From assembly GCF_003236175.1 (NCBI RefSeq), contig NZ_QKTW01000009.1:62001-126000 (forward strand): a stretch of DNA of 64,000 nt, written 5' to 3'. The position numbers and the translations under genes are program-made. Numbering within the stretch: position 1 is the first letter of the stretch; each line of letters begins with the position of its first letter. Of the stretch, positions 1 through 64,000 are shown piece after piece. The stretch is from Taibaiella soli. GTDB taxonomy: Bacteria; Bacteroidota; Bacteroidia; Chitinophagales; Chitinophagaceae. The notes under the pieces are model-generated. The model was given only the letters and a program-made list of their open reading frames with translations. It was not told the DNA's origin and made no database searches.

Positions 1-383
1 ATCCTCCGGGAGTACCAATTGGTGTAAAACTGATTCTGGTTCCAATCGAGATCATTTCTCTGTTCATTAAACCAATCGCATTGATGATACGTCTTTTCGC
101 CAACATTCTGGCAGGTCACATCATCATTCTGAGCATCGTGTCTATCATCTTCATCTTTGGTAAAATGGGTGCAAATCCAGGTGGCGGTTTCGGTTTCTCT
201 ATCATTTCTGTAGCGTTCTCCATCTTCATGTTCTGCCTTGAGTTGCTCGTAGGTGCAATCCAGGCGTTCATCTTCACTAACCTGACTGCGGTATTTATTG
301 GTCAGGCGATTGAAGAAGGTCATCATCATGCAGATGAAAATGGCTTTGATCACGCGCATTCAAACGAAGAAATTATTCTTTAA
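1..383 (+). CDS. atpB: ATP synthase Fo subunit a, C-terminal part (cut by window edge)
   Basis: Subunit a forms the half-channels through which protons reach the c-ring of the membrane Fo motor. The reading frame is open from base 3 to the stop at 381-383, so only the C-terminal ~126 residues are present. They contain the family's hydrophobic final helices, with the stretch IRLFANILAGH, which holds the conserved arginine facing the c-ring glutamate, and the LVGAIQAFIFTNL helix. An internal ATG at 81 is not the true start. The acidic, His-rich tail after the last helix is common in Bacteroidota. It is followed 30 bases later by atpE, the usual a-c-b-delta-alpha order. Confidence 0.95.
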   Translation, partial: PPGVPIGVKLILVPIEIISLFIKPIALMIRLFANILAGHIIILSIVSIIFIFGKMGANPGGGFGFSIISVAFSIFMFCLELLVGAIQAFIFTNLTAVFIGQAIEEGHHHADENGFDHAHSNEEIIL

Positions 384-665
<282 letters not shown>

Positions 666-677
666 TAGTTAAAGATT

Positions 678-718
678 TTAAACTGCATCCAACGCATAGG
701 GCAGCGGGTGCAGTTTAA
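678..718 (+). promoter_or_regulatory. Intercistronic hairpin after atpE
   Basis: Bases 678-690 and 706-718 are complementary over 13 positions with one G-U pair, and the loop is 15 bases. No strong T-run follows, so this is more likely an mRNA processing/stability element or partial attenuator than a full terminator. It sits between subunit c, needed in high copy number, and subunit b. Confidence 0.6.
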
Positions 719-777
719 TTTAGATTTGAAATAGTAAAGAAATAATACAACAACATCAATAATTAATTAGATAGATT

Positions 778-1272
778 ATGGGATTGCTTACTCCGGAACT
801 CGGCTTATTTGTGTGGACGCTCATCGCGTTCCTCGTTGTGTTGGTGATCTTGCGTAAAGCCGCATGGAAACCTATCCTTAAAATGCTGAACGAACGTGAG
901 ACTGGTATTGCGGAATCAATTGCTGCAGCAGACCGTGTGAAGAAAGAAATGAGCGTGATGCAGGCTGAAAATGAAAAGCTGATGGCTCAGGCTCGTGAAG
1001 AACGCAGTCAAATGCTGAAAGAAGCAAAAGAAACTAAAGACCGCATCGTAACTGAAGCAAAAGAACAAGCTAAAGCTGAGGCAAACAAAATCATCGTTGA
1101 CGCTCAACAACAGATCCAGCAACAAAAACTGGCTGCAATGACTGAGGTTAAGAATGAAATCGGTAACCTGGCTGTTGAAGTAGCGGAAAAAATCATCCGC
1201 AAGCAATTGTCTTCTGCAGATGCTCAGAATAGCTATGCAAGCCTGCTTGCTGAAGAAATTAAACTTAACTAA
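778..1272 (+). CDS. atpF: ATP synthase Fo subunit b
   Basis: This is the peripheral-stalk subunit, 164 residues. It has one N-terminal membrane helix (about residues 8-26, ELGLFVWTLIAFLVVLVIL) followed by a long charged Ala/Glu/Lys/Gln-rich coiled coil, as expected for the dimeric stator that holds F1 against rotation. The C-terminal part would bind the delta subunit, encoded next. The ATG at 778 directly precedes the membrane helix and fits the family's start. Confidence 0.96.
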   Translation: MGLLTPELGLFVWTLIAFLVVLVILRKAAWKPILKMLNERETGIAESIAAADRVKKEMSVMQAENEKLMAQAREERSQMLKEAKETKDRIVTEAKEQAKAEANKIIVDAQQQIQQQKLAAMTEVKNEIGNLAVEVAEKIIRKQLSSADAQNSYASLLAEEIKLN

Positions 1273-1295
1273 TTTGAAAATGTGAAAGTATGGAG

Positions 1296-1321
1296 ATTTG
1301 AAAATGCACTCATTTTCAAAT
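1296..1321. repeat. TTTGAAAAT inverted repeat between atpF and atpH
   Basis: ATTTGAAAATG at 1296-1306 is mirrored exactly by CATTTTCAAAT at 1311-1321, with a 4-base loop. Extra TTTTCAAAT units follow up to 1336. A very similar inverted repeat lies between atpD and atpC at 38900-38929. Confidence 0.75.
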
Positions 1322-1352
1322 TTTCAAATTTTCAAATGAACTAATTGAAATA

Positions 1353-1916
1353 ATGCAAAATCCACGTCTCGCATCACGTTACGCTAAATCACTGCTGGAA
1401 CTGGCTGTTGAACAAAACAAGCTGGACAGCACTCTTGCTGACATGCAATTACTTTCTGCTATCTGTCTTCAAAGCCGTGATTTTCTCAACATGCTGCGCA
1501 GTCCGATCATAAAAGCTGATAAAAAACAACACATCATCGATGCTGTAGTAGGACAGAATATCAGTCCGCTGACAAAAGCATTCATGAGCCTGTTGATTAA
1601 CAAAGGCCGTGAGGCAAACCTCGACGAAATCGCTGAGGCATTTATCGGGCAATACAAAGAATTGAAAAATATCCGCACAGTGAAACTTACCACTGCTGTT
1701 GCTGTAAATGATTCAGTGAAAGCGGCAATTATTCACAAACTGCTGGGTAGCACTTCTCAAGATAAAATCGATTTGGAAACAGCTGTAGATCCATCGTTGA
1801 TCGGCGGCTTTGTTGTAGAATTGGAGGACAAACTGATCGATGCAAGTATTCGCCGTGATCTGAACGAGATTAAAGCTCAGTTTACTAAAAACCTGCACGT
1901 AAGCAGTTTTAACTAA
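1353..1916 (+). CDS. atpH: ATP synthase F1 subunit delta
   Basis: Delta (OSCP) is the 187-residue connector between the b stalk and the top of the alpha3beta3 hexamer. The N-terminal helical bundle starts with NPRLASRYAKSLLELA, typical of the family. The C-terminal part carries the conserved DPSLIGGFVVELEDKLIDASIRRDL region that contacts subunit b. The ATG at 1353 follows an 80-base spacer containing an inverted repeat. It is co-oriented with atpF and atpA in one operon. Confidence 0.96.
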   Translation: MQNPRLASRYAKSLLELAVEQNKLDSTLADMQLLSAICLQSRDFLNMLRSPIIKADKKQHIIDAVVGQNISPLTKAFMSLLINKGREANLDEIAEAFIGQYKELKNIRTVKLTTAVAVNDSVKAAIIHKLLGSTSQDKIDLETAVDPSLIGGFVVELEDKLIDASIRRDLNEIKAQFTKNLHVSSFN

Positions 1917-1968
1917 CTAGGAATTACGATATTTAAAATAATTACTGAATAATAAACTAACACAAGTC

Positions 1969-3549
1969 ATGGTTGAAATTAAACCGGATGAAATATCGGC
2001 GATATTGCGCCAACAGTTAAGCAGCTTCGACGCTGGTGCAAACCTCGAAGAAGTTGGTACCGTATTACAGATCGGTGATGGTATTGCTCGTGTGTACGGA
2101 CTGAATGGCGTACGTCAGGGTGAACTCGTTATGTTTGAAAATGGTGTACAGGCAATCGCTTTGAACCTTGAAGAAGATAACGTAGGTGTGGTATTGATGG
2201 GTGATGGTTCTGACATTAAAGAAGGTGCACGTGTTCGTCGCACTGGTCAGATCGCTTCTATCAAAGTAGGTGAAGGTGTAATTGGCCGTGTTGTAAATAC
2301 GCTGGGTGAACCAATTGATGGTAAAGGTCCGATCGTAGGCGAACTGTACGAAATGCCGATCGAACGTAAAGCGCCGGGTGTTGTATTCCGTGAGCCAGTA
2401 AAAGAACCACTGCAAACAGGTCTGAAAGCCGTAGATGCGATGATTCCTATTGGCCGTGGTCAACGTGAGTTGGTTATCGGTGACCGTCAGACAGGTAAAA
2501 CAGCTATCTGTATCGACACAATCATCAATCAGAAAGAATTTTACGAAGCAGGTAAACCTGTTTATTGTATATATGTTGCGATTGGTCAGAAAGCATCAAC
2601 GATCGCCGGTGTTATGAAAACACTGGAAGAGAACGGCGCTATGGCTTACACAACAATCGTTGCCGCTCCTGCAGCAGATCCGGCTCCACTTCAGTTCTAC
2701 GCGCCGTTTGCCGGTGCTGCGATCGGGGAGTTCTTCCGTGATACTGGCCGTCCTGCACTCGTAGTTTATGATGACCTTTCTAAACAAGCGGTAGCTTACC
2801 GTGAGGTATCTCTGCTGCTTCGCCGCCCTCCTGGACGTGAAGCTTATCCTGGTGACGTATTCTACCTGCATAGCCGCTTGCTGGAACGTGCTGCGAAAGT
2901 AATCGGTAACGATGAGATCGCTAAAAATATGAACGATCTGCCAGAAAGCATTAAGCATATGGTGAAAGGCGGTGGTTCCCTTACGGCGCTTCCAATCATC
3001 GAAACGCAAGCTGGTGACGTATCTGCGTACATCCCGACGAACGTAATCTCCATCACTGATGGTCAGATCTTCCTTGAGTCAAACCTCTTCCTGGCTGGTA
3101 TCCGTCCTGCGATCAACGTAGGTATCTCCGTAAGCCGTGTTGGTGGTAGCGCTCAGATCAAATCCATGAAAAAAGTATCTGGTACACTGAAACTGGATCA
3201 GGCACTTTACCGTGAAATGGAAGCGTTCTCTAAGTTTGGTGGTGACCTCGATGCTGCTACGAAAGTGGTACTGGATAAAGGTAGCCGTAACGTGGAAATC
3301 CTGAAACAACCTCAGTTTACTCCGTATAGCGTAGAGAAACAAGTTGCGATGATTTACCTCGGTACAAACAACCTGATCCGCGAAGTTCCGGTGAAAAATG
3401 TTCGTGCTTTTGAAGATGCATTTATGCGCGAAATGGAAATGAAACTTCCTGATGTATTGCTTGAGTTCAAAAAAGGTAACCTGCCTGAAGACGGTATCAA
3501 CAAAATGGTGAAACTGGCTCAGGATTTGATTCCTCAGTTTAAGAACTAA
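1969..3549 (+). CDS. atpA: ATP synthase F1 subunit alpha
   Basis: Alpha is the regulatory nucleotide-binding subunit of the F1 head, 526 residues. The order is an N-terminal beta-barrel (about residues 28-95), a central P-loop domain with GDRQTGKT at 171-178, and a helical C-terminal domain. The segment [10 protein letters not shown] near residue 388 is the usual alpha signature. A strong terminator begins 21 bases after the stop and no atpG follows, although alpha-gamma adjacency is usual in bacterial atp operons. The gamma gene must lie outside this window. Confidence 0.98.
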
Positions 3550-3570
3550 TACATTTCAGTATAAAATTGG

Positions 3571-3606
3571 AAAAGGGTATCTCAAACGGGATACCCTTTT
3601 TTTATA
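3571..3606 (+). terminator. Rho-independent terminator of the atpBEFHA operon
   Basis: The arms AAAAGGGTATC and GATACCCTTTT flank a short loop and are followed by a run of T (to 3603). The palindromic arms also end in A/T runs on the other strand, so it can serve the convergent small ORF at 3602-3844. Confidence 0.85.
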
Positions 3607-3844
3607 TATTTTTCTGATCAACTTCGCGGATTCGATTTTTTAGTAACCATTGCCGGAAAGCTTGTATTTCCGCCGGCATCACTCTGATAATACGCATATC
3701 CTTCAAGCTCAGAATAACGACATCCATGCAGACAGCGAAAGCGGAGATCTGACAGTGCGGAATGTCGATACCAGGATAATAGGAAAGCTGATCAGCCTGA
3801 TAGCGATGCTGGTTTTGGTTGTTTCTCATTTTGCGGACAGACAT
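3602..3844 (-). CDS. Small hypothetical protein (80 aa)
   Basis: This unrecognised 80-residue ORF runs convergent to atpA. The composition looks protein-like (balanced, with a basic Asn/Gln/His/Tyr-rich start and a C-terminal stretch PAEIQAFRQWLLKNRI that would form an amphipathic helix). It has no signal peptide, no membrane segment and no recognisable domain. The stop lies at the distal edge of the atpA terminator, which could terminate both transcripts. No clear promoter is visible upstream. Coding status is probable, not certain, and no function can be assigned. Confidence 0.5.
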   Translation of the reverse strand: MSVRKMRNNQNQHRYQADQLSYYPGIDIPHCQISAFAVCMDVVILSLKDMRIIRVMPAEIQAFRQWLLKNRIREVDQKNI

Positions 3845-4039
3845 TAATTCGAAAGCCTGTAAGCTTAACAGGTCAACAACTATGCCAGTTTTAAAAAAGC
3901 GGTTGCTTTCTGTCCGGTATTTTTTCGGAAATTATTTTGATAGGAAAATCCTATATCGGCGTTTTGCTAATGCACAGATTTCTAAGTTTAATGCAGGAGC
4001 AAGGGTTGGAACTGGCATTTTTTCTATAAGAATATATGA

Positions 4040-4070
4040 TTTGTTTCTGCTATACTACTGCTTAACTTTA
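4040..4070 (+). promoter_or_regulatory. Bacteroidota-type promoter of an orphan transcription unit
   Basis: TTTG at 4040-4043, exactly 19 bases, then TAACTTTA at 4063-4070 matches the Bacteroidota primary sigma consensus TTTG-N19-TAnnTTTG at all but the last position. Transcription would start near 4077 and run into the terminator at 4431-4460. Confidence 0.5.
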
Positions 4071-4116
4071 CATCAGATCTTTGACAGACGGCCAATCCAT
4101 ATAGGAGAATCGCAAA

Positions 4117-4389
4117 ATGGTAACTATAGATATTACCATAAAAACGACGCAAAAAAAGAAAACTTTCGTCCGGGTAAATACCGCCCTTCGCGCTCTAAAG
4201 AAAACGAATCATAACAGAGAAAAGAATCTTCGGAAGACAAGTATTTCGGTAGTTCATATGAAACAATGGCTGTTGGCCATCTGTGTCATATGGCTGTTTT
4301 ATTCTGGAAACGACATTCATGAAATATTGAGCGAACTTTCCATCTGTCTAATAGCTGAAAGAGTAACCAAACTTTTTCTTATCCGCTAA
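4117..4389 (+). CDS. Possible small basic protein (90 aa), coding status doubtful
   Basis: No family is recognised. What supports a gene is context: a promoter match at 4040-4070, an AGGAG nine bases before the ATG at 4117, and a terminator at 4431-4460. The predicted product has a very basic first 40 residues (Lys/Arg/Thr-rich) and one hydrophobic stretch (about residues 50-63, QWLLAICVIWLFYS). Glycine and alanine are unusually scarce, which argues against an ordinary folded protein. The roughly 380-base transcript could equally be a non-coding RNA. An overlapping frame (3819-4214) is the less likely alternative. Confidence 0.3.
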   Translation: MVTIDITIKTTQKKKTFVRVNTALRALKKTNHNREKNLRKTSISVVHMKQWLLAICVIWLFYSGNDIHEILSELSICLIAERVTKLFLIR

Positions 4390-4430
4390 TCAGCGTAAAT
4401 CAGGCCTCGTCTGTCAAACTTATAATGAAG

Positions 4431-4460
4431 GCCAGTGGAGCGTATCCGCTGGTCTTTTTT
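4431..4460 (+). terminator. Terminator of the orphan transcription unit
   Basis: GCCAGTGG (4431-4438) pairs with CCGCTGGT (4446-4453) and is followed by six T residues. It sits at the 3' edge of the convergent glycosyltransferase gene; on the opposite strand there is no T-run, so it serves a plus-strand transcript. Confidence 0.65.
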
Positions 4461-5982
4461 ATGGCTCGTAGTGAAAGATAGTGTAGCCATATACAGATCC
4501 CATTTTCCGGAATACAGTGCTGTCAAACTGAACGAATGGTAGCTCTTTTTGCAGAATATTCAATTCAGGATGTTCTTCGCTGGTAACAATATATTGCACC
4601 AGGCCTTTATTCATACCGTTTGTAAATTGGCTAAAATCAATTGTATTCGGATTGGCAAGATAGACCTGGCTGGCAACGTCCTTATTGGGTAACAGGCTTT
4701 GGTTAAAGAAGATATTATCGAGAAAATGACGTTCGGTGAAATAAACATACTGACCGGGCTGCAGCTTTAATTCGCGGATAAAATAATTATGTAACTGCGT
4801 TGCCGATGTATAGAGTTTCTTTTCCTCCTTAAACCAGCGTTCAATAAATACGGAGGAGAAAAGGCCGATTACTTTTGAAGAAATCAATACCACCAAACAG
4901 AATGTTGCATAGCTTTTCAGGGTGATGTTTTTGCCACGGATAGTAAACAGCTTTGCCTGCGTTGCACTACTGTTTATAACGCCGGGAAATGCCAGTACGA
5001 TAAACAAAAGCATTTCGGTAAAGTAATTGTTGCTGCTGCCAATCTTTAAACCTGTAATAACGGCAAACAAGAACGAGAGCAACATTGCCCAGCCGAAAAA
5101 ACGTTGCATATCGCTGCTTTCACGCATCTGTTTGTTGAAAAAGTAAAACAGTACAAACGCCAGGATATAACAAGGAATAAGGTCGAAATAAAATTGAGAA
5201 ATGAAAATGGTAATTGGAAAGGTATAGTCGAAGCCGTTTTTGAGACCGAGATAGGCGTTTTGATAGAAGGCATTGAAATCACCACCAATCAACCACCAGA
5301 GCAATCCCGCGAAACAAGCGACAGAAAGCGCACCATAAAGGAATGCAACCAGCCATTTACGTTGGATAAACGCCAGGTAGAAGCAAAGAATAGCGGGTAG
5401 TAAAATGCCACTTTGCTTGGTAAGAATACAGCTGGCCGTAAACAACGAAGCCAGCAGCAACGGTGCAATATTCCTGGAGTTAAGATAATGGCAAAACAAA
5501 TAAACAGAAATGCTGAAAAACAGCAAATGCATGCTGTCACAACGACCCAGATAGTGGTTGGTCAAAATCATAATGACCGGAAGAGCGAATACAAGCGCTT
5601 TTTTCAAATTGCGCAGCCATAAATTGGTGGTAAGCGCTACGAATAATATGGAGAGTAGGTTACAAAGCAAAGAAACCGTTCGGGTTGCTACATAAATTGC
5701 CTGCACATTGTAAACCGGAATATGAAACCTTTTGCAGAGCCAGCCCATAAATTCATAATAGACCGGTGTGTATTGCATAATGGCGAACGGCGCTTTCGAT
5801 GGATTCTGGTAAAGCGCTTCATTATTAATGACACGCTGAATACCATAAATCACATTTTGGTCGACACCTGCCGGATTCGATTTATAAAAATTGATCAGGA
5901 AGATGCGTACAAAAAGTGTCAGACAAAATAGGAACAGTATATAAACAGACAGATAATTGCGCTTCAGTTGGGGCGTCGTCAT
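4459..5982 (-). CDS. Polytopic membrane glycosyltransferase, GT-C fold (GT39/GT87-like)
   Basis: This 507-residue integral membrane protein has about ten or more hydrophobic helices, beginning with a signal-anchor-like helix at residues 11-32. An acidic residue follows the first helix in the first periplasmic loop (NPAGVDQN), as in lipid-linked-sugar transferases of the GT-C superfamily, where it acts as catalytic base. The C-terminal ~110 residues form a soluble periplasmic domain. Its start codon overlaps the stop of the upstream GT2 gene by ATGA, so the two are translationally coupled and probably act in sequence: GT2 makes a polyprenyl-phosphate sugar, and this enzyme transfers it outside the membrane. 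Acceptor and sugar are unknown. Confidence 0.7.
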   Translation of the reverse strand: MTTPQLKRNYLSVYILFLFCLTLFVRIFLINFYKSNPAGVDQNVIYGIQRVINNEALYQNPSKAPFAIMQYTPVYYEFMGWLCKRFHIPVYNVQAIYVATRTVSLLCNLLSILFVALTTNLWLRNLKKALVFALPVIMILTNHYLGRCDSMHLLFFSISVYLFCHYLNSRNIAPLLLASLFTASCILTKQSGILLPAILCFYLAFIQRKWLVAFLYGALSVACFAGLLWWLIGGDFNAFYQNAYLGLKNGFDYTFPITIFISQFYFDLIPCYILAFVLFYFFNKQMRESSDMQRFFGWAMLLSFLFAVITGLKIGSSNNYFTEMLLFIVLAFPGVINSSATQAKLFTIRGKNITLKSYATFCLVVLISSKVIGLFSSVFIERWFKEEKKLYTSATQLHNYFIRELKLQPGQYVYFTERHFLDNIFFNQSLLPNKDVASQVYLANPNTIDFSQFTNGMNKGLVQYIVTSEEHPELNILQKELPFVQFDSTVFRKMGSVYGYTIFHYEP

Positions 5983-6914
5983 TTTTTCTCGACCGGTTTT
6001 ATTTCTTCAAAAATGGATTGGCTGTTATAAATGTTTCTTTTGTTATTGAGATTGACAAGCAGAATACCCAGGATGAAAAATCCGATGGAGATAATTGCCA
6101 TATTGAGCAGTCCGATAGCCGTAGTGCTTGCCCAGCCGAGAATGGCTGTATGTGCCCAGAATTTCTGATACAATATATTGCTGATCGATACAACGAACAG
6201 GATCATGATCAGAATGAAAAATTTCAGGAAGATCATGAGCAAGTCCTCGCCATATTCTACCAGCGATTTAAACGCATGATGTACCAGACTTTTAAAATTC
6301 ATTTTCGATTTCCCGTCAATGCGCTTGTCGCGGGCATGTACCACATACTGACGGCTTCCTTTCTGTTTGGAAAGAAAAGCCGCGAAGTGATGGAAATTAT
6401 TGTACAGTGCGGTTTCCAGAATACGTCGGTTGAAAAGGCTGTAATTGCCAAAATTCATCTGGTTGCCGGTAACGGCTTTAAAAATGCCTTTATAAACCCA
6501 GTAAGATAGTTTGAATGAAAGGCTTTCCTGGCGTTTTCCGCGGACTACATGCACGATATCATAATTGAGATGCGCAACGAGGTCGGGAATTGCCAGTGGC
6601 GAATCTTCGCCGTCAGAATCCATTACAATGAAATGGTCGCAATTGAGATGCTGTGCAAAAACCAGTCCCTGATAGATAGCGCCCTGATGCCCTACATTGA
6701 ACCGCAGTCTGATGATGTGCAATTCAATATTTGATGCCGTAAATTCAAATGCCTTCAGCAGTTTGATTGTATTGTCGGTAGAATAGTCGTCTACGACTAC
6801 CACGTGAAAATGATACGGAAGCGTTTGCAAAGTATTCTGCAAAAGATCCAGAAACTTGATTACCGTAACATTTTCATTATGGCAAGGCGATATGACTGTA
6901 ATAGTTTCCGGCAT
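5979..6914 (-). CDS. GT2-family polyprenyl-phosphate glycosyltransferase
   Basis: This 311-residue protein has an N-terminal GT-A domain (residues 1-215). It carries the nucleotide-sugar motif VVVDDYSTDNT at about 39-49 and a DSDGE metal-binding site at 99-103, matching the dolichol/undecaprenyl-phosphate sugar synthase type (DPM1/GtrB/ArnC relatives). Two C-terminal membrane helices (about 224-246 and 264-288) follow, as in GtrB. It would transfer a sugar from a nucleotide donor to a polyprenyl phosphate on the cytoplasmic face. The ATGA overlap with the downstream GT-C gene supports a two-step lipid-linked sugar pathway. Substrate specificity cannot be read from sequence. Confidence 0.85.
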   Translation of the reverse strand: MPETITVISPCHNENVTVIKFLDLLQNTLQTLPYHFHVVVVDDYSTDNTIKLLKAFEFTASNIELHIIRLRFNVGHQGAIYQGLVFAQHLNCDHFIVMDSDGEDSPLAIPDLVAHLNYDIVHVVRGKRQESLSFKLSYWVYKGIFKAVTGNQMNFGNYSLFNRRILETALYNNFHHFAAFLSKQKGSRQYVVHARDKRIDGKSKMNFKSLVHHAFKSLVEYGEDLLMIFLKFFILIMILFVVSISNILYQKFWAHTAILGWASTTAIGLLNMAIISIGFFILGILLVNLNNKRNIYNSQSIFEEIKPVEKK

Positions 6915-6996
6915 TGGGCTGCAGGCTCAATTCAAAAAAGATGAGGAATAAAAATACTTTAAATAAATAAGTTTTTCGGTTTGAAGGCCGTCCGTG

Positions 6997-7971
6997 CTAT
7001 TTCTTCTTTTGGCGAAACTCCTTATAAGAAAGTTTTTTGCTCTTGTGCGGCTTTTCAGAAGCATCGTTATCGTTTTGCTCCTTCGGTGCCGCTTTTTTCT
7101 CTTTTGGTACGTCTTTTCCTTTTCCTTTTGGTGCTTCTTTCGATTTGGCTGGCTCCGGTTTTGGCGCAGGTTTTTTCACCTCCGGTTTTTTGCGTTCGAT
7201 GCGTGAAGCTTCTTCCGTTTTGCTGCTGTCAGAAACCATTTTTTGAATCGTGTCCATTTCCTCCGGTGTCAGATAGCGCCAATGGCCCACCGGTAATTTA
7301 CCCAGATGCACATTCATGATACGAATGCGATTCAAACGGACTACTTTATAGTCTAATGTCTCACACATGCGGCGGATCTGGCGATTAAGGCCCTGGGTGA
7401 GGATAATGCGGAAAACGCTTTTGCCTTCCTGTGTGATCTTGCAAGGTTTTGTCCATTGACCCATGATTTTCACGCCTGAAGACATTTGTTTGATGAATTC
7501 AGGAGTGACCGGTTTGTCAACAACAACGATATATTCTTTTTCGTGATTATTGCCCGCACGGAGGATTTTGTTCACCACGTCGCCATCATTCGTCAGGAAA
7601 ATAATCCCTTCCGAATCTTTATCGAGGCGGCCAATGGGGAATATGCGCTGCGGAAATTTGAGGTAATCAACAATATTGGTCTTGTCTTTGGTGTCTGTGG
7701 TGCTGGTTACACCGGCAGGTTTGTTAAAAGCAATATAAATTGTCTTTACTTTTTTGCGGATCGGCTCTCCGTCAATTTCAACTACATCTCCGGGATACAC
7801 GCGGTTTCCTTTCGTCGCATCTTCGTTATTGATGGTCACTCGTCCCTGTTCAATATATGTATCGGCTTCGCGGCGAGAGCAAAATCCGGAATCACTGATA
7901 TATTTATTCAGGCTTACGGAATCATCGCTGACCGGTGTATTAGTTTTTTTTGGAAAGTAACGCTGCTTCAT
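6997..7971 (-). CDS. rluF: 23S rRNA pseudouridine synthase, RluF type
   Basis: This 324-residue protein would convert uridine to pseudouridine in 23S rRNA. An N-terminal S4 RNA-binding domain (about residues 20-75, starting LNKYISDSGFCSRREAD) is followed by the RsuA/RluB/E/F catalytic domain, with GRLDKDSEG at 114-122 and catalytic Asp117. The LTQGLNRQIRRMCE segment is typical of RluF. After about residue 245 the protein carries a long, low-complexity Lys/Pro/Glu/Ala tail absent from the E. coli enzyme but common in Bacteroidota homologues. RluF is favoured over RluB/E by overall motif pattern; the exact target uridine is inferred. Confidence 0.88.
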   Translation of the reverse strand: MKQRYFPKKTNTPVSDDSVSLNKYISDSGFCSRREADTYIEQGRVTINNEDATKGNRVYPGDVVEIDGEPIRKKVKTIYIAFNKPAGVTSTTDTKDKTNIVDYLKFPQRIFPIGRLDKDSEGIIFLTNDGDVVNKILRAGNNHEKEYIVVVDKPVTPEFIKQMSSGVKIMGQWTKPCKITQEGKSVFRIILTQGLNRQIRRMCETLDYKVVRLNRIRIMNVHLGKLPVGHWRYLTPEEMDTIQKMVSDSSKTEEASRIERKKPEVKKPAPKPEPAKSKEAPKGKGKDVPKEKKAAPKEQNDNDASEKPHKSKKLSYKEFRQKKK

Positions 7972-8085
7972 AACGGCACGAAAATACCAATTAGTTTCGG
8001 GCTGTGCACAGATGAATAAAAAATGGAACGATATTTGCCTTCTTTGATAACGATATATATGGGTTAGTGAATACCGGCTAAAATC

Positions 8086-8652
8086 ATGGGACCGGTCAAT
8101 AAATGCAGAATTTATATGATGTTTTTTGAAACATGGAATGTCCGTAAGGCCGGTTTATACAAAAAGAATACTTCGGGCTGCAAAGTTGCGCTGCTGGTTG
8201 TTCTGGTAATATCAATGCTGTTTGCCGGAGAAATCAAAGCCCAGGGCGTTGTCTATAATGCTCAAACTGCGGCTTATGTGAAGCGCTATAAGAAAATGGC
8301 ACATACTTATTCCAAACGTTATAACATTCCGGCAAGCGTGATTTTATCTGTGGCCATTGTAGAATCCTCCTCGGGTTGTGCCGATGTGAGTAAAAGATAT
8401 CATAATCATTTTGGCATTGTAGGCAAGAATACCGGAAGAGGCAGAAAAAGCCGTTATAAAGAATACCACAGTACAGCTGCGTCTTATAAGGATTTCTGTG
8501 AAGTTATCTCCCGGAAAGAATTCTACCCCCGGTTAAAGGGTTCTGAGGATCATAAACTTTGGTTCGAGGAGATCGCCAAGACAGGCTATTCAGAAAATCC
8601 GGAACAGTGGGCGAAGCGCGTAGAGGACATTGTTCTCGAATATCATTTATAA
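8086..8652 (+). CDS. Exported glucosaminidase (N-acetylmuramide-glycanhydrolase-like)
   Basis: The signal peptide spans about residues 33-53 (hydrophobic core ALLVVLVISMLFAG, ending AQG), followed by a ~130-residue glucosaminidase/FlgJ-like domain. The presumed catalytic glutamate is Glu93 in AIVESSSG, within the usual IPASVILSVAIVES context. The tail resembles the family's Y/W-rich end (GYSENPEQWAKRVEDI). It would cleave peptidoglycan glycan strands in the periplasm or at the surface. In-frame ATGs at 8116 and 8119 are equally plausible starts and would shorten the n-region to a more normal length. It precedes the SGNH-MBOAT pair in the same direction with a short gap. Confidence 0.8.
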   Translation: MGPVNKCRIYMMFFETWNVRKAGLYKKNTSGCKVALLVVLVISMLFAGEIKAQGVVYNAQTAAYVKRYKKMAHTYSKRYNIPASVILSVAIVESSSGCADVSKRYHNHFGIVGKNTGRGRKSRYKEYHSTAASYKDFCEVISRKEFYPRLKGSEDHKLWFEEIAKTGYSENPEQWAKRVEDIVLEYHL

Positions 8653-8732
8653 TAGGCGAAATCCCCGAATATCATTTGTTGTGACCGAAATAATTAATTT
8701 CCTTTGTGGAATTAAAGGTGCTTCGGTCTTTT

Positions 8733-10151
8733 ATGAATCATAATAGAAGCGTAGTTGTATTTACGCTTACTTCAACTCTTATTTTGCTGGCCGGATCTAT
8801 CTGTGCCACTGTTTTTCACCTGGATTTTCTTTCGTTTAAAAATATCAACCTCATTGCAGATGTGGTGCATGAGAAGGTTGCGCCTGACGCGCCCGTTGTA
8901 GCTGCCGTACAAGCAACGTCTTCCATGTCTGCACCAGTCTCCTCAATGACGCAGATGCCTGCGGTTGCATTTGATCAATACATGTTGCAAAAAACGCTGG
9001 TTCATTTTAATGATGATACGACGCGGCCTGCATTGCCGATGCTGATGGAGAAATTTCAGAAGCTGAAAAACGGTGATAAAGCGAAAGTGCGTATTGCCTG
9101 GCTGGGTGATAGCATGATTGAAGGCGATCTCGTAACACAAACTTTCAGGAAACAACTGCAACAGATTTTTGGCGGTTATGGCGTAGGCTTTGTACCAGCG
9201 CAATCTGTCACGGCACAATATCGCACGACTGTAAAACATTCCTGGAATGGGGATTGGACAGAAGAAACATTTAAAGATAAAGCATTGACTGCGCCTCTGT
9301 TTTTCTCGGGTCATACTTTCTTTACGGAGAATGGAACGATTACACTAACAGATGCTACGTCTAAAGATTCCACCAGAATACTTGATAAATACTTGATTTG
9401 CGGTAAAGCGGATGGAAAGGTTTCCATTGAGGTAAATGGCCAGCAGCGCGATTTCACAGCAAACAATAAAATCAACCGCATTTTACTCGACAGCAGTAAT
9501 AAAGCAGCTGTGAGTTTAAAGATCAACAATAAGAAGTTGCCAGTATATGGTATGTCAATGGAGCCGCAGCGCGGTGTAGTGGTTGACAATTTTTCATTTA
9601 GAGGAATTACTGGCCTGGAATTGGGGAAAATCGATACCACTGTTTTGCAGCAAATGAGCAATGAAAATGACTACGACCTGGTAGTGATGGAATACGGCGC
9701 CAATCTGATGTTCCGTCCGGATGACAAAGATTATAGCTGGTACGAGAAAAAGATGGAAGCAGTGATCAAACAGCTGCGTAAATCCATGCCGAATACAGAA
9801 TTCCTGATCGTGAGTACTGCCGATCGTGCGTTCCGTTATAACGACGTCTGGCAGTCTGCCGTGGGTATTGACAGTTTAGTAAAAACACAGGCAGAGCTTG
9901 CGTTTCATAACAATACTGCGTTTTATAACATGTATGCCAGTATGGGCGGTGCGAATACGATTGTCAACTGGGCGGCGGCTTCTCCCTCCCTGGCTAATAA
10001 AGACTATATACATCCGAATCAGCGTGGTGCAGAGATTTTAGGTAAGCTCTTGAGTGACGCCTTTGTGAAGGAATATAATAAAATACAAACTAAACCCGCT
10101 GTGACTGCGCAAGGACCGGCGGCTACCCAAAACGTTAGAAACAGAAAATAA
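8733..10151 (+). CDS. SGNH/GDSL hydrolase, membrane-anchored, partner of MBOAT
   Basis: This ~472-residue protein has an N-terminal hydrophobic anchor (about residues 9-27) and a periplasmic SGNH fold. Block I is WLGDSMIEGD with the nucleophile Ser, and the Asp-His pair is in DYIHPNQRG near the C-terminus. The gene ends 11 bases before an MBOAT acyltransferase. In AlgI/AlgJ, PatA/PatB and DltB/DltD systems the MBOAT moves acetyl groups across the membrane and an SGNH protein hands them to a glycan; this pair fits that scheme. An in-frame GTG at 8706 extends the frame, but the ATG at 8733 lies close to the membrane anchor and is preferred. Confidence 0.82.
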   Translation: MNHNRSVVVFTLTSTLILLAGSICATVFHLDFLSFKNINLIADVVHEKVAPDAPVVAAVQATSSMSAPVSSMTQMPAVAFDQYMLQKTLVHFNDDTTRPALPMLMEKFQKLKNGDKAKVRIAWLGDSMIEGDLVTQTFRKQLQQIFGGYGVGFVPAQSVTAQYRTTVKHSWNGDWTEETFKDKALTAPLFFSGHTFFTENGTITLTDATSKDSTRILDKYLICGKADGKVSIEVNGQQRDFTANNKINRILLDSSNKAAVSLKINNKKLPVYGMSMEPQRGVVVDNFSFRGITGLELGKIDTTVLQQMSNENDYDLVVMEYGANLMFRPDDKDYSWYEKKMEAVIKQLRKSMPNTEFLIVSTADRAFRYNDVWQSAVGIDSLVKTQAELAFHNNTAFYNMYASMGGANTIVNWAAASPSLANKDYIHPNQRGAEILGKLLSDAFVKEYNKIQTKPAVTAQGPAATQNVRNRK

Positions 10152-10162
10152 GCGGCGGCTGT

Positions 10163-11647
10163 ATGCAATCTTTCGATCTGAGTCTTTTCCTGAAGCAGTT
10201 TTTATATGATCCTAAAAATCCATTGTTGTTCAACAATGGTTTCTTCGTATACTTTTTCGCTGTATTCATTAGTTTATACTATCTGCTGCGCAACAACGCC
10301 ACGGCAAGAACCTGGTTGTTTTGTTTTTTCTCTCTTTACTTTTTTTACAAGGCGAGCGGCTTTTTCGTAGGCCTGGTACTGCTTTCTGCGGTCATTGACT
10401 ATGGATTGTCAAATGCGATTTATAAGGCCAGAACAAAAAGTACAAAGAAGCTGCTGTTGATTACGAGTGTTGTTATCAATCTTGGACTTTTATTCTATTT
10501 CAAATACACCAATTTCTTTATCGCGCTATGCAATGATTTTCTCGCTGCGAAAATCAATCCACTGAACATTTTATTGCCGGTGGGTATTTCGTTTTACACC
10601 TTCGAAAATCTGAGTTATACCGTTGACGTATATCGTGGCGAGTTTGAACCGGAGCAGAAGTTCATGAACTATCTACTGTTCTTGTCGTTCTTTCCAAAAT
10701 TGGTGATGGGACCGATTGTACGGGCAAAAGATTTTATTCCGCAACTGCATAAACCTTACGAAGTAAATCAGCAGGATTTTTCCAGGGGCTTTTATCTGAT
10801 CGTTTCCGGTCTGTTTAAAAAGCTGGTCATCTCCGATTTTCTGACAACCAATTTTGTCGACTTTATTTTTAGCGATCCGTCGCGTTATACCGGACTGGAA
10901 TGTTTGATGGCGGTGTATGGATATGCGATTGTGATTTATTGTGACTTTAGTGGTTATAGTGATGTGGCAATTGGTATGGCGAAATGGCTGGGCATCACGA
11001 TTCCGGTCAATTTTAAATCACCGTATCAGAGCAAATCGGTAACCGAATTCTGGAAGCGTTGGCATATCTCACTTTCCAGCTGGCTGCAGGATTATCTGTA
11101 CATACCGCTGGGCGGCAATCGTAAAGGGAAAGTACGCACCTACGTCAATTTGTTCATCACGATGTTGCTGGGTGGTTTCTGGCATGGTGCCAGCTGGAAC
11201 TTTATCATCTGGGGTGCGATGCACGGTATTGCACTGGCGATGCACAAACTCTGGATGTCGAACAACAAACAGTTTATCGATCGTCAGTCGAATAAAACCT
11301 ATTATCGCCTGATGGCGCAGTTTGTGACTTTTCAGTTTGTATGTTTCTGCTGGATCTTCTTTAAGGCAGTTGATTTCAATACCGCCACACAGCTTATCAT
11401 GCAAATTACCCATCATTTCTCACTAAGCGTTTTAGGCGCGTTCTGGAGCAATTACCAATATGTGATTTACATGATGGCGCTCGGTTATTTACTGCATATT
11501 ATTCCCGATGATTTCGCAGATAAAATGTTGCAACGTGCGCATCGTGTACCGATGTTTGCATACGTAGGCGTATTTCTTGTTTTTGTAATGGTTTATGCGC
11601 ATTTCAAGACAGGAGAGCCTGTAATGCCGATCTACCTTCAGTTTTAA
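10163..11647 (+). CDS. MBOAT-family O-acyltransferase (AlgI/PatA-like)
   Basis: This 494-residue polytopic membrane protein of the alginate O-acetyltransferase AlgI family has about 11 hydrophobic segments. Family hallmarks are present: LPVGISFYTFENLSY, WKRWHISLSSWLQDYLYIPLGGNRKG, and the active-site histidine region GGFWHGASWNFIIWGAMHG. It would transfer an acyl group from a cytoplasmic donor across the membrane to the SGNH partner encoded just upstream. The glucosaminidase two genes upstream suggests peptidoglycan as acceptor, but an exopolysaccharide is also possible. The stop overlaps the convergent SGNH gene by four bases. Confidence 0.92.
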   Translation: MQSFDLSLFLKQFLYDPKNPLLFNNGFFVYFFAVFISLYYLLRNNATARTWLFCFFSLYFFYKASGFFVGLVLLSAVIDYGLSNAIYKARTKSTKKLLLITSVVINLGLLFYFKYTNFFIALCNDFLAAKINPLNILLPVGISFYTFENLSYTVDVYRGEFEPEQKFMNYLLFLSFFPKLVMGPIVRAKDFIPQLHKPYEVNQQDFSRGFYLIVSGLFKKLVISDFLTTNFVDFIFSDPSRYTGLECLMAVYGYAIVIYCDFSGYSDVAIGMAKWLGITIPVNFKSPYQSKSVTEFWKRWHISLSSWLQDYLYIPLGGNRKGKVRTYVNLFITMLLGGFWHGASWNFIIWGAMHGIALAMHKLWMSNNKQFIDRQSNKTYYRLMAQFVTFQFVCFCWIFFKAVDFNTATQLIMQITHHFSLSVLGAFWSNYQYVIYMMALGYLLHIIPDDFADKMLQRAHRVPMFAYVGVFLVFVMVYAHFKTGEPVMPIYLQF

Positions 11648-12906
11648 GGAGTAATTGTCTTCGGTTGTTTGCTGCGGTAATCATTGTAGGTTTTTGCCAG
11701 CGCGTTAAAAAATAATTGTCCCTGTAATTGATAGCCTTTTGCGCTGTAGTGTACAAGGTCATGGCTCATGAGTCCGTATTTCTTCCATGCAACTGCGCCT
11801 GAATAGCCGCTGCTTACGTGATACAGATCCCAGTAAGGTAAATGGTTGTCTTGTGCAAAACGAATCAATGCATTGGTAACCCGTGCCAGTACGGCATTTG
11901 GTTTCACTCCTTTGTAATAAGAGCCTGCCGGCGTTGTGATCAGCACTACAGCATTAGGCGCTGCTGCTTTAATTTGCTGCAGGAAATAGTTGAGTTTCGC
12001 GAGTAGCGAATCTTCATTCAGATTTTGAATTTGTGCTTCATTCGTTCCCAAAGAAACGATAAACAAATCCGCATTCAATGCCGGCAACTGCTTCCAGAAA
12101 AGTGGTGTGTTCGTAAATTGCTCGTATTGTGCGCCATTTACACCAATAGTGTTATAAACTACGCCTGGCGTATTCCTGCGCTCCAGGGACACACCATAAA
12201 AAGAATATTCGCCCGGTGTATTTCTCGTGAGCGTGAATTGCGATAACAAACTATCTGATTGATAAACGAGTGATGGATTATCATGACCCGGTTTCGTGAC
12301 TAGTGTTATTGGTGAGTTTTTATCATTCACTTCGAGCGTATAGCTGCTACTGTCGTCACCGAGGAAGAACTGCATTTTGTTGAAGTATTGCGATTCGCCG
12401 TTTACATCTTTAAGTCGCAGGGTAACCGTTGCATCTTTTTGTGTAGTGTGAATGCCAAATCCGCTCAAGCCATTTACGATGCTGATTTCGGGATGTGCTA
12501 AACGATTATACTGCCAGGTAATATTAGAGGATGAAACGATATCGCCCGGCGCATTTGACTTCGCCAGTTGATATGGAAAAACCATTCCGCGGCCGGCGTT
12601 GCCAAAAAACTCCTGAATGCCATTACGGACAATGCTGCTCATCATATCGGCCTGCAAATGCGAATCGCCGATGTGGACGATACGTACCACGCCTTTCTTC
12701 TTCATCTGCACAGCCAGCAATTTTTTCAAAACCGGTGCGAGTTGATCTGCTTGTGAAATCACATTTTCATTTGGGTGAATAAAGCTCCAAACCGGCATGT
12801 CCGGTGCTGTCCATGCGCTGTCAGTAACAGACTGTGCATTCATCGAAATAAAAGAAGCAGACAACAAGATCGTAGTAAGAATTTTTTTGCAGTTTATATT
12901 CGGCAT
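11644..12906 (-). CDS. Secreted SGNH/GDSL hydrolase, convergent to MBOAT
   Basis: This 420-residue protein starts at the ATG at 12904-12906, which gives a good signal peptide (KKILTTILLSASFISMNAQ). A longer frame to 12972 lacks this logic. SGNH motifs are HIGDSHLQAD (nucleophile Ser) and DLVHYSAKGY (Asp/His), with NEAQIQN supplying the Asn block. Between them is an inserted beta-rich domain, and the same arrangement is seen in the SGNH partner at 8733-10151, so the two may be distant paralogues. It overlaps the MBOAT stop tail to tail. A second acetyl-transferring or de-acetylating enzyme for the same glycan is a reasonable guess. Confidence 0.8.
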   Translation of the reverse strand: MPNINCKKILTTILLSASFISMNAQSVTDSAWTAPDMPVWSFIHPNENVISQADQLAPVLKKLLAVQMKKKGVVRIVHIGDSHLQADMMSSIVRNGIQEFFGNAGRGMVFPYQLAKSNAPGDIVSSSNITWQYNRLAHPEISIVNGLSGFGIHTTQKDATVTLRLKDVNGESQYFNKMQFFLGDDSSSYTLEVNDKNSPITLVTKPGHDNPSLVYQSDSLLSQFTLTRNTPGEYSFYGVSLERRNTPGVVYNTIGVNGAQYEQFTNTPLFWKQLPALNADLFIVSLGTNEAQIQNLNEDSLLAKLNYFLQQIKAAAPNAVVLITTPAGSYYKGVKPNAVLARVTNALIRFAQDNHLPYWDLYHVSSGYSGAVAWKKYGLMSHDLVHYSAKGYQLQGQLFFNALAKTYNDYRSKQPKTITP

Positions 12907-12998
12907 GAAGCAAATGCTTTTGAGGTCACACAATTCCGGCGAGCCAGAGAGGGTAAATATAAGTAACCTCATTTAAACCGTTTGAAACAAGTACACAT

Positions 12999-13031
12999 AA
13001 AAAAGGGTTGAACCTTTAACAGGCACAACCC
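12999..13031 (-). terminator. Terminator of the dioxygenase gene
   Basis: Read on the minus strand, GGGTTG and CAACCC enclose a loop with a further short CCT/AGG pairing and are followed by six T residues. It lies 140 bases past the dioxygenase stop, beyond the palindromic repeat at 13078-13157. Confidence 0.55.
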
Positions 13032-13077
13032 AGTATCGTTATTTAAAAGTCGGGCGACTTTAAGTCTACTCGCATTT

Positions 13078-13157
13078 GTCATTGCGAGGTACGAAGCAAT
13101 CTGCACGGTATGTTTGGTGCATTTTATTGTGCAGGCCGCTTCGTTCCTCGCGGAGAC
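13078..13157. repeat. GAAC-type palindromic intergenic element, copy 1
   Basis: The inverted arms GCGAGGTACGAAGC (13084-13097) and GCTTCGTTCCTCGC (13138-13151) match at 13 of 14 positions, and further inward there are TGCAC/GTGCA pairings. Related elements occur at 30691-30780 (full) and 34719-34744 (half), so this is a dispersed REP-like family. Confidence 0.7.
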
Positions 13158-13171
13158 GTAAGTTGTAAATT

Positions 13172-14119
13172 TTATTTCTTCAACCCAATTTCACGCAGTC
13201 TTTCATCAAGGTATTCACCAGCGGTATAATCTTCATATACTTTAGGATGTTCCGCATTAATACAGCTTTCCAGGCATGCCAGACTCATCTCGCTTTTAGG
13301 ATGCAGGAAGAAAGGAATAGAAAAACGCGGACTAGCCCATTTTTCGCGCGGCGGATTCACTACACGGTGTGTGGTTGACTTCAAACGGTTGTTGGTAAGG
13401 CGTTGCAACATGTCGCCAACATTTACTACGATCTGTTCCGGAAGTGAGGTGACTGGCACCCATTCATCTTGCTTGCTCAGTATTTGCAAACCATCTGCAG
13501 AAGCACCTACCAGGAGTGTAATCAGATTAATGTCTTCATGTTGTTCTGCACGGATCGCAGATTTTGGTTCTTGCGTAATCGGCGGATAATGGATGGCTCG
13601 CAGAATAGAATTTCCGTTGTGTACGTATTGGTCGAAATAATGTTCGCTAAGGCCGAGGTACAGTGCAATTGCCTGCAGCAGTGCTGTTCCGGATTTCTCG
13701 AAAGCGCGGTAGGCTTTGCGCAACGTTGGTGTGAACGGTTCTACTTCATTTACCGAAACATTATCAGGATATGCTGATTTGATCGGATCGTTGTCCGTTA
13801 CTTCTTGTCCGTATTGGAAAAATTCTTTCAGATCCGGAGCTTCATAACCTTTTGCATGTTCGCGTCCGAAAGACGTAAAGCCACGCTGGCCGGCCAGTTC
13901 TGGAATTTCGTAAGTTTCTTTTACTTCGGTTGGCAACGAGAAAAATTGCTGTACATATTCGTACAGATCGGCGATAAGATGATCGGAAATGCCGTGATTT
14001 TTTACGGCTACAAAACCGACATCTTCGTAAGCCTTACCCAGCGCCTGCACAAAATTCTGCTTACGTACAGCGTCTCCGCTGGTAAAATCCGAAAGATCCA
14101 CAACCGGAATACTGTTCAT
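13172..14119 (-). CDS. 2-oxoglutarate/Fe(II)-dependent dioxygenase, isopenicillin-N-synthase-like
   Basis: This 315-residue cytosolic enzyme has an N-terminal DIOX_N domain (PVVDLSDF... FVAVKNHGIS) followed by the 2OG-Fe(II) jelly-roll domain. The iron triad is visible as His194 and Asp196 (EQHEDIN) and His251 (STTHRV). The 2OG-binding Arg lies in SPRFSIPFF, about ten residues further. It matches the bacterial isopenicillin N synthase-like dioxygenase group, whose substrates are mostly unknown. It stands alone between intergenic repeats, so context gives no pathway. Confidence 0.88.
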   Translation of the reverse strand: MNSIPVVDLSDFTSGDAVRKQNFVQALGKAYEDVGFVAVKNHGISDHLIADLYEYVQQFFSLPTEVKETYEIPELAGQRGFTSFGREHAKGYEAPDLKEFFQYGQEVTDNDPIKSAYPDNVSVNEVEPFTPTLRKAYRAFEKSGTALLQAIALYLGLSEHYFDQYVHNGNSILRAIHYPPITQEPKSAIRAEQHEDINLITLLVGASADGLQILSKQDEWVPVTSLPEQIVVNVGDMLQRLTNNRLKSTTHRVVNPPREKWASPRFSIPFFLHPKSEMSLACLESCINAEHPKVYEDYTAGEYLDERLREIGLKK

Positions 14120-14323
14120 AAAAATTACTTTTTAAGGACGGTAAATGTAACGGAATTTCTATTTGTGGATACCTTCGTGGGCGAAAGTTAATAAATTGAC
14201 AATGCGGGCCGGTTAAATGGTTAATTGGGGTCAAATAGTTAATTAGTGGCGACTTATTTAACCATCGGACCTTCTAAGTATTTCTACAACCACACCTGAT
14301 TTAACTCTTTAACCAATTAGCCA

Positions 14324-14343
14324 GGCTACTCAAAAGAGTAGCC
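14324..14343. repeat. Hairpin overlapping the lipoprotein stop codon
   Basis: GGCTACTC and GAGTAGCC pair perfectly around an AAAA loop. It spans the stop codon of the lipoprotein gene on the minus strand. There is no adjacent T-run, so the role (weak terminator or 3'-end stabiliser) is uncertain. Confidence 0.5.
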
Positions 14344-14760
14344 TTTCAAGTATTGCATAGAAATGCCGCTAGGTGAATAACCCACCTGGTAATATTCGTA
14401 GAAAGCGGTGTCATTTCCGTGGTGAAAACCGATTGTGTAAGACTTCGCGTCTTCATCTTTTCGCAAAATTGGCTTTAGATTTTTGCCGCCTTTCGGCATC
14501 TGAAACTGACCACTGGCTTCATTAGCACCAACCGACGCTTTTACTTCGTATTCGCCATAACCTGCTGAATTGGCATTGGTAATCACTTTCACCGAAAAAT
14601 TAAACTGATTGAGGCCGTCGGTTACAGGCATGCTGTCTGCCACCACCACAGTGCCTGCAGCAGGAACAGTATAAGTTGCGTCCGTCGATTGTTTCGACGA
14701 ATTGGACTGGCAAGAGGCGAGCAATAACGCACCGCAAAAAAGAGAAGCGAAGATTTTCAT
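14326..14760 (-). CDS. Hypothetical lipoprotein (144 aa)
   Basis: The signal peptide ends in the lipobox LLLASC, so Cys17 would be lipidated and the protein anchored in the periplasm or outer membrane. The mature part is Ser/Thr/Gln-rich at first and then predicted mostly beta (KVITNANSAGYGEYEVKAS...). No known domain is recognised. An 8-bp hairpin (14324-14343) overlaps the stop codon but lacks a T-run on this strand. No functional context: neighbours are the dioxygenase and dipeptidyl peptidase III genes, transcribed separately. Confidence 0.75.
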   Translation of the reverse strand: MKIFASLFCGALLLASCQSNSSKQSTDATYTVPAAGTVVVADSMPVTDGLNQFNFSVKVITNANSAGYGEYEVKASVGANEASGQFQMPKGGKNLKPILRKDEDAKSYTIGFHHGNDTAFYEYYQVGYSPSGISMQYLKGYSFE

Positions 14761-14783
14761 TCCGCCGCAAAAATAAGGGCCTC

Positions 14784-14813
14784 CTCTAACTCCTCCAAAA
14801 GCAGGAGGATTTC
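14784..14813. repeat. CTCC/GGAG short palindromic element shared with 63287-63315
   Basis: An element that reads CTCTAACTCCTCC, then AAAAGCAGGAGGATTTCC closely resembles the one at 63287-63315. The core CTCCTCC/GGAGGA can fold into a small hairpin. Confidence 0.45.
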
Positions 14814-15053
14814 CGTCGTGAGTGTGCTGCTCGGAGTCTAAACATCTCGCGGCGCCGCCACGGCGGAAAGCTTAATTGGAGCACCGTCGATGAACGTAAT
14901 GCGTCGCAACGATGTTTAACCGGAGTGATAGTGTTGGAACCCAATGCTTTTATTAATAATGGAAATTGGCGATAGTGTGGGTAACTGGCAATTGTCCATT
15001 GTCAACTGTCAATTGGATTATTTACTTTTAGAATCGATTAAAAACTTCTGTTA

Positions 15054-17141
15054 ATGAAAAAATGGGCTTTACCCGCTATGGTACTTATGAGTGCGTCATT
15101 ATTGAATACCGCTTGCAACAATAGCGGTAGCAACAAACCATCCGGTGCAGACACCGTTGTGCAAAAATCAGAAGGCCAGGAAGGCAACTTCAAAGTAGAA
15201 GGTGAAGGTTTTGCTGACCTCCAGACCTTACGTTATGAAGTGCCGGGCTTTAGTGAACTGAGCCTGCAGCAGAAAAAACTGGCTTACTATTTATATGAAG
15301 CGGCACTAAGCGGTCGTGATATCATTTACGATCAACGTAGTAAATACGGTGTCATGCTGCGCAAAACGCTTGAAACCATTTACGGTACTTACAACGGCGA
15401 TAAAAACAGCGATAAATGGAAACAGTTTGCAGTGTATGCCGGCCGTGTATGGTTTAGCAATGGCAATCACCATCATTATGGCAATGAAAAATTCATTCCG
15501 GAATGTCCGTATGAATATTTTGCCGAGATCGTGAAAGCCAGTGATACCGCGAGTTTGCCAAAAGAACAGGGCGAAAGTGTAGATGCATTTTTGACACGCA
15601 TTAAGCCCGTTGTTTATGATCTGAAATTTGAACCAAAACTGGTAGATCAACGTCCGAATATCGACAACGTTGTCAATTCGTCTAACAATTTCTACGAAGG
15701 CGTAACTCAAAAAGAAGTAGAAGATTTCTATGCGAAATTTGATACCAAAGGTGATGCACCATCTTGGGGATTGAATAGTAAAGTAGTAAAAGAAAACGGC
15801 CAGATTGTTGAGCATGTTTGGAAAAGCGGTGGCATGTATGGTACTGCGATTGATAGAATGATTGGCTGGTTGCAAAAAGCCGTAACGGTGGCTGAAAATG
15901 ACCAACAGAAAAAATCACTGGAACTGCTGGTGAAATTTTACCAGACAGGCGATCTTAAAACATTTGACGATTACAGCATTGCATGGGTAAGCGATACAGC
16001 TTCTCGTGTAGATGTGGTGAATGGCTTCATTGAAGTTTATCTCGATGCCATCGGTAAAAAAGGTAGTTTCCAGAGCATGGTTTCTATCAAAGATCTGGAA
16101 GGTACTAAACGCATCAAAGCAATCGCAGATCAGGCACAATGGTTCGAAGATCATTCGCCGATCATGGATCAGCACAAGAAGAAATCAGTAAAAGGTATCA
16201 CTGCAAAAGCCATTACAGTAGTGGTGGAAAGCGGCGATGATGCACCGAGCACGCCAATCGGGGTAAACCTGCCAAATGCAGACTGGATCCGCAAAGAACA
16301 CGGTTCTAAATCAGTTTCCCTGAGCAATATCATTCACTCTTACAATATCGCAAGCGCCAAAAGCGGTCTGCTGGAAGAATTTGCGGTGAACGATACGGTG
16401 CTGAAACGTATGCAGCAATATGGCTCACTCGCATCTGACCTGCATACCGACATGCATGAGTGTATCGGTCACGCTTCCGGACAAATTAATCCGGGTGTGG
16501 AAACAACAGATAAAACGCTGAAAAACTATGCATCGACATTGGAAGAAGCACGTGCAGATCTCGTTGGTCTGTACTTTATCATGGATCAGAAATTGATTGA
16601 TCTTGGTGTAATGCCAAATATGGATGTAGCGAAAGCTGAATACGACAGCTATATGATGAATGGTCTGATGACACAGCTGACACGTCTGAAGCCAGGAGAT
16701 GATCTGGAAGAAGCACACATGCGCAATCGTCAGACGAATGCAATGTGGGCCTATGAGCACGGCAAGAAAGATAATGTAGTTGAATTCGTGAAAAAAGATG
16801 GCAAAACATATGTTCGTGTAAACGACTACAACAAACTGCGTGATCTGTTTGGTCAGTTGCTGCGCGAAATGCAACGCATCAAATCTGAAGGCGATTTCAA
16901 AGCCGGTAAAGCACTCGTTGAAACTTACGGTGTGAAAGTAGATCATACATTGCACAAAGAAATTCTGGAACGTTATGCAAAACTGAATATTAAGCCTTAT
17001 CGTGGTTTCATTCAGCCAAAACTGGTTCCGGTAATGAACGGTAATGAAATTACAGATGTGAAAGTAGAATATCCGGAAAGCTTCTATCAGCAGATGATGG
17101 AGTATGGTAAAAACTATGGTTTCCTGCCAGTGAAGAACTAA
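15054..17141 (+). CDS. Dipeptidyl peptidase III-like zinc lipoprotein (family M49)
   Basis: This 695-residue protein removes dipeptides from short peptides. The M49 zinc motif is HECIGH at 468-473, with a one-residue insertion relative to HExxH as the family requires, and the second motif is EEARAD at 497-502, supplying the third ligand. The N-terminus is a lipoprotein signal ending LLNTAC, so the enzyme is anchored outside the cytoplasm, as in Bacteroides DPP III relatives. The start at 15054 gives this signal directly. It is a single-gene unit with a strong terminator at 17168-17198. Confidence 0.92.
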   Translation: MKKWALPAMVLMSASLLNTACNNSGSNKPSGADTVVQKSEGQEGNFKVEGEGFADLQTLRYEVPGFSELSLQQKKLAYYLYEAALSGRDIIYDQRSKYGVMLRKTLETIYGTYNGDKNSDKWKQFAVYAGRVWFSNGNHHHYGNEKFIPECPYEYFAEIVKASDTASLPKEQGESVDAFLTRIKPVVYDLKFEPKLVDQRPNIDNVVNSSNNFYEGVTQKEVEDFYAKFDTKGDAPSWGLNSKVVKENGQIVEHVWKSGGMYGTAIDRMIGWLQKAVTVAENDQQKKSLELLVKFYQTGDLKTFDDYSIAWVSDTASRVDVVNGFIEVYLDAIGKKGSFQSMVSIKDLEGTKRIKAIADQAQWFEDHSPIMDQHKKKSVKGITAKAITVVVESGDDAPSTPIGVNLPNADWIRKEHGSKSVSLSNIIHSYNIASAKSGLLEEFAVNDTVLKRMQQYGSLASDLHTDMHECIGHASGQINPGVETTDKTLKNYASTLEEARADLVGLYFIMDQKLIDLGVMPNMDVAKAEYDSYMMNGLMTQLTRLKPGDDLEEAHMRNRQTNAMWAYEHGKKDNVVEFVKKDGKTYVRVNDYNKLRDLFGQLLREMQRIKSEGDFKAGKALVETYGVKVDHTLHKEILERYAKLNIKPYRGFIQPKLVPVMNGNEITDVKVEYPESFYQQMMEYGKNYGFLPVKN

Positions 17142-17144
17142 AGG

Positions 17145-17156
17145 AAACATCAGATG
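17145..17156 (+). repeat. AAACATCAGATG motif, copy after the DPP III gene
   Basis: The 12-base motif follows the stop codon at 17139-17141 by three bases. Exact copies are at 21489-21500, 30099-30110 (reverse), 31166-31177 (reverse) and 57527-57538. Confidence 0.6.
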
Positions 17157-17167
17157 AATTTTTGAAG

Positions 17168-17198
17168 GCCGGCTAGTCATTGACTAGCCGGCTTTTTT
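17168..17198 (+). terminator. Terminator of the DPP III gene
   Basis: GCCGGCTAGT pairs with ACTAGCCGGC around CATTG and is followed by TTTTTT. Strong rho-independent form. Confidence 0.9.
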
Positions 17199-17613
17199 AT
17201 GTCCGCTTTTACACAAATTATTTGGATTGAATTGCTTTACACACGGAGCAATTTTTAGCCACATTTAGGCCAACGAGAATATAAAAACGATGATGAATAG
17301 AATTTGTAAAATGGATTGTGAGAACGAAGTATGTCAGTTTTAAGTCTGGTAGCCAGTTTTGCCTAAATCGCACGGGGCATAGGTTCCCGGTAAGAAAAAA
17401 TGTACATCTGGAACAATAATCGGTACACCCGGAATTTTGAGAGTGTATAGATTCGTACTAGAAAATTTGAACAGTTTGTGCAAGTTTTTTCCAGGCCTGG
17501 ATGCGGGATACTTCAGTGTTAAACCCAAAGAAAAAATGATGCTGCGCAGCATACCGTAAACAATGCCGTTAACCCGAAAACGATACGTAGGGATGAACTA
17601 AAAAAAATATTTT
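17199..17613. other. AT-rich spacer at the left edge of the RiPP locus
   Basis: No convincing gene. A 17-codon ORF with three cysteines (17290-17343) and an open stretch at about 17388-17559 without a good start codon look like chance or decayed coding DNA. The first ~40 bases continue a similarity with 21530-21570, part of the duplicated boundary described in the findings. No clear promoter consensus precedes the precursor gene. Confidence 0.4.
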
Positions 17614-17862
17614 ATGAAATTGGAAAAAATGCAAGGGTCAAAATTTGAATCCTTTAAAGGAAATGAATTGCAGAGCACGTTTAGTGTATTGGGTGGGATG
17701 ATTTCGAACACTACAGAACCATCAAGCGGTAAATGCGATCAAATTAATGATAAAACGAATGATACCGGGACTATCGACGCAAACACTGGAAAGGGGATTG
17801 ATTCGCGTTATATTTCGTGTTCGATTGAAATGGGGTCGTTGAACGTTATTACTTCTGTTTAA
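17614..17862 (+). CDS. RiPP precursor peptide 1, grasp-with-spasm type (GG leader)
   Basis: This 82-residue precursor has a leader of about 28 residues (KFESFKGNELQ..FSVLGG), matching the double-glycine leaders cleaved by C39 peptidase-ABC exporters; cleavage is expected after Gly28. The ~54-residue core is rich in Asp, Asn, Thr, Ser and Gly and has two cysteines. Acidic and hydroxyl side chains are the groups that ATP-grasp maturases of this class join by ester or amide cross-links. It lies directly upstream of the maturation genes, separated by a hairpin. The family was assigned from the leader and context; the final structure is unknown. Confidence 0.75.
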   Translation: MKLEKMQGSKFESFKGNELQSTFSVLGGMISNTTEPSSGKCDQINDKTNDTGTIDANTGKGIDSRYISCSIEMGSLNVITSV

Positions 17863-17877
17863 TTGCATTAAAAATTG

Positions 17878-17905
17878 AGGCTGTCTCGCTTAATTGAGAC
17901 AGCCT
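17878..17905 (+). terminator. Attenuator-like hairpin between precursor and maturation genes
   Basis: AGGCTGTCTC (17878-17887) pairs perfectly with GAGACAGCCT (17896-17905) over an 8-base loop; the following TACTTTGTTTG is only moderately T-rich. This should reduce read-through and favour a precursor excess over the enzymes, a common RiPP operon arrangement. Confidence 0.65.
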
Positions 17906-17921
17906 TACTTTGTTTGAGATG

Positions 17922-19082
17922 GTTACCAAAAAAATTGTTTGCTGCATCTTAGCCTTTACTGGTGTTTTTGTAGTATTTGCACAAAAAAAGAAAGAAACGA
18001 ATTATCTAATTTATCACGATTGGATCAACAATGCGGAGTCGTTTTATTTTTTAGAAAGCAATTACGATTCCGCCGCATACTATTATAAGAAAGCGTTTAG
18101 CAACTTTGATTTCGTTTTTGTCAAAGACTGTATCATAGCTGCAGAATTAGCGGCTGCAAATAAAAAGAAAGAGGATTTTTTGTTTTTCACAACAAGAGGA
18201 TTTGAAAGAGGGTGGCGCCTCGAGGATATGACAAAGCTCGCATACACAGGCGGCAGCAGGTTCGTTCCTGTCAACGTTTTCAACTCACTGCTTACCGACA
18301 AGTCTCTGCACGACTATCTCGCTAAAGAATATCCTCTTCGAAGAAAAAAGTATCTCGCCAGCATCGAAGTGTCGTTACGGGAGAAATTGGTTGATATGTT
18401 TATGGAAGACGAGCTGAATAAAAATGTACACATGAAACAGGGTGAAAAATTTGAGGATAGGTATATGAAACATGCAAAAGTGGTTCAGAAAAACAATTTG
18501 AGGCTCGATTCAATAGTTAAGAAAGTTGGATTCCCCGGGGAGAAATTAACTGGAATAGAAAACGACCATTTGATGGAAGAACTTGGCTGTAAAGGGAAAG
18601 ACCCCCTGTGGCAATACGATCACTATTATTACAAATATGCTGACAGTCTGAACATTGACAGAAAGATGTTTTCGTTGGATGAGGATGAATATACTTGTAA
18701 AATATTATACGTGCTATTGATTCACGCTTCATGTTCATATTGGAAATATCAAAGCGTGTTTCCGAAAAATATCGCTACTGGGAACATTCATCCTCGTGAC
18801 GTTGCTTTCCTGCTGGATTTTATGATAAATGACGGGCCTGCTGCAGTTCGCAGAAAGCATACTGCGATAAAGAAATATTTAGGTTGTTCTATTGATACAA
18901 ACGCAAAACGCAATTACACATCAGGCCTGGACGTTGTTGACGCCCCAGAAGAAGTATTCTATGATGTAAATCAATACCGGAAGAAATGGCACATTGTTCC
19001 AATTGAAGTGGATATTGCTAAGCGCAAATATGAATTAGAAGCCGGTGTGCAATTATTTTTTGGCTTCTTTAATCATTTATAG
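17922..19082 (+). CDS. Exported protein of unknown function in RiPP locus (386 aa)
   Basis: This has no confident family. A signal peptide (KIVCCILAFTGVFVVFAQ) is followed by a mature domain beginning with a TPR-like helix pair (ESFYFLESNYDSAAYYYKKAF). The middle is Lys/Asp/Tyr-rich and probably helical, with an aromatic C-terminus. The ATG at 17922 is preferred to 17910 because it sits directly before a short n-region. It occupies the same position relative to its precursor as the 299-residue exported protein at 22294-23193, suggesting a role in recognition, immunity or surface presentation of the product. Codon use is more AT-rich than in flanking housekeeping genes. Confidence 0.6.
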   Translation, partial: VTKKIVCCILAFTGVFVVFAQKKKETNYLIYHDWINNAESFYFLESNYDSAAYYYKKAFSNFDFVFVKDCIIAAELAAANKKKEDFLFFTTRGFERGWRLEDMTKLAYTGGSRFVPVNVFNSLLTDKSLHDYLAKEYPLRRKKYLASIEVSLREKLVDMFMEDELNKNVHMKQGEKFEDRYMKHAKVVQKNNLRLDSIVKKVGFPGEKLTGIENDHLMEELGCKGKDPLWQYDHYYYKYADSLNIDRKMFSLDEDEYTCKILYVLLIHASCSYWKYQSVFPKNIATGNIHPRDVAFLLDFMINDGPAAVRRKHTAIKKYLGCSIDTNAKRNYTSGLDVVDAPEEVFYDVNQYRKKWHIVPIEVDIAKRKYELEAGVQLFFGFFNHL

Positions 19083-19086
19083 CGCT

Positions 19087-20112
19087 ATGATTTTTATACA
19101 CAGCGATTCAGATGAAAACAGTACGGATGACGTAATGGATTGGTTGTTTTATCTAGGCGACAGAGAAATTCTGAGATTAAACGACGCAATATGCATAGAA
19201 AAAATGACGCACTTCATAGGTGACAGCCTTGGTAATTCATATATCCGAACGAGTAGGGGAGAAGATAATCTATTTAGAGAAATTGAATCTAATTGGTATC
19301 GTCGTGGTGGCTATATGTTTTCACAAAACAGTGTGCCCGCTAGTTTGTTTGAATACTCGACTATAGCGAGTGCGATCAATCAATATTATTATAAAGAGTC
19401 ACAACAGGTTTTTGATACCTATTATCACGATCTTTTTCATCGTTTAAATGGGCTAAACAGATTTTCCGATAACAGAATTAACAAGATTGAAGTCTTGTCG
19501 AAAGCATTTCGACAAGGTTTGAAAATCCCGAATACGATTGTTACTAACAGTTATTCAGATCTCATGGATTTTGCCAAAGAGAAGAACGCGATTATTACTA
19601 AAGCGATAAGTAATGGGGTTGTCCGTTTTATGGTAAATGAGGAAGCAGAAATGGTTTTTGGTATAGGTACGTCAAAGCTTACTTATAATGAATTAGTCGC
19701 GCAGAGCTCTAAATATGTTGATGATCATCTAGCTTTTTCTGTAGCGCAGGAATATGTGGAGAAGCAGATTGAGATTCGCAGTTTTTACATAGGCGGTTCC
19801 TTTTTTTCAATGGCAATTTTCTCACAGTCCAATGAAAAAACAGCACTCGATTATCGACGTTATGATTTTGAGCGCCCCAACCGGTTTATACCATTTCAAT
19901 TACCTGATGACATTGAGGTAAAACTACATTCACTCATGGAAGACATGAGTATGAATTCCGGCTCTTTTGATATCATTTATACTCCAGAAAAGGAGTATGT
20001 TTTTTTGGAAGTAAATCCTATTGGGCAATACCAGTGGTTAACAAAACATTGCAATTATTTTATCGACAGAGAAATTGCTTCATTTCTATTAAAATTTGAT
20101 AAGGAGGTTTAA
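19087..20112 (+). CDS. gwsG: ATP-grasp peptide maturase, grasp-with-spasm system
   Basis: This 341-residue ATP-grasp ligase would activate Asp/Glu side chains of the precursor core as acyl phosphates and join them to Ser/Thr or Lys. The N-terminus MIFIHSDSDENSTDDVMDWL is typical of the GwsG group. The middle holds the ATP-grasp lid region (NAIITKAI). The C-terminal metal/ATP site is FLEVNPIGQY, with the paired Glu and Asn ligands. The ATG at 19087, four bases after the upstream stop, gives this N-terminus; an ATG at 19045 would overlap the previous gene. An AAGGAGG follows near its end for the next gene. A truncated paralogue lies at 23190-23486. Confidence 0.85.
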   Translation: MIFIHSDSDENSTDDVMDWLFYLGDREILRLNDAICIEKMTHFIGDSLGNSYIRTSRGEDNLFREIESNWYRRGGYMFSQNSVPASLFEYSTIASAINQYYYKESQQVFDTYYHDLFHRLNGLNRFSDNRINKIEVLSKAFRQGLKIPNTIVTNSYSDLMDFAKEKNAIITKAISNGVVRFMVNEEAEMVFGIGTSKLTYNELVAQSSKYVDDHLAFSVAQEYVEKQIEIRSFYIGGSFFSMAIFSQSNEKTALDYRRYDFERPNRFIPFQLPDDIEVKLHSLMEDMSMNSGSFDIIYTPEKEYVFLEVNPIGQYQWLTKHCNYFIDREIASFLLKFDKEV

Positions 20113-20114
20113 TT

Positions 20115-20327
20115 ATGGATATAGAGAAAATAAAGGAGATTATGAGGCAACATCCTGGTTATTTTCAACTATGTGCCGATAATATGAATATCTCAATTGT
20201 TGACCAAAAGCAGCCTGTTGAACCACAAGCCAAAGTGACCTTTGGTCACTATAATTCACAAAGAGAAATCTCCTATCCTTTTTATAAGCCGATCAGCAAA
20301 GTGATCGATATAAGTAAACTGAAATGA
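20115..20327 (+). CDS. Small protein between the two maturases (70 aa), unknown
   Basis: It starts two bases after gwsG, with AAGGAGG seven bases ahead of its ATG, an unusually strong ribosome site for Bacteroidota. Its stop overlaps the start of gwsS (ATGA), so all three are translated as a unit. The product is soluble, with a helical N-terminus (IEKIKEIMRQHPGYFQLC) and a Tyr/Pro/Lys-rich second half. No GG leader or Asp/Thr-rich core, so it is not an obvious third precursor. A leader-binding adaptor or a small accessory subunit of the maturases is a plausible guess. Confidence 0.75.
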   Translation: MDIEKIKEIMRQHPGYFQLCADNMNISIVDQKQPVEPQAKVTFGHYNSQREISYPFYKPISKVIDISKLK

Positions 20328-21403
20328 CAAAGTCTTTAAAGTTATTTGCAAATTGTATTCCAGTAAGGGGAAATCAGCGGGGGATCATTTGTGACCTTCA
20401 GCGAAATGAATGGCATTTAGTGCCAAGTTCGCTAATTGATTTATTTGACACGCGCGGGGTAATGAGAACTGATACGTCAGAATTTGATGACGAAAGCCAA
20501 GAAGCTTTGGAGTACTATAGAAGTTTTCTCCTGGAGAAAGAACTAGCGTTTTATTGTGATGCCGCAGAAATTGAGTTGTATCCGGGTCTATCTATGAGGT
20601 GGGATTTCCCGTCGGTAATTTCCAACTGCATTTTAGATTTTGATGGTAACAATGAGCTAGCGTTATCAGTGATCGTTCAGCAATTGAGCGACCTAAATTG
20701 TCACTATATTCAGATGCGTTTTTTTGTAGAAATAGATTTTGAGAAATTAATAAACCTTATTGCTGTAGTCAATTTATCTACGATTAAGGCAATTGATTTT
20801 GTATTGAAGGAAAACGCAACGACAGGCTTCTATGATAGGCTTGAAAATATCGTTCAGCAAAATCGAAAGATTAGAAGTGTAGTGATACATGATGCTATTG
20901 ACAATCGTTTCGTCGCACAAGCTAGCAATGCTTTTGGTTCAATTGTTTCGGTGCGAGAGAGTATAAATGAGTTGCACTGTGGCATAATCCATCATTCCTA
21001 TTTTTCCATGAACGTCGAGACCTTCACCGAATCCCAACACCACAATACCTGCCTCAATCGCAAAATCTCCATCGATGCAGAAGGCAATATCAAAAACTGT
21101 CCATCCATGAGCGAGAGCTTTGGAAACATACAAGATACAACACTTAAAGAAGCCGTAGAAAAGCCTGGATTCAAGAAGTATTGGGATATTACCAAAGATC
21201 AGATTACAGTTTGCAAAGACTGCGAGTTTCGGCATATCTGCACCGATTGCAGAGCCTATCTCGAAAACCCTGAGGATGATTACAGCAAGCCGTTGAAATG
21301 CGGTTATAACCCATACACCTGCGAATGGGAGGAATGGAGTACACATCCGCTGAAGCAAAAGGCGATAGAGTATTATGGCATGCAGGAATTGGTGAGAAAA
21401 TGA
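20324..21403 (+). CDS. gwsS: SPASM-domain peptide maturase, grasp-with-spasm system
   Basis: This 359-residue protein has a C-terminal SPASM domain: Cys243 and Cys259, then the CxxC-x5-CxxC block at 297-309 and CGYNPYTC at about 323-330, ligands for auxiliary Fe-S clusters. The N-terminal 240 residues lack the CxxxCxxC motif of radical SAM enzymes, so a classical SAM radical reaction is not supported; the family pairs such SPASM proteins with ATP-grasp ligases. The first two thirds use A/T-ending codons, while from about 21000 onward codons become clearly C-ending, suggesting a recombination junction inside the gene. Stop overlaps the ATG of the truncated exporter at 21400. Confidence 0.82.
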   Translation: MTKSLKLFANCIPVRGNQRGIICDLQRNEWHLVPSSLIDLFDTRGVMRTDTSEFDDESQEALEYYRSFLLEKELAFYCDAAEIELYPGLSMRWDFPSVISNCILDFDGNNELALSVIVQQLSDLNCHYIQMRFFVEIDFEKLINLIAVVNLSTIKAIDFVLKENATTGFYDRLENIVQQNRKIRSVVIHDAIDNRFVAQASNAFGSIVSVRESINELHCGIIHHSYFSMNVETFTESQHHNTCLNRKISIDAEGNIKNCPSMSESFGNIQDTTLKEAVEKPGFKKYWDITKDQITVCKDCEFRHICTDCRAYLENPEDDYSKPLKCGYNPYTCEWEEWSTHPLKQKAIEYYGMQELVRK

Positions 21404-21501
21404 ATCCCACATTGAGACGATTCCCTCACGACATACAGCGCAACACAATGGATTGCGGCGCCACCTGCCTCCGCATAAAGTTAAACGGAAACATCAGATG
21501 A
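21400..21501 (+). pseudogene. 5' stump of a C39 peptidase-ABC exporter gene
   Basis: The frame opens with ATG overlapping the gwsS stop and encodes RRFPHDIQRNTMDCGATCLRI, nearly identical to the first ~22 residues of the intact exporter at 23676, including the catalytic Cys of the C39 peptidase. After CGCAT the similarity stops and the frame runs on through unrelated DNA (AAACGGAAACATCAGATG) to a stop at 21499-21501. About 60 bases match the intact copy with only a handful of differences. It is the scar of a duplicated cluster that lost its exporter. Confidence 0.85.
21489..21500 (+). repeat. AAACATCAGATG motif, copy at the duplication scar
   Basis: The context GGAAACATCAGATGAATTT is almost identical to that at 17142-17160 after the DPP III gene, and both are followed by a GCTTTTTTATGTC stretch. 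This indicates duplicated flanking DNA. Confidence 0.65.
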
Positions 21502-21574
21502 ATTTGTGAGCGCATTATCCGTCGGGGCGAGCTTTTTTATGTCTGTTTTTTTGTTTTGGAATCATAAATGCTTG

Positions 21575-21663
21575 AAGGGGCACATTACGCTTTGAAGAGA
21601 ATAAATATTTGAAAAAAGTCTTTTCCACTGAGGGACATAGATGGTTTGACGTAGTTCGGCGAT
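21575..21663 (+). pseudogene. Possible fossil of a SusD/RagB-like gene
   Basis: One frame between 21575 and the stop at 21661 reads RFEENKYLKKVFSTEGHRWFDVVRR in part. The EGHRWFDVVR stretch is the highly conserved C-terminal signature of SusD-family outer-membrane lipoproteins. A +1 frame change just after would continue with DNKLDLGYG before further stops. No start, no neighbouring susC. It is read as decayed debris inside the duplicated RiPP region; chance resemblance cannot be excluded. Confidence 0.35.
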
Positions 21664-21934
21664 AACAAGCTAGACTTGGGGTACGGGTAGCAGGAGGTGC
21701 GTTGAATACTGATTGCGATTTGGTTAGCTATCCGTAATATTTGGCACAGTAATTGATACATTGTTTTAAGCGGGATTTTTTTGAATAAGCTCAATTCTGA
21801 GGGATGAAAAAAATGTACGATGGTATAGTTCTACTTGTCGAAATTTAATGGACTTGGACCAATCCCTATCTGGCGTTTCCCTTCGTGAAAAATTGTACCA
21901 TGTACACAATAGTTGCTTAGTATTTCTAATTGTT

Positions 21935-21968
21935 AGGGCGGCGAAAGCAAGCCGCCCTATATTCTTTT
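21935..21968 (+). terminator. GC-rich hairpin upstream of precursor 2
   Basis: AGGGCGGC pairs with GCCGCCCT around GAAAGCAA, followed by ATATTCTTTT. A related but weaker hairpin (GGGTGGC...GCCCCCC) lies just after precursor 2 at 22252-22270, so a precursor-hairpin unit may have been duplicated here too. Confidence 0.6.
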
Positions 21969-21995
21969 CTAAAGCAGCATTTCTAAAAACGCATT

Positions 21996-22244
21996 ATGAA
22001 AAAATCAGTAAAATCAAAATTATACAAAATGAATTCGTACAAAACGAACGTTGATAACGTATTCGGAGGCGGTTGTCAAACAGGCGGAAGTAGTGGCAAC
22101 CCAGATGATTACCTGTCAGGCACTTTGAGTGCCGACACTACGACAAATTACAGCAACGATGCCACGCTTTGTGACGGTAAAGATTCTGCTCCTTCCATTG
22201 CGGCGGCACCTCAAAGCAAAAGCATGTCAACGATAATTGCTTAA
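21996..22244 (+). CDS. RiPP precursor peptide 2 (GG leader), divergent from precursor 1
   Basis: This 82-residue precursor has a basic leader KSVKSKLYKMNSYKTNVDNVF and then Gly-Gly-Gly at 24-26, consistent with C39 cleavage after Gly25. The core is rich in Ser, Thr, Asp and Gly (DDYLSGTLSADTTTNYSND) and, like precursor 1, contains two cysteines. Length is identical to precursor 1, although the sequences share little beyond the leader logic and the hydrophobic Ile/Val-Ala/Val C-terminus. The next genes are an exported protein, a broken ATP-grasp gene and the only intact exporter, so its modification probably depends on the upstream GwsG/GwsS. Confidence 0.7.
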   Translation: MKKSVKSKLYKMNSYKTNVDNVFGGGCQTGGSSGNPDDYLSGTLSADTTTNYSNDATLCDGKDSAPSIAAAPQSKSMSTIIA

Positions 22245-22293
22245 TACTTATTGGGTGGCGAGAAACAAGCCCCCCATTCCACTTCTCTACACA

Positions 22294-23193
22294 ATGAAAG
22301 TGATTCGATTTTCTGTTATTCTGTGTTTGCTGTTTTTTGCCATGAGGGCATCCGCTCAAAATGCTCGAATAATGTTTTATGACAGTTGCGCATCTCAAAT
22401 TAACAGGTGTGTTAACGAAAAAAATTATGGTGCAGCTGTTTCTTTTGATAAGAAGTTAAATCAGAAACACCAGCTATTGACAACAAGTTTGTTTGAGTTT
22501 TGGGGTTTATCGTTGTTGGCGGAAGATTCAGCCGGATTTTATCAGGCAAGTCGTTTATGGATTTTAAATTCGGCATTGCCCATAAAAACAATAATCGAAA
22601 ATTATGGTAAGCTATCAACGAGAGTATATGCCCTCAATTATACACCGGAAATAATTGCTCAGAGCAAAATATTTGGCCCGGTATATGAGCGGCTACAGCA
22701 AGAGGAGTCACCACTTATTGTCAGAGCAAAGAATACTTTAGATTGGCAATGGATCATATTTCTGGAGGGAATTTTAACGAGTAATATTGATTATCGTTAC
22801 CTGCCGGATTCCGCATTTGCAGGAAGTGAAGGGAAGATGAAGGGAATCATCTTTATAGACTCTCTTCATTTAATGCGCGTCAATTCATTCATTGCAAGTA
22901 ATGGATTTCCGACAATGAGTAGACTAGGGATGAATTGGGGAGAAATACAGCCGATATTAAAGCATTGCATTGAGCTTGTTGGGCTAGAAGAAGAGAAACG
23001 CTCAGACTATTTTTTAGTTATATGGAAATCCCTTTTCCCGAAAATGTATCAAGCCGTTTTAGACTGGGAAATGGAACCGGATTTTTACAGGTTTCTATAT
23101 CGTTCATTAGAGCGTTCTCTTACCAAGGTCGGACATTCTGAGAAAATGGATTTTTTTAAGCAATATGAACTTCATAAAACCACGGCACAATGA
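22294..23193 (+). CDS. Exported protein of unknown function in RiPP locus (299 aa)
   Basis: A clean signal peptide (MKVIRFSVILCLLFFAMRASAQ) supports the ATG at 22294 rather than the 22237 frame start, which overlaps the precursor. The mature part is predicted mainly helical with aromatic and Leu-rich segments. No motif known to me. It holds the same position as the 386-residue protein at 17922-19082 (after a precursor, before an ATP-grasp gene), and both have a short helical-repeat-like start (NYGAAVSFDKKLNQ here). Function unknown; a locus-specific periplasmic or surface partner of the peptide is possible. Confidence 0.65.
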   Translation: MKVIRFSVILCLLFFAMRASAQNARIMFYDSCASQINRCVNEKNYGAAVSFDKKLNQKHQLLTTSLFEFWGLSLLAEDSAGFYQASRLWILNSALPIKTIIENYGKLSTRVYALNYTPEIIAQSKIFGPVYERLQQEESPLIVRAKNTLDWQWIIFLEGILTSNIDYRYLPDSAFAGSEGKMKGIIFIDSLHLMRVNSFIASNGFPTMSRLGMNWGEIQPILKHCIELVGLEEEKRSDYFLVIWKSLFPKMYQAVLDWEMEPDFYRFLYRSLERSLTKVGHSEKMDFFKQYELHKTTAQ

Positions 23194-23615
23194 TTTGGAT
23201 TCAATCGACAGATGACGATTTGTCAACAAATATGGTGATTGACTGGTTCGATTTGCTTAAGGTAGACTGGTGCAGAACAAATGATGCAATTGTTCAGTTT
23301 AAAAATTTTGCGATCAGTAACACGAAAAATGATTTTCAAATTTCATTTAAAGATGTTGCAGAACATCAACATAATATTCGCTTGTCTGATATAGCAGGAT
23401 ACTGGTATCGACGCGGACATCTTAGTTTCGGCATCACGTCAAACGCTGAAAGCAGGGAATGGTGTCATCCGGCGGAGTGCAATTAGAATCCGTATATAGC
23501 TAAATGGAAAAATGAAGATGGTTATGTATTACTTGCTGAGTGTGGCATAAGAAGTACCGGACACGGCTTTATTTATGACAAGGAGAAAATTGAAACCATA
23601 AATGCCGAATTATGA
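23190..23615 (+). pseudogene. Truncated ATP-grasp maturase gene (gwsG remnant)
   Basis: The first ~85 codons encode an N-terminus clearly related to GwsG at 19087 (MIWIQSTDDDLSTNMVIDWF and later YWYRRG). The frame then diverges, hits TAG at 23484-23486, and continues open for 42 codons to 23615 with an unrelated but protein-like tail (KWKNEDGYVLLAECG...). The ATP-grasp catalytic region is absent, so it cannot be active. The tail looks like the end of another gene joined by deletion. The start overlaps the upstream stop by four bases, as in a functional operon, pointing to recent decay. Confidence 0.75.
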
Positions 23616-23679
23616 TGATTTACAATCAATAGTTTCCGATCAGTCATTTTTGAGAAACAATAAACGTATCCAACATTGA
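23602..23679 (+). CDS. 25-codon ORF coupled to the exporter start
   Basis: ATG at 23602 opens a 25-residue frame (MPNYDDLQSIVSDQSFLRNN...) whose TGA overlaps the TTG start of the exporter (TTGA). It may be the end of a deleted gene or serve only to couple translation. No family is recognised. Confidence 0.25.
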   Translation: MPNYDDLQSIVSDQSFLRNNKRIQH

Positions 23680-25871
23680 AACGTTTCCCCCACGACATAC
23701 AGCGCAACACAATGGATTGCGGCGCTACTTGCCTCCGCATCATTGGCAGATACTATGGTAAAGTACTGCCATTAGAATATCTGCGCCAGCAAAGCAATAC
23801 AAGCCGCGATGGAGCGAGCATGCTGGGTCTTTCGAAAGCGGCCGAGCAAGTAGGTTTTCGTACCATGGCAGTAAAGATCAGCTTTGAGCAGTTGCAGAAT
23901 GATGCGCCGCTGCCGTTGATCGCACATTGGAATCAGAACCATTTTGTAGTTGTTTACAAGGTGATGAAAAATAAAGTGTTTGTATCCGATCCGGGAAACG
24001 GGTTGCTTACTTATACACGTGCGCAATTCATGCAGCATTGGATTGGCGCAGTTGTTGCTGAACAGAAGGCTGAAGGTATTGCCCTGCTACTGGAGCCCAC
24101 ACCGGAGTTTGAAACGATTGCAACACCCGGCGAAGAAAAAGAAACAATCAATACCCGGGCATTTCTGTTTCATTACATAAAGCCATACCGGAAGTTGCTT
24201 GGACAGATTATGCTGAGTCTTGTTGCGGGAAGTGTTTTGCAATTATTTGTTCCGTTTCTGACACAGAATATTGTTGATACAGGCATTTATAAGAAGGACA
24301 TAAGTTTTATCTGGTTAGTGCTGATTGCACAGTTGATGCTTACATTAGGTCAGGTGGCGCTGGAAGCTATGCGTAGCTGGATATTATTGCACGTGAGTAG
24401 TCGCATCAATATCTCGTTGGTGGCAGATTTCTTTATCAAGCTGATGAACCTGCCTATTCGTTATTTTGATACAAAGCTCACGGGGGATCTGATGCAGCGG
24501 ATCGGAGATCATCAACGCATCGAATCTTTTTTAACCAGCACATCGCTTAATGCCATTTTCTCTTTGTTTACACTGGTGTTATACGGTTTGGTTTTGGTCT
24601 ATTACAATGTAACGCTGTTTACTGTATTCATGATCGGCAGCGCGTTATACGTAGGTTGGATACTCTTCTTTCTAAAGCGGCGGGAAAAACTCGACTATAA
24701 ACGATTTCAGCAGGCTAGTGAAACCAATAGCAAGGTGATGGAACTGATCAGCGGCATGCAGGAAATTAAACTGCACAATGCCGAACAGCAAAAACGCTGG
24801 GGTTGGGAACGTATTCAGGTGAAATTGTTTCGTATCAGTTTGCAATCACTTTCGCTGGAGCAGGTGCAATCAATCGGGTCACGCATAATCAACGAGCTTA
24901 AAAATATTTTCACGACTGTTATTGCTGCCAAACTTGTAATAGACGGCCAACTTACACTCGGTATGATGTTGTCGGTGAGTTACATCATTGGTCAGCTCAA
25001 CAGCCCGATTCTTCAATTGGTTGCTGTTGTGAAATCCTGGCAGGATGCGCGTATCAGCCTTGATCGTCTTACGGAAATACACGTTAAAGAAGAAGAGACA
25101 ACGATCCAATCGCAAAAAATGCCTGTACCCGGCAATCATAGCCTTAATCTAAAGGAGGTTAGTTTTGCCTATGATTCTTTTGCCGTGCCGGTTTTGCAAA
25201 AATTAAATTTGCAGGTGCCTGCTGGTAAAGTGACTGCTATTGTGGGCAGCAGCGGCAGTGGTAAAACAACATTGCTTAAATTATTGATGCGCTTTTATGA
25301 ACCAACTGAAGGTGAAATATCAGTAGGTGGTACTAAGCTCTCCAATACAGATTTGCAGGAATGGCGGAATCTATGTGGCGTGGTGATGCAGGAAGGTTTT
25401 ATTTTCAGTGATACGATAGCAGGAAACATTGCTGTTGGCGAAGATCAGCCTGACTGGCAACGATTGAATGAAGCCGCTGAAATCGCAAATATCAAGGATT
25501 TTGTCACATCGCTTCCGCTGGGTTTTATGACGAAAATAGGCGCTGAAGGATTGGGTACGAGTACGGGACAAAAACAACGATTGCTCATCGCACGGGCCGT
25601 ATACAAGAATCCCGAGATTATCTTTTTTGATGAAGCCACCTCTGCACTTGATGCGAACAACGAAAAAACAATCATGAAGCATTTGGAAACTTTTTATGAA
25701 GGCAAAACTGTTGTGGTTGTTGCGCATCGGTTGAGTACCGTCAAAAATGCCGATCATATCGTGGTGCTGGAGAAGGGCCACATTGTGGAGGAAGGGACGC
25801 ATCGCTCGCTTACAATGGATAAGGGACATTATTATCATCTGGTAAAAAATCAGCTGGAATTAGGCAATTAA
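23676..25871 (+). CDS. Peptidase-containing ABC exporter (C39 bacteriocin type)
   Basis: This 731-residue exporter removes GG leaders and exports the peptide. The N-terminal C39 peptidase has the triad Cys15 (MDCGATC), His89 (NHFVVVYK) and Asp105 (VSDPGNG). A six-helix membrane domain spans about 165-450. The ATPase has Walker A GSSGSGKTT at 524-532, signature TSTGQKQR in place of the usual LSGGQ, Walker B IIFFDEATSALD, and H-loop AHRLST. Start is TTG, the only candidate; it is supported by the matching N-terminus in the stump at 21400. Followed 11 bases later by the HlyD-like adaptor. Serves both precursors in all likelihood. Confidence 0.93.
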   Translation: MKRFPHDIQRNTMDCGATCLRIIGRYYGKVLPLEYLRQQSNTSRDGASMLGLSKAAEQVGFRTMAVKISFEQLQNDAPLPLIAHWNQNHFVVVYKVMKNKVFVSDPGNGLLTYTRAQFMQHWIGAVVAEQKAEGIALLLEPTPEFETIATPGEEKETINTRAFLFHYIKPYRKLLGQIMLSLVAGSVLQLFVPFLTQNIVDTGIYKKDISFIWLVLIAQLMLTLGQVALEAMRSWILLHVSSRINISLVADFFIKLMNLPIRYFDTKLTGDLMQRIGDHQRIESFLTSTSLNAIFSLFTLVLYGLVLVYYNVTLFTVFMIGSALYVGWILFFLKRREKLDYKRFQQASETNSKVMELISGMQEIKLHNAEQQKRWGWERIQVKLFRISLQSLSLEQVQSIGSRIINELKNIFTTVIAAKLVIDGQLTLGMMLSVSYIIGQLNSPILQLVAVVKSWQDARISLDRLTEIHVKEEETTIQSQKMPVPGNHSLNLKEVSFAYDSFAVPVLQKLNLQVPAGKVTAIVGSSGSGKTTLLKLLMRFYEPTEGEISVGGTKLSNTDLQEWRNLCGVVMQEGFIFSDTIAGNIAVGEDQPDWQRLNEAAEIANIKDFVTSLPLGFMTKIGAEGLGTSTGQKQRLLIARAVYKNPEIIFFDEATSALDANNEKTIMKHLETFYEGKTVVVVAHRLSTVKNADHIVVLEKGHIVEEGTHRSLTMDKGHYYHLVKNQLELGN

Positions 25872-25881
25872 AATATCGCAC

Positions 25882-27246
25882 ATGCCTTACGATCAATCAG
25901 AAATTGCGGCAAATCAAAATATCGGTCCGATTCTGGAAATACAAACGCCTGTCTATGCGCCGGAAGCTGTAGATATGCTGGAACGCGTACCATCCGGATT
26001 AATGCGGTGGGGTACTCTTTCGATCATTTTCGTGATGGGTTTGCTGTTGCTCATTGCTGTCTTTGTGAGGTATCCGGACACGTTGGAAGGGGTGGCCACG
26101 GTCACAACAGATCCGTTGCCGATTCAACTCAAATCAGCAGCAAATGGAAGGATCACGCGGCTGTTTGTTCGCGACAACGACCTGGTGTCGAAAGATGCAG
26201 TCATTGCCGAGATTGAAAACAACACTGGTTTTGTAAACATTTATATGCTACAACAAAAAAGTGACAGCATTACCGCCGCTATAGAACAGAATGATTTGCC
26301 ACGTTTAGGGCGCATTAGTAAGGATAATCTTCAATCGCTCGGTGAAGGTCAGACGGCCTATAATCAGTTGTTGCAAAATATTTCAGCTTACCTGCTCGTG
26401 AAGCAACAGCATATTTTCGCGAAGCGGGTAGACAATATTCGGGTGCAAATTGGGCAATACCAAAAGCTTTCGAACGTCACGACAGAAGAAACTGTACTAA
26501 TTAATGAAGAGCTGAAACAGGCGGATGAACGATTCAAGGCGAATGAGAAATTATTCAACGAAAAAGTAATCAGCAGGCAAGAATATTACGAGGAAGCCGC
26601 GAAGCTGCGCCAGAAACAATTGACATTGGAACAGCAGCGAAGAGCGAAGATTCAAAATACGATCAGCATTTCAGACAATAGCAAACAATTGTTCGAGATG
26701 ACCTATAATAAAGAGGAAAAGGAAAATACACTGGTATTGGCCATACAGGAGCAGTTGCGAAATCTTCAGAATTTTATTGCGGGCTGGCGGAGGCAATACC
26801 TGATCGTCGCCCCATATTCCGGACATGTTTATTTTGAACGGCCTTTGCAAACAAACGAACTGGTGACAGCAAATGATGCATTATTTTCTATTGTGCCAGA
26901 TAAGTTTCACTACCTCGCGTATGTGCAGTTGCCCGCTGCGGGTCTGGGAAAGATCAGGAAAGGACAGAATGCGCATTTGTTGTTAGATCATTTCCCTTAT
27001 AATGAATATGGCTACCTGGAAGGCGTTGTGAAAGAAGTAAGCGCGATTCCTCAAAGTGTAAGTAGTGCGGCGCAGGGAAGCACAGTTACCTATCGCGCCT
27101 ATATACAATTGCCGGATTCCCTGGTGAGCAGTTATCACAATAAAATTCCGTTTTCGCCGGAGATGTCGGGTACTGCAAGAATTATTACAAAAGACAGGAA
27201 TTTACTGCAGCGCTTGTTCTCATTTGTGAGTAAAGCCGACAAATAA
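25882..27246 (+). CDS. HlyD-family secretion adaptor
   Basis: This 454-residue periplasmic adaptor has an N-terminal cytoplasmic stretch, one membrane helix (about residues 45-67), a lipoyl-like half (PIQLKSAANGRITRLFVRDN), a long coiled-coil region (about 130-290), the second lipoyl half (IVAPYSGHVYF) and beta-barrel domains. With the ABC exporter it forms the inner part of a type I secretion channel across both membranes; an outer-membrane TolC-type partner is not in this window. Eleven-base spacing to the exporter indicates one operon. Confidence 0.9.
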   Translation: MPYDQSEIAANQNIGPILEIQTPVYAPEAVDMLERVPSGLMRWGTLSIIFVMGLLLLIAVFVRYPDTLEGVATVTTDPLPIQLKSAANGRITRLFVRDNDLVSKDAVIAEIENNTGFVNIYMLQQKSDSITAAIEQNDLPRLGRISKDNLQSLGEGQTAYNQLLQNISAYLLVKQQHIFAKRVDNIRVQIGQYQKLSNVTTEETVLINEELKQADERFKANEKLFNEKVISRQEYYEEAAKLRQKQLTLEQQRRAKIQNTISISDNSKQLFEMTYNKEEKENTLVLAIQEQLRNLQNFIAGWRRQYLIVAPYSGHVYFERPLQTNELVTANDALFSIVPDKFHYLAYVQLPAAGLGKIRKGQNAHLLLDHFPYNEYGYLEGVVKEVSAIPQSVSSAAQGSTVTYRAYIQLPDSLVSSYHNKIPFSPEMSGTARIITKDRNLLQRLFSFVSKADK

Positions 27247-27341
27247 AATTCACCTTTCTACGCTGTCCAAAATATAAAAAATAAAATTTATTTAAAGGGA
27301 TGGCTTACTAAATAATTGCGCTTAATTTTGGCCCTGAATCG

Positions 27342-28463
27342 ATGAGCAGGAAAAATATTGCGATTATATGTGTGTCCAAAGGTTTTGGCGGTCTTGAGCT
27401 GAATACGCTTAAGCTCGCTGAGTGGCTCCGTAAATATGGCTGGAATGTAAGTCTGATGGTTGCTAAAGACTCGGAAATGGAACGAAACGCAGGAAGCTAT
27501 TGCGATTCGGTATTTACGACCGATGTTCACGGCACTTTCGGAAAAATGAAAGCAATCCGGAAGTGGCTCAAAGTTTTTGATGCTTCCGTACTTTTTACAC
27601 CACACAATAAAGACATTGCCGCAATATCGCTCTACAAGCGTCTGGTCAATAATCGCGTAAAGCAGGTTTATCAGCAGCAAATGCAGATTGGCATGAGCAA
27701 GAAGGACCTGATTCATACTTTCCGCTACGGTAAAATCGATCTTTGGATAAGTCCGCTCAATTATCTGCGGGAAGAAGCTGCACTTCAAACAAGAGTGCCG
27801 TTACGCAAAATTGCCGTTGTGCCTTTAGGAATTGAAGTTGGTCGCTTTCTCAATAATCCAGTCTCCAGAACTGACGCACGCGAAAAACTTTCGCTGCCGC
27901 AAGAACCAAAAATGATTGGCGTTTTGGGACGGATAGATCCCAAAAAAGGACAGGACTTCCTGATTAAAGCGATTGATCATCTGCGAAATAATCCCTCGCA
28001 GAATTACCATCTGTTGATCATGGGGGCTATTACGCCAAATGAAGGCGATCATTATCTCAAATCATTGTATCAGCTGGTGGCGGATAATAATCTTACCGAT
28101 CGTGTTCACTTTAGAGAGTCAACTTCTGACGTTGAGCTTTTCTACTCAGCTATCGATGTGTTCGGCATGCCTTCGCATGGAGAGACTTTCGGAATGGTGA
28201 CTATTGAAGCAATGGCATCAAGGAAACCTGTTGTTGGCACCAATCGTTGCGGTACCAAAGAAATTCTGCAAGACGGCAAACTGGGTTATCTCTATGAATA
28301 TGAAAACATGGATGATTTCACCCAAAAGCTGGCTGCACTTGAGCATAACGCGCATCTGCCGGAGATGTTGGAAGCTGCCCGCATTGAGGTAATTCAGAAG
28401 TATACCAGTGAGATCATGTGTCGCGGTCTGGATGAAGTAATGACAAAGCTTATCGAAAAATAA
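27342..28463 (+). CDS. Glycosyltransferase family 4 (GT-B)
   Basis: This 373-residue soluble GT-B enzyme has an N-terminal Rossmann half with the glycine loop KGFGGLELNTLKLA for the acceptor. The C-terminal donor-binding half has GRIDPKKGQDFLI, and the E-x7-E region lies in GETFGMVTIEAMASRKPVVGT. GT4 enzymes retain configuration and use nucleotide sugars. It follows the RiPP adaptor gene after 95 bases, in the same direction. That gap and a possible -7 box (TAATTTTG at 27323-27330) allow separate transcription, so glycosylation of the peptide is possible but unproven; lipopolysaccharide or capsule assembly is the ordinary alternative. Confidence 0.85.
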   Translation: MSRKNIAIICVSKGFGGLELNTLKLAEWLRKYGWNVSLMVAKDSEMERNAGSYCDSVFTTDVHGTFGKMKAIRKWLKVFDASVLFTPHNKDIAAISLYKRLVNNRVKQVYQQQMQIGMSKKDLIHTFRYGKIDLWISPLNYLREEAALQTRVPLRKIAVVPLGIEVGRFLNNPVSRTDAREKLSLPQEPKMIGVLGRIDPKKGQDFLIKAIDHLRNNPSQNYHLLIMGAITPNEGDHYLKSLYQLVADNNLTDRVHFRESTSDVELFYSAIDVFGMPSHGETFGMVTIEAMASRKPVVGTNRCGTKEILQDGKLGYLYEYENMDDFTQKLAALEHNAHLPEMLEAARIEVIQKYTSEIMCRGLDEVMTKLIEK

Positions 28464-28465
28464 AA

Positions 28466-28490
28466 GCCGGTCAAAGCGACTTCAACCGGC
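28466..28490. terminator. Hairpin between convergent GT4 and M56 genes
   Basis: GCCGGT and ACCGGC pair around a 13-base loop in the short gap between the two convergent stops. No good T-run on either strand, so it is a weak terminator at best. Confidence 0.4.
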
Positions 28491-28509
28491 ACAAAGGGAA
28501 TTTTAAGCT

Positions 28510-30000
28510 TTATTCGGTAACAAGACTTGCCTGATGATTTTTTACAGTCACGTTCAGGCCCATAAATCCAAAGAGATTAGAAGTAGTGCTTGCGACAACT
28601 TTTCCGTGTTGCGTTGCCGGCGTAAATTTTAATGATTCATCAGAAAGATAGAAATCAATTCGTTTATTGATGGCGTCCGCGGCAGAATTTTCTATCTGGT
28701 CTGTTTTTTCCAGGTCCTTAGGATTGGCGGTTATGCCTGGTTTGCCAGCGATATCGTCTACCGTGTATGCAATACCTTGTTTGTTTACACTTTCTTCAAA
28801 ATAAACCAGGCGGCCTTGTTCGTCAATAACGGGATTGGTAACTGAGATTACATAATCGCCGTCGGGAAGTTTTCCCATGTCGGATTTTATGAATTTGAAA
28901 AGATCCTCACCTGGAGTGGCAGAAACGCCTTTGTATACAGCCTTTTGACTTACTTCATTGTCTTCCATTATTGGATTGCCATTTACCTTTATTGGATAAG
29001 GGAGTCGCTGCGTAATCATGCTGCTGATTTTGCCGGTCGTAGCATCCGTTACCTGGAGTGTGTCAAATGAACTGTTGCTCATCTCAAACACATTGCCTTT
29101 GTAGGTGATCTTATTTCCTTCTTTTTTGCGTTCGTTGTTGTACTGCGATTTAGAGCAGCAAACAACGGTGACGATAAGGAGCGGCGCTACCAGCAGATAT
29201 TTGGCGCGGGACAATTTTGAAGATGCAGACTGGGTAATCATAAGTACACGTTTTTTTATGGGTGAATGATAGAATGAATGACTGAAAGAGGGTGTTTGCT
29301 GCAACATGAATTGATTCAGCAGAAAGTTTCCGTATTGTTTGGGCGCTACAGGAACGGAAGCGTCAGCCTGATATTCGTGTACCAGTATTAATCTGCTTCG
29401 ATATAAATAAACAAGTGGGTGGAACCAAAGAACGATCTGGAGTAATTGCAACAGGCAGAGGTCAACTGCGTGAAACTGTTTACAGTGCGCCTTTTCATGG
29501 TTCAACACGATTTCATATTCTCCGGTATCCCAGTTGTTTTCCGAGCTGATAAAAATGAAATGAAAAATGGAAAACGGCCCATGCTGCAGGTTGGTGCGTA
29601 CAATCGTCCAGTTGTCTTCTTTTGTTTTTTCACCACGGCGGTAATATTTTGAAATGATGAAAATTTCGCGCAGCAAGAAGAATACCGAAATACCCGCTCC
29701 AATCAAATAAGTCCAAAACAGAATCTGCGTCCAGGGGATCGTAATATTAGCTGCAGGCGTTATCGTGTCAACTAGTGCTTGTCTTGAATGCTGACTGCGA
29801 ATTTGCAATGCGTTGCTAAGAGAATTAGCAGATGTTGTTGCGGGCGACCATTTAATGAAAGGCGCTACCAGTCCGGAGATTAACGTTACAAGTAAATAGG
29901 ATCTATTCCAGCTGTGATGCGTATCCCGCTTTAGGAAAAGGTCAAAGCACACGAGGCTAACCAACCATATAGCCGTGCAATTGATGAGGAATGTAATCAT
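28510..30000 (-). CDS. BlaR1-like M56 membrane metallopeptidase
   Basis: This 496-residue protein has four membrane helices in the first ~300 residues, with the zinc site HEKAH (HExxH) followed by HEYQAD, the third-ligand motif of the M56 BlaR1/MecR1 peptidases. The C-terminal ~190 residues are a periplasmic sensor-like region of unknown ligand and lack a penicillin-binding domain, so beta-lactam sensing is not supported. It probably cleaves or triggers release of the BlaI-type repressor encoded just upstream. The 141-base gap to blaI contains the palindromic copy of the AAACATC motif (30096-30110). Confidence 0.85.
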   Translation of the reverse strand: MITFLINCTAIWLVSLVCFDLFLKRDTHHSWNRSYLLVTLISGLVAPFIKWSPATTSANSLSNALQIRSQHSRQALVDTITPAANITIPWTQILFWTYLIGAGISVFFLLREIFIISKYYRRGEKTKEDNWTIVRTNLQHGPFSIFHFIFISSENNWDTGEYEIVLNHEKAHCKQFHAVDLCLLQLLQIVLWFHPLVYLYRSRLILVHEYQADASVPVAPKQYGNFLLNQFMLQQTPSFSHSFYHSPIKKRVLMITQSASSKLSRAKYLLVAPLLIVTVVCCSKSQYNNERKKEGNKITYKGNVFEMSNSSFDTLQVTDATTGKISSMITQRLPYPIKVNGNPIMEDNEVSQKAVYKGVSATPGEDLFKFIKSDMGKLPDGDYVISVTNPVIDEQGRLVYFEESVNKQGIAYTVDDIAGKPGITANPKDLEKTDQIENSAADAINKRIDFYLSDESLKFTPATQHGKVVASTTSNLFGFMGLNVTVKNHQASLVTE

Positions 30001-30095
30001 GAGAAAATGATTTTAATTGGAAATACAATAGGCTTATAAATGATTGGCTCCACGCTTAATGTCATCAATACTTGTATGTCATATTCTACGTTTGT

Positions 30096-30110
30096 AAACA
30101 TCTGATGTTT
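30096..30110. repeat. AAACATC-T-GATGTTT palindrome
   Basis: A 7-bp perfect inverted repeat with a single central base. It includes a reverse copy of the AAACATCAGATG motif found at several gene ends in this window. It lies between blaI and the M56 gene. Confidence 0.5.
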
Positions 30111-30141
30111 GAATAGGGTATATAGAGGCCTTGAACATGAT

Positions 30142-30528
30142 TTATTTTTTAGAAGATGAATCGTCTAGCTTTTTCATCAATTCATTTAATTCCTTCAAAT
30201 TGAGGTTGTCTTTCTTCACCAGAAAACTCACGAGTTGTTTGGGTGAACCGCCGAAGTATTTCTCCATCAGACTCTGCACACCATGCTGTGCATAATCTTC
30301 TTTGTTGATGATGGGGAAGTACTCATAGGTTTTGCCGTATGCCTTATGGTCTACAAAACCTTTTTTCTCCAGAATGCGCACTACGGAAGAAATAGTACTG
30401 TGCGGCATTTCAGGATCGCCGAGTTTTTCCAGGATATCACGAACCAGGCATTTGTCCAGCTCCCAGATAATCTGCATTACTTCTTCTTCGGCTTTAGTAA
30501 GCGTCTGTAACTGTTTTTTCTGTTTCAT
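30142..30528 (-). CDS. BlaI/MecI-family transcriptional repressor
   Basis: This 128-residue winged-helix protein starts LTKAEEEVMQIIWEL, followed by the recognition helix region HSTISSVVRILEKKGFVDH and a dimerisation tail, all typical of the BlaI/MecI/CopY group. It would repress itself and the M56 gene until the peptidase inactivates it. A near-perfect inverted repeat overlaps its start codon (30528-30545), a likely operator. The Bacteroidota pairs of this type respond to largely unknown stresses; the regulated genes cannot be deduced beyond the operon itself. Confidence 0.9.
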   Translation of the reverse strand: MKQKKQLQTLTKAEEEVMQIIWELDKCLVRDILEKLGDPEMPHSTISSVVRILEKKGFVDHKAYGKTYEYFPIINKEDYAQHGVQSLMEKYFGGSPKQLVSFLVKKDNLNLKELNELMKKLDDSSSKK

Positions 30529-30545
30529 AACGTAATGTTACGTTA
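30528..30545 (-). promoter_or_regulatory. Probable BlaI operator
   Basis: TAACGTAA-TG-TTACGTTA is an exact 8-bp inverted repeat with a 2-base spacer, immediately at the blaI start codon. Position and symmetry fit an autoregulatory site for a dimeric winged-helix repressor. Confidence 0.6.
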
Positions 30546-30690
30546 CAAAACTGAAAAAACAAAAATAAAATGAAAAATTGCTGATGTCTTGTCTTCTGAT
30601 GTGTGATTTTTGAGGGGGGAAATTTAGACGTTGTCTTCTATTGGGGCTTTTCGCACGTGTGGGAATTTTTCGGTGAAGCCGAAATAAAAA

Positions 30691-30780
30691 CTCGCGTCAT
30701 TGTTAGGAACGAAGCAAACGGCACGTTAAGTATGATTTACGTACTATGTGCAGGCGCTTCGTTCCTCGCGATGACGCGAG
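30691..30780. repeat. GAAC-type palindromic intergenic element, copy 2
   Basis: Arms at 30691-30715 and 30756-30780 match over 25 positions with three mismatches and share GGAACGAAGC/GCTTCGTTCC with copy 1 at 13078-13157. It lies between blaI and the ArsC-like gene. Confidence 0.75.
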
Positions 30781-30802
30781 AAGACATTATCGAATTGTCG
30801 AA

Positions 30803-31168
30803 TTAATGATTAGGCATCAATTCTATTATCAAATCTTCTATCACTCTTTTGTCGTTGCCGATAAAAAGTTTTCCCTGGTATGCTACTACAGGACGTTTCA
30901 AAAATGTATAATGCTCCAGGATGTATTTTTTGTAATCAGCTTCGGTCAGTGTTTTTTCGGCAAGCCCGAGCGCTTTATACTGTTGCGATTTGCGACTAAA
31001 CAGCGCTTCATAGCTGCCCGCTTTTTCTTTCATGGCATCCAGCTCTTGTTCTGTAATTGGTTCTTTTTTGATATCCTGCAACTCAAAGCCGTGCTCTGTT
31101 GCACCAATTTCTTTCATGATCTTTCTGCAGGTATCACAAGTGGAAAGGAAGTAAATTTTATTAATCAT
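30803..31168 (-). CDS. ArsC/Spx-family thioredoxin-fold protein
   Basis: This 121-residue protein has the N-terminal CxxC at Cys11-Cys14 (STCDTCRKI), a middle stretch with the family signature DIKKEPITEQEL, and a C-terminal FLKRPVVAYQGKLFIGND, as in the ArsC/Spx/YffB group. Members are either thiol-linked reductases or RNA-polymerase-binding stress regulators. Arsenic context is absent, so arsenate reductase activity should not be assumed. The ATG is the last three bases of a reverse copy of the AAACATCAGATG motif (31166-31177). Confidence 0.85.
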   Translation of the reverse strand: MINKIYFLSTCDTCRKIMKEIGATEHGFELQDIKKEPITEQELDAMKEKAGSYEALFSRKSQQYKALGLAEKTLTEADYKKYILEHYTFLKRPVVAYQGKLFIGNDKRVIEDLIIELMPNH

Positions 31169-31177
31169 CTGATGTTT
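31166..31177 (-). repeat. AAACATCAGATG motif containing the arsC-like start codon
   Basis: On the minus strand the motif ends in the ATG that starts the ArsC/Spx-like gene, so here it is part of the 5' leader rather than a 3' end. Confidence 0.5.
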
Positions 31178-31197
31178 TGATTGAGTTGTTTAAAAAG

Positions 31198-31226
31198 AAA
31201 AGACCACGCATTCCGGCGTGGTCTTT
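31198..31226 (-). terminator. Terminator of lon
   Basis: AAGACCACGC and GCGTGGTCTT form a 10-bp stem; on the minus strand it is followed by TTTTCTTTTT. It lies 17 bases past the lon stop. Confidence 0.85.
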
Positions 31227-31242
31227 TGGTATAATTGTTTGT

Positions 31243-33666
31243 TTATCGTTTTGCTAAAGCAATATTCAATACTTCCGACATTTCGCTTACGTAGTGGAAC
31301 CGAACGCCTTTGATGTACGCTTTGTTGATCTCATCTACATCTTTCTGGTTTTGCTCACATACGATGATATCCTTGATGCCGGCACGTTTTGCGGCCAGTA
31401 CTTTTTCTTTGATACCGCCTACAGGCAATACTTGTCCGCGCAGCGTGATTTCTCCGGTCATCGCGAAATATGGCTTCACTTTGCGGCCGGTAAATGCAGA
31501 CGCAAGCGATGTTAGCATTGTAATACCCGCACTAGGACCGTCTTTTGGCACAGCGCCTTCTGGTACGTGAATGTGAATATTGTATTCATCAAATTTTTCC
31601 GGAGCAATACCGTGTTCTTTGCTGTGTGCTTTGAGGTAGGAGAGTGCTGTTGATGCACTTTCTTTCATCACATTGCCGAGGTTACCGGTAAGCGTCAATC
31701 CGCCCTTGCCTCTGGAAAGGCTGGTTTCGATAAACAAAATATCGCCGCCGACATAAGTCCACGCCAGACCGACTACAACTCCCGGTGGGTGTCCTTTTGT
31801 ATAGATATCGTTGTTGTATTTCGGCTTGCCTAATACTTTTTCAATTTCAGCGTTGTCTATGGTTGCATTCGCTTTTCCGTTCATCGCTACCTGTAGCGCT
31901 ACATTACGCATAATTGCAGCAGTGAGACGGTCCAGCTCGCGAACGCCGGATTCACGTGTGTATTCCTGGATCATCTTCTGAATTGCCTTATCAGGGAAAC
32001 GCAGCGTGGTTTTGTTTAAACCGTGCATTTCTTTCTGTTTCGGTACTAGATGGCGTTTCGCGATTTCTACTTTTTCTTCGGTAGAATATCCGGAAAGCTG
32101 AATAATTTCCAAACGGTCGCGAAGCGCTGGTTGAATATCGCTCAGGCTATTTGCTGTTGCAATGAACAGGACTTTTGACAAGTCAAATTCAAGCTCCAGA
32201 TAGTTATCGTAAAACGTGCTGTTTTGTTCAGGATCCAATACTTCAAGTAATGCAGAACTTGGATCGCCACGGAAATCTTTGCCGATTTTGTCGATTTCAT
32301 CAAGAATGAAAACCGGATTCGCAGATTTTACCTTGCGCAGCGACTGAATAATACGGCCAGGCATCGCACCTATATAGGTTTTGCGGTGTCCACGCAGTTC
32401 GCTTTCATCATGCAGGCCACCGAGGCTGAGACGTACATATTTACGCTGAATAGCGTTGGCAATACTGCGGCCGAGTGATGTTTTACCGATACCCGGAGGT
32501 CCGACAAAACATAAGATCGGAGACTTCATGTCGCCTTTCAGTTTCAGCACCGCGAGGTATTCCAGAATACGTTCCTTAATCTTGTCCATGCCGTAATGGT
32601 CATTGTCCAGGATTTTTTGAGCGCGTTTCAGGTCGTAGCTATCTTCTGTGGTTTGATCCCATGGCAGGTCCAGCATCAGATCCAGGTGATTGTAGATCAC
32701 CGAATAATCCGGAGTGCTTGGATGCATGCGTTCCAGCTTTTCAACGTTTTTACGGAAAAGCTCTTTTGCAGCTTCTGGCCATTGAATGCTTTCTGCACGT
32801 TTCTGCAGATCTTTTATTTCTCTTTCGTTCGGCTCACCGCCCAATTCTTCACGAATCGATTTCAGCTGTTGTTGCAGGAAATATTCGCGTTGCTGCTTAT
32901 CAATATCAGCGCGGGTTTTGTTGGTGATCTCGTTTTTCAGTTCTACAAGCTGTAGTTCCGATTGTAGCATTTGCAACAATCGTTCTGCTCTCACTCTGAT
33001 ATCATCTTCTTCCAGCAGCAATTGCTTGTCTGTAAGCTTTGCATTGATGTTGGATGCGATAAAATGCATCAGGAAAGACTGCTGTTCAATATTGCGCAGT
33101 ACGATGCCGGTTTCATGCGGCAGGTTAGGCGATTGTTGCAGTATTTTTTCAGAGTAATCCTTAATAGAAGAAATCAGTGCGTCAAACGAAGCGTCGTTTT
33201 TGGGAAACACATCATCTTCCAGTTTGATTTTCGCAGTATAATGAGGCTCAGATTGAGTAAAAGATTCAATACGGAAACGAATGCGGCCCATGATAAACAC
33301 CGTAGTGTTGCCGTCGGGCATTTTGATTTGTTTTACGATTTTGGCGAGTGTGCCCACCGTATACATATCCTCTGGCGTAGGATCATCGTTGTTGCCGTCT
33401 TTCTGGGCTACCACGCCAATCCATTTGCCGTGTTTTTGTGCTTCTGCAATTGCTTTTACCGATTTTTCGCGGGCTACAGTTATCGGCAATACTACATTCG
33501 GAAATAAAACGGTATTGCGCAGTGCTATGATGGGAACATCTGTGGGGAGTTTCCCTTTTTCTTGTTCATCCATTTCTTCTTCTCCCAGTGGAACGATGGG
33601 CATAAACTCCATTTCCTGTTCCGACTGACCGAAGAACATATCGATCATCGACTTTATTTCAGACAT
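31243..33666 (-). CDS. lon: ATP-dependent protease La
   Basis: This 807-residue cytosolic protease of regulatory and damaged proteins has an N-terminal substrate-binding LON domain (about 40-235), a helical linker, an AAA+ domain with Walker A GPPGIGKTS and Walker B FILDEIDK, and the C-terminal S16 protease. Catalytic Ser712 lies in DGPSAGITM and Lys753 in GGIKEKVLAA. The N-terminus is longer than in E. coli Lon by about 30 acidic residues, common in Bacteroidota. It is a single-gene unit with its own promoter-like site upstream (33699-33728) and a strong terminator. Confidence 0.97.
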   Translation of the reverse strand: MSEIKSMIDMFFGQSEQEMEFMPIVPLGEEEMDEQEKGKLPTDVPIIALRNTVLFPNVVLPITVAREKSVKAIAEAQKHGKWIGVVAQKDGNNDDPTPEDMYTVGTLAKIVKQIKMPDGNTTVFIMGRIRFRIESFTQSEPHYTAKIKLEDDVFPKNDASFDALISSIKDYSEKILQQSPNLPHETGIVLRNIEQQSFLMHFIASNINAKLTDKQLLLEEDDIRVRAERLLQMLQSELQLVELKNEITNKTRADIDKQQREYFLQQQLKSIREELGGEPNEREIKDLQKRAESIQWPEAAKELFRKNVEKLERMHPSTPDYSVIYNHLDLMLDLPWDQTTEDSYDLKRAQKILDNDHYGMDKIKERILEYLAVLKLKGDMKSPILCFVGPPGIGKTSLGRSIANAIQRKYVRLSLGGLHDESELRGHRKTYIGAMPGRIIQSLRKVKSANPVFILDEIDKIGKDFRGDPSSALLEVLDPEQNSTFYDNYLELEFDLSKVLFIATANSLSDIQPALRDRLEIIQLSGYSTEEKVEIAKRHLVPKQKEMHGLNKTTLRFPDKAIQKMIQEYTRESGVRELDRLTAAIMRNVALQVAMNGKANATIDNAEIEKVLGKPKYNNDIYTKGHPPGVVVGLAWTYVGGDILFIETSLSRGKGGLTLTGNLGNVMKESASTALSYLKAHSKEHGIAPEKFDEYNIHIHVPEGAVPKDGPSAGITMLTSLASAFTGRKVKPYFAMTGEITLRGQVLPVGGIKEKVLAAKRAGIKDIIVCEQNQKDVDEINKAYIKGVRFHYVSEMSEVLNIALAKR

Positions 33667-33698
33667 TATGGCAAGTTCAGGCTTTTTTTGAAAGCATG

Positions 33699-33728
33699 CA
33701 AATTATATAGTTCAATAGGTGTGCCAAA
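33699..33728 (-). promoter_or_regulatory. Promoter-like site upstream of lon
   Basis: On the minus strand, TTTG (33725-33728) and a second TTTG (33699-33702) preceded by TATAA are spaced 22 bases apart, one short of the ideal Bacteroidota TTTG-N19-TAnnTTTG layout. It lies about 35-60 bases upstream of the lon ATG. Confidence 0.4.
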
Positions 33729-33894
33729 CTTTTCAAAACTGAAATTTTTGCAGAAAAATTGAGTTTAATATCTTTATAGAAGTAATCATAAGAAATATTT
33801 ATCTGGATCATCCTGAACTAAATATTAATTCGGTATCAGAAAACTGCCAGGTTTTATTTCTGAATCTTAGCGCTCAAACCAAAATTCTTATTAG

Positions 33895-34650
33895 ATGAAA
33901 AGTAAAGTACTTGCATTAGTTATGGCTGCCGGCGCCATTGCAACCGGTGCCAATGCTCAGAAACACAAGGCTGATTCTATGTTTCATCCGAAACTGGAGC
34001 CAACGCCCGTCCATAAATTTTATTTCAGCAATGGGCTGGATGCTGCCATTTTTTCCACTTCCAACATGCAATTGCTGGGAGAATCGTCAAAACTGACAAC
34101 GCTTCGCTTTTCCTATGTGATCAATATCGGCTTTAATGCCAACTATGATTTTACGGATCATTTTGGCGTAATGGCAGGTTTGAGTATGAAAAATATCGGC
34201 TTTATCGAAAAAGTGTCGGACAGTACGGTAAAACGTCGTGCGTATACAATCGGTATTCCGGTAGCTATTAAATTTGGTAATATTCCGCGTCGCAATTTCG
34301 GATTTATTGGCGGCGGTTTTGATATTCCTTTCGAATACAAAGAAAAAGGATTTACCAGCCGCGGCAGCAAAACGAAGCTCAATTCATGGTTTAGTGGCCG
34401 TACCGAAAATTTCATGGGTTATGTCTTTGCCGGAGCTTCAATCCGCCCGGGAATCACGTTTAAATTCCAGTACTATCCGGGTAATTTCCTTAACCGCGAT
34501 TATGTAGACGGCAGCGGTGCAAAACCATATTACCGCTATGAAAAAACAAATCTCATGTTGCTTTCTATCGGCATGGATATTCATTATAAATCACCAATGC
34601 ATCATTCATCAAAAGCAACTGACGATGATGAAAATGTAACGATGCGGTAA
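33895..34650 (+). CDS. Outer-membrane beta-barrel protein (PorT-like)
   Basis: This 251-residue protein has a signal peptide ending ANAQ (about residue 21). The rest alternates hydrophobic and polar residues with many Tyr/Phe/Gly, and repeated short strands such as YVINIGFNANYDFTDHFGVMAGLSM are typical of small 8-stranded barrels annotated PorT or OMP_b-brl in Bacteroidota. The C-terminus is hydrophilic rather than ending in an aromatic residue. Single gene, convergent with the thioredoxin-like lipoprotein, sharing the long palindromic terminator at 34758-34801. Specific function unknown. Confidence 0.75.
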   Translation: MKSKVLALVMAAGAIATGANAQKHKADSMFHPKLEPTPVHKFYFSNGLDAAIFSTSNMQLLGESSKLTTLRFSYVINIGFNANYDFTDHFGVMAGLSMKNIGFIEKVSDSTVKRRAYTIGIPVAIKFGNIPRRNFGFIGGGFDIPFEYKEKGFTSRGSKTKLNSWFSGRTENFMGYVFAGASIRPGITFKFQYYPGNFLNRDYVDGSGAKPYYRYEKTNLMLLSIGMDIHYKSPMHHSSKATDDDENVTMR

Positions 34651-34718
34651 AATAGTGTAGTCAGTTGTGAATAGTCAAACGTGAAAGGCGAAACGTCAAA
34701 TACATACTGTAGTTTACA

Positions 34719-34744
34719 CGTCATCATCGTTACGAGGTTCGAAG
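34719..34744. repeat. GAAC-type element, half copy
   Basis: CGTCATCATCGTTACGAGG and the following TTCGAAG resemble one arm of the elements at 13078 and 30691; the second arm is missing. Confidence 0.4.
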
Positions 34745-34757
34745 TTTTGATTTTTTG

Positions 34758-34801
34758 ACATAAGAGAAAAGGAGCGCTTTAGCGCTCCTTTTCTCTTATG
34801 T
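34758..34801. terminator. 21-bp perfect inverted repeat, bidirectional terminator
   Basis: Bases 34758-34778 are exactly complementary to 34781-34801, with only two bases between. It lies between convergent genes. The arms contain AAAA/TTTT runs, so either strand can end with a T-rich tail. Unusually long and perfect for a terminator. Confidence 0.75.
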
Positions 34802-34872
34802 AATTTATTGGTCATTGACGTCTGATGTTTTACCTTTTGTGTTCAAATTCACCATTGACCATTCACTATTGT

Positions 34873-36009
34873 TTATTTCTTCAACACACTTTCTAGTTTA
34901 GCTTCCAGCGCTTCACCGCGAAGATTTGTAGCGATGATTTTACCGTTCGGATCAATCAGGAAATTAGAAGGAATTGCTTCTACGCCATAATCGCGGGCGG
35001 CGATAGATTCCCATCCCTGCAGATCGCTCACCTGCGTCCAGGAAAGGTTATCGTCTTTAATAGCTTTCTGCCATTTAGTTTTGTCATTATCGAGAGATAC
35101 GCCGAGTATCGCGAAGTTTTTGTCTTTATAGGCTGCATAGGCTCTTACCACATTTGGGTTTTCAGCGCGGCAAGGACCACACCAAGATGCCCAAAAATCA
35201 ACCAATACATATTTGCCTTTAAATGAAGCCAGAGAAACTTTCTTGCCATCCACAGTCGGGAGGTTTATTTCCGGAGCAGTCGCGCCTGAAGCGGGGCCAT
35301 TGCCAGAAGATTGCTGCATCGGTTGCGCCAGAACATGGTTCAGGTTAGTCACAAATTCCTTAGACATTTTAGCGTTCGGGAAGCGACGGTCCAGACCTTG
35401 GGCAAATGCCTGGAGGTAAGATTTTTCTACGTCAGCATTTAACATTCTTGCTGCGAACACAGCGTTTGGCAAATAGCGTGTAGTGTCTGCGTAATGTTCA
35501 ATGTACTCTGTGAACTGCTGATTCATGTGCTGCATATCCTGACGTGCAGCTACCAGCATACTGTCGTTGCCGTGCGCATTCAGGCTGTCCATCACAGTAG
35601 CCATCGTATTGAAATCGCGGATGTGTTCGCGAATAATATGCAGGAAGTTTTTCAGGCTTTCAGAAGGTGCGGAACCGGCAATGCTATAGTTTTCAAAAGC
35701 ATTCCAGTCGGCAGTTACTTTTAATGTGCCATTTTCAATGGCCAGCAGCACAAAATGGTTCTGATCAAAACGCAGGCGATATAAGCCTGGTTCTGGTGCA
35801 GTTCCGGATATTTCAAATGAACCCTTATCGTCTGTTTTTGTGGAATCTATAACGGTAATCTCGCTAACGCCAAGCTCTTCCAGAACAACCGGTTGTTTCG
35901 GCGGCGCATTCTGAATATCGCCTACAACGGTGAACTTATTTTTACCTTCCTGACAGCCTGCCAGCCATATAAGAGTAATAAAAAGAAATAATGAGTAAAT
36001 TTTGCGCAT
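34873..36009 (-). CDS. TlpA/ResA-like thioredoxin lipoprotein with DUF4369 domain
   Basis: This 378-residue protein has a lipoprotein signal ending IWLAGC, an N-terminal DUF4369-like beta domain (FTVVGDIQNAPPKQPVVLEEL...), a helical linker, and a C-terminal thioredoxin fold with WASWCGPC as redox centre. The cis-Pro region is in EAIPSNFLIDPNG. It would act in the periplasm on disulfides, for example in cytochrome maturation or repair of oxidised proteins. Common in Bacteroidota, often several per genome; the partner is not shown by context. Confidence 0.9.
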   Translation of the reverse strand: MRKIYSLFLFITLIWLAGCQEGKNKFTVVGDIQNAPPKQPVVLEELGVSEITVIDSTKTDDKGSFEISGTAPEPGLYRLRFDQNHFVLLAIENGTLKVTADWNAFENYSIAGSAPSESLKNFLHIIREHIRDFNTMATVMDSLNAHGNDSMLVAARQDMQHMNQQFTEYIEHYADTTRYLPNAVFAARMLNADVEKSYLQAFAQGLDRRFPNAKMSKEFVTNLNHVLAQPMQQSSGNGPASGATAPEINLPTVDGKKVSLASFKGKYVLVDFWASWCGPCRAENPNVVRAYAAYKDKNFAILGVSLDNDKTKWQKAIKDDNLSWTQVSDLQGWESIAARDYGVEAIPSNFLIDPNGKIIATNLRGEALEAKLESVLKK

Positions 36010-36176
36010 CTACTGAAATTAATGTTCAAATGCAAACCTAATCAATTATTTGTGTCGTCACAGTGGTGCACGGCTGTATTCCGCAATAGAATCACTAATT
36101 TTAACAGATTAATTAACATGGTTATTGACAAATGACTGACAGTAAATATTACCCATTGATGGATATTTGTGCCGTC

Positions 36177-37193
36177 ATGAGTAAAACCAGATCGAGCGGA
36201 CGTATACTTACAGCATTGGTTTTTACAGTCTTATTTACTTCTTGCTTAAAGAAAGAAACACCTGTAACACTGCCACCACCGGGAACTTCGATGCACGCAC
36301 AAGTGTCGATGGGGGAGGATTATACTACTCAGGTTTTTTTCGATCTGGAATCAGGACAGGTTGTTTATACCAGTCCGGTTGCGTCTTGGGATCTTGCTTT
36401 TGAAGCATCCGCCGGCGGCCATCATTTATTTATGAATGGCGGCAAAAATGTTCTGATCGCCGATACTTACGACACTTCATTCAGTCACGTAGATAGCACC
36501 ACTTATTTAAGTCTGATCAATAACCCGCCTGATGGTGCCTGGAAATTTGACTGGCCGTGCGGCATGCCGGACTCAACAGGTTTGGGCGAATGGCAGGACA
36601 GGCAAGGCAATTCGTTGAATCACGTATATCTTGTGTTTTGCGATTCTGTATACCGTAAAATAAGATTGCGTTCGGTAAATGATCAAAACTATATAATGGA
36701 ATTCGGACCGATCAATAACCCGACGCCAACCGTGATTTCTATTCCAAAAAATTCAAATTACAATTACACTTATTTTTCCTTTACCGCTCAGGGGAATATT
36801 ACTACACCTGAGCCCCCAATGAATACATGGGATATTGTATTTACCCGTTACCGCTATATCTATAAATACCTTGGTAATTTTAAATATCAGGTTTCTGGCG
36901 TACTGCTGAATCCATATAAAACGATGGGTATTGCAGATAGCACCAGCGGCTATGACAATATTTCAGATTCTTCTTTGCAACGCTACACATTATATCCTTG
37001 GCGTGATATCATCGGTTTCGACTGGAAATCGTATGACTACACCAATGCAAATGCAAGATATGTGGTGAATCCTAAGAAAAGCTATGTGCTTTATACGCGC
37101 AGAAGTCAGTACTGGAAAATCCATTTCCTCGATTATTACAGTCCTACAGGCGTGAAGGGAAGTCCGCTATTTGAATATGAAAGGATAAAATAA
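36177..37193 (+). CDS. HmuY-like haem-binding-family lipoprotein
   Basis: A 338-residue protein if started at the ATG at 36177, which gives a signal peptide with lipobox LFTSC; the longer frame from 36132 has an unnatural n-region. The mature part has two related halves, with VASWDLAFEASAGGHHLFMNGG and later NTWDIVFTRYRYIYK; WD-x-AF segments of this kind mark the HmuY family of surface haem-binding lipoproteins. The haem-ligand histidines of P. gingivalis HmuY cannot be assigned here, so haem binding is uncertain. No TonB receptor neighbour (the usual partner) is present; it precedes atpD by chance. Confidence 0.65.
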   Translation: MSKTRSSGRILTALVFTVLFTSCLKKETPVTLPPPGTSMHAQVSMGEDYTTQVFFDLESGQVVYTSPVASWDLAFEASAGGHHLFMNGGKNVLIADTYDTSFSHVDSTTYLSLINNPPDGAWKFDWPCGMPDSTGLGEWQDRQGNSLNHVYLVFCDSVYRKIRLRSVNDQNYIMEFGPINNPTPTVISIPKNSNYNYTYFSFTAQGNITTPEPPMNTWDIVFTRYRYIYKYLGNFKYQVSGVLLNPYKTMGIADSTSGYDNISDSSLQRYTLYPWRDIIGFDWKSYDYTNANARYVVNPKKSYVLYTRRSQYWKIHFLDYYSPTGVKGSPLFEYERIK

Positions 37194-37313
37194 TCTATCT
37201 GAAAAAGGTTTTATATTTAAATTGTAGTTGATGTGTAGAGGTCTCTATATGAATATAGATCTACGTAATTCAACTTTTTTCCTTTTGCTTTTTTCTTTTC
37301 ACATTAGTATCAC

Positions 37314-37321
37314 TACCTTTG
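37314..37321 (+). promoter_or_regulatory. -7 promoter element of atpDC
   Basis: TACCTTTG matches the Bacteroidota -7 consensus TAnnTTTG exactly. It lies 43 bases upstream of the atpD ATG, with a T-rich stretch where the -33 element should be. It supports an independent atpDC transcription unit. Confidence 0.5.
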
Positions 37322-37355
37322 CACAAATTTTCACGAATCTTTTTCTTTTATATAA

Positions 37356-38870
<1,515 letters not shown>

Positions 38871-38899
38871 TTTTAATTTGAAAATCTGAAAATGAGCTG

Positions 38900-38929
38900 A
38901 TTTGAAAATGGCTCATGTAATTTTCAAAT
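38900..38929. repeat. TTTGAAAAT inverted repeat between atpD and atpC
   Basis: ATTTGAAAAT (38900-38909) is mirrored by ATTTTCAAAT (38920-38929). The spacer also holds further TTTGAAAAT/ATTTTCAAAT units. It matches the element between atpF and atpH (1296-1321). Confidence 0.7.
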
Positions 38930-38961
38930 GTTCAAATTGACACATTTTCAAATTAAGTAAA

Positions 38962-39216
38962 ATGCAATTAGATATTTTAACTCCAGAACATAAAGTGTAC
39001 AGCGGTACAGTGTATGGCATTCAGTTGCCGGGTATTGAAGGTTCTTTCGAGATCCTCGATCACCACGCACCAATCATCGCTTCTCTCGGACGGGGTAAGA
39101 TGAAAATCATGAAAGACAAAAATCATACAGAGAACTACGAAATCGCAGCCGGTTTTGTAGAAGTTCTGAACAATAAAGCTACAGTGCTGATTGAAGGCGC
39201 TACTTCTATTGACTAA
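38962..39216 (+). CDS. atpC: ATP synthase F1 subunit epsilon (short form)
   Basis: This 84-residue protein corresponds to the N-terminal beta-sandwich of epsilon only (LDILTPEHKVYSGTVYGIQLPGIEGSFEILDHHAPIIASLGRG). The C-terminal helical hairpin that inhibits ATP hydrolysis in E. coli is missing; such short epsilons are usual in Bacteroidota. It binds the gamma stalk and the c-ring. Ends in a strong terminator at 39237-39272. Confidence 0.96.
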   Translation: MQLDILTPEHKVYSGTVYGIQLPGIEGSFEILDHHAPIIASLGRGKMKIMKDKNHTENYEIAAGFVEVLNNKATVLIEGATSID

Positions 39217-39236
39217 TTGATTTTGTCTGAAAATAT

Positions 39237-39272
39237 AAAGACCGGATGTGTACAGCACATCCGGTCTTTTTT
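39237..39272 (+). terminator. Terminator of atpDC
   Basis: A 14-bp stem (AAAGACCGGATGTG with CACATCCGGTCTTT) with a 5-base loop is followed by T residues. Confidence 0.92.
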
Positions 39273-39328
39273 TATTTCGAAATATATATAGTCACTCTGA
39301 CTGGGTGCCTTAAGCTTTTCCCTTTAGG

Positions 39329-39793
39329 CTATTTCAAAGTATTCAGCAATGACATGTACGTGTCTTTGTTTTTCAGGAAGCTGCTGGTAAGTGAGCTTGC
39401 ATTCATTCCACCTAAAAGTGATTTAATAGAAGAGCCTACGCCGCTAAAGCTTTTCAGCGTATTGGCCGTAGAAATCCATTTAGAGAGGTCAAAGCCTGAT
39501 TTTGTAGCGCTTGGTTTCAAAAATCCGCCAAGCTGACCGAGTAATTTCCCTGCGCCAGAAGCTGACGTAACGGTGCTGGCACCTTTCAACCAACTGGTTT
39601 TATTCGTCAACCAACTGCTGTTAAGCGCGCCAGGTGCAATACCGTTTGCCAATTCACCCAGTGCTTTGGCTGTATTTTCGACATTGGTGGCTGTCCCAGT
39701 GGCCTTGCTGGCCATACTGTTCAGATCTACCTGCGCATTTACGCCCGTAGCGACAAAGCATGAAAGTGCGAGAAAAAGGATCAATTTTTTCAT
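39329..39793 (-). CDS. Secreted hypothetical protein (154 aa)
   Basis: The signal peptide (LILFLALSCFVATGVNAQ) is followed by a Ser/Ala/Gly/Leu-rich mature protein without cysteines and without a recognised domain. Several segments (ALGELANGI, KLLGQLGGFL, SIKSLLGGMN) are amphipathic and glycine-spaced. It is probably periplasmic or surface-exposed. It converges on atpC and stands alone; no function is suggested by context. Confidence 0.7.
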   Translation of the reverse strand: MKKLILFLALSCFVATGVNAQVDLNSMASKATGTATNVENTAKALGELANGIAPGALNSSWLTNKTSWLKGASTVTSASGAGKLLGQLGGFLKPSATKSGFDLSKWISTANTLKSFSGVGSSIKSLLGGMNASSLTSSFLKNKDTYMSLLNTLK

Positions 39794-40083
39794 AGATTTT
39801 TATTTATTACAAATAAAATTAAATTGATTTTTTTGTAAAATCAGACTTTTAGATGTCTTTTTTAGAAAGGCGTTTAAATCTTGATACAGTTTTATGCTGA
39901 TAATTTATAATGCAAGTTTTTTAAGAGCTATATTCTAGTGGTTTTTGGCTAGTAGAAGAACTATTAGAGAAATATGAAGCCAAGCATTAGATATAATAAA
40001 TTGATTTAAAGCTTAATCCCGCTTTTAATTATTTTTACCCCGCAGGCAGATAAGCCTTTGTTTCTATTAACTTTGAATGCATT
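39794..40083. other. Intergenic region with no visible gene
   Basis: AT-rich spacer between divergent genes. No ORF, RNA gene or clear repeat seen. A TAACTTTG at 40068-40075 matches the -7 consensus but lies only nine bases before the proposed start of the permease gene. Confidence 0.4.
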
Positions 40084-41313
40084 TTGAATCTTCCGTTTTT
40101 CATAGCGCGTCGGTATTTATTACGACAAAAAGGAGCGTTTTCTTCTTTTATCATCAGGCTGGCCATTGTGGCTACAAGCCTGAGCGTGGCCGTTATGATA
40201 CTGGCAATCGCATTTATATCAGGATTCAAATACACCATCCGTGAGAAACTGTTTAGTTTTTGGGGCCATGTGCATATAGCACCTTATAATACAAATCCGT
40301 CATCGTTGCTGTCCTCTACGCCGATACAGATCAATAATGGTCTGATACAGTCTGTAAAAAGTATGAAGCATGTGGATCAGGTTTTGCCTTACGCTGTAAG
40401 GCCTGCGATTGTGCAGGCGCATGGACAAATGGATGGTATTAAGCTGAAGGGTATTCCGCCGGGATATCACTTTAGTTCGACAGTAGATTTTAAAGGCAAC
40501 AAGATTGATTATAGTGATACAGCGTACGCACATCAGTTGATATTGTCGCAGACTATCGCTAATCGCCTGGAGCTAAATTCTGGTGATTCCGCATTGATTT
40601 ATTTCCTTGAGCCGGGCGCTACTTTTCCACGTATCCGGAAGTTGCAGATAGCAGGCATTTTTCATACCGGTATGGATGAAATTGATCAGGATTTTGCGAT
40701 TTGTGATCTGCGTTTATTACAAAGAATCAACAACTGGAGCCCCGATGAAATAAACGGGTATCAGGTAGACCTTGATAATGAAATGCTGGCTGATTCATTG
40801 GCGGAAGACATTCGTATTCGTTATGTGGAGCCGCCGCTGACAACGCATTCCATCAGAGAAATTTTTCCGAATATATTTGACTGGCTCAGTTTGCAGGATG
40901 TAAACGCGCAGATCATTATTTTGATCATGGCCATTGTGGCAGTGATTAATCTGGCGGTAGCCTTGATGATCTTGATTGTGGAGCATACGCGGATGGTGGG
41001 CTTGCTTAAAGCCCTGGGTATGAGTCAGGGTATGACGCAGCGTATATTTCTTTACCATGCCAGCGTAATTGCTTTTATCGGTATCATGACCGGCAATATT
41101 ATCGGACTTGGTTTCTGCTGGTTGCAGCAGCGCTATGGTTTCCTGAAACTTTCCGAAGCCACTTATTATATGAGCCAGGTACCGATTCGAATTCATTGGT
41201 GGCAGGTAGTATTGATAGATGGGGCAACACTTGTGCTGTGCATACTTTGCATGTGGTTGCCAACGTTGTATATTCGTCGTATACAACCGGCCAGGGTATT
41301 ACAATTCAAATAA
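40084..41313 (+). CDS. ABC transporter permease, LolC/E-like (FtsX/MacB fold)
   Basis: This 409-residue membrane protein has a first membrane helix at about residues 22-45, a large periplasmic domain (about 50-270), then three helices clustered in the last 140 residues, the LolC/LolE/FtsX topology. The LolE-like start FFIARRYLLRQKGAFSSFI and the end RRIQPARVLQFK fit the family. It would extract or traffic lipoproteins, with an ATPase encoded elsewhere. The start is TTG at 40084; no in-frame ATG upstream fits. Followed closely by the acyltransferase at 41318. Confidence 0.82.
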   Translation: MNLPFFIARRYLLRQKGAFSSFIIRLAIVATSLSVAVMILAIAFISGFKYTIREKLFSFWGHVHIAPYNTNPSSLLSSTPIQINNGLIQSVKSMKHVDQVLPYAVRPAIVQAHGQMDGIKLKGIPPGYHFSSTVDFKGNKIDYSDTAYAHQLILSQTIANRLELNSGDSALIYFLEPGATFPRIRKLQIAGIFHTGMDEIDQDFAICDLRLLQRINNWSPDEINGYQVDLDNEMLADSLAEDIRIRYVEPPLTTHSIREIFPNIFDWLSLQDVNAQIIILIMAIVAVINLAVALMILIVEHTRMVGLLKALGMSQGMTQRIFLYHASVIAFIGIMTGNIIGLGFCWLQQRYGFLKLSEATYYMSQVPIRIHWWQVVLIDGATLVLCILCMWLPTLYIRRIQPARVLQFK

Positions 41314-41317
41314 GGAC

Positions 41318-42259
41318 TTGACAGCAAAACAACTCTATAAAGCTATTTGTGCACAATCACCGGATCTGCCGGTGTTCTTGCAGTATTGGTGGCTGGATGC
41401 GGTTGTAGGAAAATGGGATGTCGCGATTTCCATGAAAGGGCAGGCGATTACTGGTGTCTGGCCATATGCCATTCAAAACAGGTTGCGGGTAGAGATGCTT
41501 CGCAATCCACCGCTGACAGCTTATCTGGGTCCGCATGTTTTTTTTCCGGAGGATATCAAAGAAAGTAACCGGGATAATTTTGAACATGAAGTGATCACGC
41601 AGTTGATAGATCAGCTGCCGAATTGTGATGTCTGGAAATTGTCGGTACAGCCGGGCCTGAAGCAAGCAGGAATTTTCAAGGATTATGAGCTTGCAATAAC
41701 TGTTCAACAGACTTTTTTAATCGATCTGAACGAAACGGAAGAAGTGCTTTTCAGTAATATGAAAGAGCCACTGCGCCGCAATATCAGAGCTGCAGAAAAA
41801 GAGTTTGAAATATCAGATGATCCAAATTGTCTGGATGCATTATTTCGTTTTCAAAAAGTAACACTCGAGGATAAAGGTACCGAGCAGCATTACGATTTTG
41901 AACAAGTAAATCGTTTGTTTGATGCGTGCAGAATCCATAATAGCACCGCGCTTTGGGTAGCCAAAAAAGAAGGCGTAGCACAAGCCGTGATCTGGAATGT
42001 TTGGGACGGCGAACGCAGCTATTATTTTATGGGAGCTAAAAATCCTGAAGCTGATAGTTACCGTGCGATGTCTGCATTGCTTTGGCATTCGATTAAAGAA
42101 GCAAAGAAAAGAGGTAACAGGTTTTTTGATCTCGAAGGTAGCATGGATCCCGGTGTGGAGCGCTTTTTCAGGAGCTTCGGTGGTAAGCGGGAATTGTACA
42201 TGGTGCTGAAGAAAAATCAATCGTTGCTCTGGCGATTGATCGAGATGGTCAAAAAATAA
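41318..42259 (+). CDS. FemAB/GNAT-like acyltransferase
   Basis: This ~313-residue protein resembles the FemAB/BioF2-type acetyltransferase fold: MKEPLRRNIRAAEKEFEI (acceptor half), then SYYFMGAKNPEADSYRAMSALLWHSIKEAKKRGNRFFDLEGSMDPGVERFFRSFGG, the usual C-terminal core. Such enzymes transfer amino-acyl or acyl groups to cell-wall or polysaccharide substrates. The frame could start at ATG 41219, but that would overlap the permease by 95 bases; TTG at 41318, just after its stop, is preferred although the first residues remain uncertain. Substrate unknown. Confidence 0.75.
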   Translation: MTAKQLYKAICAQSPDLPVFLQYWWLDAVVGKWDVAISMKGQAITGVWPYAIQNRLRVEMLRNPPLTAYLGPHVFFPEDIKESNRDNFEHEVITQLIDQLPNCDVWKLSVQPGLKQAGIFKDYELAITVQQTFLIDLNETEEVLFSNMKEPLRRNIRAAEKEFEISDDPNCLDALFRFQKVTLEDKGTEQHYDFEQVNRLFDACRIHNSTALWVAKKEGVAQAVIWNVWDGERSYYFMGAKNPEADSYRAMSALLWHSIKEAKKRGNRFFDLEGSMDPGVERFFRSFGGKRELYMVLKKNQSLLWRLIEMVKK

Positions 42260-42319
42260 TTAACAAATTCATAGGGGAAATCTTCCATTCCTGCGTATTC
42301 TCTTATATCGCTTTACCCT

Positions 42320-42913
42320 ATGAATAAATATTTGACCATTGCCCTGTTAGTGTTGTTTGCTGCGTGTAAAAAAAACGACGACAAACAATATATACCGCTC
42401 AATGCAGACCTTAAAAAGAATTACAGTTTTAAAGAAGGGAGTTACTGGATTTATCGCGATTCGCTGAGCGGCAGAGAAGATAGCTTTTGCGTAACGGGAT
42501 ATTCTCAGCGCGATCAGTACATCCAGAGTGCTGCAAATGTTTATGAGACAGTAAACATGGTTATCTATCAATATCCGGCCTCTAATCCGTATTCAGATTC
42601 TGCAAGCTGGGTTATGAGCCTGAATACCGGTGGCAAAATCAGCCTGGACTATTTTTATCAAATGCAGCCACTGGAAAGTTTTCATATCACCGATCTGAAC
42701 TACGACTATCCATTTGCTACCAACAATTTTGCGGATATCACCATTCACCCCAAGCTCGTTGTACGTGGCGCAGCGTATGCCAACGTTGCGGAATGTGCGG
42801 AAGGGCAGGATTCCTATTTTTTGAAAGACAGTGTTGGTTTTGTGATCATCAAAACGCATTATGAAACCCAAAGCCACGTCTGGGAATTAGAGCGATATCA
42901 TATCAACTATTAA
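42320..42913 (+). CDS. Hypothetical lipoprotein (197 aa)
   Basis: The signal peptide ends LLFAAC, with lipidation at Cys16, then a Lys/Asp-rich linker. The mature domain begins KKNYSFKEGSYWIYRDSLSGREDSF, a start often seen in Bacteroidota surface lipoproteins of unknown role, and is predicted beta-rich. It is followed 19 bases later by another lipoprotein gene in the same direction, so the two probably share a transcript. No enzymatic motif. Confidence 0.7.
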   Translation: MNKYLTIALLVLFAACKKNDDKQYIPLNADLKKNYSFKEGSYWIYRDSLSGREDSFCVTGYSQRDQYIQSAANVYETVNMVIYQYPASNPYSDSASWVMSLNTGGKISLDYFYQMQPLESFHITDLNYDYPFATNNFADITIHPKLVVRGAAYANVAECAEGQDSYFLKDSVGFVIIKTHYETQSHVWELERYHINY

Positions 42914-42932
42914 AAACAAAACAAATCCATTT

Positions 42933-43676
42933 ATGAGAAAAAAATTGTCCTGTCTGACCTTATTGTTTTTGTCCCCAATTGTATTTTTCTCTTGTAAGAA
43001 AGGAGATGGCAACTCGGTTACTCCTAAAAGCCAGATAAGCAAAGTGACCTTAAAGGGAGACGGATATACCGACCAATATGTGTTGTCTTACAATGCATCT
43101 GGTGAAGTCAGTAAAATCGTTGTCAGTGGCTCACTTTCGTATACAATTAACTACAGCTACACGGCACAGTATAAAGTCGGCACGTATGAATCTGCGACAG
43201 GTATTTTTGCTTTGGATTCTACAGTGCTGAGCAATGGGAAAGTGATACAAAATGTACATATCGACAAAGATCACGGCGACACTATTACCACTGCATACAC
43301 CTACGATAATAGTGGAAATCTTACTCAGGTTACCGAATCAGAAAGCTTCTCGGAAAATAGTACTGCCTACACCTGGCAGAACGGAAATGTCGTTGGCATA
43401 TCTTCGCCAACATCTACGAATACGACAACGTACACTTATGATGCAAATGCTGTTTTTCAGGCAGGCGACTATCTGTATGTAAATGATCTGATTAAGAATG
43501 GTGCCTCAGTAATACTCAATAAAAACCTGGTGACTGGCAGTACAGCAACCTATCCTGGAACCACTATCACTAAAACATTCGTTTATGATAAAGACAGCAA
43601 AGGGCGCATTATAAAATGTTCGGAAGTAGAAGCGCTCGGAACAGGCAATGTGTGGACCTATGAGTACAATAACTAA
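42933..43676 (+). CDS. Hypothetical lipoprotein with YD-repeat-like strands (247 aa)
   Basis: The lipoprotein signal ends VFFSC. The mature protein consists of repeated beta hairpins of the form Y-x-Y-D/N-x-S-G-x-(L/V)-x-x-(V/I), e.g. LSYNASGEVSKIVVSG and YTYDNSGNLTQVTES, which resembles the YD-repeat or DUF4595-type lipoproteins of Bacteroidota. Probably exposed on the outer membrane. Linked to the preceding lipoprotein gene; ligand unknown. Confidence 0.7.
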   Translation: MRKKLSCLTLLFLSPIVFFSCKKGDGNSVTPKSQISKVTLKGDGYTDQYVLSYNASGEVSKIVVSGSLSYTINYSYTAQYKVGTYESATGIFALDSTVLSNGKVIQNVHIDKDHGDTITTAYTYDNSGNLTQVTESESFSENSTAYTWQNGNVVGISSPTSTNTTTYTYDANAVFQAGDYLYVNDLIKNGASVILNKNLVTGSTATYPGTTITKTFVYDKDSKGRIIKCSEVEALGTGNVWTYEYNN

Positions 43677-43850
43677 GGAACTGGTAACAAGCAAATAAGC
43701 AGTAATTTTCTAAACCACCAGTCTGTTTTCCGCAGGCTGGTTTATTTTTGCGCGGTATTTTATAAGTTTAGGCAGCCAATCTTTGTGCAAGAATGTCATT
43801 TTGGCAAAAAAACAGGGACTGGCAAGCTTATTGAGCATAATATTAATAGC

Positions 43851-44495
43851 ATGTTTTTTAAAAAAAAGAAAGCTATGAACGATCAGGCGTTTGACAAAAA
43901 GAATGCAGATATGGAAAACCAAGACAACATGACACCAGACCAGAATAAGAATAATGAAGCGCTGGAAGATGCGCTGGCTTCAGAATTGAATGTGGATGAC
44001 AGCATGGCGGGTACCCAGAAATTGGAAGACCAGCTCGCTGAAGAAGACGAAATGGCAAAACTGAAGAATGAAGTAGAGGAAGCGAAGGATAAATACCTGC
44101 GTCTTGTGGCAGAATTTGAAAATTTCCGCAGACGTAATGCCAAAGAACGTGTAGAACTGATCCAGACTGCCGGAAAAGACATCGTACAGTCATTGCTGGT
44201 TGTACTGGATGATACGGACCGTGCATCTAAGCAAATGGAAAAATCAACTGATATTGATGCCCTGAAAGAAGGCGTTGGTTTGGTATTCAATAAATTGCGC
44301 GGTGTAATGCAGCAGAAAGGTCTTGTGAAAATGGAAAGTATTGGTCAGGATTTTGACCCTGAGCTGCACGAGGCAATTACCGAAATTCCAGCTCCGAATG
44401 AAACAATGGTTGGGAAAGTAATCGACGTAATCGAGCCAGGATATTATTTGAATGAAAAATTGATCCGTCACGCTAAAGTGGTGGTTGGTAAATAA
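43851..44495 (+). CDS. grpE: Nucleotide exchange factor GrpE
   Basis: This ~214-residue cochaperone of DnaK has an acidic, Asn/Asp/Glu-rich disordered N-terminus (to about residue 70), then the long coiled coil (AKLKNEVEEAKDKYLRLVAEFENFRRRNAKE) and the C-terminal beta-wing (LHEAITEIPAPNETMVGKV). The frame extends to 43785, but ATG 43851 (or 43875) gives a normal start. It is followed by dnaJ 82 bases downstream, the usual grpE-dnaJ unit; dnaK is not in this window. Confidence 0.93.
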   Translation: MFFKKKKAMNDQAFDKKNADMENQDNMTPDQNKNNEALEDALASELNVDDSMAGTQKLEDQLAEEDEMAKLKNEVEEAKDKYLRLVAEFENFRRRNAKERVELIQTAGKDIVQSLLVVLDDTDRASKQMEKSTDIDALKEGVGLVFNKLRGVMQQKGLVKMESIGQDFDPELHEAITEIPAPNETMVGKVIDVIEPGYYLNEKLIRHAKVVVGK

Positions 44496-44577
44496 ATTCA
44501 TCAAAACAGTCCGTGTAAAACTGGACAATTTGTCTATTAATGGCAATTGTTGAATGACGGATTTTCAAAGAAAGTAA

Positions 44578-45762
44578 ATGTCAAAGAGAGATTATTACGA
44601 GGTGCTTGGGGTAGCGAAAACTGCCAGTGCGGATGAAATCAAGAAATCATACCGTAAAATAGCGATGCAGCATCACCCAGATCGTAATCCGGGCGATAAA
44701 GCAGCAGAAGAAAAGTTTAAGGAAGCGGCGGAAGCATATGATGTGTTGAGCAATCCAGACAAAAAAGCTCAGTACGATCGTTTCGGACATGCCGGAATGG
44801 GTGGTGCAGCCGGCGGTGGTTATGGCGGTGGTCCTGGTGGTATGCGCATGGAAGACATCTTCCAGAACTTCGGCGATATTTTTGGCGATGATATGTTTGG
44901 CAGCTTCTTTGGCGGCGGTGGTCGTCAAGGCGGTGGTGGCGGACGTCGCCAGGGTACGCGTGGCGCAAATCTCCGTGTAAAACTGAAAATGGATTTTGGT
45001 GAAATCGCAAATGGCGCCAACAAAAAAATTAAAGTAAAGAAATACGTTCCATGTCAACCATGTGATGGCAGCGGTGCGAAAGATAAAAGCTCTGTACAGA
45101 CTTGCGGTACTTGCGGTGGTTCTGGTCAGGTACGTCGTGTGACGAATACCTTTCTGGGCCAGATGCAGACAGTTACTACTTGTCCAACCTGTAATGGTGA
45201 AGGCACACAGATCACTGCGAAATGTACCCATTGTAAAGGCGAAGGCCGCGTATTTGGCGAAGACACGCTGAATCTGGACATCCCTGCAGGTGTAGTAGAT
45301 GGCATGCAGCTGAGCATGGGCGGCGCCGGTAATGCCGGTGAGCGTGGTGGTCCTGCGGGCGATCTGCTGATCGTTATTGAGGAAGAAAAACATCCGCATC
45401 TGAAACGCCAGGATCTCGACGTGATCTATCAATTGCATGTTTCTTTCCCTGATGTGGTTTTAGGCACGCAGGTAGAAGTTCCGACAATTGATGGTAAAGC
45501 GAAGATCAAGATTCCGGCAGGTACGCAAAGCGGTAAAATATTCAGACTGAAAGGAAAAGGCTTCCCGGCTTTCCAGTCATATGAAAAAGGTGATGAACTG
45601 GTAGAAGTGAATGTATGGTCTCCGCAACATCTGTCTAATGATGAAAAGGCTTTACTTGAAAAGCTGAAAAATTCAACAAATTTTCAGCCAGGACCAGACG
45701 CCAAAGATCACAAAGACGAGAAAAGTTTTTTCGATAAGATAAAAGACGCATTCGGGGGTTAA
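44578..45762 (+). CDS. dnaJ: Chaperone DnaJ
   Basis: This 394-residue class I J-protein has a J domain (1-70, with HPD in QHHPDRN), a Gly/Phe region rich in GGG, a zinc domain with four CxxCxGxG repeats ([32 protein letters not shown]), and C-terminal substrate-binding beta domains. It stimulates DnaK ATPase. The stop codon lies inside the stem of its own terminator (45755-45785). Confidence 0.97.
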
Positions 45763-45785
45763 GCATAAGCTTAACCCCTTTTTTT
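45755..45785 (+). terminator. Terminator overlapping the dnaJ stop codon
   Basis: GGGGTTAAGC pairs perfectly with GCTTAACCCC around ATAA and is followed by seven T residues. The left arm includes the TAA stop of dnaJ. Confidence 0.92.
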
Positions 45786-45871
45786 ATATATTCCCTTTGC
45801 TTCCAACTTTTTTCTTTGTAATATAGTCTTCTTAATAATAATATAACGTTTATTAAGCTAAGCTATTTCCT

Positions 45872-48730
45872 ATGAAAAAGTGGGCTATTTTCTTGCTCTG
45901 CGTCTTTTGCGCTACCTGGCCCTTTTCCAACAAGCTAACAGCACAGGCCCTGCCGCCATTACAACCGGAGCAGGACGCTTGTAACGCGCTGGAGCTTTGT
46001 GGGCTGTCATTTACCGTGCCGTATTCTTATAGCGGTTACGGACAAAAACTAGAACACTCTCAAGGACCGCCAACCTTTAGCTGCTTTGATGAAACCAATT
46101 CAGTCTGGTTCAAAATTACCGTAGCAACACCCGGCAATATTGTCTTTAAGATTGTTCCGGCTGATTCTACCAATGACTATGACTTCGCTGTGTTCGATGT
46201 TTCTCAGCATCCATGCGATTCCGTGCTTTATTCAACCCAACAGATCCGTTGCAATGGTAATACCATCTTGCCGATTGGCAGTATTCCCGGTGGTATCATC
46301 GGGCTGGATATGACGTCTACTTTGTTGAATGTGCCTGCCGGTACTATAGGTAGTCCGTTTTGTCAATTTATAGCAGGTACTGCAGGGCAACAATTGCTGA
46401 TACTGGTAGATAACTTCAGCGCCAGTGCTGCCGGCTTTACAATAGACTTTACAGGTACTACAGCCACGTTTGTACAAGGACCGCATCCTGCGCTGGCACA
46501 AGTAATGCCGGCATGCAGCAAAAGCGAAAAAATAACGGTAAAAACAACGAAGCCTGTAAAATGTAATTCTATTGCGACTGATGGCTCTGATTTCTTTCTA
46601 ACTCCGAGTGGTACGATAGCATCGGCTGTAGGACAGAACTGCAGCACGCCGAACGGATATACTACCCAGATAGATTTGCAATTTGCATCACCACTGGCTC
46701 CGGGTAATTATGTAGTCAACGCACAAACAGGCACTGACGGGAACACTCTGCTGGATCTTTGCGGCAATGCATTGATAGCGCCGGATACACTACATTTTGT
46801 GGTAGACCCTGCGAATAATCCTGCGATGGTCCGCCTTGATACGCCTGCTTGTATTGATGCTAAAGTGGTGCTTAGTCATAGAATCCTAAACAGCACAGTC
46901 GCGGCTAATGGTAGCGATTTTAAAATAACCGGTCCCGGTCCGGTGTCTGTAGTAAAAGCGATTCCGCTTGCGGCTAATGCATCGCCATACGCGGATACGA
47001 TTGAGCTCTTCTTCAACAGTTCCATAAAGGTGCCAGGTAATTACACCTTATCTGTGGTAACTGGTACTGATGGAAACAAAGTGGTAGATACCTGCGGATT
47101 TTCGGTCATCAATACAATCGGATGGTATGTGTCTGACCATGGTTATCTCACAGCAAGTGCAACGCCGAATGTGTTATGTAAGCCAGGTTATGTCAGTCTC
47201 AGTGCCGCAGCACAGATACCGCCACCTGCGCAAGTGTTGAACTGTGGTGTTAACGGAACTGTTTGCAGTAATCCTTCTAATCCTGTTTCTATCGGTGATC
47301 CTTTAGCTGCTGGTAATTCATACGAGTCACCATTCATCGGCTACTATAAAAACGAGCGTACACAAATGTTGTTTAAAGCCTCTGAATTAATTGCTGCAGG
47401 CATGACGTCTGGTACTATCTCGCAACTTACGATGAATGTGATGTATAAATACAGCACCAGTCCGTTCAATAATTTCACCATCAAAATGCAATGTACTACA
47501 CTTGATTCGCTCAATGATTTTGCATCGGGAGGACAAATTGTATATGCGCCTAAAACCTATTCTACCGTTCAGGGCACGAATACTTTTTTGTTTGACAATA
47601 CCTATGATTGGGACGGTATGAGCAACGTAATTGTGGAAATGTGTTTCAACAATAATTCCTGGACATCTGCCGATGAAGTTCAGGTAACACCAAATGTAGG
47701 TTCAAAGGTGTTTTTGAATATGCTTGACGATAACACCAGCGGTTGTGCATTAGCGTCTAATACCGCCTGGTATCCGCCAGCATCTGATCGCCCGAATATT
47801 ACGTTCTCACAGTGTTTACCTCCGAGTGGCAGTTATGAGCCTACCTGGGTGAATGCTTCATTGATTGGTGATAGTACTAGCTTTAATACGAGTGCTTATG
47901 CGCGTAATTCAACAACGTATAAAATCCAGATCTTCGATACAAATCGTTGTTACCGCAGAGATACCGCCAATGTAATCGTATCTGTACGAAATCCGATGCT
48001 ACTTCCTTCTGCCGATACTGCTATTTGTTACGGTGATTATGCCACGTTAAATGCAAGTGGCGGTGTTACTTATCAGTGGTATCCTGCTAACGGTTTGAGC
48101 TGTACTAACTGTCCAAATCCGACAGCTAATCCGATGACCTCTTCCGTGTATTATGTTTCGATTGCGGATCAATATGGTTGTGCGGACACGCTCAAAGAAT
48201 CAATTAAAGTGAACCCATTGCCGATGGTGGAAACGCGCGCTGATACCAGCATTTACTGGGGCGGATCTGTGGTGCTTAATTCTTCGGTTACGCATGGGCT
48301 GTATTATCTCTGGTCGCCGATTACCGGTTTGGATAATCCGAATATTAAAAGTCCGACAGCGACGCCACAAGTGACAACGATTTATACTTTATTGGGCATA
48401 GACAGCAATCAATGTAAAAACAAAGATTCTGTGAAGATTACCGTGATGGACAATATTCCGATTTTCATCCCATCAGCATTTACACCGAATGGTGACGGCA
48501 GGAATGATGATTTTCATGTGAAAAATTTGTCCATTCAGCGCATCACAGAATTCCGCGTATTTAATCGCTGGGGACAAGAAGTATTCTCTACAAATGGCAA
48601 TGATAAAGGCTGGGATGGTACTTTCAAAGGCGTTGACCAACCAACCGATGTCTACAATTATCTAATCAGAATCACTTCGCCGGACGGACATTCGGATACG
48701 TATAAAGGAGACGTGACCCTAATCAGGTAA
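45872..48730 (+). CDS. Large T9SS type B secreted protein (952 aa)
   Basis: The signal peptide ends KLTAQA. A conserved N-terminal region (about 30-150) begins EQDACNALELCGLSFTVPYSY and resembles the choice-of-anchor domains of Bacteroidota surface proteins. Then come Ig-like repeats (about 200-440), an insert (about 455-660) with a CUB-like or glycan-surface fold, PKD-like domains with repeated WYPANGLSC/WSPITGLD motifs (about 690-860), and a C-terminal gliding-motility-associated sorting domain (FIPSAFTPNGDGRNDDF...FRVFNRWGQEVF..GWDGTFKG). It would be exported by type IX secretion and attached outside. Followed by a close shorter paralogue. Confidence 0.88.
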   Translation: MKKWAIFLLCVFCATWPFSNKLTAQALPPLQPEQDACNALELCGLSFTVPYSYSGYGQKLEHSQGPPTFSCFDETNSVWFKITVATPGNIVFKIVPADSTNDYDFAVFDVSQHPCDSVLYSTQQIRCNGNTILPIGSIPGGIIGLDMTSTLLNVPAGTIGSPFCQFIAGTAGQQLLILVDNFSASAAGFTIDFTGTTATFVQGPHPALAQVMPACSKSEKITVKTTKPVKCNSIATDGSDFFLTPSGTIASAVGQNCSTPNGYTTQIDLQFASPLAPGNYVVNAQTGTDGNTLLDLCGNALIAPDTLHFVVDPANNPAMVRLDTPACIDAKVVLSHRILNSTVAANGSDFKITGPGPVSVVKAIPLAANASPYADTIELFFNSSIKVPGNYTLSVVTGTDGNKVVDTCGFSVINTIGWYVSDHGYLTASATPNVLCKPGYVSLSAAAQIPPPAQVLNCGVNGTVCSNPSNPVSIGDPLAAGNSYESPFIGYYKNERTQMLFKASELIAAGMTSGTISQLTMNVMYKYSTSPFNNFTIKMQCTTLDSLNDFASGGQIVYAPKTYSTVQGTNTFLFDNTYDWDGMSNVIVEMCFNNNSWTSADEVQVTPNVGSKVFLNMLDDNTSGCALASNTAWYPPASDRPNITFSQCLPPSGSYEPTWVNASLIGDSTSFNTSAYARNSTTYKIQIFDTNRCYRRDTANVIVSVRNPMLLPSADTAICYGDYATLNASGGVTYQWYPANGLSCTNCPNPTANPMTSSVYYVSIADQYGCADTLKESIKVNPLPMVETRADTSIYWGGSVVLNSSVTHGLYYLWSPITGLDNPNIKSPTATPQVTTIYTLLGIDSNQCKNKDSVKITVMDNIPIFIPSAFTPNGDGRNDDFHVKNLSIQRITEFRVFNRWGQEVFSTNGNDKGWDGTFKGVDQPTDVYNYLIRITSPDGHSDTYKGDVTLIR

Positions 48731-48781
48731 TGTGTTTAATATGGGAAATGTGGTTTTACTAAATAATAAAAAATGGAAAAA

Positions 48782-48806
48782 GGGCGTTCATTGAACGTCC
48801 TTTTTT
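48782..48806 (+). terminator. Terminator after the 952-aa secreted protein gene
   Basis: GGGCGTTC and GAACGTCC pair (one G-U) around ATT and are followed by TTTTTT. Nearly the same hairpin ends the paralogous gene (50824-50848). Confidence 0.85.
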
Positions 48807-48961
48807 ATTGCAGCAGGATGCCGTTTAAAATTTGGTATGAAGATTGATTAAAAGATCTGTTGATGGTAAAAAAACATGAAAGATGCGATTCTTGTTTCGG
48901 GTTCGTTTTGATGTTTATGGGCTCCCAAATGATTTATAATGTTTAGTTAAGTGTTGTTTTT

Positions 48962-50770
48962 ATGAAAAAGTGGGCTATCCTATTGCTCTGTATGTTATTT
49001 GCTGCCGGGCCCTTTGCCAATGATCTGTTTGCACAGGCGTTGCCTCCAATGCAACCCGAGCAGGATGCCTGTAATGCTATAGAACTTTGTGGACTGACAT
49101 TTATGACGCCTTATTCCTATAGTGGGTACGGACAGAAAATGGAGTATTCACAAGGAGGACCAAACCTCGGTTGCTTTAATGAAACCAATTCTGTCTGGCT
49201 CCGGTTTAGAGTAGCGACAGCGGGAAATATTGTATTTAAGATCATTCCGCAGGATTCCACCGACGATTATGACTACTCAGTATTTGATATTACTCAACAT
49301 TATTGCAACGCTGTGCTGAATACTTCGCCGGTTCGCTGCAACGGTAATACCATTTTTCCAATCGGCACTATTCCTGCGGGGATTGTAGGTTTAAACATGA
49401 CCTCTACCTTGGTGAATGTGCCGGCCGGTACCATAGGTAATCCGTTTTGTCAGTTTATTACGGCAACGCCGGGACAGCAATTCCTGATTCTGGTAGATAA
49501 TTTCAGTGCGAGTGCTGCCGGCTTTACCATTGACTTCACCGGCACGACTGCAACTTTTGTACAAGGACCGAAGCCGGTGCTTGCTGAAATAATACCAGCC
49601 TGTAACAAAAGCGAAAGCATCAATATAAGAACCTCCAAGCTGGTAAAATGTAGTTCTATTGCATCTGATGGTTCTGATTTCTTCCTAACGCCAAATGGTA
49701 CGATTAGTTCCGCAACCGGCTTGAATTGCAGTACGCCTAATGGTTATACCGATCAGATAGAATTGCAGTTTGCGTCGCCATTAGCTTTGGGAAACTGTGT
49801 TGTCAATGCGAAAACCGGCACAGACGGCAATACCTTGCTGGATCTTTGCAATAATGCTTTGCTTGCCCCAGATACTTTACACTTTACCGTAGATTCATTA
49901 ATTGATCCTGCGATAACACGTCTTGACACCCCTGCATGTGCCAGGGCCAGGGTCATCCTCAATCATAGTATTAGAAACAGCACGGTTGCCTATGATGGCA
50001 GCGATTTTAAGATAAATGGTCCCGGGCCGGTAAGTGTGATTAAAGCAATTCCAATTGCTGCGAATTTATCTCCTTACGCCGATGCAATTGATCTTTTCTT
50101 TAATAAATCGATAGAAGTACCTGGCAACTACACCTTGTCTGTAGTGACCGGCAGTGATGGTGATAAAGTCCTCGATATTTGTGGTCTTTCTGTCGTCAAT
50201 ACCATCAGCTGGGATGTGTCTGATCAGGGTTATGTAGTAGCTAGCGCGGTGCCGGCCGCATTATGTAAAGAGGGGTATGTTGATCTCAGCGCGACGGTTG
50301 CGGAAGGTTGCTATGGGCCTGTTTGGCTAGACAGTTATATGCTGGGCAACGATACGATTTTCAATACGCAAGCTTACGCCAATGCTACTAATATTTATAA
50401 AGTGCAGGTGTACGACAGTAATAGCTGTTATCGGAGAGATACAGCAATGGTTGTTGTTTTCAACGACTGTGTAGATACGCCCATTGTAAAGTCACCGCCG
50501 TTTTTCATTCCTTCTGCGTTTACACCAAATGGCGATGGTAAAAATGATTTTTTTCACGTCAGCAATCTTTCTGCCCGGCGTATTTCGGAATTCAGAGTTT
50601 TTAATCGTTGGGGACAAGAGGTGTTTCGTACAAGCGGCAAAGATAAAGGCTGGGATGGCACCTGTAATGGTGTGGCGCAACCAGTAGATGTATATTATTA
50701 CATTATCACAGTTGCCTCGTTCGATGGGCATTCGGATACGTTTAAGGGAGACGTGACACTCGTTAGATAA
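48962..50770 (+). CDS. T9SS type B secreted protein, shorter paralogue (602 aa)
   Basis: Residues 1-420 align throughout with the 952-residue neighbour (same signal peptide MKKWAILLLC.., same EQDACNAIELCGL start and Ig-like repeats). The segment corresponding to about residues 450-860 of the neighbour (CUB-like insert and PKD repeats) is missing, except for a short WLDSYMLGNDTIF.. stretch. The C-terminal sorting domain (FIPSAFTPNGDGKNDFF...RWGQEVF) is retained. The pair clearly arose by tandem duplication followed by internal loss or gain. Exported by T9SS and surface-attached; target unknown. Confidence 0.88.
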   Translation: MKKWAILLLCMLFAAGPFANDLFAQALPPMQPEQDACNAIELCGLTFMTPYSYSGYGQKMEYSQGGPNLGCFNETNSVWLRFRVATAGNIVFKIIPQDSTDDYDYSVFDITQHYCNAVLNTSPVRCNGNTIFPIGTIPAGIVGLNMTSTLVNVPAGTIGNPFCQFITATPGQQFLILVDNFSASAAGFTIDFTGTTATFVQGPKPVLAEIIPACNKSESINIRTSKLVKCSSIASDGSDFFLTPNGTISSATGLNCSTPNGYTDQIELQFASPLALGNCVVNAKTGTDGNTLLDLCNNALLAPDTLHFTVDSLIDPAITRLDTPACARARVILNHSIRNSTVAYDGSDFKINGPGPVSVIKAIPIAANLSPYADAIDLFFNKSIEVPGNYTLSVVTGSDGDKVLDICGLSVVNTISWDVSDQGYVVASAVPAALCKEGYVDLSATVAEGCYGPVWLDSYMLGNDTIFNTQAYANATNIYKVQVYDSNSCYRRDTAMVVVFNDCVDTPIVKSPPFFIPSAFTPNGDGKNDFFHVSNLSARRISEFRVFNRWGQEVFRTSGKDKGWDGTCNGVAQPVDVYYYIITVASFDGHSDTFKGDVTLVR

Positions 50771-50820
50771 TGTGTTTAATGTGAATAAATCTGTCGAATG
50801 TGATTTCTCAGAATAATTTG

Positions 50821-50848
50821 AAAAGGACGTTCATAGAACGTCCTTTTT
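50821..50848 (+). terminator. Terminator after the 602-aa secreted protein gene
   Basis: AAAAGGACGTTC and GAACGTCCTTTT pair perfectly around ATA, with a following T-run. A duplicate of the hairpin after the long paralogue. Confidence 0.9.
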
Positions 50849-50941
50849 TCACGCCCGCACACAAAACACATTCATCATATTAAAACACATTTCGCACATT
50901 AGTAGTTCTCGCATTAAATTTGTGTTCTCATCTGACGATTT

Positions 50942-52279
50942 ATGTTTTCACTTCTGATCATTGACGACGAAGAAAAGCACCGGAAATTACTGGCCCGTTT
51001 ATTGACCATGGAAGGTTATAAAGTTTCAGAAGCCGGAACAGCACAACAGGGTTTAAAATTGCTTGCACAGCAGCATACAGACATCATTATCTGCGACGTG
51101 AAATTGCCCGATGCGTTTGGCGTAGATCTTGTGGCCGAGCTAAAAAATAAATATCCTACAACCGAAATCATTTTGCTCACCGCCTATGGTAATATTCCTG
51201 ATGGCGTGAAGGCGATCAAGAATGGCGCGTTCGATTATATTGTAAAAGGCGACGATAACGACCGGATTATTCCTTTGCTGAGTCGTGCCACGGAGAAAGC
51301 GAGTTTGCAACAACGCGTGGCATCGCTGGAGGCAAGGCTGCAGAAGAAATACAATTTCGACAGTATCATTGGTGAAAGTGCGGAGATCAAGCAGGCAATA
51401 GCTTTAGCAGGGAAAGTAGCGCCGACAGATGTCGCTGTATTATTGACCGGCGAAACCGGAACTGGTAAAGAAGTATTTGCACAGTCTATTCATTACAATA
51501 GCAAGCGGAGTTCAGAACCATTTGTGGCATTGAATTGCAGTGCACTGAGCAAAGAGATTATGGAAAGCGAGTTGTTCGGGCATAAAGCAGGAGCATTCAC
51601 CGGGGCAATGAAAGACAAGAAGGGATTGATTGAAGAAGCGAAAGGCGGCACTTTGTTTTTGGACGAGATCGGTGAGATGCCGCAAGAACTACAACCAAAG
51701 CTGCTGCGCTTTTTAGAGAATGGAACTTATTATCGTGTTGGTGAAACTGTAGAACGCAAAGCAGACGTGCGTATCATCACGGCTTCCAATCGCGAGTTTA
51801 AAGAAGAAATAGAAGCCGGCCATTTTCGCAGCGATCTGTATTACCGCATCGCAGTGTTTACAATTTTGTTGCCTGCTCTTCGCGATCGCAATAAAGATAT
51901 TCCGATGCTGGCGCAATATTACCTCCGGATTTTTGCAGAGAAAACAAACGGACATTTGAAAGCGATCAGTAAAGAAGCAATCAAGGCATTGCAGCAATAT
52001 GCGTGGCCTGGTAATATACGCGAACTCAAAAACGTTATTGAACGTGCAGTAATTCTTGCTGATGGAGATTCACTGGAGATAAATAATTTGCCGTATGAAT
52101 TACAGCATTGCGGAGATACTGAATCTGCAACTTCCATTTATGATCTTGCATTGATCGAAAAACAACATATCAGAAAGGTGCTGCAGCATACATCTGGCAA
52201 TAAAACAGAAGCTGCGCGATTGATGAATATTGGATTGGCAACACTGTATAGAAAGATAGAGGAGTACTCGCTGAAATAA
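50942..52279 (+). CDS. NtrC-family sigma-54 response regulator, probable kdp regulator
   Basis: This 445-residue protein has a receiver domain (1-120) with phosphoacceptor Asp52 (IICDVKLP) and acidic pocket Asp8-Asp9, then an AAA+ domain with Walker A GETGTGKE, the sigma-54 contact loop GAFTGA at 217-222 and Walker B GTLFLDEIG, and a C-terminal Fis-type helix-turn-helix (NKTEAARLMNIGLATLYRKI). The gene lies upstream of the kdp operon and is separated from it by its own terminator. The kinase at 61322-63019 is the likely partner. E. coli uses the OmpR-type KdpE instead; here the regulator is of NtrC type. A -7-like box TAAATTTG lies about 20 bases upstream. Confidence 0.9.
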   Translation: MFSLLIIDDEEKHRKLLARLLTMEGYKVSEAGTAQQGLKLLAQQHTDIIICDVKLPDAFGVDLVAELKNKYPTTEIILLTAYGNIPDGVKAIKNGAFDYIVKGDDNDRIIPLLSRATEKASLQQRVASLEARLQKKYNFDSIIGESAEIKQAIALAGKVAPTDVAVLLTGETGTGKEVFAQSIHYNSKRSSEPFVALNCSALSKEIMESELFGHKAGAFTGAMKDKKGLIEEAKGGTLFLDEIGEMPQELQPKLLRFLENGTYYRVGETVERKADVRIITASNREFKEEIEAGHFRSDLYYRIAVFTILLPALRDRNKDIPMLAQYYLRIFAEKTNGHLKAISKEAIKALQQYAWPGNIRELKNVIERAVILADGDSLEINNLPYELQHCGDTESATSIYDLALIEKQHIRKVLQHTSGNKTEAARLMNIGLATLYRKIEEYSLK

Positions 52280-52327
52280 TGGACAACTGTCAATTGCGTC
52301 CCCGGCGCCTCCTCATTTTGATAAAAA

Positions 52328-52357
52328 GACCTTCTCATTTTGAGAAGGTTTTTTTGT
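52328..52357 (+). terminator. Terminator of the response regulator gene
   Basis: ACCTTCTC and GAGAAGGT pair around ATTTT, followed by seven T residues. Confidence 0.85.
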
Positions 52358-52358
52358 T

Positions 52359-52372
52359 TTGGCACGTGCCAA
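52359..52372. promoter_or_regulatory. Perfect palindrome, probable regulator binding site
   Basis: TTGGCACGTGCCAA is an exact 14-bp palindrome about 80 bases upstream of the sigma-54-like promoter at 52446. NtrC-type activators bind symmetrical sites upstream of such promoters. Assignment to the neighbouring regulator is inferred. Confidence 0.55.
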
Positions 52373-52445
52373 TTTCCCTTCTTTTATAAATTAATTCGTT
52401 GCGTTTCATTCGGTTGCATGCAGTTTGAATTCCCTTTAACAATTC

Positions 52446-52462
52446 TGGTACAGCGTTTGGCT
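52446..52462 (+). promoter_or_regulatory. Sigma-54-like promoter of the kdp operon
   Basis: TGGTAC-AGCGT-TTGG matches TGGCAC-N5-TTGC with the -24 GG intact but the -12 C replaced by G. Transcription would start around 52473, about 33 bases before the first gene's ATG at 52506. It fits the sigma-54 type of the upstream regulator, but the -12 mismatch lowers confidence. Confidence 0.45.
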
Positions 52463-52505
52463 TATATAGTTTGTGAAGTGGTCAAAACCGCCTCGCAAAC
52501 CTAAC

Positions 52506-52865
52506 ATGAATCAGTATGAAGTACCGGCCTGCATCGAAGATGAATTGCCGGAAATTAAAGACGAACTGAAAACCGTTAGTCCGGTTGTAAACGTGTTTAA
52601 AACACTTCAGTGCCTCACCGGTTATACCCGAAAAATGATTGCTGCTCATGATTTCAAAACAGCAAAAAAATGTTTTTCGCTAGCCGGAAAAATTTATGAA
52701 ACAGGTAATTCGGTAGTAAGAAATGCTGTCGAAAATGTGTTCGTGTATGCATTTCCGTCCATGTTCTGCCGGTGTGAAGAAACAGAACGTAACAGACTTT
52801 ACGCCCTCATGCCGATGTCGTTGTACACGGTGTACATCGCTCAGGTGATCAAATCAGGTATCTAA
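52506..52865 (+). CDS. Small cytosolic protein at the head of the kdp operon (119 aa)
   Basis: This 119-residue protein carries no signal peptide or membrane segment. It is helical with a Glu/Asp-rich start (ACIEDELPEIKDELKTVSPVVNV) and a middle with three cysteines and a VFVYAFPSMFCRCEE stretch. It resembles small Bacteroidota proteins of unknown function often found beside kdp genes. Start ATG 52506 is chosen because it follows the sigma-54-like promoter; the frame is open back to 52473. It is followed by two tiny membrane peptides and kdpA, so a role in potassium homeostasis is inferred only. Confidence 0.65.
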   Translation: MNQYEVPACIEDELPEIKDELKTVSPVVNVFKTLQCLTGYTRKMIAAHDFKTAKKCFSLAGKIYETGNSVVRNAVENVFVYAFPSMFCRCEETERNRLYALMPMSLYTVYIAQVIKSGI

Positions 52866-52875
52866 AATTCCATTT

Positions 52876-52956
52876 ATGGTTATTCTACTTCTTATAGCAG
52901 CCCTGCTTTGTTTTGGGCTGTTTTACAAATCAATCGACTTCTTTGATAAAATCTGA
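52876..52956 (+). CDS. 26-residue membrane peptide upstream of kdpF
   Basis: A single hydrophobic helix MVILLLIAALLCFGLF followed by YKSIDFFDKI. It is exactly as long as the KdpF ORF six bases downstream, but of different sequence. Location between two kdp-operon genes, start 10 bases after the previous stop, and hydrophobicity all support expression as a small membrane subunit. Too short for routine gene calling. Confidence 0.65.
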   Translation: MVILLLIAALLCFGLFYKSIDFFDKI

Positions 52957-52961
52957 ATCTT

Positions 52962-53042
52962 ATGATGATGCTTCTTTTTCTGGTCTGCATACTGGCTTTT
53001 GTCTACCTCATTTATGTATTGCTCAAACCAGAGCGATTTTAG
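52962..53042 (+). CDS. kdpF: KdpF-like small subunit of the potassium pump
   Basis: This 26-residue peptide (MMMLLFLVCILAFVYLIYVLLKPERF) forms one transmembrane helix and ends in the KPE.F typical of KdpF. It stabilises the KdpABC complex in other bacteria. It lies 43 bases upstream of kdpA. Start could be any of the three tandem ATGs (52962, 52965, 52968). Confidence 0.8.
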   Translation: MMMLLFLVCILAFVYLIYVLLKPERF

Positions 53043-53085
53043 ACTGCCACTGTGAAAAAAATAAATTCAAAACGATACAACTAAT

Positions 53086-54804
53086 ATGAATAGCGAATAT
53101 CTGGGCATAATATTTAGTTACATTCTTACCATCTGCATTGCCTTGCTGCTGGCGCGTTACATTGCTAAAGTGTTTTTGGGAGAAAAGGTCTGGACCGATA
53201 AATTGTTTGGTCCGCTCGACCGGTTCCTCTTCCGTTTTATGGGGATAAAAGAAGAGGAGGAGATGACCTGGAAAGAGCATCTCAAAGCATTGCTCACCAT
53301 TAATATGCTTTGGTTGGTCTATGCATTTTTTGTTTTGCTCTTCCAGGATAAATTACCACTCAATCCGGATCACAATCCTGGTCAAACGCCAGACCTCGCG
53401 TTCAATACGGCGATTTCCTTCCTTGTAAATTGTAACCTGCAAGATTATTCCGGAGAAAGCGGTGCTACTTATTTCAGTCAGCTGTTTGTGGTTACATTTT
53501 TACAGTTTGTAAGTGCTGCCACCGGTATTGCCGCGCTGGCAATAGTTTTCAAAGCACTCAAAGAAAAGACAGTTACTAAGCTCGGCAACTTCTGGGTGTA
53601 TTTTACAAAATCGATCACACGCATTTTATTACCAATCTCTATTGTTATTGCAACCGTACTGGCATTCAATGGTACGCCGGCCAGCTTCAAAGGAAAGGAT
53701 ACCATCATTACAATGCAGGGCGATACACAAAATGTATCTCGTGGTCCGGCAGCTGGCATGATAGCAATCAAACACCTTGGAACCAATGGTGGTGGCTGGT
53801 TTGGCGCTAACAGTGCACATCCTTTAGAAAATCCGAACTACATCACGAATGTTACAGAGATCGTAGCGCAGGTAATTCTGCCGGTAGCATTAATCTTCGC
53901 CATGGGCATTTATATACGTCGCAAGAAATTTGCCTACATCGTTTTTGGTGTGATGACTGTGGGGATGTTTATGTTACTCATTCCAACAATTGTCAGCGAA
54001 GTACATGGTAATCCTGCTATCGCACACATGGGCATCAACGGTGCCAATACTGCAATGGAAGGCAAAGAAGTACGACTAGGCATACCTGCCAGTGCTTACT
54101 GGACAACCATGACGACTATCATTTCTACAGGCTCTGTAAACTGTATGCATGAAAGTATGATGCCGATGACAGGTGGTATGCAACTGCTCGGAATGATGAT
54201 CAACTGCTTTTATGGTGGTTGTGGCGTGGGTATTCTCAACTACTATATTTTCATCATCATTGCCGTATTTATTTCCGGATTGATGGTGGGTCGTACACCC
54301 GAATTTATGGGACACAAAGTAGAAGCGAAAGAAATGAAGATCGCGGCGATTATCGCATTGCTGCATCCGTTTCTGATACTTGCCGGCACAGCAATATCAT
54401 CGTACGTAATCGTGAATCATGGTGGTGCTGCATGGACAGTGCAACCTAAAAACTGGTTAAATAACCCCGGTTACCACGGCTTCTCCGAAATGCTTTACCA
54501 GTATACATCCTGCGCTGCCAACAATGGCTCTGGTTTTGAAGGTCTCGCAGACAACAATATGTTCTGGAATGTGACAGCAGGTTTCGTATTGATACTTGCA
54601 CGCTTCCTTCCCATCATCGGTCCGGTCGCAATTGCGGGTATTATGGCGCAGAAAAAGTTCATTCCCGAATCTGCCGGTACATTGAAAACAGATACTGCAA
54701 CTTTCGGTATTATGACGATGGCTGTAATTATGATCATCGCTGCACTGGCCTTCTTTCCGTCGCTGGCACTTGGCCCGCTTGCAGAATATTTTAGTATGAA
54801 ATAG
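53086..54804 (+). CDS. kdpA: Potassium-transporting ATPase subunit A
   Basis: This 572-residue protein is the K+-selective channel-like subunit of the high-affinity KdpFABC pump. It has about ten membrane helices with the SKT-like pore loops of the family: FLVNCNLQDYSGE, GTNGGGWFGANSAHP (pore signature), TGSVNCMHESMMPMTGG and TSCAANNGSGFEG. Length is normal for the family. Operon with kdpB 30 bases downstream. Confidence 0.97.
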   Translation: MNSEYLGIIFSYILTICIALLLARYIAKVFLGEKVWTDKLFGPLDRFLFRFMGIKEEEEMTWKEHLKALLTINMLWLVYAFFVLLFQDKLPLNPDHNPGQTPDLAFNTAISFLVNCNLQDYSGESGATYFSQLFVVTFLQFVSAATGIAALAIVFKALKEKTVTKLGNFWVYFTKSITRILLPISIVIATVLAFNGTPASFKGKDTIITMQGDTQNVSRGPAAGMIAIKHLGTNGGGWFGANSAHPLENPNYITNVTEIVAQVILPVALIFAMGIYIRRKKFAYIVFGVMTVGMFMLLIPTIVSEVHGNPAIAHMGINGANTAMEGKEVRLGIPASAYWTTMTTIISTGSVNCMHESMMPMTGGMQLLGMMINCFYGGCGVGILNYYIFIIIAVFISGLMVGRTPEFMGHKVEAKEMKIAAIIALLHPFLILAGTAISSYVIVNHGGAAWTVQPKNWLNNPGYHGFSEMLYQYTSCAANNGSGFEGLADNNMFWNVTAGFVLILARFLPIIGPVAIAGIMAQKKFIPESAGTLKTDTATFGIMTMAVIMIIAALAFFPSLALGPLAEYFSMK

Positions 54805-54834
54805 TCCTTAACTGGAGCTGATAAAAAGATAAAA

Positions 54835-56952
54835 ATGAAATCGTCTGGCAATAAATTATTTGAAAAAGAACTGGTGATGACCAGTCTGAAAGCTTCGTTT
54901 GTGAAGCTGAATCCCAAAGTGATGTTCCGCAATCCGGTGATGTTTACCGTAGAAGTGGGCACATTGATTATGCTCATCGTCACTGCATATACTTTCATCA
55001 CAAAAGATCACACACAAGGTAGTTTTGGTTATAACCTCACTGTTTTCATCGTGTTGCTGCTCACATTGCTGTTTGCCAATTTTGCCGAAGCCATTGCCGA
55101 AGCAAGGGGTAAAGCACAAGCGGATAGCCTGCGTAAAACAAGAGAAGATACCCCTGCGAAAAAGATTATCCTCATGGGTGAAATTTTCCTTAATGAAATA
55201 CACACAGTAAGTTCGGTGGAGTTGAAAAAAGGAGATTATTTTTTGTGTGAGGCGGGTGATGTTATTCCAATGGATGGAGAGATTGTAGAAGGATTGGCTA
55301 CTATTGATGAAAGCGCTATCACAGGGGAATCTGCTCCCGTAATTCGCGAAGCAGGTGGCGATAAATCTTCCGTAACAGGCGGCACGAAAGTGCTTTCAGA
55401 TCGTATTAAAGTACGTGTGACCACAGAGCCAGGAGAGAGTTTCCTTGATAAAATGATTGCACTCGTAGAAGGCGCCAACAGGCAAAAAACACCTAATGAA
55501 ATTGCACTCACCATATTGCTGGCAAGCTTTACACTTGTGTTCATTATTGTGTGCGTTACCTTAAAACCGTTTGCAGATTATGCGCAGACACCTATCACCA
55601 TTGCGGCATTCGTCTCCTTGTTCGTTTGTCTGATTCCTACTACAATTGGCGGTTTACTTTCTGCCATCGGTATCGCAGGTATGGATCGTGCGTTGCGTGC
55701 CAATGTTATTGCGAAAAGTGGTAAAGCTGTTGAAACGGCCGGAGATATAGATGTATTGTTGCTCGACAAAACGGGTACTATCACGATCGGTAACCGTAAA
55801 GCATCTCATTTCTGGCCTGCCGACGGCGTCAACGAGAAAGCATTTATGGAAGCCTGTATGCTGGCTTCGCTTTCAGATGAAACACCGGAAGGTAAATCCA
55901 TTATTGAACTGGCAAACACGCGCAGTATGAATACGCCGGTTTTGAAGAAAGAGGAAGTGTTGAAGTTTATCAAGTTTACTGCTGAGACACGGACTTCCGG
56001 TATTGATCTGGATCGCGCACTGCATCTGCAAAAAACAGGCAGTCATAATGGAAATGTGGCTACGCTCGATGATCCTTGTATCCGTATTCGTAAAGGTGCA
56101 TTTGATGCGATCCGTAATATCGTAACGAAAGCGGGTAATCAATTTCCGCCGGCAACTGCGGAGAAAGTAAAAGAGATATCTGGTAACGGTGGCACGCCGC
56201 TTGTAGTGTCGCAGAATGAAAATGTAATGGGTGTGATTGAATTGCAGGATATCATCAAACCCGGTATTCAGGAGCGTTTTGAACGCTTACGCAAAATGGG
56301 TGTGAAGACGGTAATGGTAACCGGCGACAATCCGCTTACTGCAAAATTCATTGCTGAAAAAGCAGGTGTGGATGATTATATCGCAGAGGCGAAACCGGAG
56401 GATAAAATGAACTACATCAAACGGGAACAAACGGAAGGCCGTCTTGTTGCTATGATGGGTGATGGTACGAATGACGCGCCGGCACTGGCTCAGGCAGATG
56501 TGGGTGTGGCTATGAACAGTGGTACTTCGGCCGCGAAAGAAGCAGGTAACATGGTTGATCTCGATAATGATCCGACTAAATTGATTGAGATCGTAGAGAT
56601 TGGTAAGCAATTGCTGATGACACGCGGCACGTTGACCACTTTTAGTATTGCCAATGATGTTGCCAAATATTTTGCGATTGTTCCCGCATTGTTTATTGCT
56701 ACTATTCCCGCGTTGAAAGCAATGAATGTGATGAATCTGACAAGCCCTGAATCGGCAATTCTTTCTGCTGTTATTTTCAATGCCATCATTATTCCGCTGC
56801 TGATTCCATTAGCGTTGCGTGGTGTTGCCTACAAAGCGATTGGTGCAAGTGCGTTGTTACGTCGCAATCTGCTGATCTATGGTATTGGTGGTGTCATCGT
56901 TCCATTTATCGGTATCAAATTAATCGACATGCTCATTTCCCTGTTCCTGTAA
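54835..56952 (+). CDS. kdpB: Potassium-transporting ATPase subunit B (P-type ATPase)
   Basis: This 705-residue P-type ATPase is the energising subunit. It shows TGES at 163-166 in the actuator domain, phosphorylation site DKTGT with Asp311, nucleotide-binding KGAFDAIR, and the hinge [24 protein letters not shown]. Membrane helices number seven, as expected for the KdpB class. It forms the pump with KdpA, KdpC and KdpF in the inner membrane. Confidence 0.98.
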
Positions 56953-56972
56953 AAACGAAAAAGAAAAGCTAT

Positions 56973-57527
56973 ATGAAAAAGTATTTGTTGCCATCGATTA
57001 AACTCACTGTTGCTTTGCTGGTTTTGCTGGCTGTGATTTATCCGTTGTTAATTGCAGGTATCGCTAAGATGGCGCCGGGTGCTGGCGATGGCGTTAAAGT
57101 ATATAGAGATGGAAAGGTAGTGGGCTATGAGAATATTGCACAGGCTTTCAGTGATGATACCTATTTCCAGCCACGTCCGTCTGCTGTTGGTTATAATGCC
57201 GCAGGTTCCGGAGGTAGTAATAAAGGTCCGACCAATCCTGAATTTCTGAAAACCGTACAGGATCGTATTGATACGTTTATGGTGCATAACCCGGGTGTAA
57301 ATAAAGCAGATATTCCAACGGAACTGGTAACCGCATCCGGTAGTGGTCTTGATCCCGATCTTTCCCCGGAAGGCGCCCGGATACAAGTGAAACGCATCGC
57401 AACATTACGTCGTGTCCCAGAACAGAAATTGTATGATCTGGTAGCGGCACATACGCAGAAATCACTGCTCGGTCCTTCGAAAGTGAATGTGTTGAAATTG
57501 AATGTTGCACTTGATGAATTGAAATGA
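56973..57527 (+). CDS. kdpC: Potassium-transporting ATPase subunit C
   Basis: This 184-residue protein has one N-terminal membrane helix (about 10-30) and a periplasmic domain with the family segments YFQPRPSAVGYNAAGSGGSN and SGSGLDPDLSPEGA. The C-terminus (LLGPSKVNVLKLNVALDEL) is typical. The stop codon is overlapped by the start of an AAACATCAGATG motif (57527-57538). Confidence 0.96.
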   Translation: MKKYLLPSIKLTVALLVLLAVIYPLLIAGIAKMAPGAGDGVKVYRDGKVVGYENIAQAFSDDTYFQPRPSAVGYNAAGSGGSNKGPTNPEFLKTVQDRIDTFMVHNPGVNKADIPTELVTASGSGLDPDLSPEGARIQVKRIATLRRVPEQKLYDLVAAHTQKSLLGPSKVNVLKLNVALDELK

Positions 57528-57538
57528 AACATCAGATG
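57527..57538 (+). repeat. AAACATCAGATG motif after kdpC
   Basis: Exact copy of the recurring 12-mer; its first A is the last base of the kdpC stop codon. Confidence 0.55.
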
Positions 57539-57560
57539 ATTTTAAAAACGAAAGGACTAT

Positions 57561-58667
57561 ATGAAGAAATATTTACTGGCAGGATGTATGCTGTTGGCGA
57601 TCGAAAATGCATCCGCGCAATTCATTCGTTATGCATCGGGACCGGACTCTGCTAATAATGTACAGGTATCATTGGAAGGTTATGTAGACGCTTATTTTGG
57701 CTATGATTTTAATCAGCCGCAGGATGGGAACAGACCCTATTTTGTATCGGCAAACAGACACAGCGAGGTGAATGTGAACCTCGCTTACCTGAGCCTGAAA
57801 CTTTCCTCAGACAGGGTACGTGCTACCTTCACCCCTGGCTTCGGAACTTACATGAATGCCAATTACACTGCCGAGCGCACAACGCTTCGCAACATTGTAG
57901 AAGCAAACGTTGGCGTAAAGCTATTCAAACACAAAAACATCTGGCTGGATGCGGGTATTATTAATTCTTTTTACACCAATGAGTCCGCAATCTCTTTTGA
58001 TCAGTTGATGTATTCCCGGTCGCTCGGCGCGGAATACGTACCGTACTACCTTGCTGGCGCGAAGCTGAGCTTACCGTTGACGGACGAAGTCAATCTTTAT
58101 TTATACCTGCTTAACGGCTGGCAGGAGATCGAAGACATCAACAGCCCGCTTTCTTTTGGCAGCCAGGTTGAGTATAAGCCCAACGATAAGCTACTGGTCA
58201 ATTGGAATACTTATGTGGGCGATGAACGCTCCAATACACATCCTACTTTCAGCACGCGTTATTTCTCGGACGTGTACGCCATCTATAATCCTTCGTCCAA
58301 ATGGTCATTCAGCTCTAGTGTTTACGGAGGTATCCAAACTGAAAAAACAGAAGTAGAAACAACGAATCCGAAATGGTGGCAGGCAAATCTGATTGGACGG
58401 TATTCGTTTGCAAAAAATCAATCGCTCGCTGCGCGTGGTGAATATTTTAGCGATCCGCATGCCGTTATGGTGGTGCCGGTAACCAATGCCGCCAGTTTTT
58501 CTTGTTCCAGTGCCAGCCTATGTTATACAATTGGGGTAACATCCAGGGTGTTGGTCAGACTTGATGCCAGATATTTCTGGTCTGCAGGTAACGTTTTCTT
58601 CAATCCTTCGAGCATCCCAATTAATAATGATTTTGCATTGCTGGCAGGAATTACTGCTAAATTTTAA
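57561..58667 (+). CDS. Outer-membrane beta-barrel porin in the kdp operon (BBP2/OmpL-like), 368 aa
   Basis: The signal peptide ends ENASAQ. The rest is rich in Tyr/Asn/Gly with alternating strands (VSLEGYVDAYFGYDFN, VNVNLAYLSLKLSSDRVRATFTPGFGTYMN). It ends in a hydrophobic strand with terminal Phe (LLAGITAKF), the outer-membrane insertion signal. It resembles the beta-barrel porin-2/OmpL group. Lying between kdpC and the sensor genes, it may let K+ through the outer membrane when external potassium is low. Confidence 0.8.
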   Translation: MKKYLLAGCMLLAIENASAQFIRYASGPDSANNVQVSLEGYVDAYFGYDFNQPQDGNRPYFVSANRHSEVNVNLAYLSLKLSSDRVRATFTPGFGTYMNANYTAERTTLRNIVEANVGVKLFKHKNIWLDAGIINSFYTNESAISFDQLMYSRSLGAEYVPYYLAGAKLSLPLTDEVNLYLYLLNGWQEIEDINSPLSFGSQVEYKPNDKLLVNWNTYVGDERSNTHPTFSTRYFSDVYAIYNPSSKWSFSSSVYGGIQTEKTEVETTNPKWWQANLIGRYSFAKNQSLAARGEYFSDPHAVMVVPVTNAASFSCSSASLCYTIGVTSRVLVRLDARYFWSAGNVFFNPSSIPINNDFALLAGITAKF

Positions 58668-58695
58668 ACAGTTTTAAACGAACAACAAACCATAG

Positions 58696-60063
58696 ATGAA
58701 ACATTCACGATTACTCTTAACTTTTATTGCAGGGTTCATGGCTATCCAAAACACATTCGCCGAAGCAACCGATACTGTCGTGAAGGAGAAAATTCCTTTT
58801 GAGGGAATGGATTTTACCTGGCAGAACGGATCTGATCGCAGAACCAATCCGATACTGCAAACCAAATACTTTACCGGGAGCGTTATTGTTGATGCAAACT
58901 ATACGCATTCGTTCAATAATCCCAATGATAATACCGTTGTGGGTTCTACAGCTTTGGCGCGCAACAATGAAATGGAAGTTTCCTGTGCATCGCTTGGTGG
59001 TGATTTTTATTACGAAGGTGCACGTGGCCGTATCATGACACAGTTTGGTACGCGATCTACAGTGGTGCCACGCAACGATTACAGCGTTTATCGGGGACAG
59101 TATGATCTGGCAAATGCATACCGTTATATCAGCGAAGCATACGGCGGGTATCACTTCAATGTATGGTACGGCATTAACGTAGACGCTGGTATGTTTATGT
59201 CTTATGTTGGTTTGAATTCTTACTATCAGGTAGAAAACTGGGAGTATCAGGCGTCTTATACTTCTGATAACACGCCATGGTTTTTTAATGGTTTGCGCGT
59301 ACAAATGTTCCCGGCACAAAAGCTGAAAGTGGAATTGTGGTTGATTAATGGCTGGCAGAGCTATGGTAAGTTCAATAGTATGCCTGGAGCAGGTTTCAAT
59401 GTAACCTGGTGTCCGAATGAAGCAGTTAAATTGCTGACGAATGATTATTACGGCAGTGACGCAGCGGGTATTCCGGATCGCAAACGTTTCCATTCAGACA
59501 ACAGTTTTCTGTACCGTTATTACAATAATCCCACATCGAAAGGAATTACAAAAATGGCCTTTTCACTTACCGGAGATATCGGTTTTGAGAATGGTGGTGG
59601 CGTGACTGCATTTGGTGGTTCTGGCGGACCAGCGCAAAATTTTGTGAGCGGTATGTTTTACAACCGTATCTGGTTTGCGAAAAGCAAGCTGGCATGGACT
59701 ATCGGTGGTGGCGTAATGACTAATCCTGGCCGTTATCTGGTATTGCTGCCAACTGGTGATGCAAGCCCGCTGCCCAACCCGAACGATCCTACTCAGACAA
59801 TTGGTACGCATCCATTCACTGCTAATCCCGGCGATAAATTTACTGGATGGGACGCGTCAACTAATATAGACTGGATGCCCAATCAGAGTATTACATTCCG
59901 GGCCGAATATGTACACAGAGAAGCCAATGTGCCTTATTTCGCCGGCGCAGGTGGCGTGACTTCTCCAACGGGCTACACAACAACGCCGTTGCCTGCAGAC
60001 TGGAAACCCGATCTGGTGAAGTCAGAGAGTAGATTGATTTTTGCAGTGCTGTTCCGTTTATAG
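58696..60063 (+). CDS. Second outer-membrane barrel in the kdp operon, 455 aa
   Basis: The signal peptide ends QNTFAEA. The mature barrel has aromatic, Asn/Gly-rich alternating strands (DANYTHSFNNPNDNT, EVSCASLGGDFYYEGARGRIM, QSITFRAEYVHREANVPYF) and ends with the strand ESRLIFAVLFRL, a reasonable insertion signal. Same superfamily as the preceding 368-residue porin but not closely similar. The 28-base gap implies one operon. Ion specificity is not readable from sequence. Confidence 0.78.
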   Translation: MKHSRLLLTFIAGFMAIQNTFAEATDTVVKEKIPFEGMDFTWQNGSDRRTNPILQTKYFTGSVIVDANYTHSFNNPNDNTVVGSTALARNNEMEVSCASLGGDFYYEGARGRIMTQFGTRSTVVPRNDYSVYRGQYDLANAYRYISEAYGGYHFNVWYGINVDAGMFMSYVGLNSYYQVENWEYQASYTSDNTPWFFNGLRVQMFPAQKLKVELWLINGWQSYGKFNSMPGAGFNVTWCPNEAVKLLTNDYYGSDAAGIPDRKRFHSDNSFLYRYYNNPTSKGITKMAFSLTGDIGFENGGGVTAFGGSGGPAQNFVSGMFYNRIWFAKSKLAWTIGGGVMTNPGRYLVLLPTGDASPLPNPNDPTQTIGTHPFTANPGDKFTGWDASTNIDWMPNQSITFRAEYVHREANVPYFAGAGGVTSPTGYTTTPLPADWKPDLVKSESRLIFAVLFRL

Positions 60064-60192
60064 GTACAGTGTTGTTGATATAAACAGGTGAAGTGGCAGC
60101 ATTAACGTTGCCCGTCGCCATTTTAGCTTATCTTTTAGTTAGAAAAGAAAGCTCGCTGAAAATGAATTTTTGACATCATCATCTGAAAAGGT

Positions 60193-61320
60193 ATGATAGA
60201 AGAACAGGAACAAAATGCCGAACATTTCCTGGAGATGATCCGGAAATCACGTCGCGGGAAATTCAAGATTTACATCGGCATGAGCGCTGGTGTGGGAAAG
60301 TCGTATAGAATGCTGCAGGAAGCACATTCATTGTTGCACAACAATGTGGATGTGGTTGTTGGTTATATTGAAACACATGGGCGTAAAGAAACGCTGGCGC
60401 TCGTTGAAGGCTTGCCGGTAATTCCGCGCCGGAGTGTTTTCTATAAAGGCAAGGAGCTTGATGAGATGGATACACAAGCCATCATTAACCAGCATCCGGA
60501 AGTGGTGTTGGTAGACGAGCTGGCGCATACAAATGTGCCGGGAAGTAGAAATGAAAAGCGCTGGCAGGATGTGCTGGACATACTGGAGGCAGGTATCAAT
60601 GTAATCAGTGCCGTCAACATTCAGCATATTGAAAGTCTCAACGATACTATCAAGAATGTCACCGGTGTAGAAGTTGCAGAACGTATTCCGGATGCTATTT
60701 TGAAGGAAGCAGATGAAGTAGTGAACATTGATCTTACTGCCGATGAACTAATAGAAAGGCTGAAGTCTGGAAAAATTTATGCGGCAGACAAGGTTGAAAC
60801 TGCTTTGAGAAACTTTTTCAAACCCGAAAGTATTCTGCAATTGCGTGAACTGGCGTTGAAAGAAGTGGCCGGACAAATTGAGCGCAAGGTGGAAACTGTA
60901 GTGCCGCGTAATGTGGGCTATCGACACGAAAAAATATTAGCCTGTGTGAGTACCAACGAAAAAACGGCAAAGATTGTAATTCGGAAAGCTGCACGACTGG
61001 CTAGTTACTACAATGCGCAGTGGTTTGTGCTCTATATAGAAACGCCTGGAGAAAGTCCGGATAAGATTCCACTGGATAAGCAACGTTATTTGATTAATAA
61101 TTTAAAATTAGCCACAGAACTGGGTGCGACAGTGATTAAAAATACCAGCGACCGTATATCTAAAGGGATTTTGGAAGAAGTGGAGAAGAGGGCTATCACA
61201 ACAGTTTGCATTGGTAAGCCGCATTTAAGTCTGTTACAAGTAATTTTGTCTACCAGCGTGTTTAATGATCTGTTGAAAAAGTTGTCACAATTTAATGTAG
61301 ACTTGATTATTCTTTCCTGA
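60193..61320 (+). CDS. kdpD: KdpD sensor module without kinase (KdpD-N plus USP domain), 375 aa
   Basis: The N-terminal KdpD domain carries the Walker A-like GVGKSYRM at 33-40 and the family block VVLVDELAHTNVPGSRNEKRW. A universal-stress-protein-like domain (about 250-375, EKILACVSTNEKTAKIVIRKAARL) follows. In E. coli KdpD these cytosolic modules are fused to four membrane helices and a histidine kinase; here the protein ends after the USP domain. The next gene, one base away, encodes a membrane histidine kinase. The two probably work together as a split KdpD, a common Bacteroidota arrangement. Confidence 0.92.
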   Translation: MIEEQEQNAEHFLEMIRKSRRGKFKIYIGMSAGVGKSYRMLQEAHSLLHNNVDVVVGYIETHGRKETLALVEGLPVIPRRSVFYKGKELDEMDTQAIINQHPEVVLVDELAHTNVPGSRNEKRWQDVLDILEAGINVISAVNIQHIESLNDTIKNVTGVEVAERIPDAILKEADEVVNIDLTADELIERLKSGKIYAADKVETALRNFFKPESILQLRELALKEVAGQIERKVETVVPRNVGYRHEKILACVSTNEKTAKIVIRKAARLASYYNAQWFVLYIETPGESPDKIPLDKQRYLINNLKLATELGATVIKNTSDRISKGILEEVEKRAITTVCIGKPHLSLLQVILSTSVFNDLLKKLSQFNVDLIILS

Positions 61321-61321
61321 T

Positions 61322-63019
61322 ATGAAATTGTCCATCAAATCCAAGCTGTCTATCGGTATCAGTGTACTGTTTGTATTACTGCTGACCGTAAGTGTGGTGG
61401 CTTTTACCTTCATCAATATTCTTTCGGGACAAACAGAAAATATCCTGAAGGACAACAATCTTTCTATTCGCTATTGCAATGAAATGCTACGTGCTGCCGA
61501 CGAGTTTAAAGCACATCCGCAGTCATTCGTCAGGTTTGAAAATGCGCTGAAACAGCAGGATGAAAATGTTACGGAAAAAGGAGAATACGCAGCAACAGCA
61601 GATGTGCATGCCTATTTTGACAAGATCAAAGACGGACGTTATACAGATGCAGATGTAGATAGCCTTAACAGGAAGATCTATCATCTGTCAGACATCAATC
61701 AGTCCGCGATAGAGAAGAAGAATAGTGCTGCTATCAAGGCGTCTCATGAAGCAAGGTTGTGGATCTCTGTATTGGCCGTAGTTTTCGTGTTAGTCGGTTT
61801 TACTTTGACCATTAATATTCCTGCTTCTATTGCGGAGCCGATGCGATTGCTCACAGAAGGTATTCGTGAAATATCCGACAAGAATTATAACAAGCGCATT
61901 TACCTCGATAATAAAGATGAGCTTGGTGAAATGGCCGGTGCATTCAATAAAATGGCCGAGAAATTATACGGATATGAGCACAGTAATTTATCGCAATTGA
62001 TGTTTGAAAAGAAACGTGTGGAAACAATCATCAACCAGATGGAAGATGCCGTAATTGGAATGGATGCGGAAAATAAAATCTTGTTTATCAACAATACGGC
62101 CGAGCATTTATTTCATCTCAAGTCATCCGAAATATTAGGCAAATACGCACCAGACGTGGCTTTGTACAACGATTTGCTACGTACCGTTTTGCAGAAAGAT
62201 CAATCGAGTCAACCATTGAAAATAGTGGTGGATGGCAAAGAGAATTATTTTTCTGCCGACGCGCGAACGGTTTTTAATGAAGAAAAACAAATTGGGGAAG
62301 TGTTTACGCTCAAGAATATTACCTCATTTAAAGAGCTGGATATTTCTAAAACTAATTTGCTGGCGACTATTTCTCATGAACTGAAAACTCCGATTTCATC
62401 CATTAAAATGAGTACAAGACTCTTGACCGACGAACGCATCGGCGACCTGAATACAGAACAAAAGGAGTTGATCGGGAATGTCTCAGATGATGCGGAAAGA
62501 CTATTGAAGCTGACTGGCGAATTGTTGAACATGACGCAGCTGGAAACGGGGCAAATTCAGCTTAAGCTTCAGATTATCCAGGCTTCGAAAATTATCGATA
62601 TGGCATTGCCGGCAGTACAGGTGCAGGCGTCTCAGAAAAATATACATCTAGAGAATACCTATGATGATAACCTGCCAGACATCATCGCTGACGCGGAGAA
62701 AACTTCCTGGGTTTTGATTAATCTATTGAACAATGCCATCAAGTTTTCACCGCAGGGAACTAAAATTATCATCCATGTATCGCATGACCATAATAAAGTT
62801 TTCTTCTCCGTAAAAGATTTTGGTCCGGGAATTGATGAAACCCATGCGGCGCATATTTTTGATCGTTATTACAAAATTCCCGGAGAACAAGCCGGAACTG
62901 GTCTGGGACTTTCCATCGGCAAAGAATTTATTGAAGCACAGGGTGGAAAATTGATGGTAGAGAGCAAACTGGGCGAGGGTAGTACGTTTATTTTTCAATT
63001 GCCCGCCGGTCGCATTTAG
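61322..63019 (+). CDS. Membrane histidine kinase with HAMP and PAS, kdp sensor partner
   Basis: This 565-residue kinase has transmembrane helices at about 10-32 and 147-168 enclosing a periplasmic helical sensor domain, then HAMP (about 170-220), PAS (about 236-330), HisKA with His352 (ATISHELKTP) and HATPase_c with NLLNNAIKFS and GTGLGLSIGKEFIEAQGG. It starts one base after the KdpD module and probably phosphorylates the NtrC-type regulator at 50942-52279. The periplasmic domain replaces the four-helix KdpD membrane block, so it may sense something other than potassium directly. Confidence 0.92.
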   Translation: MKLSIKSKLSIGISVLFVLLLTVSVVAFTFINILSGQTENILKDNNLSIRYCNEMLRAADEFKAHPQSFVRFENALKQQDENVTEKGEYAATADVHAYFDKIKDGRYTDADVDSLNRKIYHLSDINQSAIEKKNSAAIKASHEARLWISVLAVVFVLVGFTLTINIPASIAEPMRLLTEGIREISDKNYNKRIYLDNKDELGEMAGAFNKMAEKLYGYEHSNLSQLMFEKKRVETIINQMEDAVIGMDAENKILFINNTAEHLFHLKSSEILGKYAPDVALYNDLLRTVLQKDQSSQPLKIVVDGKENYFSADARTVFNEEKQIGEVFTLKNITSFKELDISKTNLLATISHELKTPISSIKMSTRLLTDERIGDLNTEQKELIGNVSDDAERLLKLTGELLNMTQLETGQIQLKLQIIQASKIIDMALPAVQVQASQKNIHLENTYDDNLPDIIADAEKTSWVLINLLNNAIKFSPQGTKIIIHVSHDHNKVFFSVKDFGPGIDETHAAHIFDRYYKIPGEQAGTGLGLSIGKEFIEAQGGKLMVESKLGEGSTFIFQLPAGRI

Positions 63020-63286
63020 CATCCCGAAGTATACCCAAAAAACGAACGGGCCTGCATCTAGCAGACCCGCCATTATTACAAAACCAACCGAGTTTAAAAT
63101 AGCTTTCGAACAATGTTTTGGGGGTGGTTGTGTTAACCTTCGGTCGATCTAAAAATTTAAAAGGATTGTGTACCTGGCTTTCGTTTCTGAGTGTAAAATT
63201 TGCTTTTTAAATTGATATTCTTTGTTAATGGAATACTATTGAATAGCTTAAAGGGTATCGTTAACAAACGATTAAGAAAAAGTCTA
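63020..63286. other. Non-coding region after the kdp kinase gene
   Basis: A weak hairpin (CGGGCCTGC with GCAGACCCG, 63048-63070) may end the kdp transcript but lacks a T-run. No gene is visible from here to the end of the window. Confidence 0.4.
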
Positions 63287-63315
63287 CTCTAGCTCCTCCG
63301 AAGCAGGAAAACTTC
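63287..63315. repeat. CTCC/GGAG short element, second copy
   Basis: CTCTAGCTCCTCC then GAAGCAGGAAAACTTCC closely follows the pattern at 14784-14813. Confidence 0.4.
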
Positions 63316-63368
63316 CAGTGGAAATAGGAATCTATTATGAAAGCGATCCAGATAATGTGATATTAAAT

Positions 63369-63506
63369 GCGAAATCAGATCCCCACGTCGTGCCTCTGGA
63401 TGACCAGCGTGGTGTGTTCCCAATATAGTGTACAATACCGGCCGGGTTATTACGAGGAATTGCCAAACAGCGAAGCTGTGGGGACGACGTGGTAATCTGA
63501 TTTCGC
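63369..63506. repeat. 138-bp element with 23-bp terminal inverted repeats
   Basis: 63369-63391 is complementary to 63484-63506 with two mismatches over 23 bases. The interior encodes nothing convincing. It looks like a REP/MITE-type palindromic unit rather than a transposon with its own transposase. Confidence 0.7.
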
Positions 63507-63538
63507 TCCGGGAAATTATGCACCACATCTTGTGCTGC

Positions 63539-63689
63539 AAAACATCAGACCTTTTCGTTTTTGCTCCTTGGTGTTTTTTGAGGGAAACCACTCGCTGTTA
63601 CCCGGAACATTTCCTTCGTCGATGTGACAAACGGGAGTGCATCGATTTTGTGCCAAACAAAACATCAGACCTTTTCGTCTTTTCGGGAA
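63539..63689 (+). repeat. Short direct repeat AACATCAGACCTTTTCG
   Basis: Two copies (about 63541 and 63661, 120 bases apart) share AAAACATCAGACCTTTTCGT. They begin the 120-base periodic region that continues to the window end. Confidence 0.55.
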
Positions 63690-63720
63690 ATGCTCGCGCC
63701 GAGCTTCGTTTTTATGGAAT

Positions 63721-64000
63721 GCCGTTGCGCCTTCGTGAGAAGAAAGACCTTTACATCTTCGTTCCTTATGATCTTTGCAGGAAACTCTAGTGTTCGGACT
63801 TCGACTCCGCTCAGTCTGACAGGAAATAGATAACGAAAGCCGTTGCGCCTACGTGAGAAGAAGAAAGACCTTTACATCTTCGCCCCTTAGCATCTTTGCA
63901 GGAAACTCTAGGGTTCGGACTTCGACTCCGCTCAGTCTGACAGGAAATAGATAACGAAGGCCGTTGCGCCTCCGCGAGAAGAATTCAGACGTCAGAAATC
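63721..64000 (+). repeat. Tandem 119-120 bp repeats at the window end
   Basis: GCCGTTGCGCCT starts units at 63721, 63840 and 63960. Units share AAGACCTTTACATCTTCG, ATCTTTGCAGGAAACTCTAG and CTTCGACTCCGCTCAGTCTG with about 90% identity. The last segment type is common as an intergenic repeat in Bacteroidota. The array runs off the window, so its full length is unknown. Overlapping ORFs here are chance products of the repeats. Confidence 0.75.

Follow-up and report, generated by a model that had tools for sequence, protein, structure and literature searches.

How did two GG-leader peptides with almost wholly different cores come to stand at one address in Taibaiella soli, with one complete set of maturation enzymes and one complete exporter, and do both depend on that set? 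The original prediction was that a single GwsG/GwsS set processes both. Our analysis of the window (the whole 64-kb stretch of DNA, within which all coordinates are positions) bears out the inventory behind that prediction: two 82-residue GG-leader peptides, an ATP-grasp ligase, a SPASM protein, a C39 peptidase-ABC exporter and an HlyD adaptor, all on the + strand. It does not bear out the shared maturation set. We consider the best explanation (probability about 0.68) to be two unlike grasp-with-spasm cassettes placed in tandem at one address with one exporter, formed by cassette exchange or stacking at conserved flanks, with precursor 2 and accessory protein 2 left as orphans. The features concerned are:

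17139-17210, + strand: left anchor R, which flanks the M49 peptidase gene on its 3' side and contains a hairpin resembling a terminator
17614-17862, + strand: precursor 1, an ORF of 82 residues with GG at residues 27-28
17876-17907, + strand: hairpin in the gap from precursor 1 to the accessory gene (-21.1 kcal/mol, z -6.38)
17910-19082, + strand: accessory protein 1, a divergent DUF6624 relative with an ATG at 17919
19087-20112, + strand: gwsG1, ATP-grasp peptide maturase (TIGR04192, 252.1 bits, cut-off 230)
20115-20327, + strand: 70-residue small protein directly 5' of the SPASM gene, where the published LPL family is found
20324-21403, + strand: gwsS1, SPASM-domain maturase (TIGR04193, 342.4 bits, cut-off 175)
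21398-21476, + strand: exporter stub of 79 nt, the first ~26 codons of a C39-ABC gene, ATG at 21400
21482-21550, + strand: second, diverged copy of R directly after the stub (the seam)
21996-22244, + strand: precursor 2, an ORF of 82 residues with a GG leader
22294-23193, + strand: accessory protein 2, with a signal-peptide-like start (by eye)
23190-23486, + strand: gwsG2 remnant, ~82 codons from the N-terminus that continue into gwsS2 sequence and stop at a TAG
23457-23585, + strand: gwsS2 remnant, ~43 codons from the C-terminal region, with an in-frame TAG at 23484
23676-25871, + strand: C39 peptidase-ABC exporter, the sole complete copy here, with a TTG start
25882-27246, + strand: HlyD-type adaptor (PF13437, 59.6 bits, above its 22.2; E 5.8e-16)

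The stub, the gwsG2 and gwsS2 remnants, the two accessory genes and the 70-residue gene had previously been overlooked. Judged from its sequence, the locus is two different grasp-with-spasm units, head to tail, with a common single complete exporter. Unit 1 (17614-21403: precursor, DUF6624-like protein, GwsG, small protein and GwsS) is complete save for an exporter and ends 3' in the stub, followed by the diverged left-flank copy, unit 2, the full exporter and HlyD. In unit 2 the precursor and accessory gene survive, little remains of gwsG and gwsS, and the full exporter is attached. The whole lies between the M49 peptidase gene and a glycosyltransferase gene. In G011, the sole other genome of 29 searched with a glycosyltransferase match at E≤1e-50, this gene directly adjoins the M49 peptidase gene with no peptide locus, as at an empty site; the pairing was found in that one other genome only, and G001 and G005 have other genes after M49. 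The glycosyltransferase, included at the end of the span first proposed (17614-28463), looks like a flanking gene.

The class assignment to grasp-with-spasm is, on profile evidence, right: the profile search set by the original prediction placed both diagnostic enzymes above their curated cut-offs, and the GG-leader precursor at 17614-17862 adjoins the unit 1 maturases. Neither precursor matched any NCBIfam or Pfam family at E≤1. We do not treat a curated precursor match as defining, since most precursors of this branch escape models, passages of PMC8939145 giving 8 known against 79 new precursor clusters. By our own equation, graspetide branch 5 of that paper is apparently group 14 of PMC13097080. 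The locus shares with the class the ATP-grasp and SPASM enzymes, GG precursors, a small protein before the SPASM gene, an accessory gene, the C39-ABC and HlyD; it differs in having two unlike units in tandem, an exporter stub between them and the loss of one unit's maturases. Tandem precursors, duplication and exchange are described in PMC8939145 and PMC13097080; the passages of these papers that we draw on do not mention exporter stubs or whole units in tandem. The term 'grasp-with-spasm' was not found in the literature searched.

GwsS1 contains the SPASM domain PF13186, and the radical-SAM motif CxxxCxxC is absent from its whole length and from the first 200 residues of all 18 GwsS proteins compared. 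The LPL family is described in PMC8939145, and all 18 gwsG-gwsS pairs examined have an open segment of at least 53 codons, stop to stop, in the gap. The 3' third of gwsS1 is the more conserved: against L021 the N-terminal 225 residues are 39% identical and the C-terminal 134 are 78%, and GC3 is 0.36 in the N part versus 0.53 in the C part, with the GC3 break placed at codon 215 (p 0.0085, with no correction for the 7 genes tested). The hairpin at 17876-17907 is a possible attenuator, as folded. Matches to a Bacteroidota-type promoter pattern numbered 3 in 64 kb against a chance mean of 3.55, none suitably placed for a precursor.

Accessory protein 1 has a signal-peptide-like N-terminus, as judged by eye, and an all-helix AlphaFold2 model (pLDDT 85) with no PDB fold match at E≤0.001. 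PF20329 is matched by 3 of the 27 members of its alignment (best E 1e-9) and not by the window protein itself. A pairwise test against accessory protein 2 gave no signal, and profile-profile comparison gave a probability of 95.5% over 237 columns; by this measure accessory protein 2 is a very distant homologue. The window holds one accessory gene per precursor, homologous but very divergent. The model of accessory protein 2 was poor (pLDDT 52) and was left unused. The accessory proteins may have a putative immunity role; against this reading, a passage of PMC13097080 proposes that DUF6624 may be a biosynthetic enzyme. PADLOC found no match for the two precursors and two accessories.

The seam between the units supports tandem assembly. 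The stub is 90% identical to 23662-23740, at the start of the complete exporter. R, whose hairpin folds at -26.2 kcal/mol (z -5.65), aligns with 21482-21550, gaps allowed, at a local score of 48; 2000 mononucleotide shuffles reached at most 29, and 3144 other stretches of the window at most 37. Two gap-free blocks, 26 nt at 92% identity and 20 nt at 90%, lie in consistent order; R is short (about 70 nt) and the alignment gapped. The copy has lost the hairpin (z 0.45). The own-genome search found GwsG copies at this locus only, the two described here, and megablast of unit 1 against plasmids gave no match.

Could the arrangement be an accident with nothing general about it, unit 1 having inserted once and unit 2 being a plain pseudogene remnant save for the exporter and HlyD? 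We find this doubtful. The gwsG2 and gwsS2 genes are clearly broken, gwsG2 matching TIGR04192 at 33.1 bits (E 3.5e-8) over profile positions 2-76 only, and the R copy without a hairpin also fits an accident. Moreover, 74 of 80 named grasp-with-spasm loci have no counted seam. The repeat screen flagged nine of the 80; six carry duplications of a gwsS 3' end or exporter 5' end (L171, L177, L205, L218, L222 and L223). Left out were L163, L188 and L157, with other gwsS 3'-end repeats: in L188 (68 nt, 94%) and L157 (105 nt, 83%) the other copy lies at an unrelated ORF's end or in no ORF over 100 residues. Exporter starts cut by a contig end (L150, L194) were likewise uncounted. L163 has three complete gws sets and no exporter stub, and rejects the idea of a stub in every tandem locus.

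Against an accident, the same type of seam recurs in other genera. The five exporter stubs (all six loci but L171) lie upstream of, and on the same strand as, a grasp-with-spasm unit; in L120, L135 and L218 a duplicate of sequence found ahead of a precursor comes after the stub, and in L171 the gwsS 3' copy continues into R. G382 (L135) repeats the truncation pattern of the window, a GwsG N-terminus followed by the last 37 GwsS codons, with precursor and accessory open. We also counted open frames of at most 120 residues matching the exporter N-terminus, with the neighbouring His/Asp segment as control. At family level (195 genomes) such short frames made up 13 of 107 N-terminal matches and none of 85 in the control (p 6e-4), or 10/104 against 0/85 (p 0.002) without two contig edges and one frameshift; all the short fragments in the family are 5' ends. 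At class level (395 genomes) the counts were 17/150 and 4/136 (p 0.0065), falling short of significance when a six-stub array is counted once (12/145 against 4/136, p 0.07) or dropped (p 0.11). Class-level short frames in G325 and G267 also reach the internal segment, and fragments of that segment only exist in L199 and L224. Stubs as random pseudogene pieces are disfavoured by the family control, and only weakly at class level. Nor are all short C39 frames stubs, several being contig edges, frameshifts or stand-alone peptidases.

The shared-enzyme arrangement first proposed, in which GwsG1/GwsS1 modify both precursors and one ABC protein exports two products, is in our view unlikely. Alignment of the two precursors scores 28, no better than shuffled sequence (mean 29.4), as the claim of almost wholly different cores implied, and their leaders differ too; the leader of precursor 1 has its relative in G139 (contig C115, 39% over 56 residues). 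This genome holds both unit types on separate contigs: C115 has precursor, DUF1, GwsG, small protein, GwsS and an exporter start at the contig end, and C63 a complete unit of the second type (precursor, DUF2, GwsG, GwsS, OmpA-like, ABC, HlyD) with a 73-nt exporter stub 5' of it. The relatives of precursor 2 (L067, 8599-8877) and accessory protein 2 (E 2.2e-36) lie in C63, paired with a different GwsG/GwsS type. The gwsG2 remnant is 38% identical to L223 GwsG residues 1-82, and gwsS2 matches the L067/L223 and L082 GwsS proteins at E of about 1e-9 to 1e-11 (L223 4.6e-9, L082 1.2e-10), against 0.17 or worse for GwsS1. From these similarities, unit 2 once had its own GwsG and GwsS of a different type. 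As a working system it has neither a complete GwsG nor a complete GwsS, the latter surviving as a C-terminal remnant only. Shared enzymes would account for precursor 2 and accessory protein 2 remaining open without theirs; neither precursor ORF is interrupted, both are of the GG type, the locus has one complete exporter, and in passages of PMC8939145 several unrelated precursors of published Bacteroidetes loci are predicted to use one ATP-grasp. Maturation of precursor 2 by GwsG1/GwsS1 is a possible, putative route; precursor 2 is probably an orphan rather than a confirmed substrate of the surviving set.

That the stub itself is functional and kept for that reason, as a small protein or an RNA or DNA element such as a recombination site, is very improbable, although six stubs in G456 stay open (stop-to-stop 89-117 codons; the 4 measured 86-91% identical), for stubs range from some 26 codons in the window to some 120 in L177, a few of them carry stops, no ORF large enough for a recombinase separates the window stub from precursor 2, and Rfam gave no match over 14000-30000.

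In the tandem-cassette reading, whole cassettes of precursor, cognate accessory and maturases would be swapped between strains by recombination at conserved flanks: R on the left side and, on the right side, the exporter 5' end together with the 3' terminus of gwsS (or of whichever gene comes last upstream). Where a new cassette is added without removal of the old, an exporter stub would be left as the seam, and after stacking one unit would lose its enzymes. We infer exchange between strains from divergence only, since this is the one genome that the genus contributes to the comparison. GwsG1/GwsS1 and the small protein would modify peptide 1, which C39-ABC/HlyD would cut behind the GG and export; each accessory protein would belong with its own precursor and might provide self-protection; and precursor 2 with accessory protein 2 would form an orphan module. 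One complete exporter is present (PF03412, E 1.6e-36, with PF00664 and PF00005), and its export of both products is putative. The exporter codon matching the stub's ATG is ACG (23664), and without an ATG export itself may be impaired. The HlyD-type protein scores 109.3 bits (E 2.1e-31) against TIGR01843, below its cut-off of 208.65.

Exporter stubs also occur in other peptide loci, including the G456 array, where the stub-promoter-leader block is 79-92% identical between units, the cores differ (mean 30%) and so do the lipoproteins (mean 26% across 9 ORFs, of which two are unrelated and of comparable length). More tentatively, at somewhat less than even odds, the C39 exporter 5' end may be a general docking seam in Bacteroidota for stacking and swapping peptide-maturation modules, even across RiPP classes, with stubs as scars and precursor-accessory arrays as a RiPP counterpart of orphan toxin-immunity modules. 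The classes concerned are grasp-with-spasm, pseudo-radical-SAM, thioredoxin/VKOR-linked and lipoprotein-linked. No title or abstract start in the literature searched describes exporter stubs as peptide-cassette seams. A close likeness is to CDI/Rhs orphan modules, for which passages of PMC3150448 describe tandem displaced modules tagged with a conserved delivery-gene fragment, a variable module on a constant carrier, and propose recombination at conserved sequence; a displaced variable module with such a fragment is also what we find here. In CDI/Rhs, however, the fragment is part of the toxin's own gene, whereas here it is the peptide exporter 5' end, the module includes RiPP maturases, and toxicity and immunity are putative. 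In the V. cholerae type VI immunity-gene arrays of PMC5361080, modules were likewise added successively with one part lost and another retained, and one section heading refers to homologous recombination in the absence of specific integration sites; here, in contrast, precursor and accessory are retained and the enzymes lost.

Should cassettes indeed be traded at fixed seams, the stubs would be a cheap marker of displaced peptide modules, helping to match every precursor to the accessory and enzymes that belong to it and revealing orphan precursors that co-location would assign to the wrong enzymes. Such trade would help explain the unrelated precursors reported, in passages of PMC8939145, in closely similar Bacteroidetes ATP-grasp loci, and the immunity idea for DUF6624-like proteins would become testable.

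The genes named in the original prediction (two precursors, ATP-grasp and SPASM maturases, exporter and adaptor) are present, all in one direction, in an ORF survey of the window. Profile searches confirm the grasp-with-spasm assignment, with the ATP-grasp maturase GwsG1 exceeding the curated TIGR04192 cut-off and the SPASM maturase GwsS1 that of TIGR04193, and identify C39, ABC-membrane and ABC domains in the exporter and a HlyD-type adaptor. The two precursors resemble each other no more than shuffles do, bearing out their claimed difference, and neither matches any model at E≤1 in NCBIfam and Pfam profile searches. The proposal of one maturation set and one exporter stands for the single full exporter; for the maturases the anatomy does not support it, with a second unit containing a GwsG-GwsS remnant. 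The best explanation of the whole, to which we assign a probability of roughly two in three, is a tandem of two different cassettes with one complete exporter, arising by cassette exchange and stacking at the flanks.

Units of the locus.
17614-21403, + strand: unit 1, all parts save the exporter
Between the units: seam, exporter stub (short 5' copy of the exporter gene) and flank copy
From 21996: unit 2, precursor, accessory gene, GwsG-GwsS remnant, full exporter and HlyD adaptor

A repeat search finds a 79-nt stretch from the start of the exporter region twice: at 23662-23740 and, 90% identical, at 21398-21476 directly downstream of gwsS1. The sequence behind the M49 peptidase gene (from 17140) is repeated from 21484, directly after the stub. 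Gapped local alignment of the flank copies (17139-17210 and 21482-21550) scores 48, against maxima of 29 in 2000 shuffles and 37 in 3144 other window stretches. In unit 2, ORF 23190-23486 encodes a GwsG N-terminus joined to C-terminal GwsS sequence. The full exporter has no ATG: that of the stub (21400) corresponds to an ACG in the 23664-23678 region, and the nearest start is TTG 23676, with TTG at the homologous place also in the stub, L067 and L021.

Between precursor 1 and its accessory gene lies a strong hairpin (17876-17907, z −6.4), and L021 has a comparable palindrome behind its precursor (7549-7583). In 18/18 pairs the gwsG-gwsS gap has an open segment of at least 53 codons, in the place where PMC8939145 puts the LPL family or its substitutes. 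The radical-SAM CxxxCxxC motif is absent from GwsS1, and likewise from the first 200 residues of all 18 GwsS. GC3 rises from 0.35 to 0.54 at codon 215 of gwsS1 (p 0.0085 before correction; 0.22 or more in six other genes), which would be consistent with a junction there, a reading tempered by the greater conservation of the SPASM part of GwsS across nearly every comparison.

Among 195 family genomes, that of T. soli included, accessory 1 (17910-19082) has matches in 13, accessory 2 (22294-23193) in 3 and GwsG in 20, passing the cut-off in 10. Both unit types occur in genome G139, that of unit 1 on contig C115 and that of unit 2, complete, on C63 with an exporter stub upstream of it (73 nt aligned, 86%). 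The M49-glycosyltransferase pair of G011 has no peptide locus between, and other genes follow the M49 gene in G001 and G005. Cassettes may have been exchanged and stacked between the left flank R (in the window, the sequence behind the M49 gene) and a gwsS-3'/exporter-5' anchor.

Repeats at seams in other loci.
L205: gwsS 3' end and exporter 5' end repeated, 329 nt, 96.7% identical
L218: exporter stub, then 61-nt copy (92%) of the region upstream of the first precursor
L135: copy of flank R, 91% over 547 nt, reaching about each precursor's start
L135: gwsS 3'/exporter 5' copy, 85% over 370 nt
L171: flank R, 94% over 342 nt
L120: exporter stub, then copy of the precursor's upstream region

A pseudo-radical-SAM gene (TIGR04150) lies upstream of the L205 seam, and the upstream unit of L218 holds thioredoxin-type and VKOR/C39-type genes. 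Directly behind the L218 stub is an ORF (5722-6045) that by eye is transposase-like. In G456 (L129/L130, C20:4001-36000) six stubs are packed into 13 kb. A GG precursor comes after every stub, and five stubs have a lipoprotein gene immediately before them (DUF4221 and DUF5128/DUF4934 in the two checked); the stub-promoter-leader block (420-510 nt) is 79-92% identical between units, the cores and lipoproteins being not alike. L163 has five short precursor-like ORFs and three complete GwsG-GwsS sets in ~12 kb, with no exporter stubs there. Decay in L135 follows the pattern seen in the window: the N-terminus of GwsG precedes the last GwsS codons (340-376, 89% identical), and precursor and accessory stay open. 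These are two cases in all.

Short open frames (≤120 aa), as candidate stubs, were counted among matches to two 44-aa exporter queries, one N-terminal and one from the neighbouring catalytic segment. In the 195 family genomes they make up 13/107 and 0/85 matches (p 6e-4); the shortest catalytic-segment frame is 127, in a G149 gene with a frameshift. Once this frameshift and two contig edges are set aside, the counts are 10/104 and 0/85 (p 0.002). Across 395 genomes of the class they are 17/150 and 4/136 (p 0.0065); one array supplies six of the 17, however, and counting it once gives p 0.07, not significant, which weakens this class-level control for stub bias.

Among the best 80 of 496 loci from a GwsG alignment search, chosen irrespective of stubs, six have an exporter stub or gwsS-3' seam: L171, L177, L205, L218, L222 (at contig ends) and L223 (apparently the same as G139 C63); the further flagged L163, L157 and L188 were left out of this count. 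All five exporter stubs lie upstream of a gws unit on the same strand, with an exporter after that unit (in L222 the contig stops after the exporter's start). An internal exporter segment alone occurs in two of the 80 (L199, L224). Short gwsS 3'-end copies away from the gws unit, at L188 8120-8187 and L157 20534-20636, are possibly more seams. Beside the exporter genes of L021 (11119-11487) and L177 (14812-15168) are similar ~120-aa proteins, inside two different gws loci, that look like the four-helix 23S-IVP type.

Accessories 1 and 2 are linked by profile comparison (probability 95.5%, 237 columns). DUF6624 is matched by 3/27 members of the accessory-1 alignment and not by accessory 1 of the window itself, whose predicted structure is all-helical with no PDB match at E≤0.001. 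A protein of either family lies within 4 kb of gwsG in 33 of the best 80 of 496 loci. Among 15 regions retrieved around matches to accessory 1, gws genes occur in one only (L021), so the accessory also occurs without them, which is consistent with an orphan but also with any other role. One distant relative without gws genes lies elsewhere in the T. soli genome (L034, C23:42000-60000). The same genome has a second C39-ABC and HlyD pair with a 1030-aa gene upstream (L127, C22:100000-117000), probably another peptide locus. PMC8939145 describes a cluster 23 of proteins of unknown function, frequently bearing lipoprotein signals, to which the window accessories may belong; PMC13097080 suggests DUF6624 may be biosynthetic. 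We infer that the accessory proteins may give immunity.

Already published are the class itself, the small protein and the diversity of precursors (PMC8939145), orphan modules with carrier fragments in CDI/Rhs systems (PMC3150448) and displaced immunity arrays in type VI systems (PMC5361080). Literature searches of open-licence papers returned no description of exporter stubs as RiPP-cassette seams. More tentatively, the exporter 5' end might be a general docking seam for peptide-maturation modules in Bacteroidota, even those of different RiPP classes.
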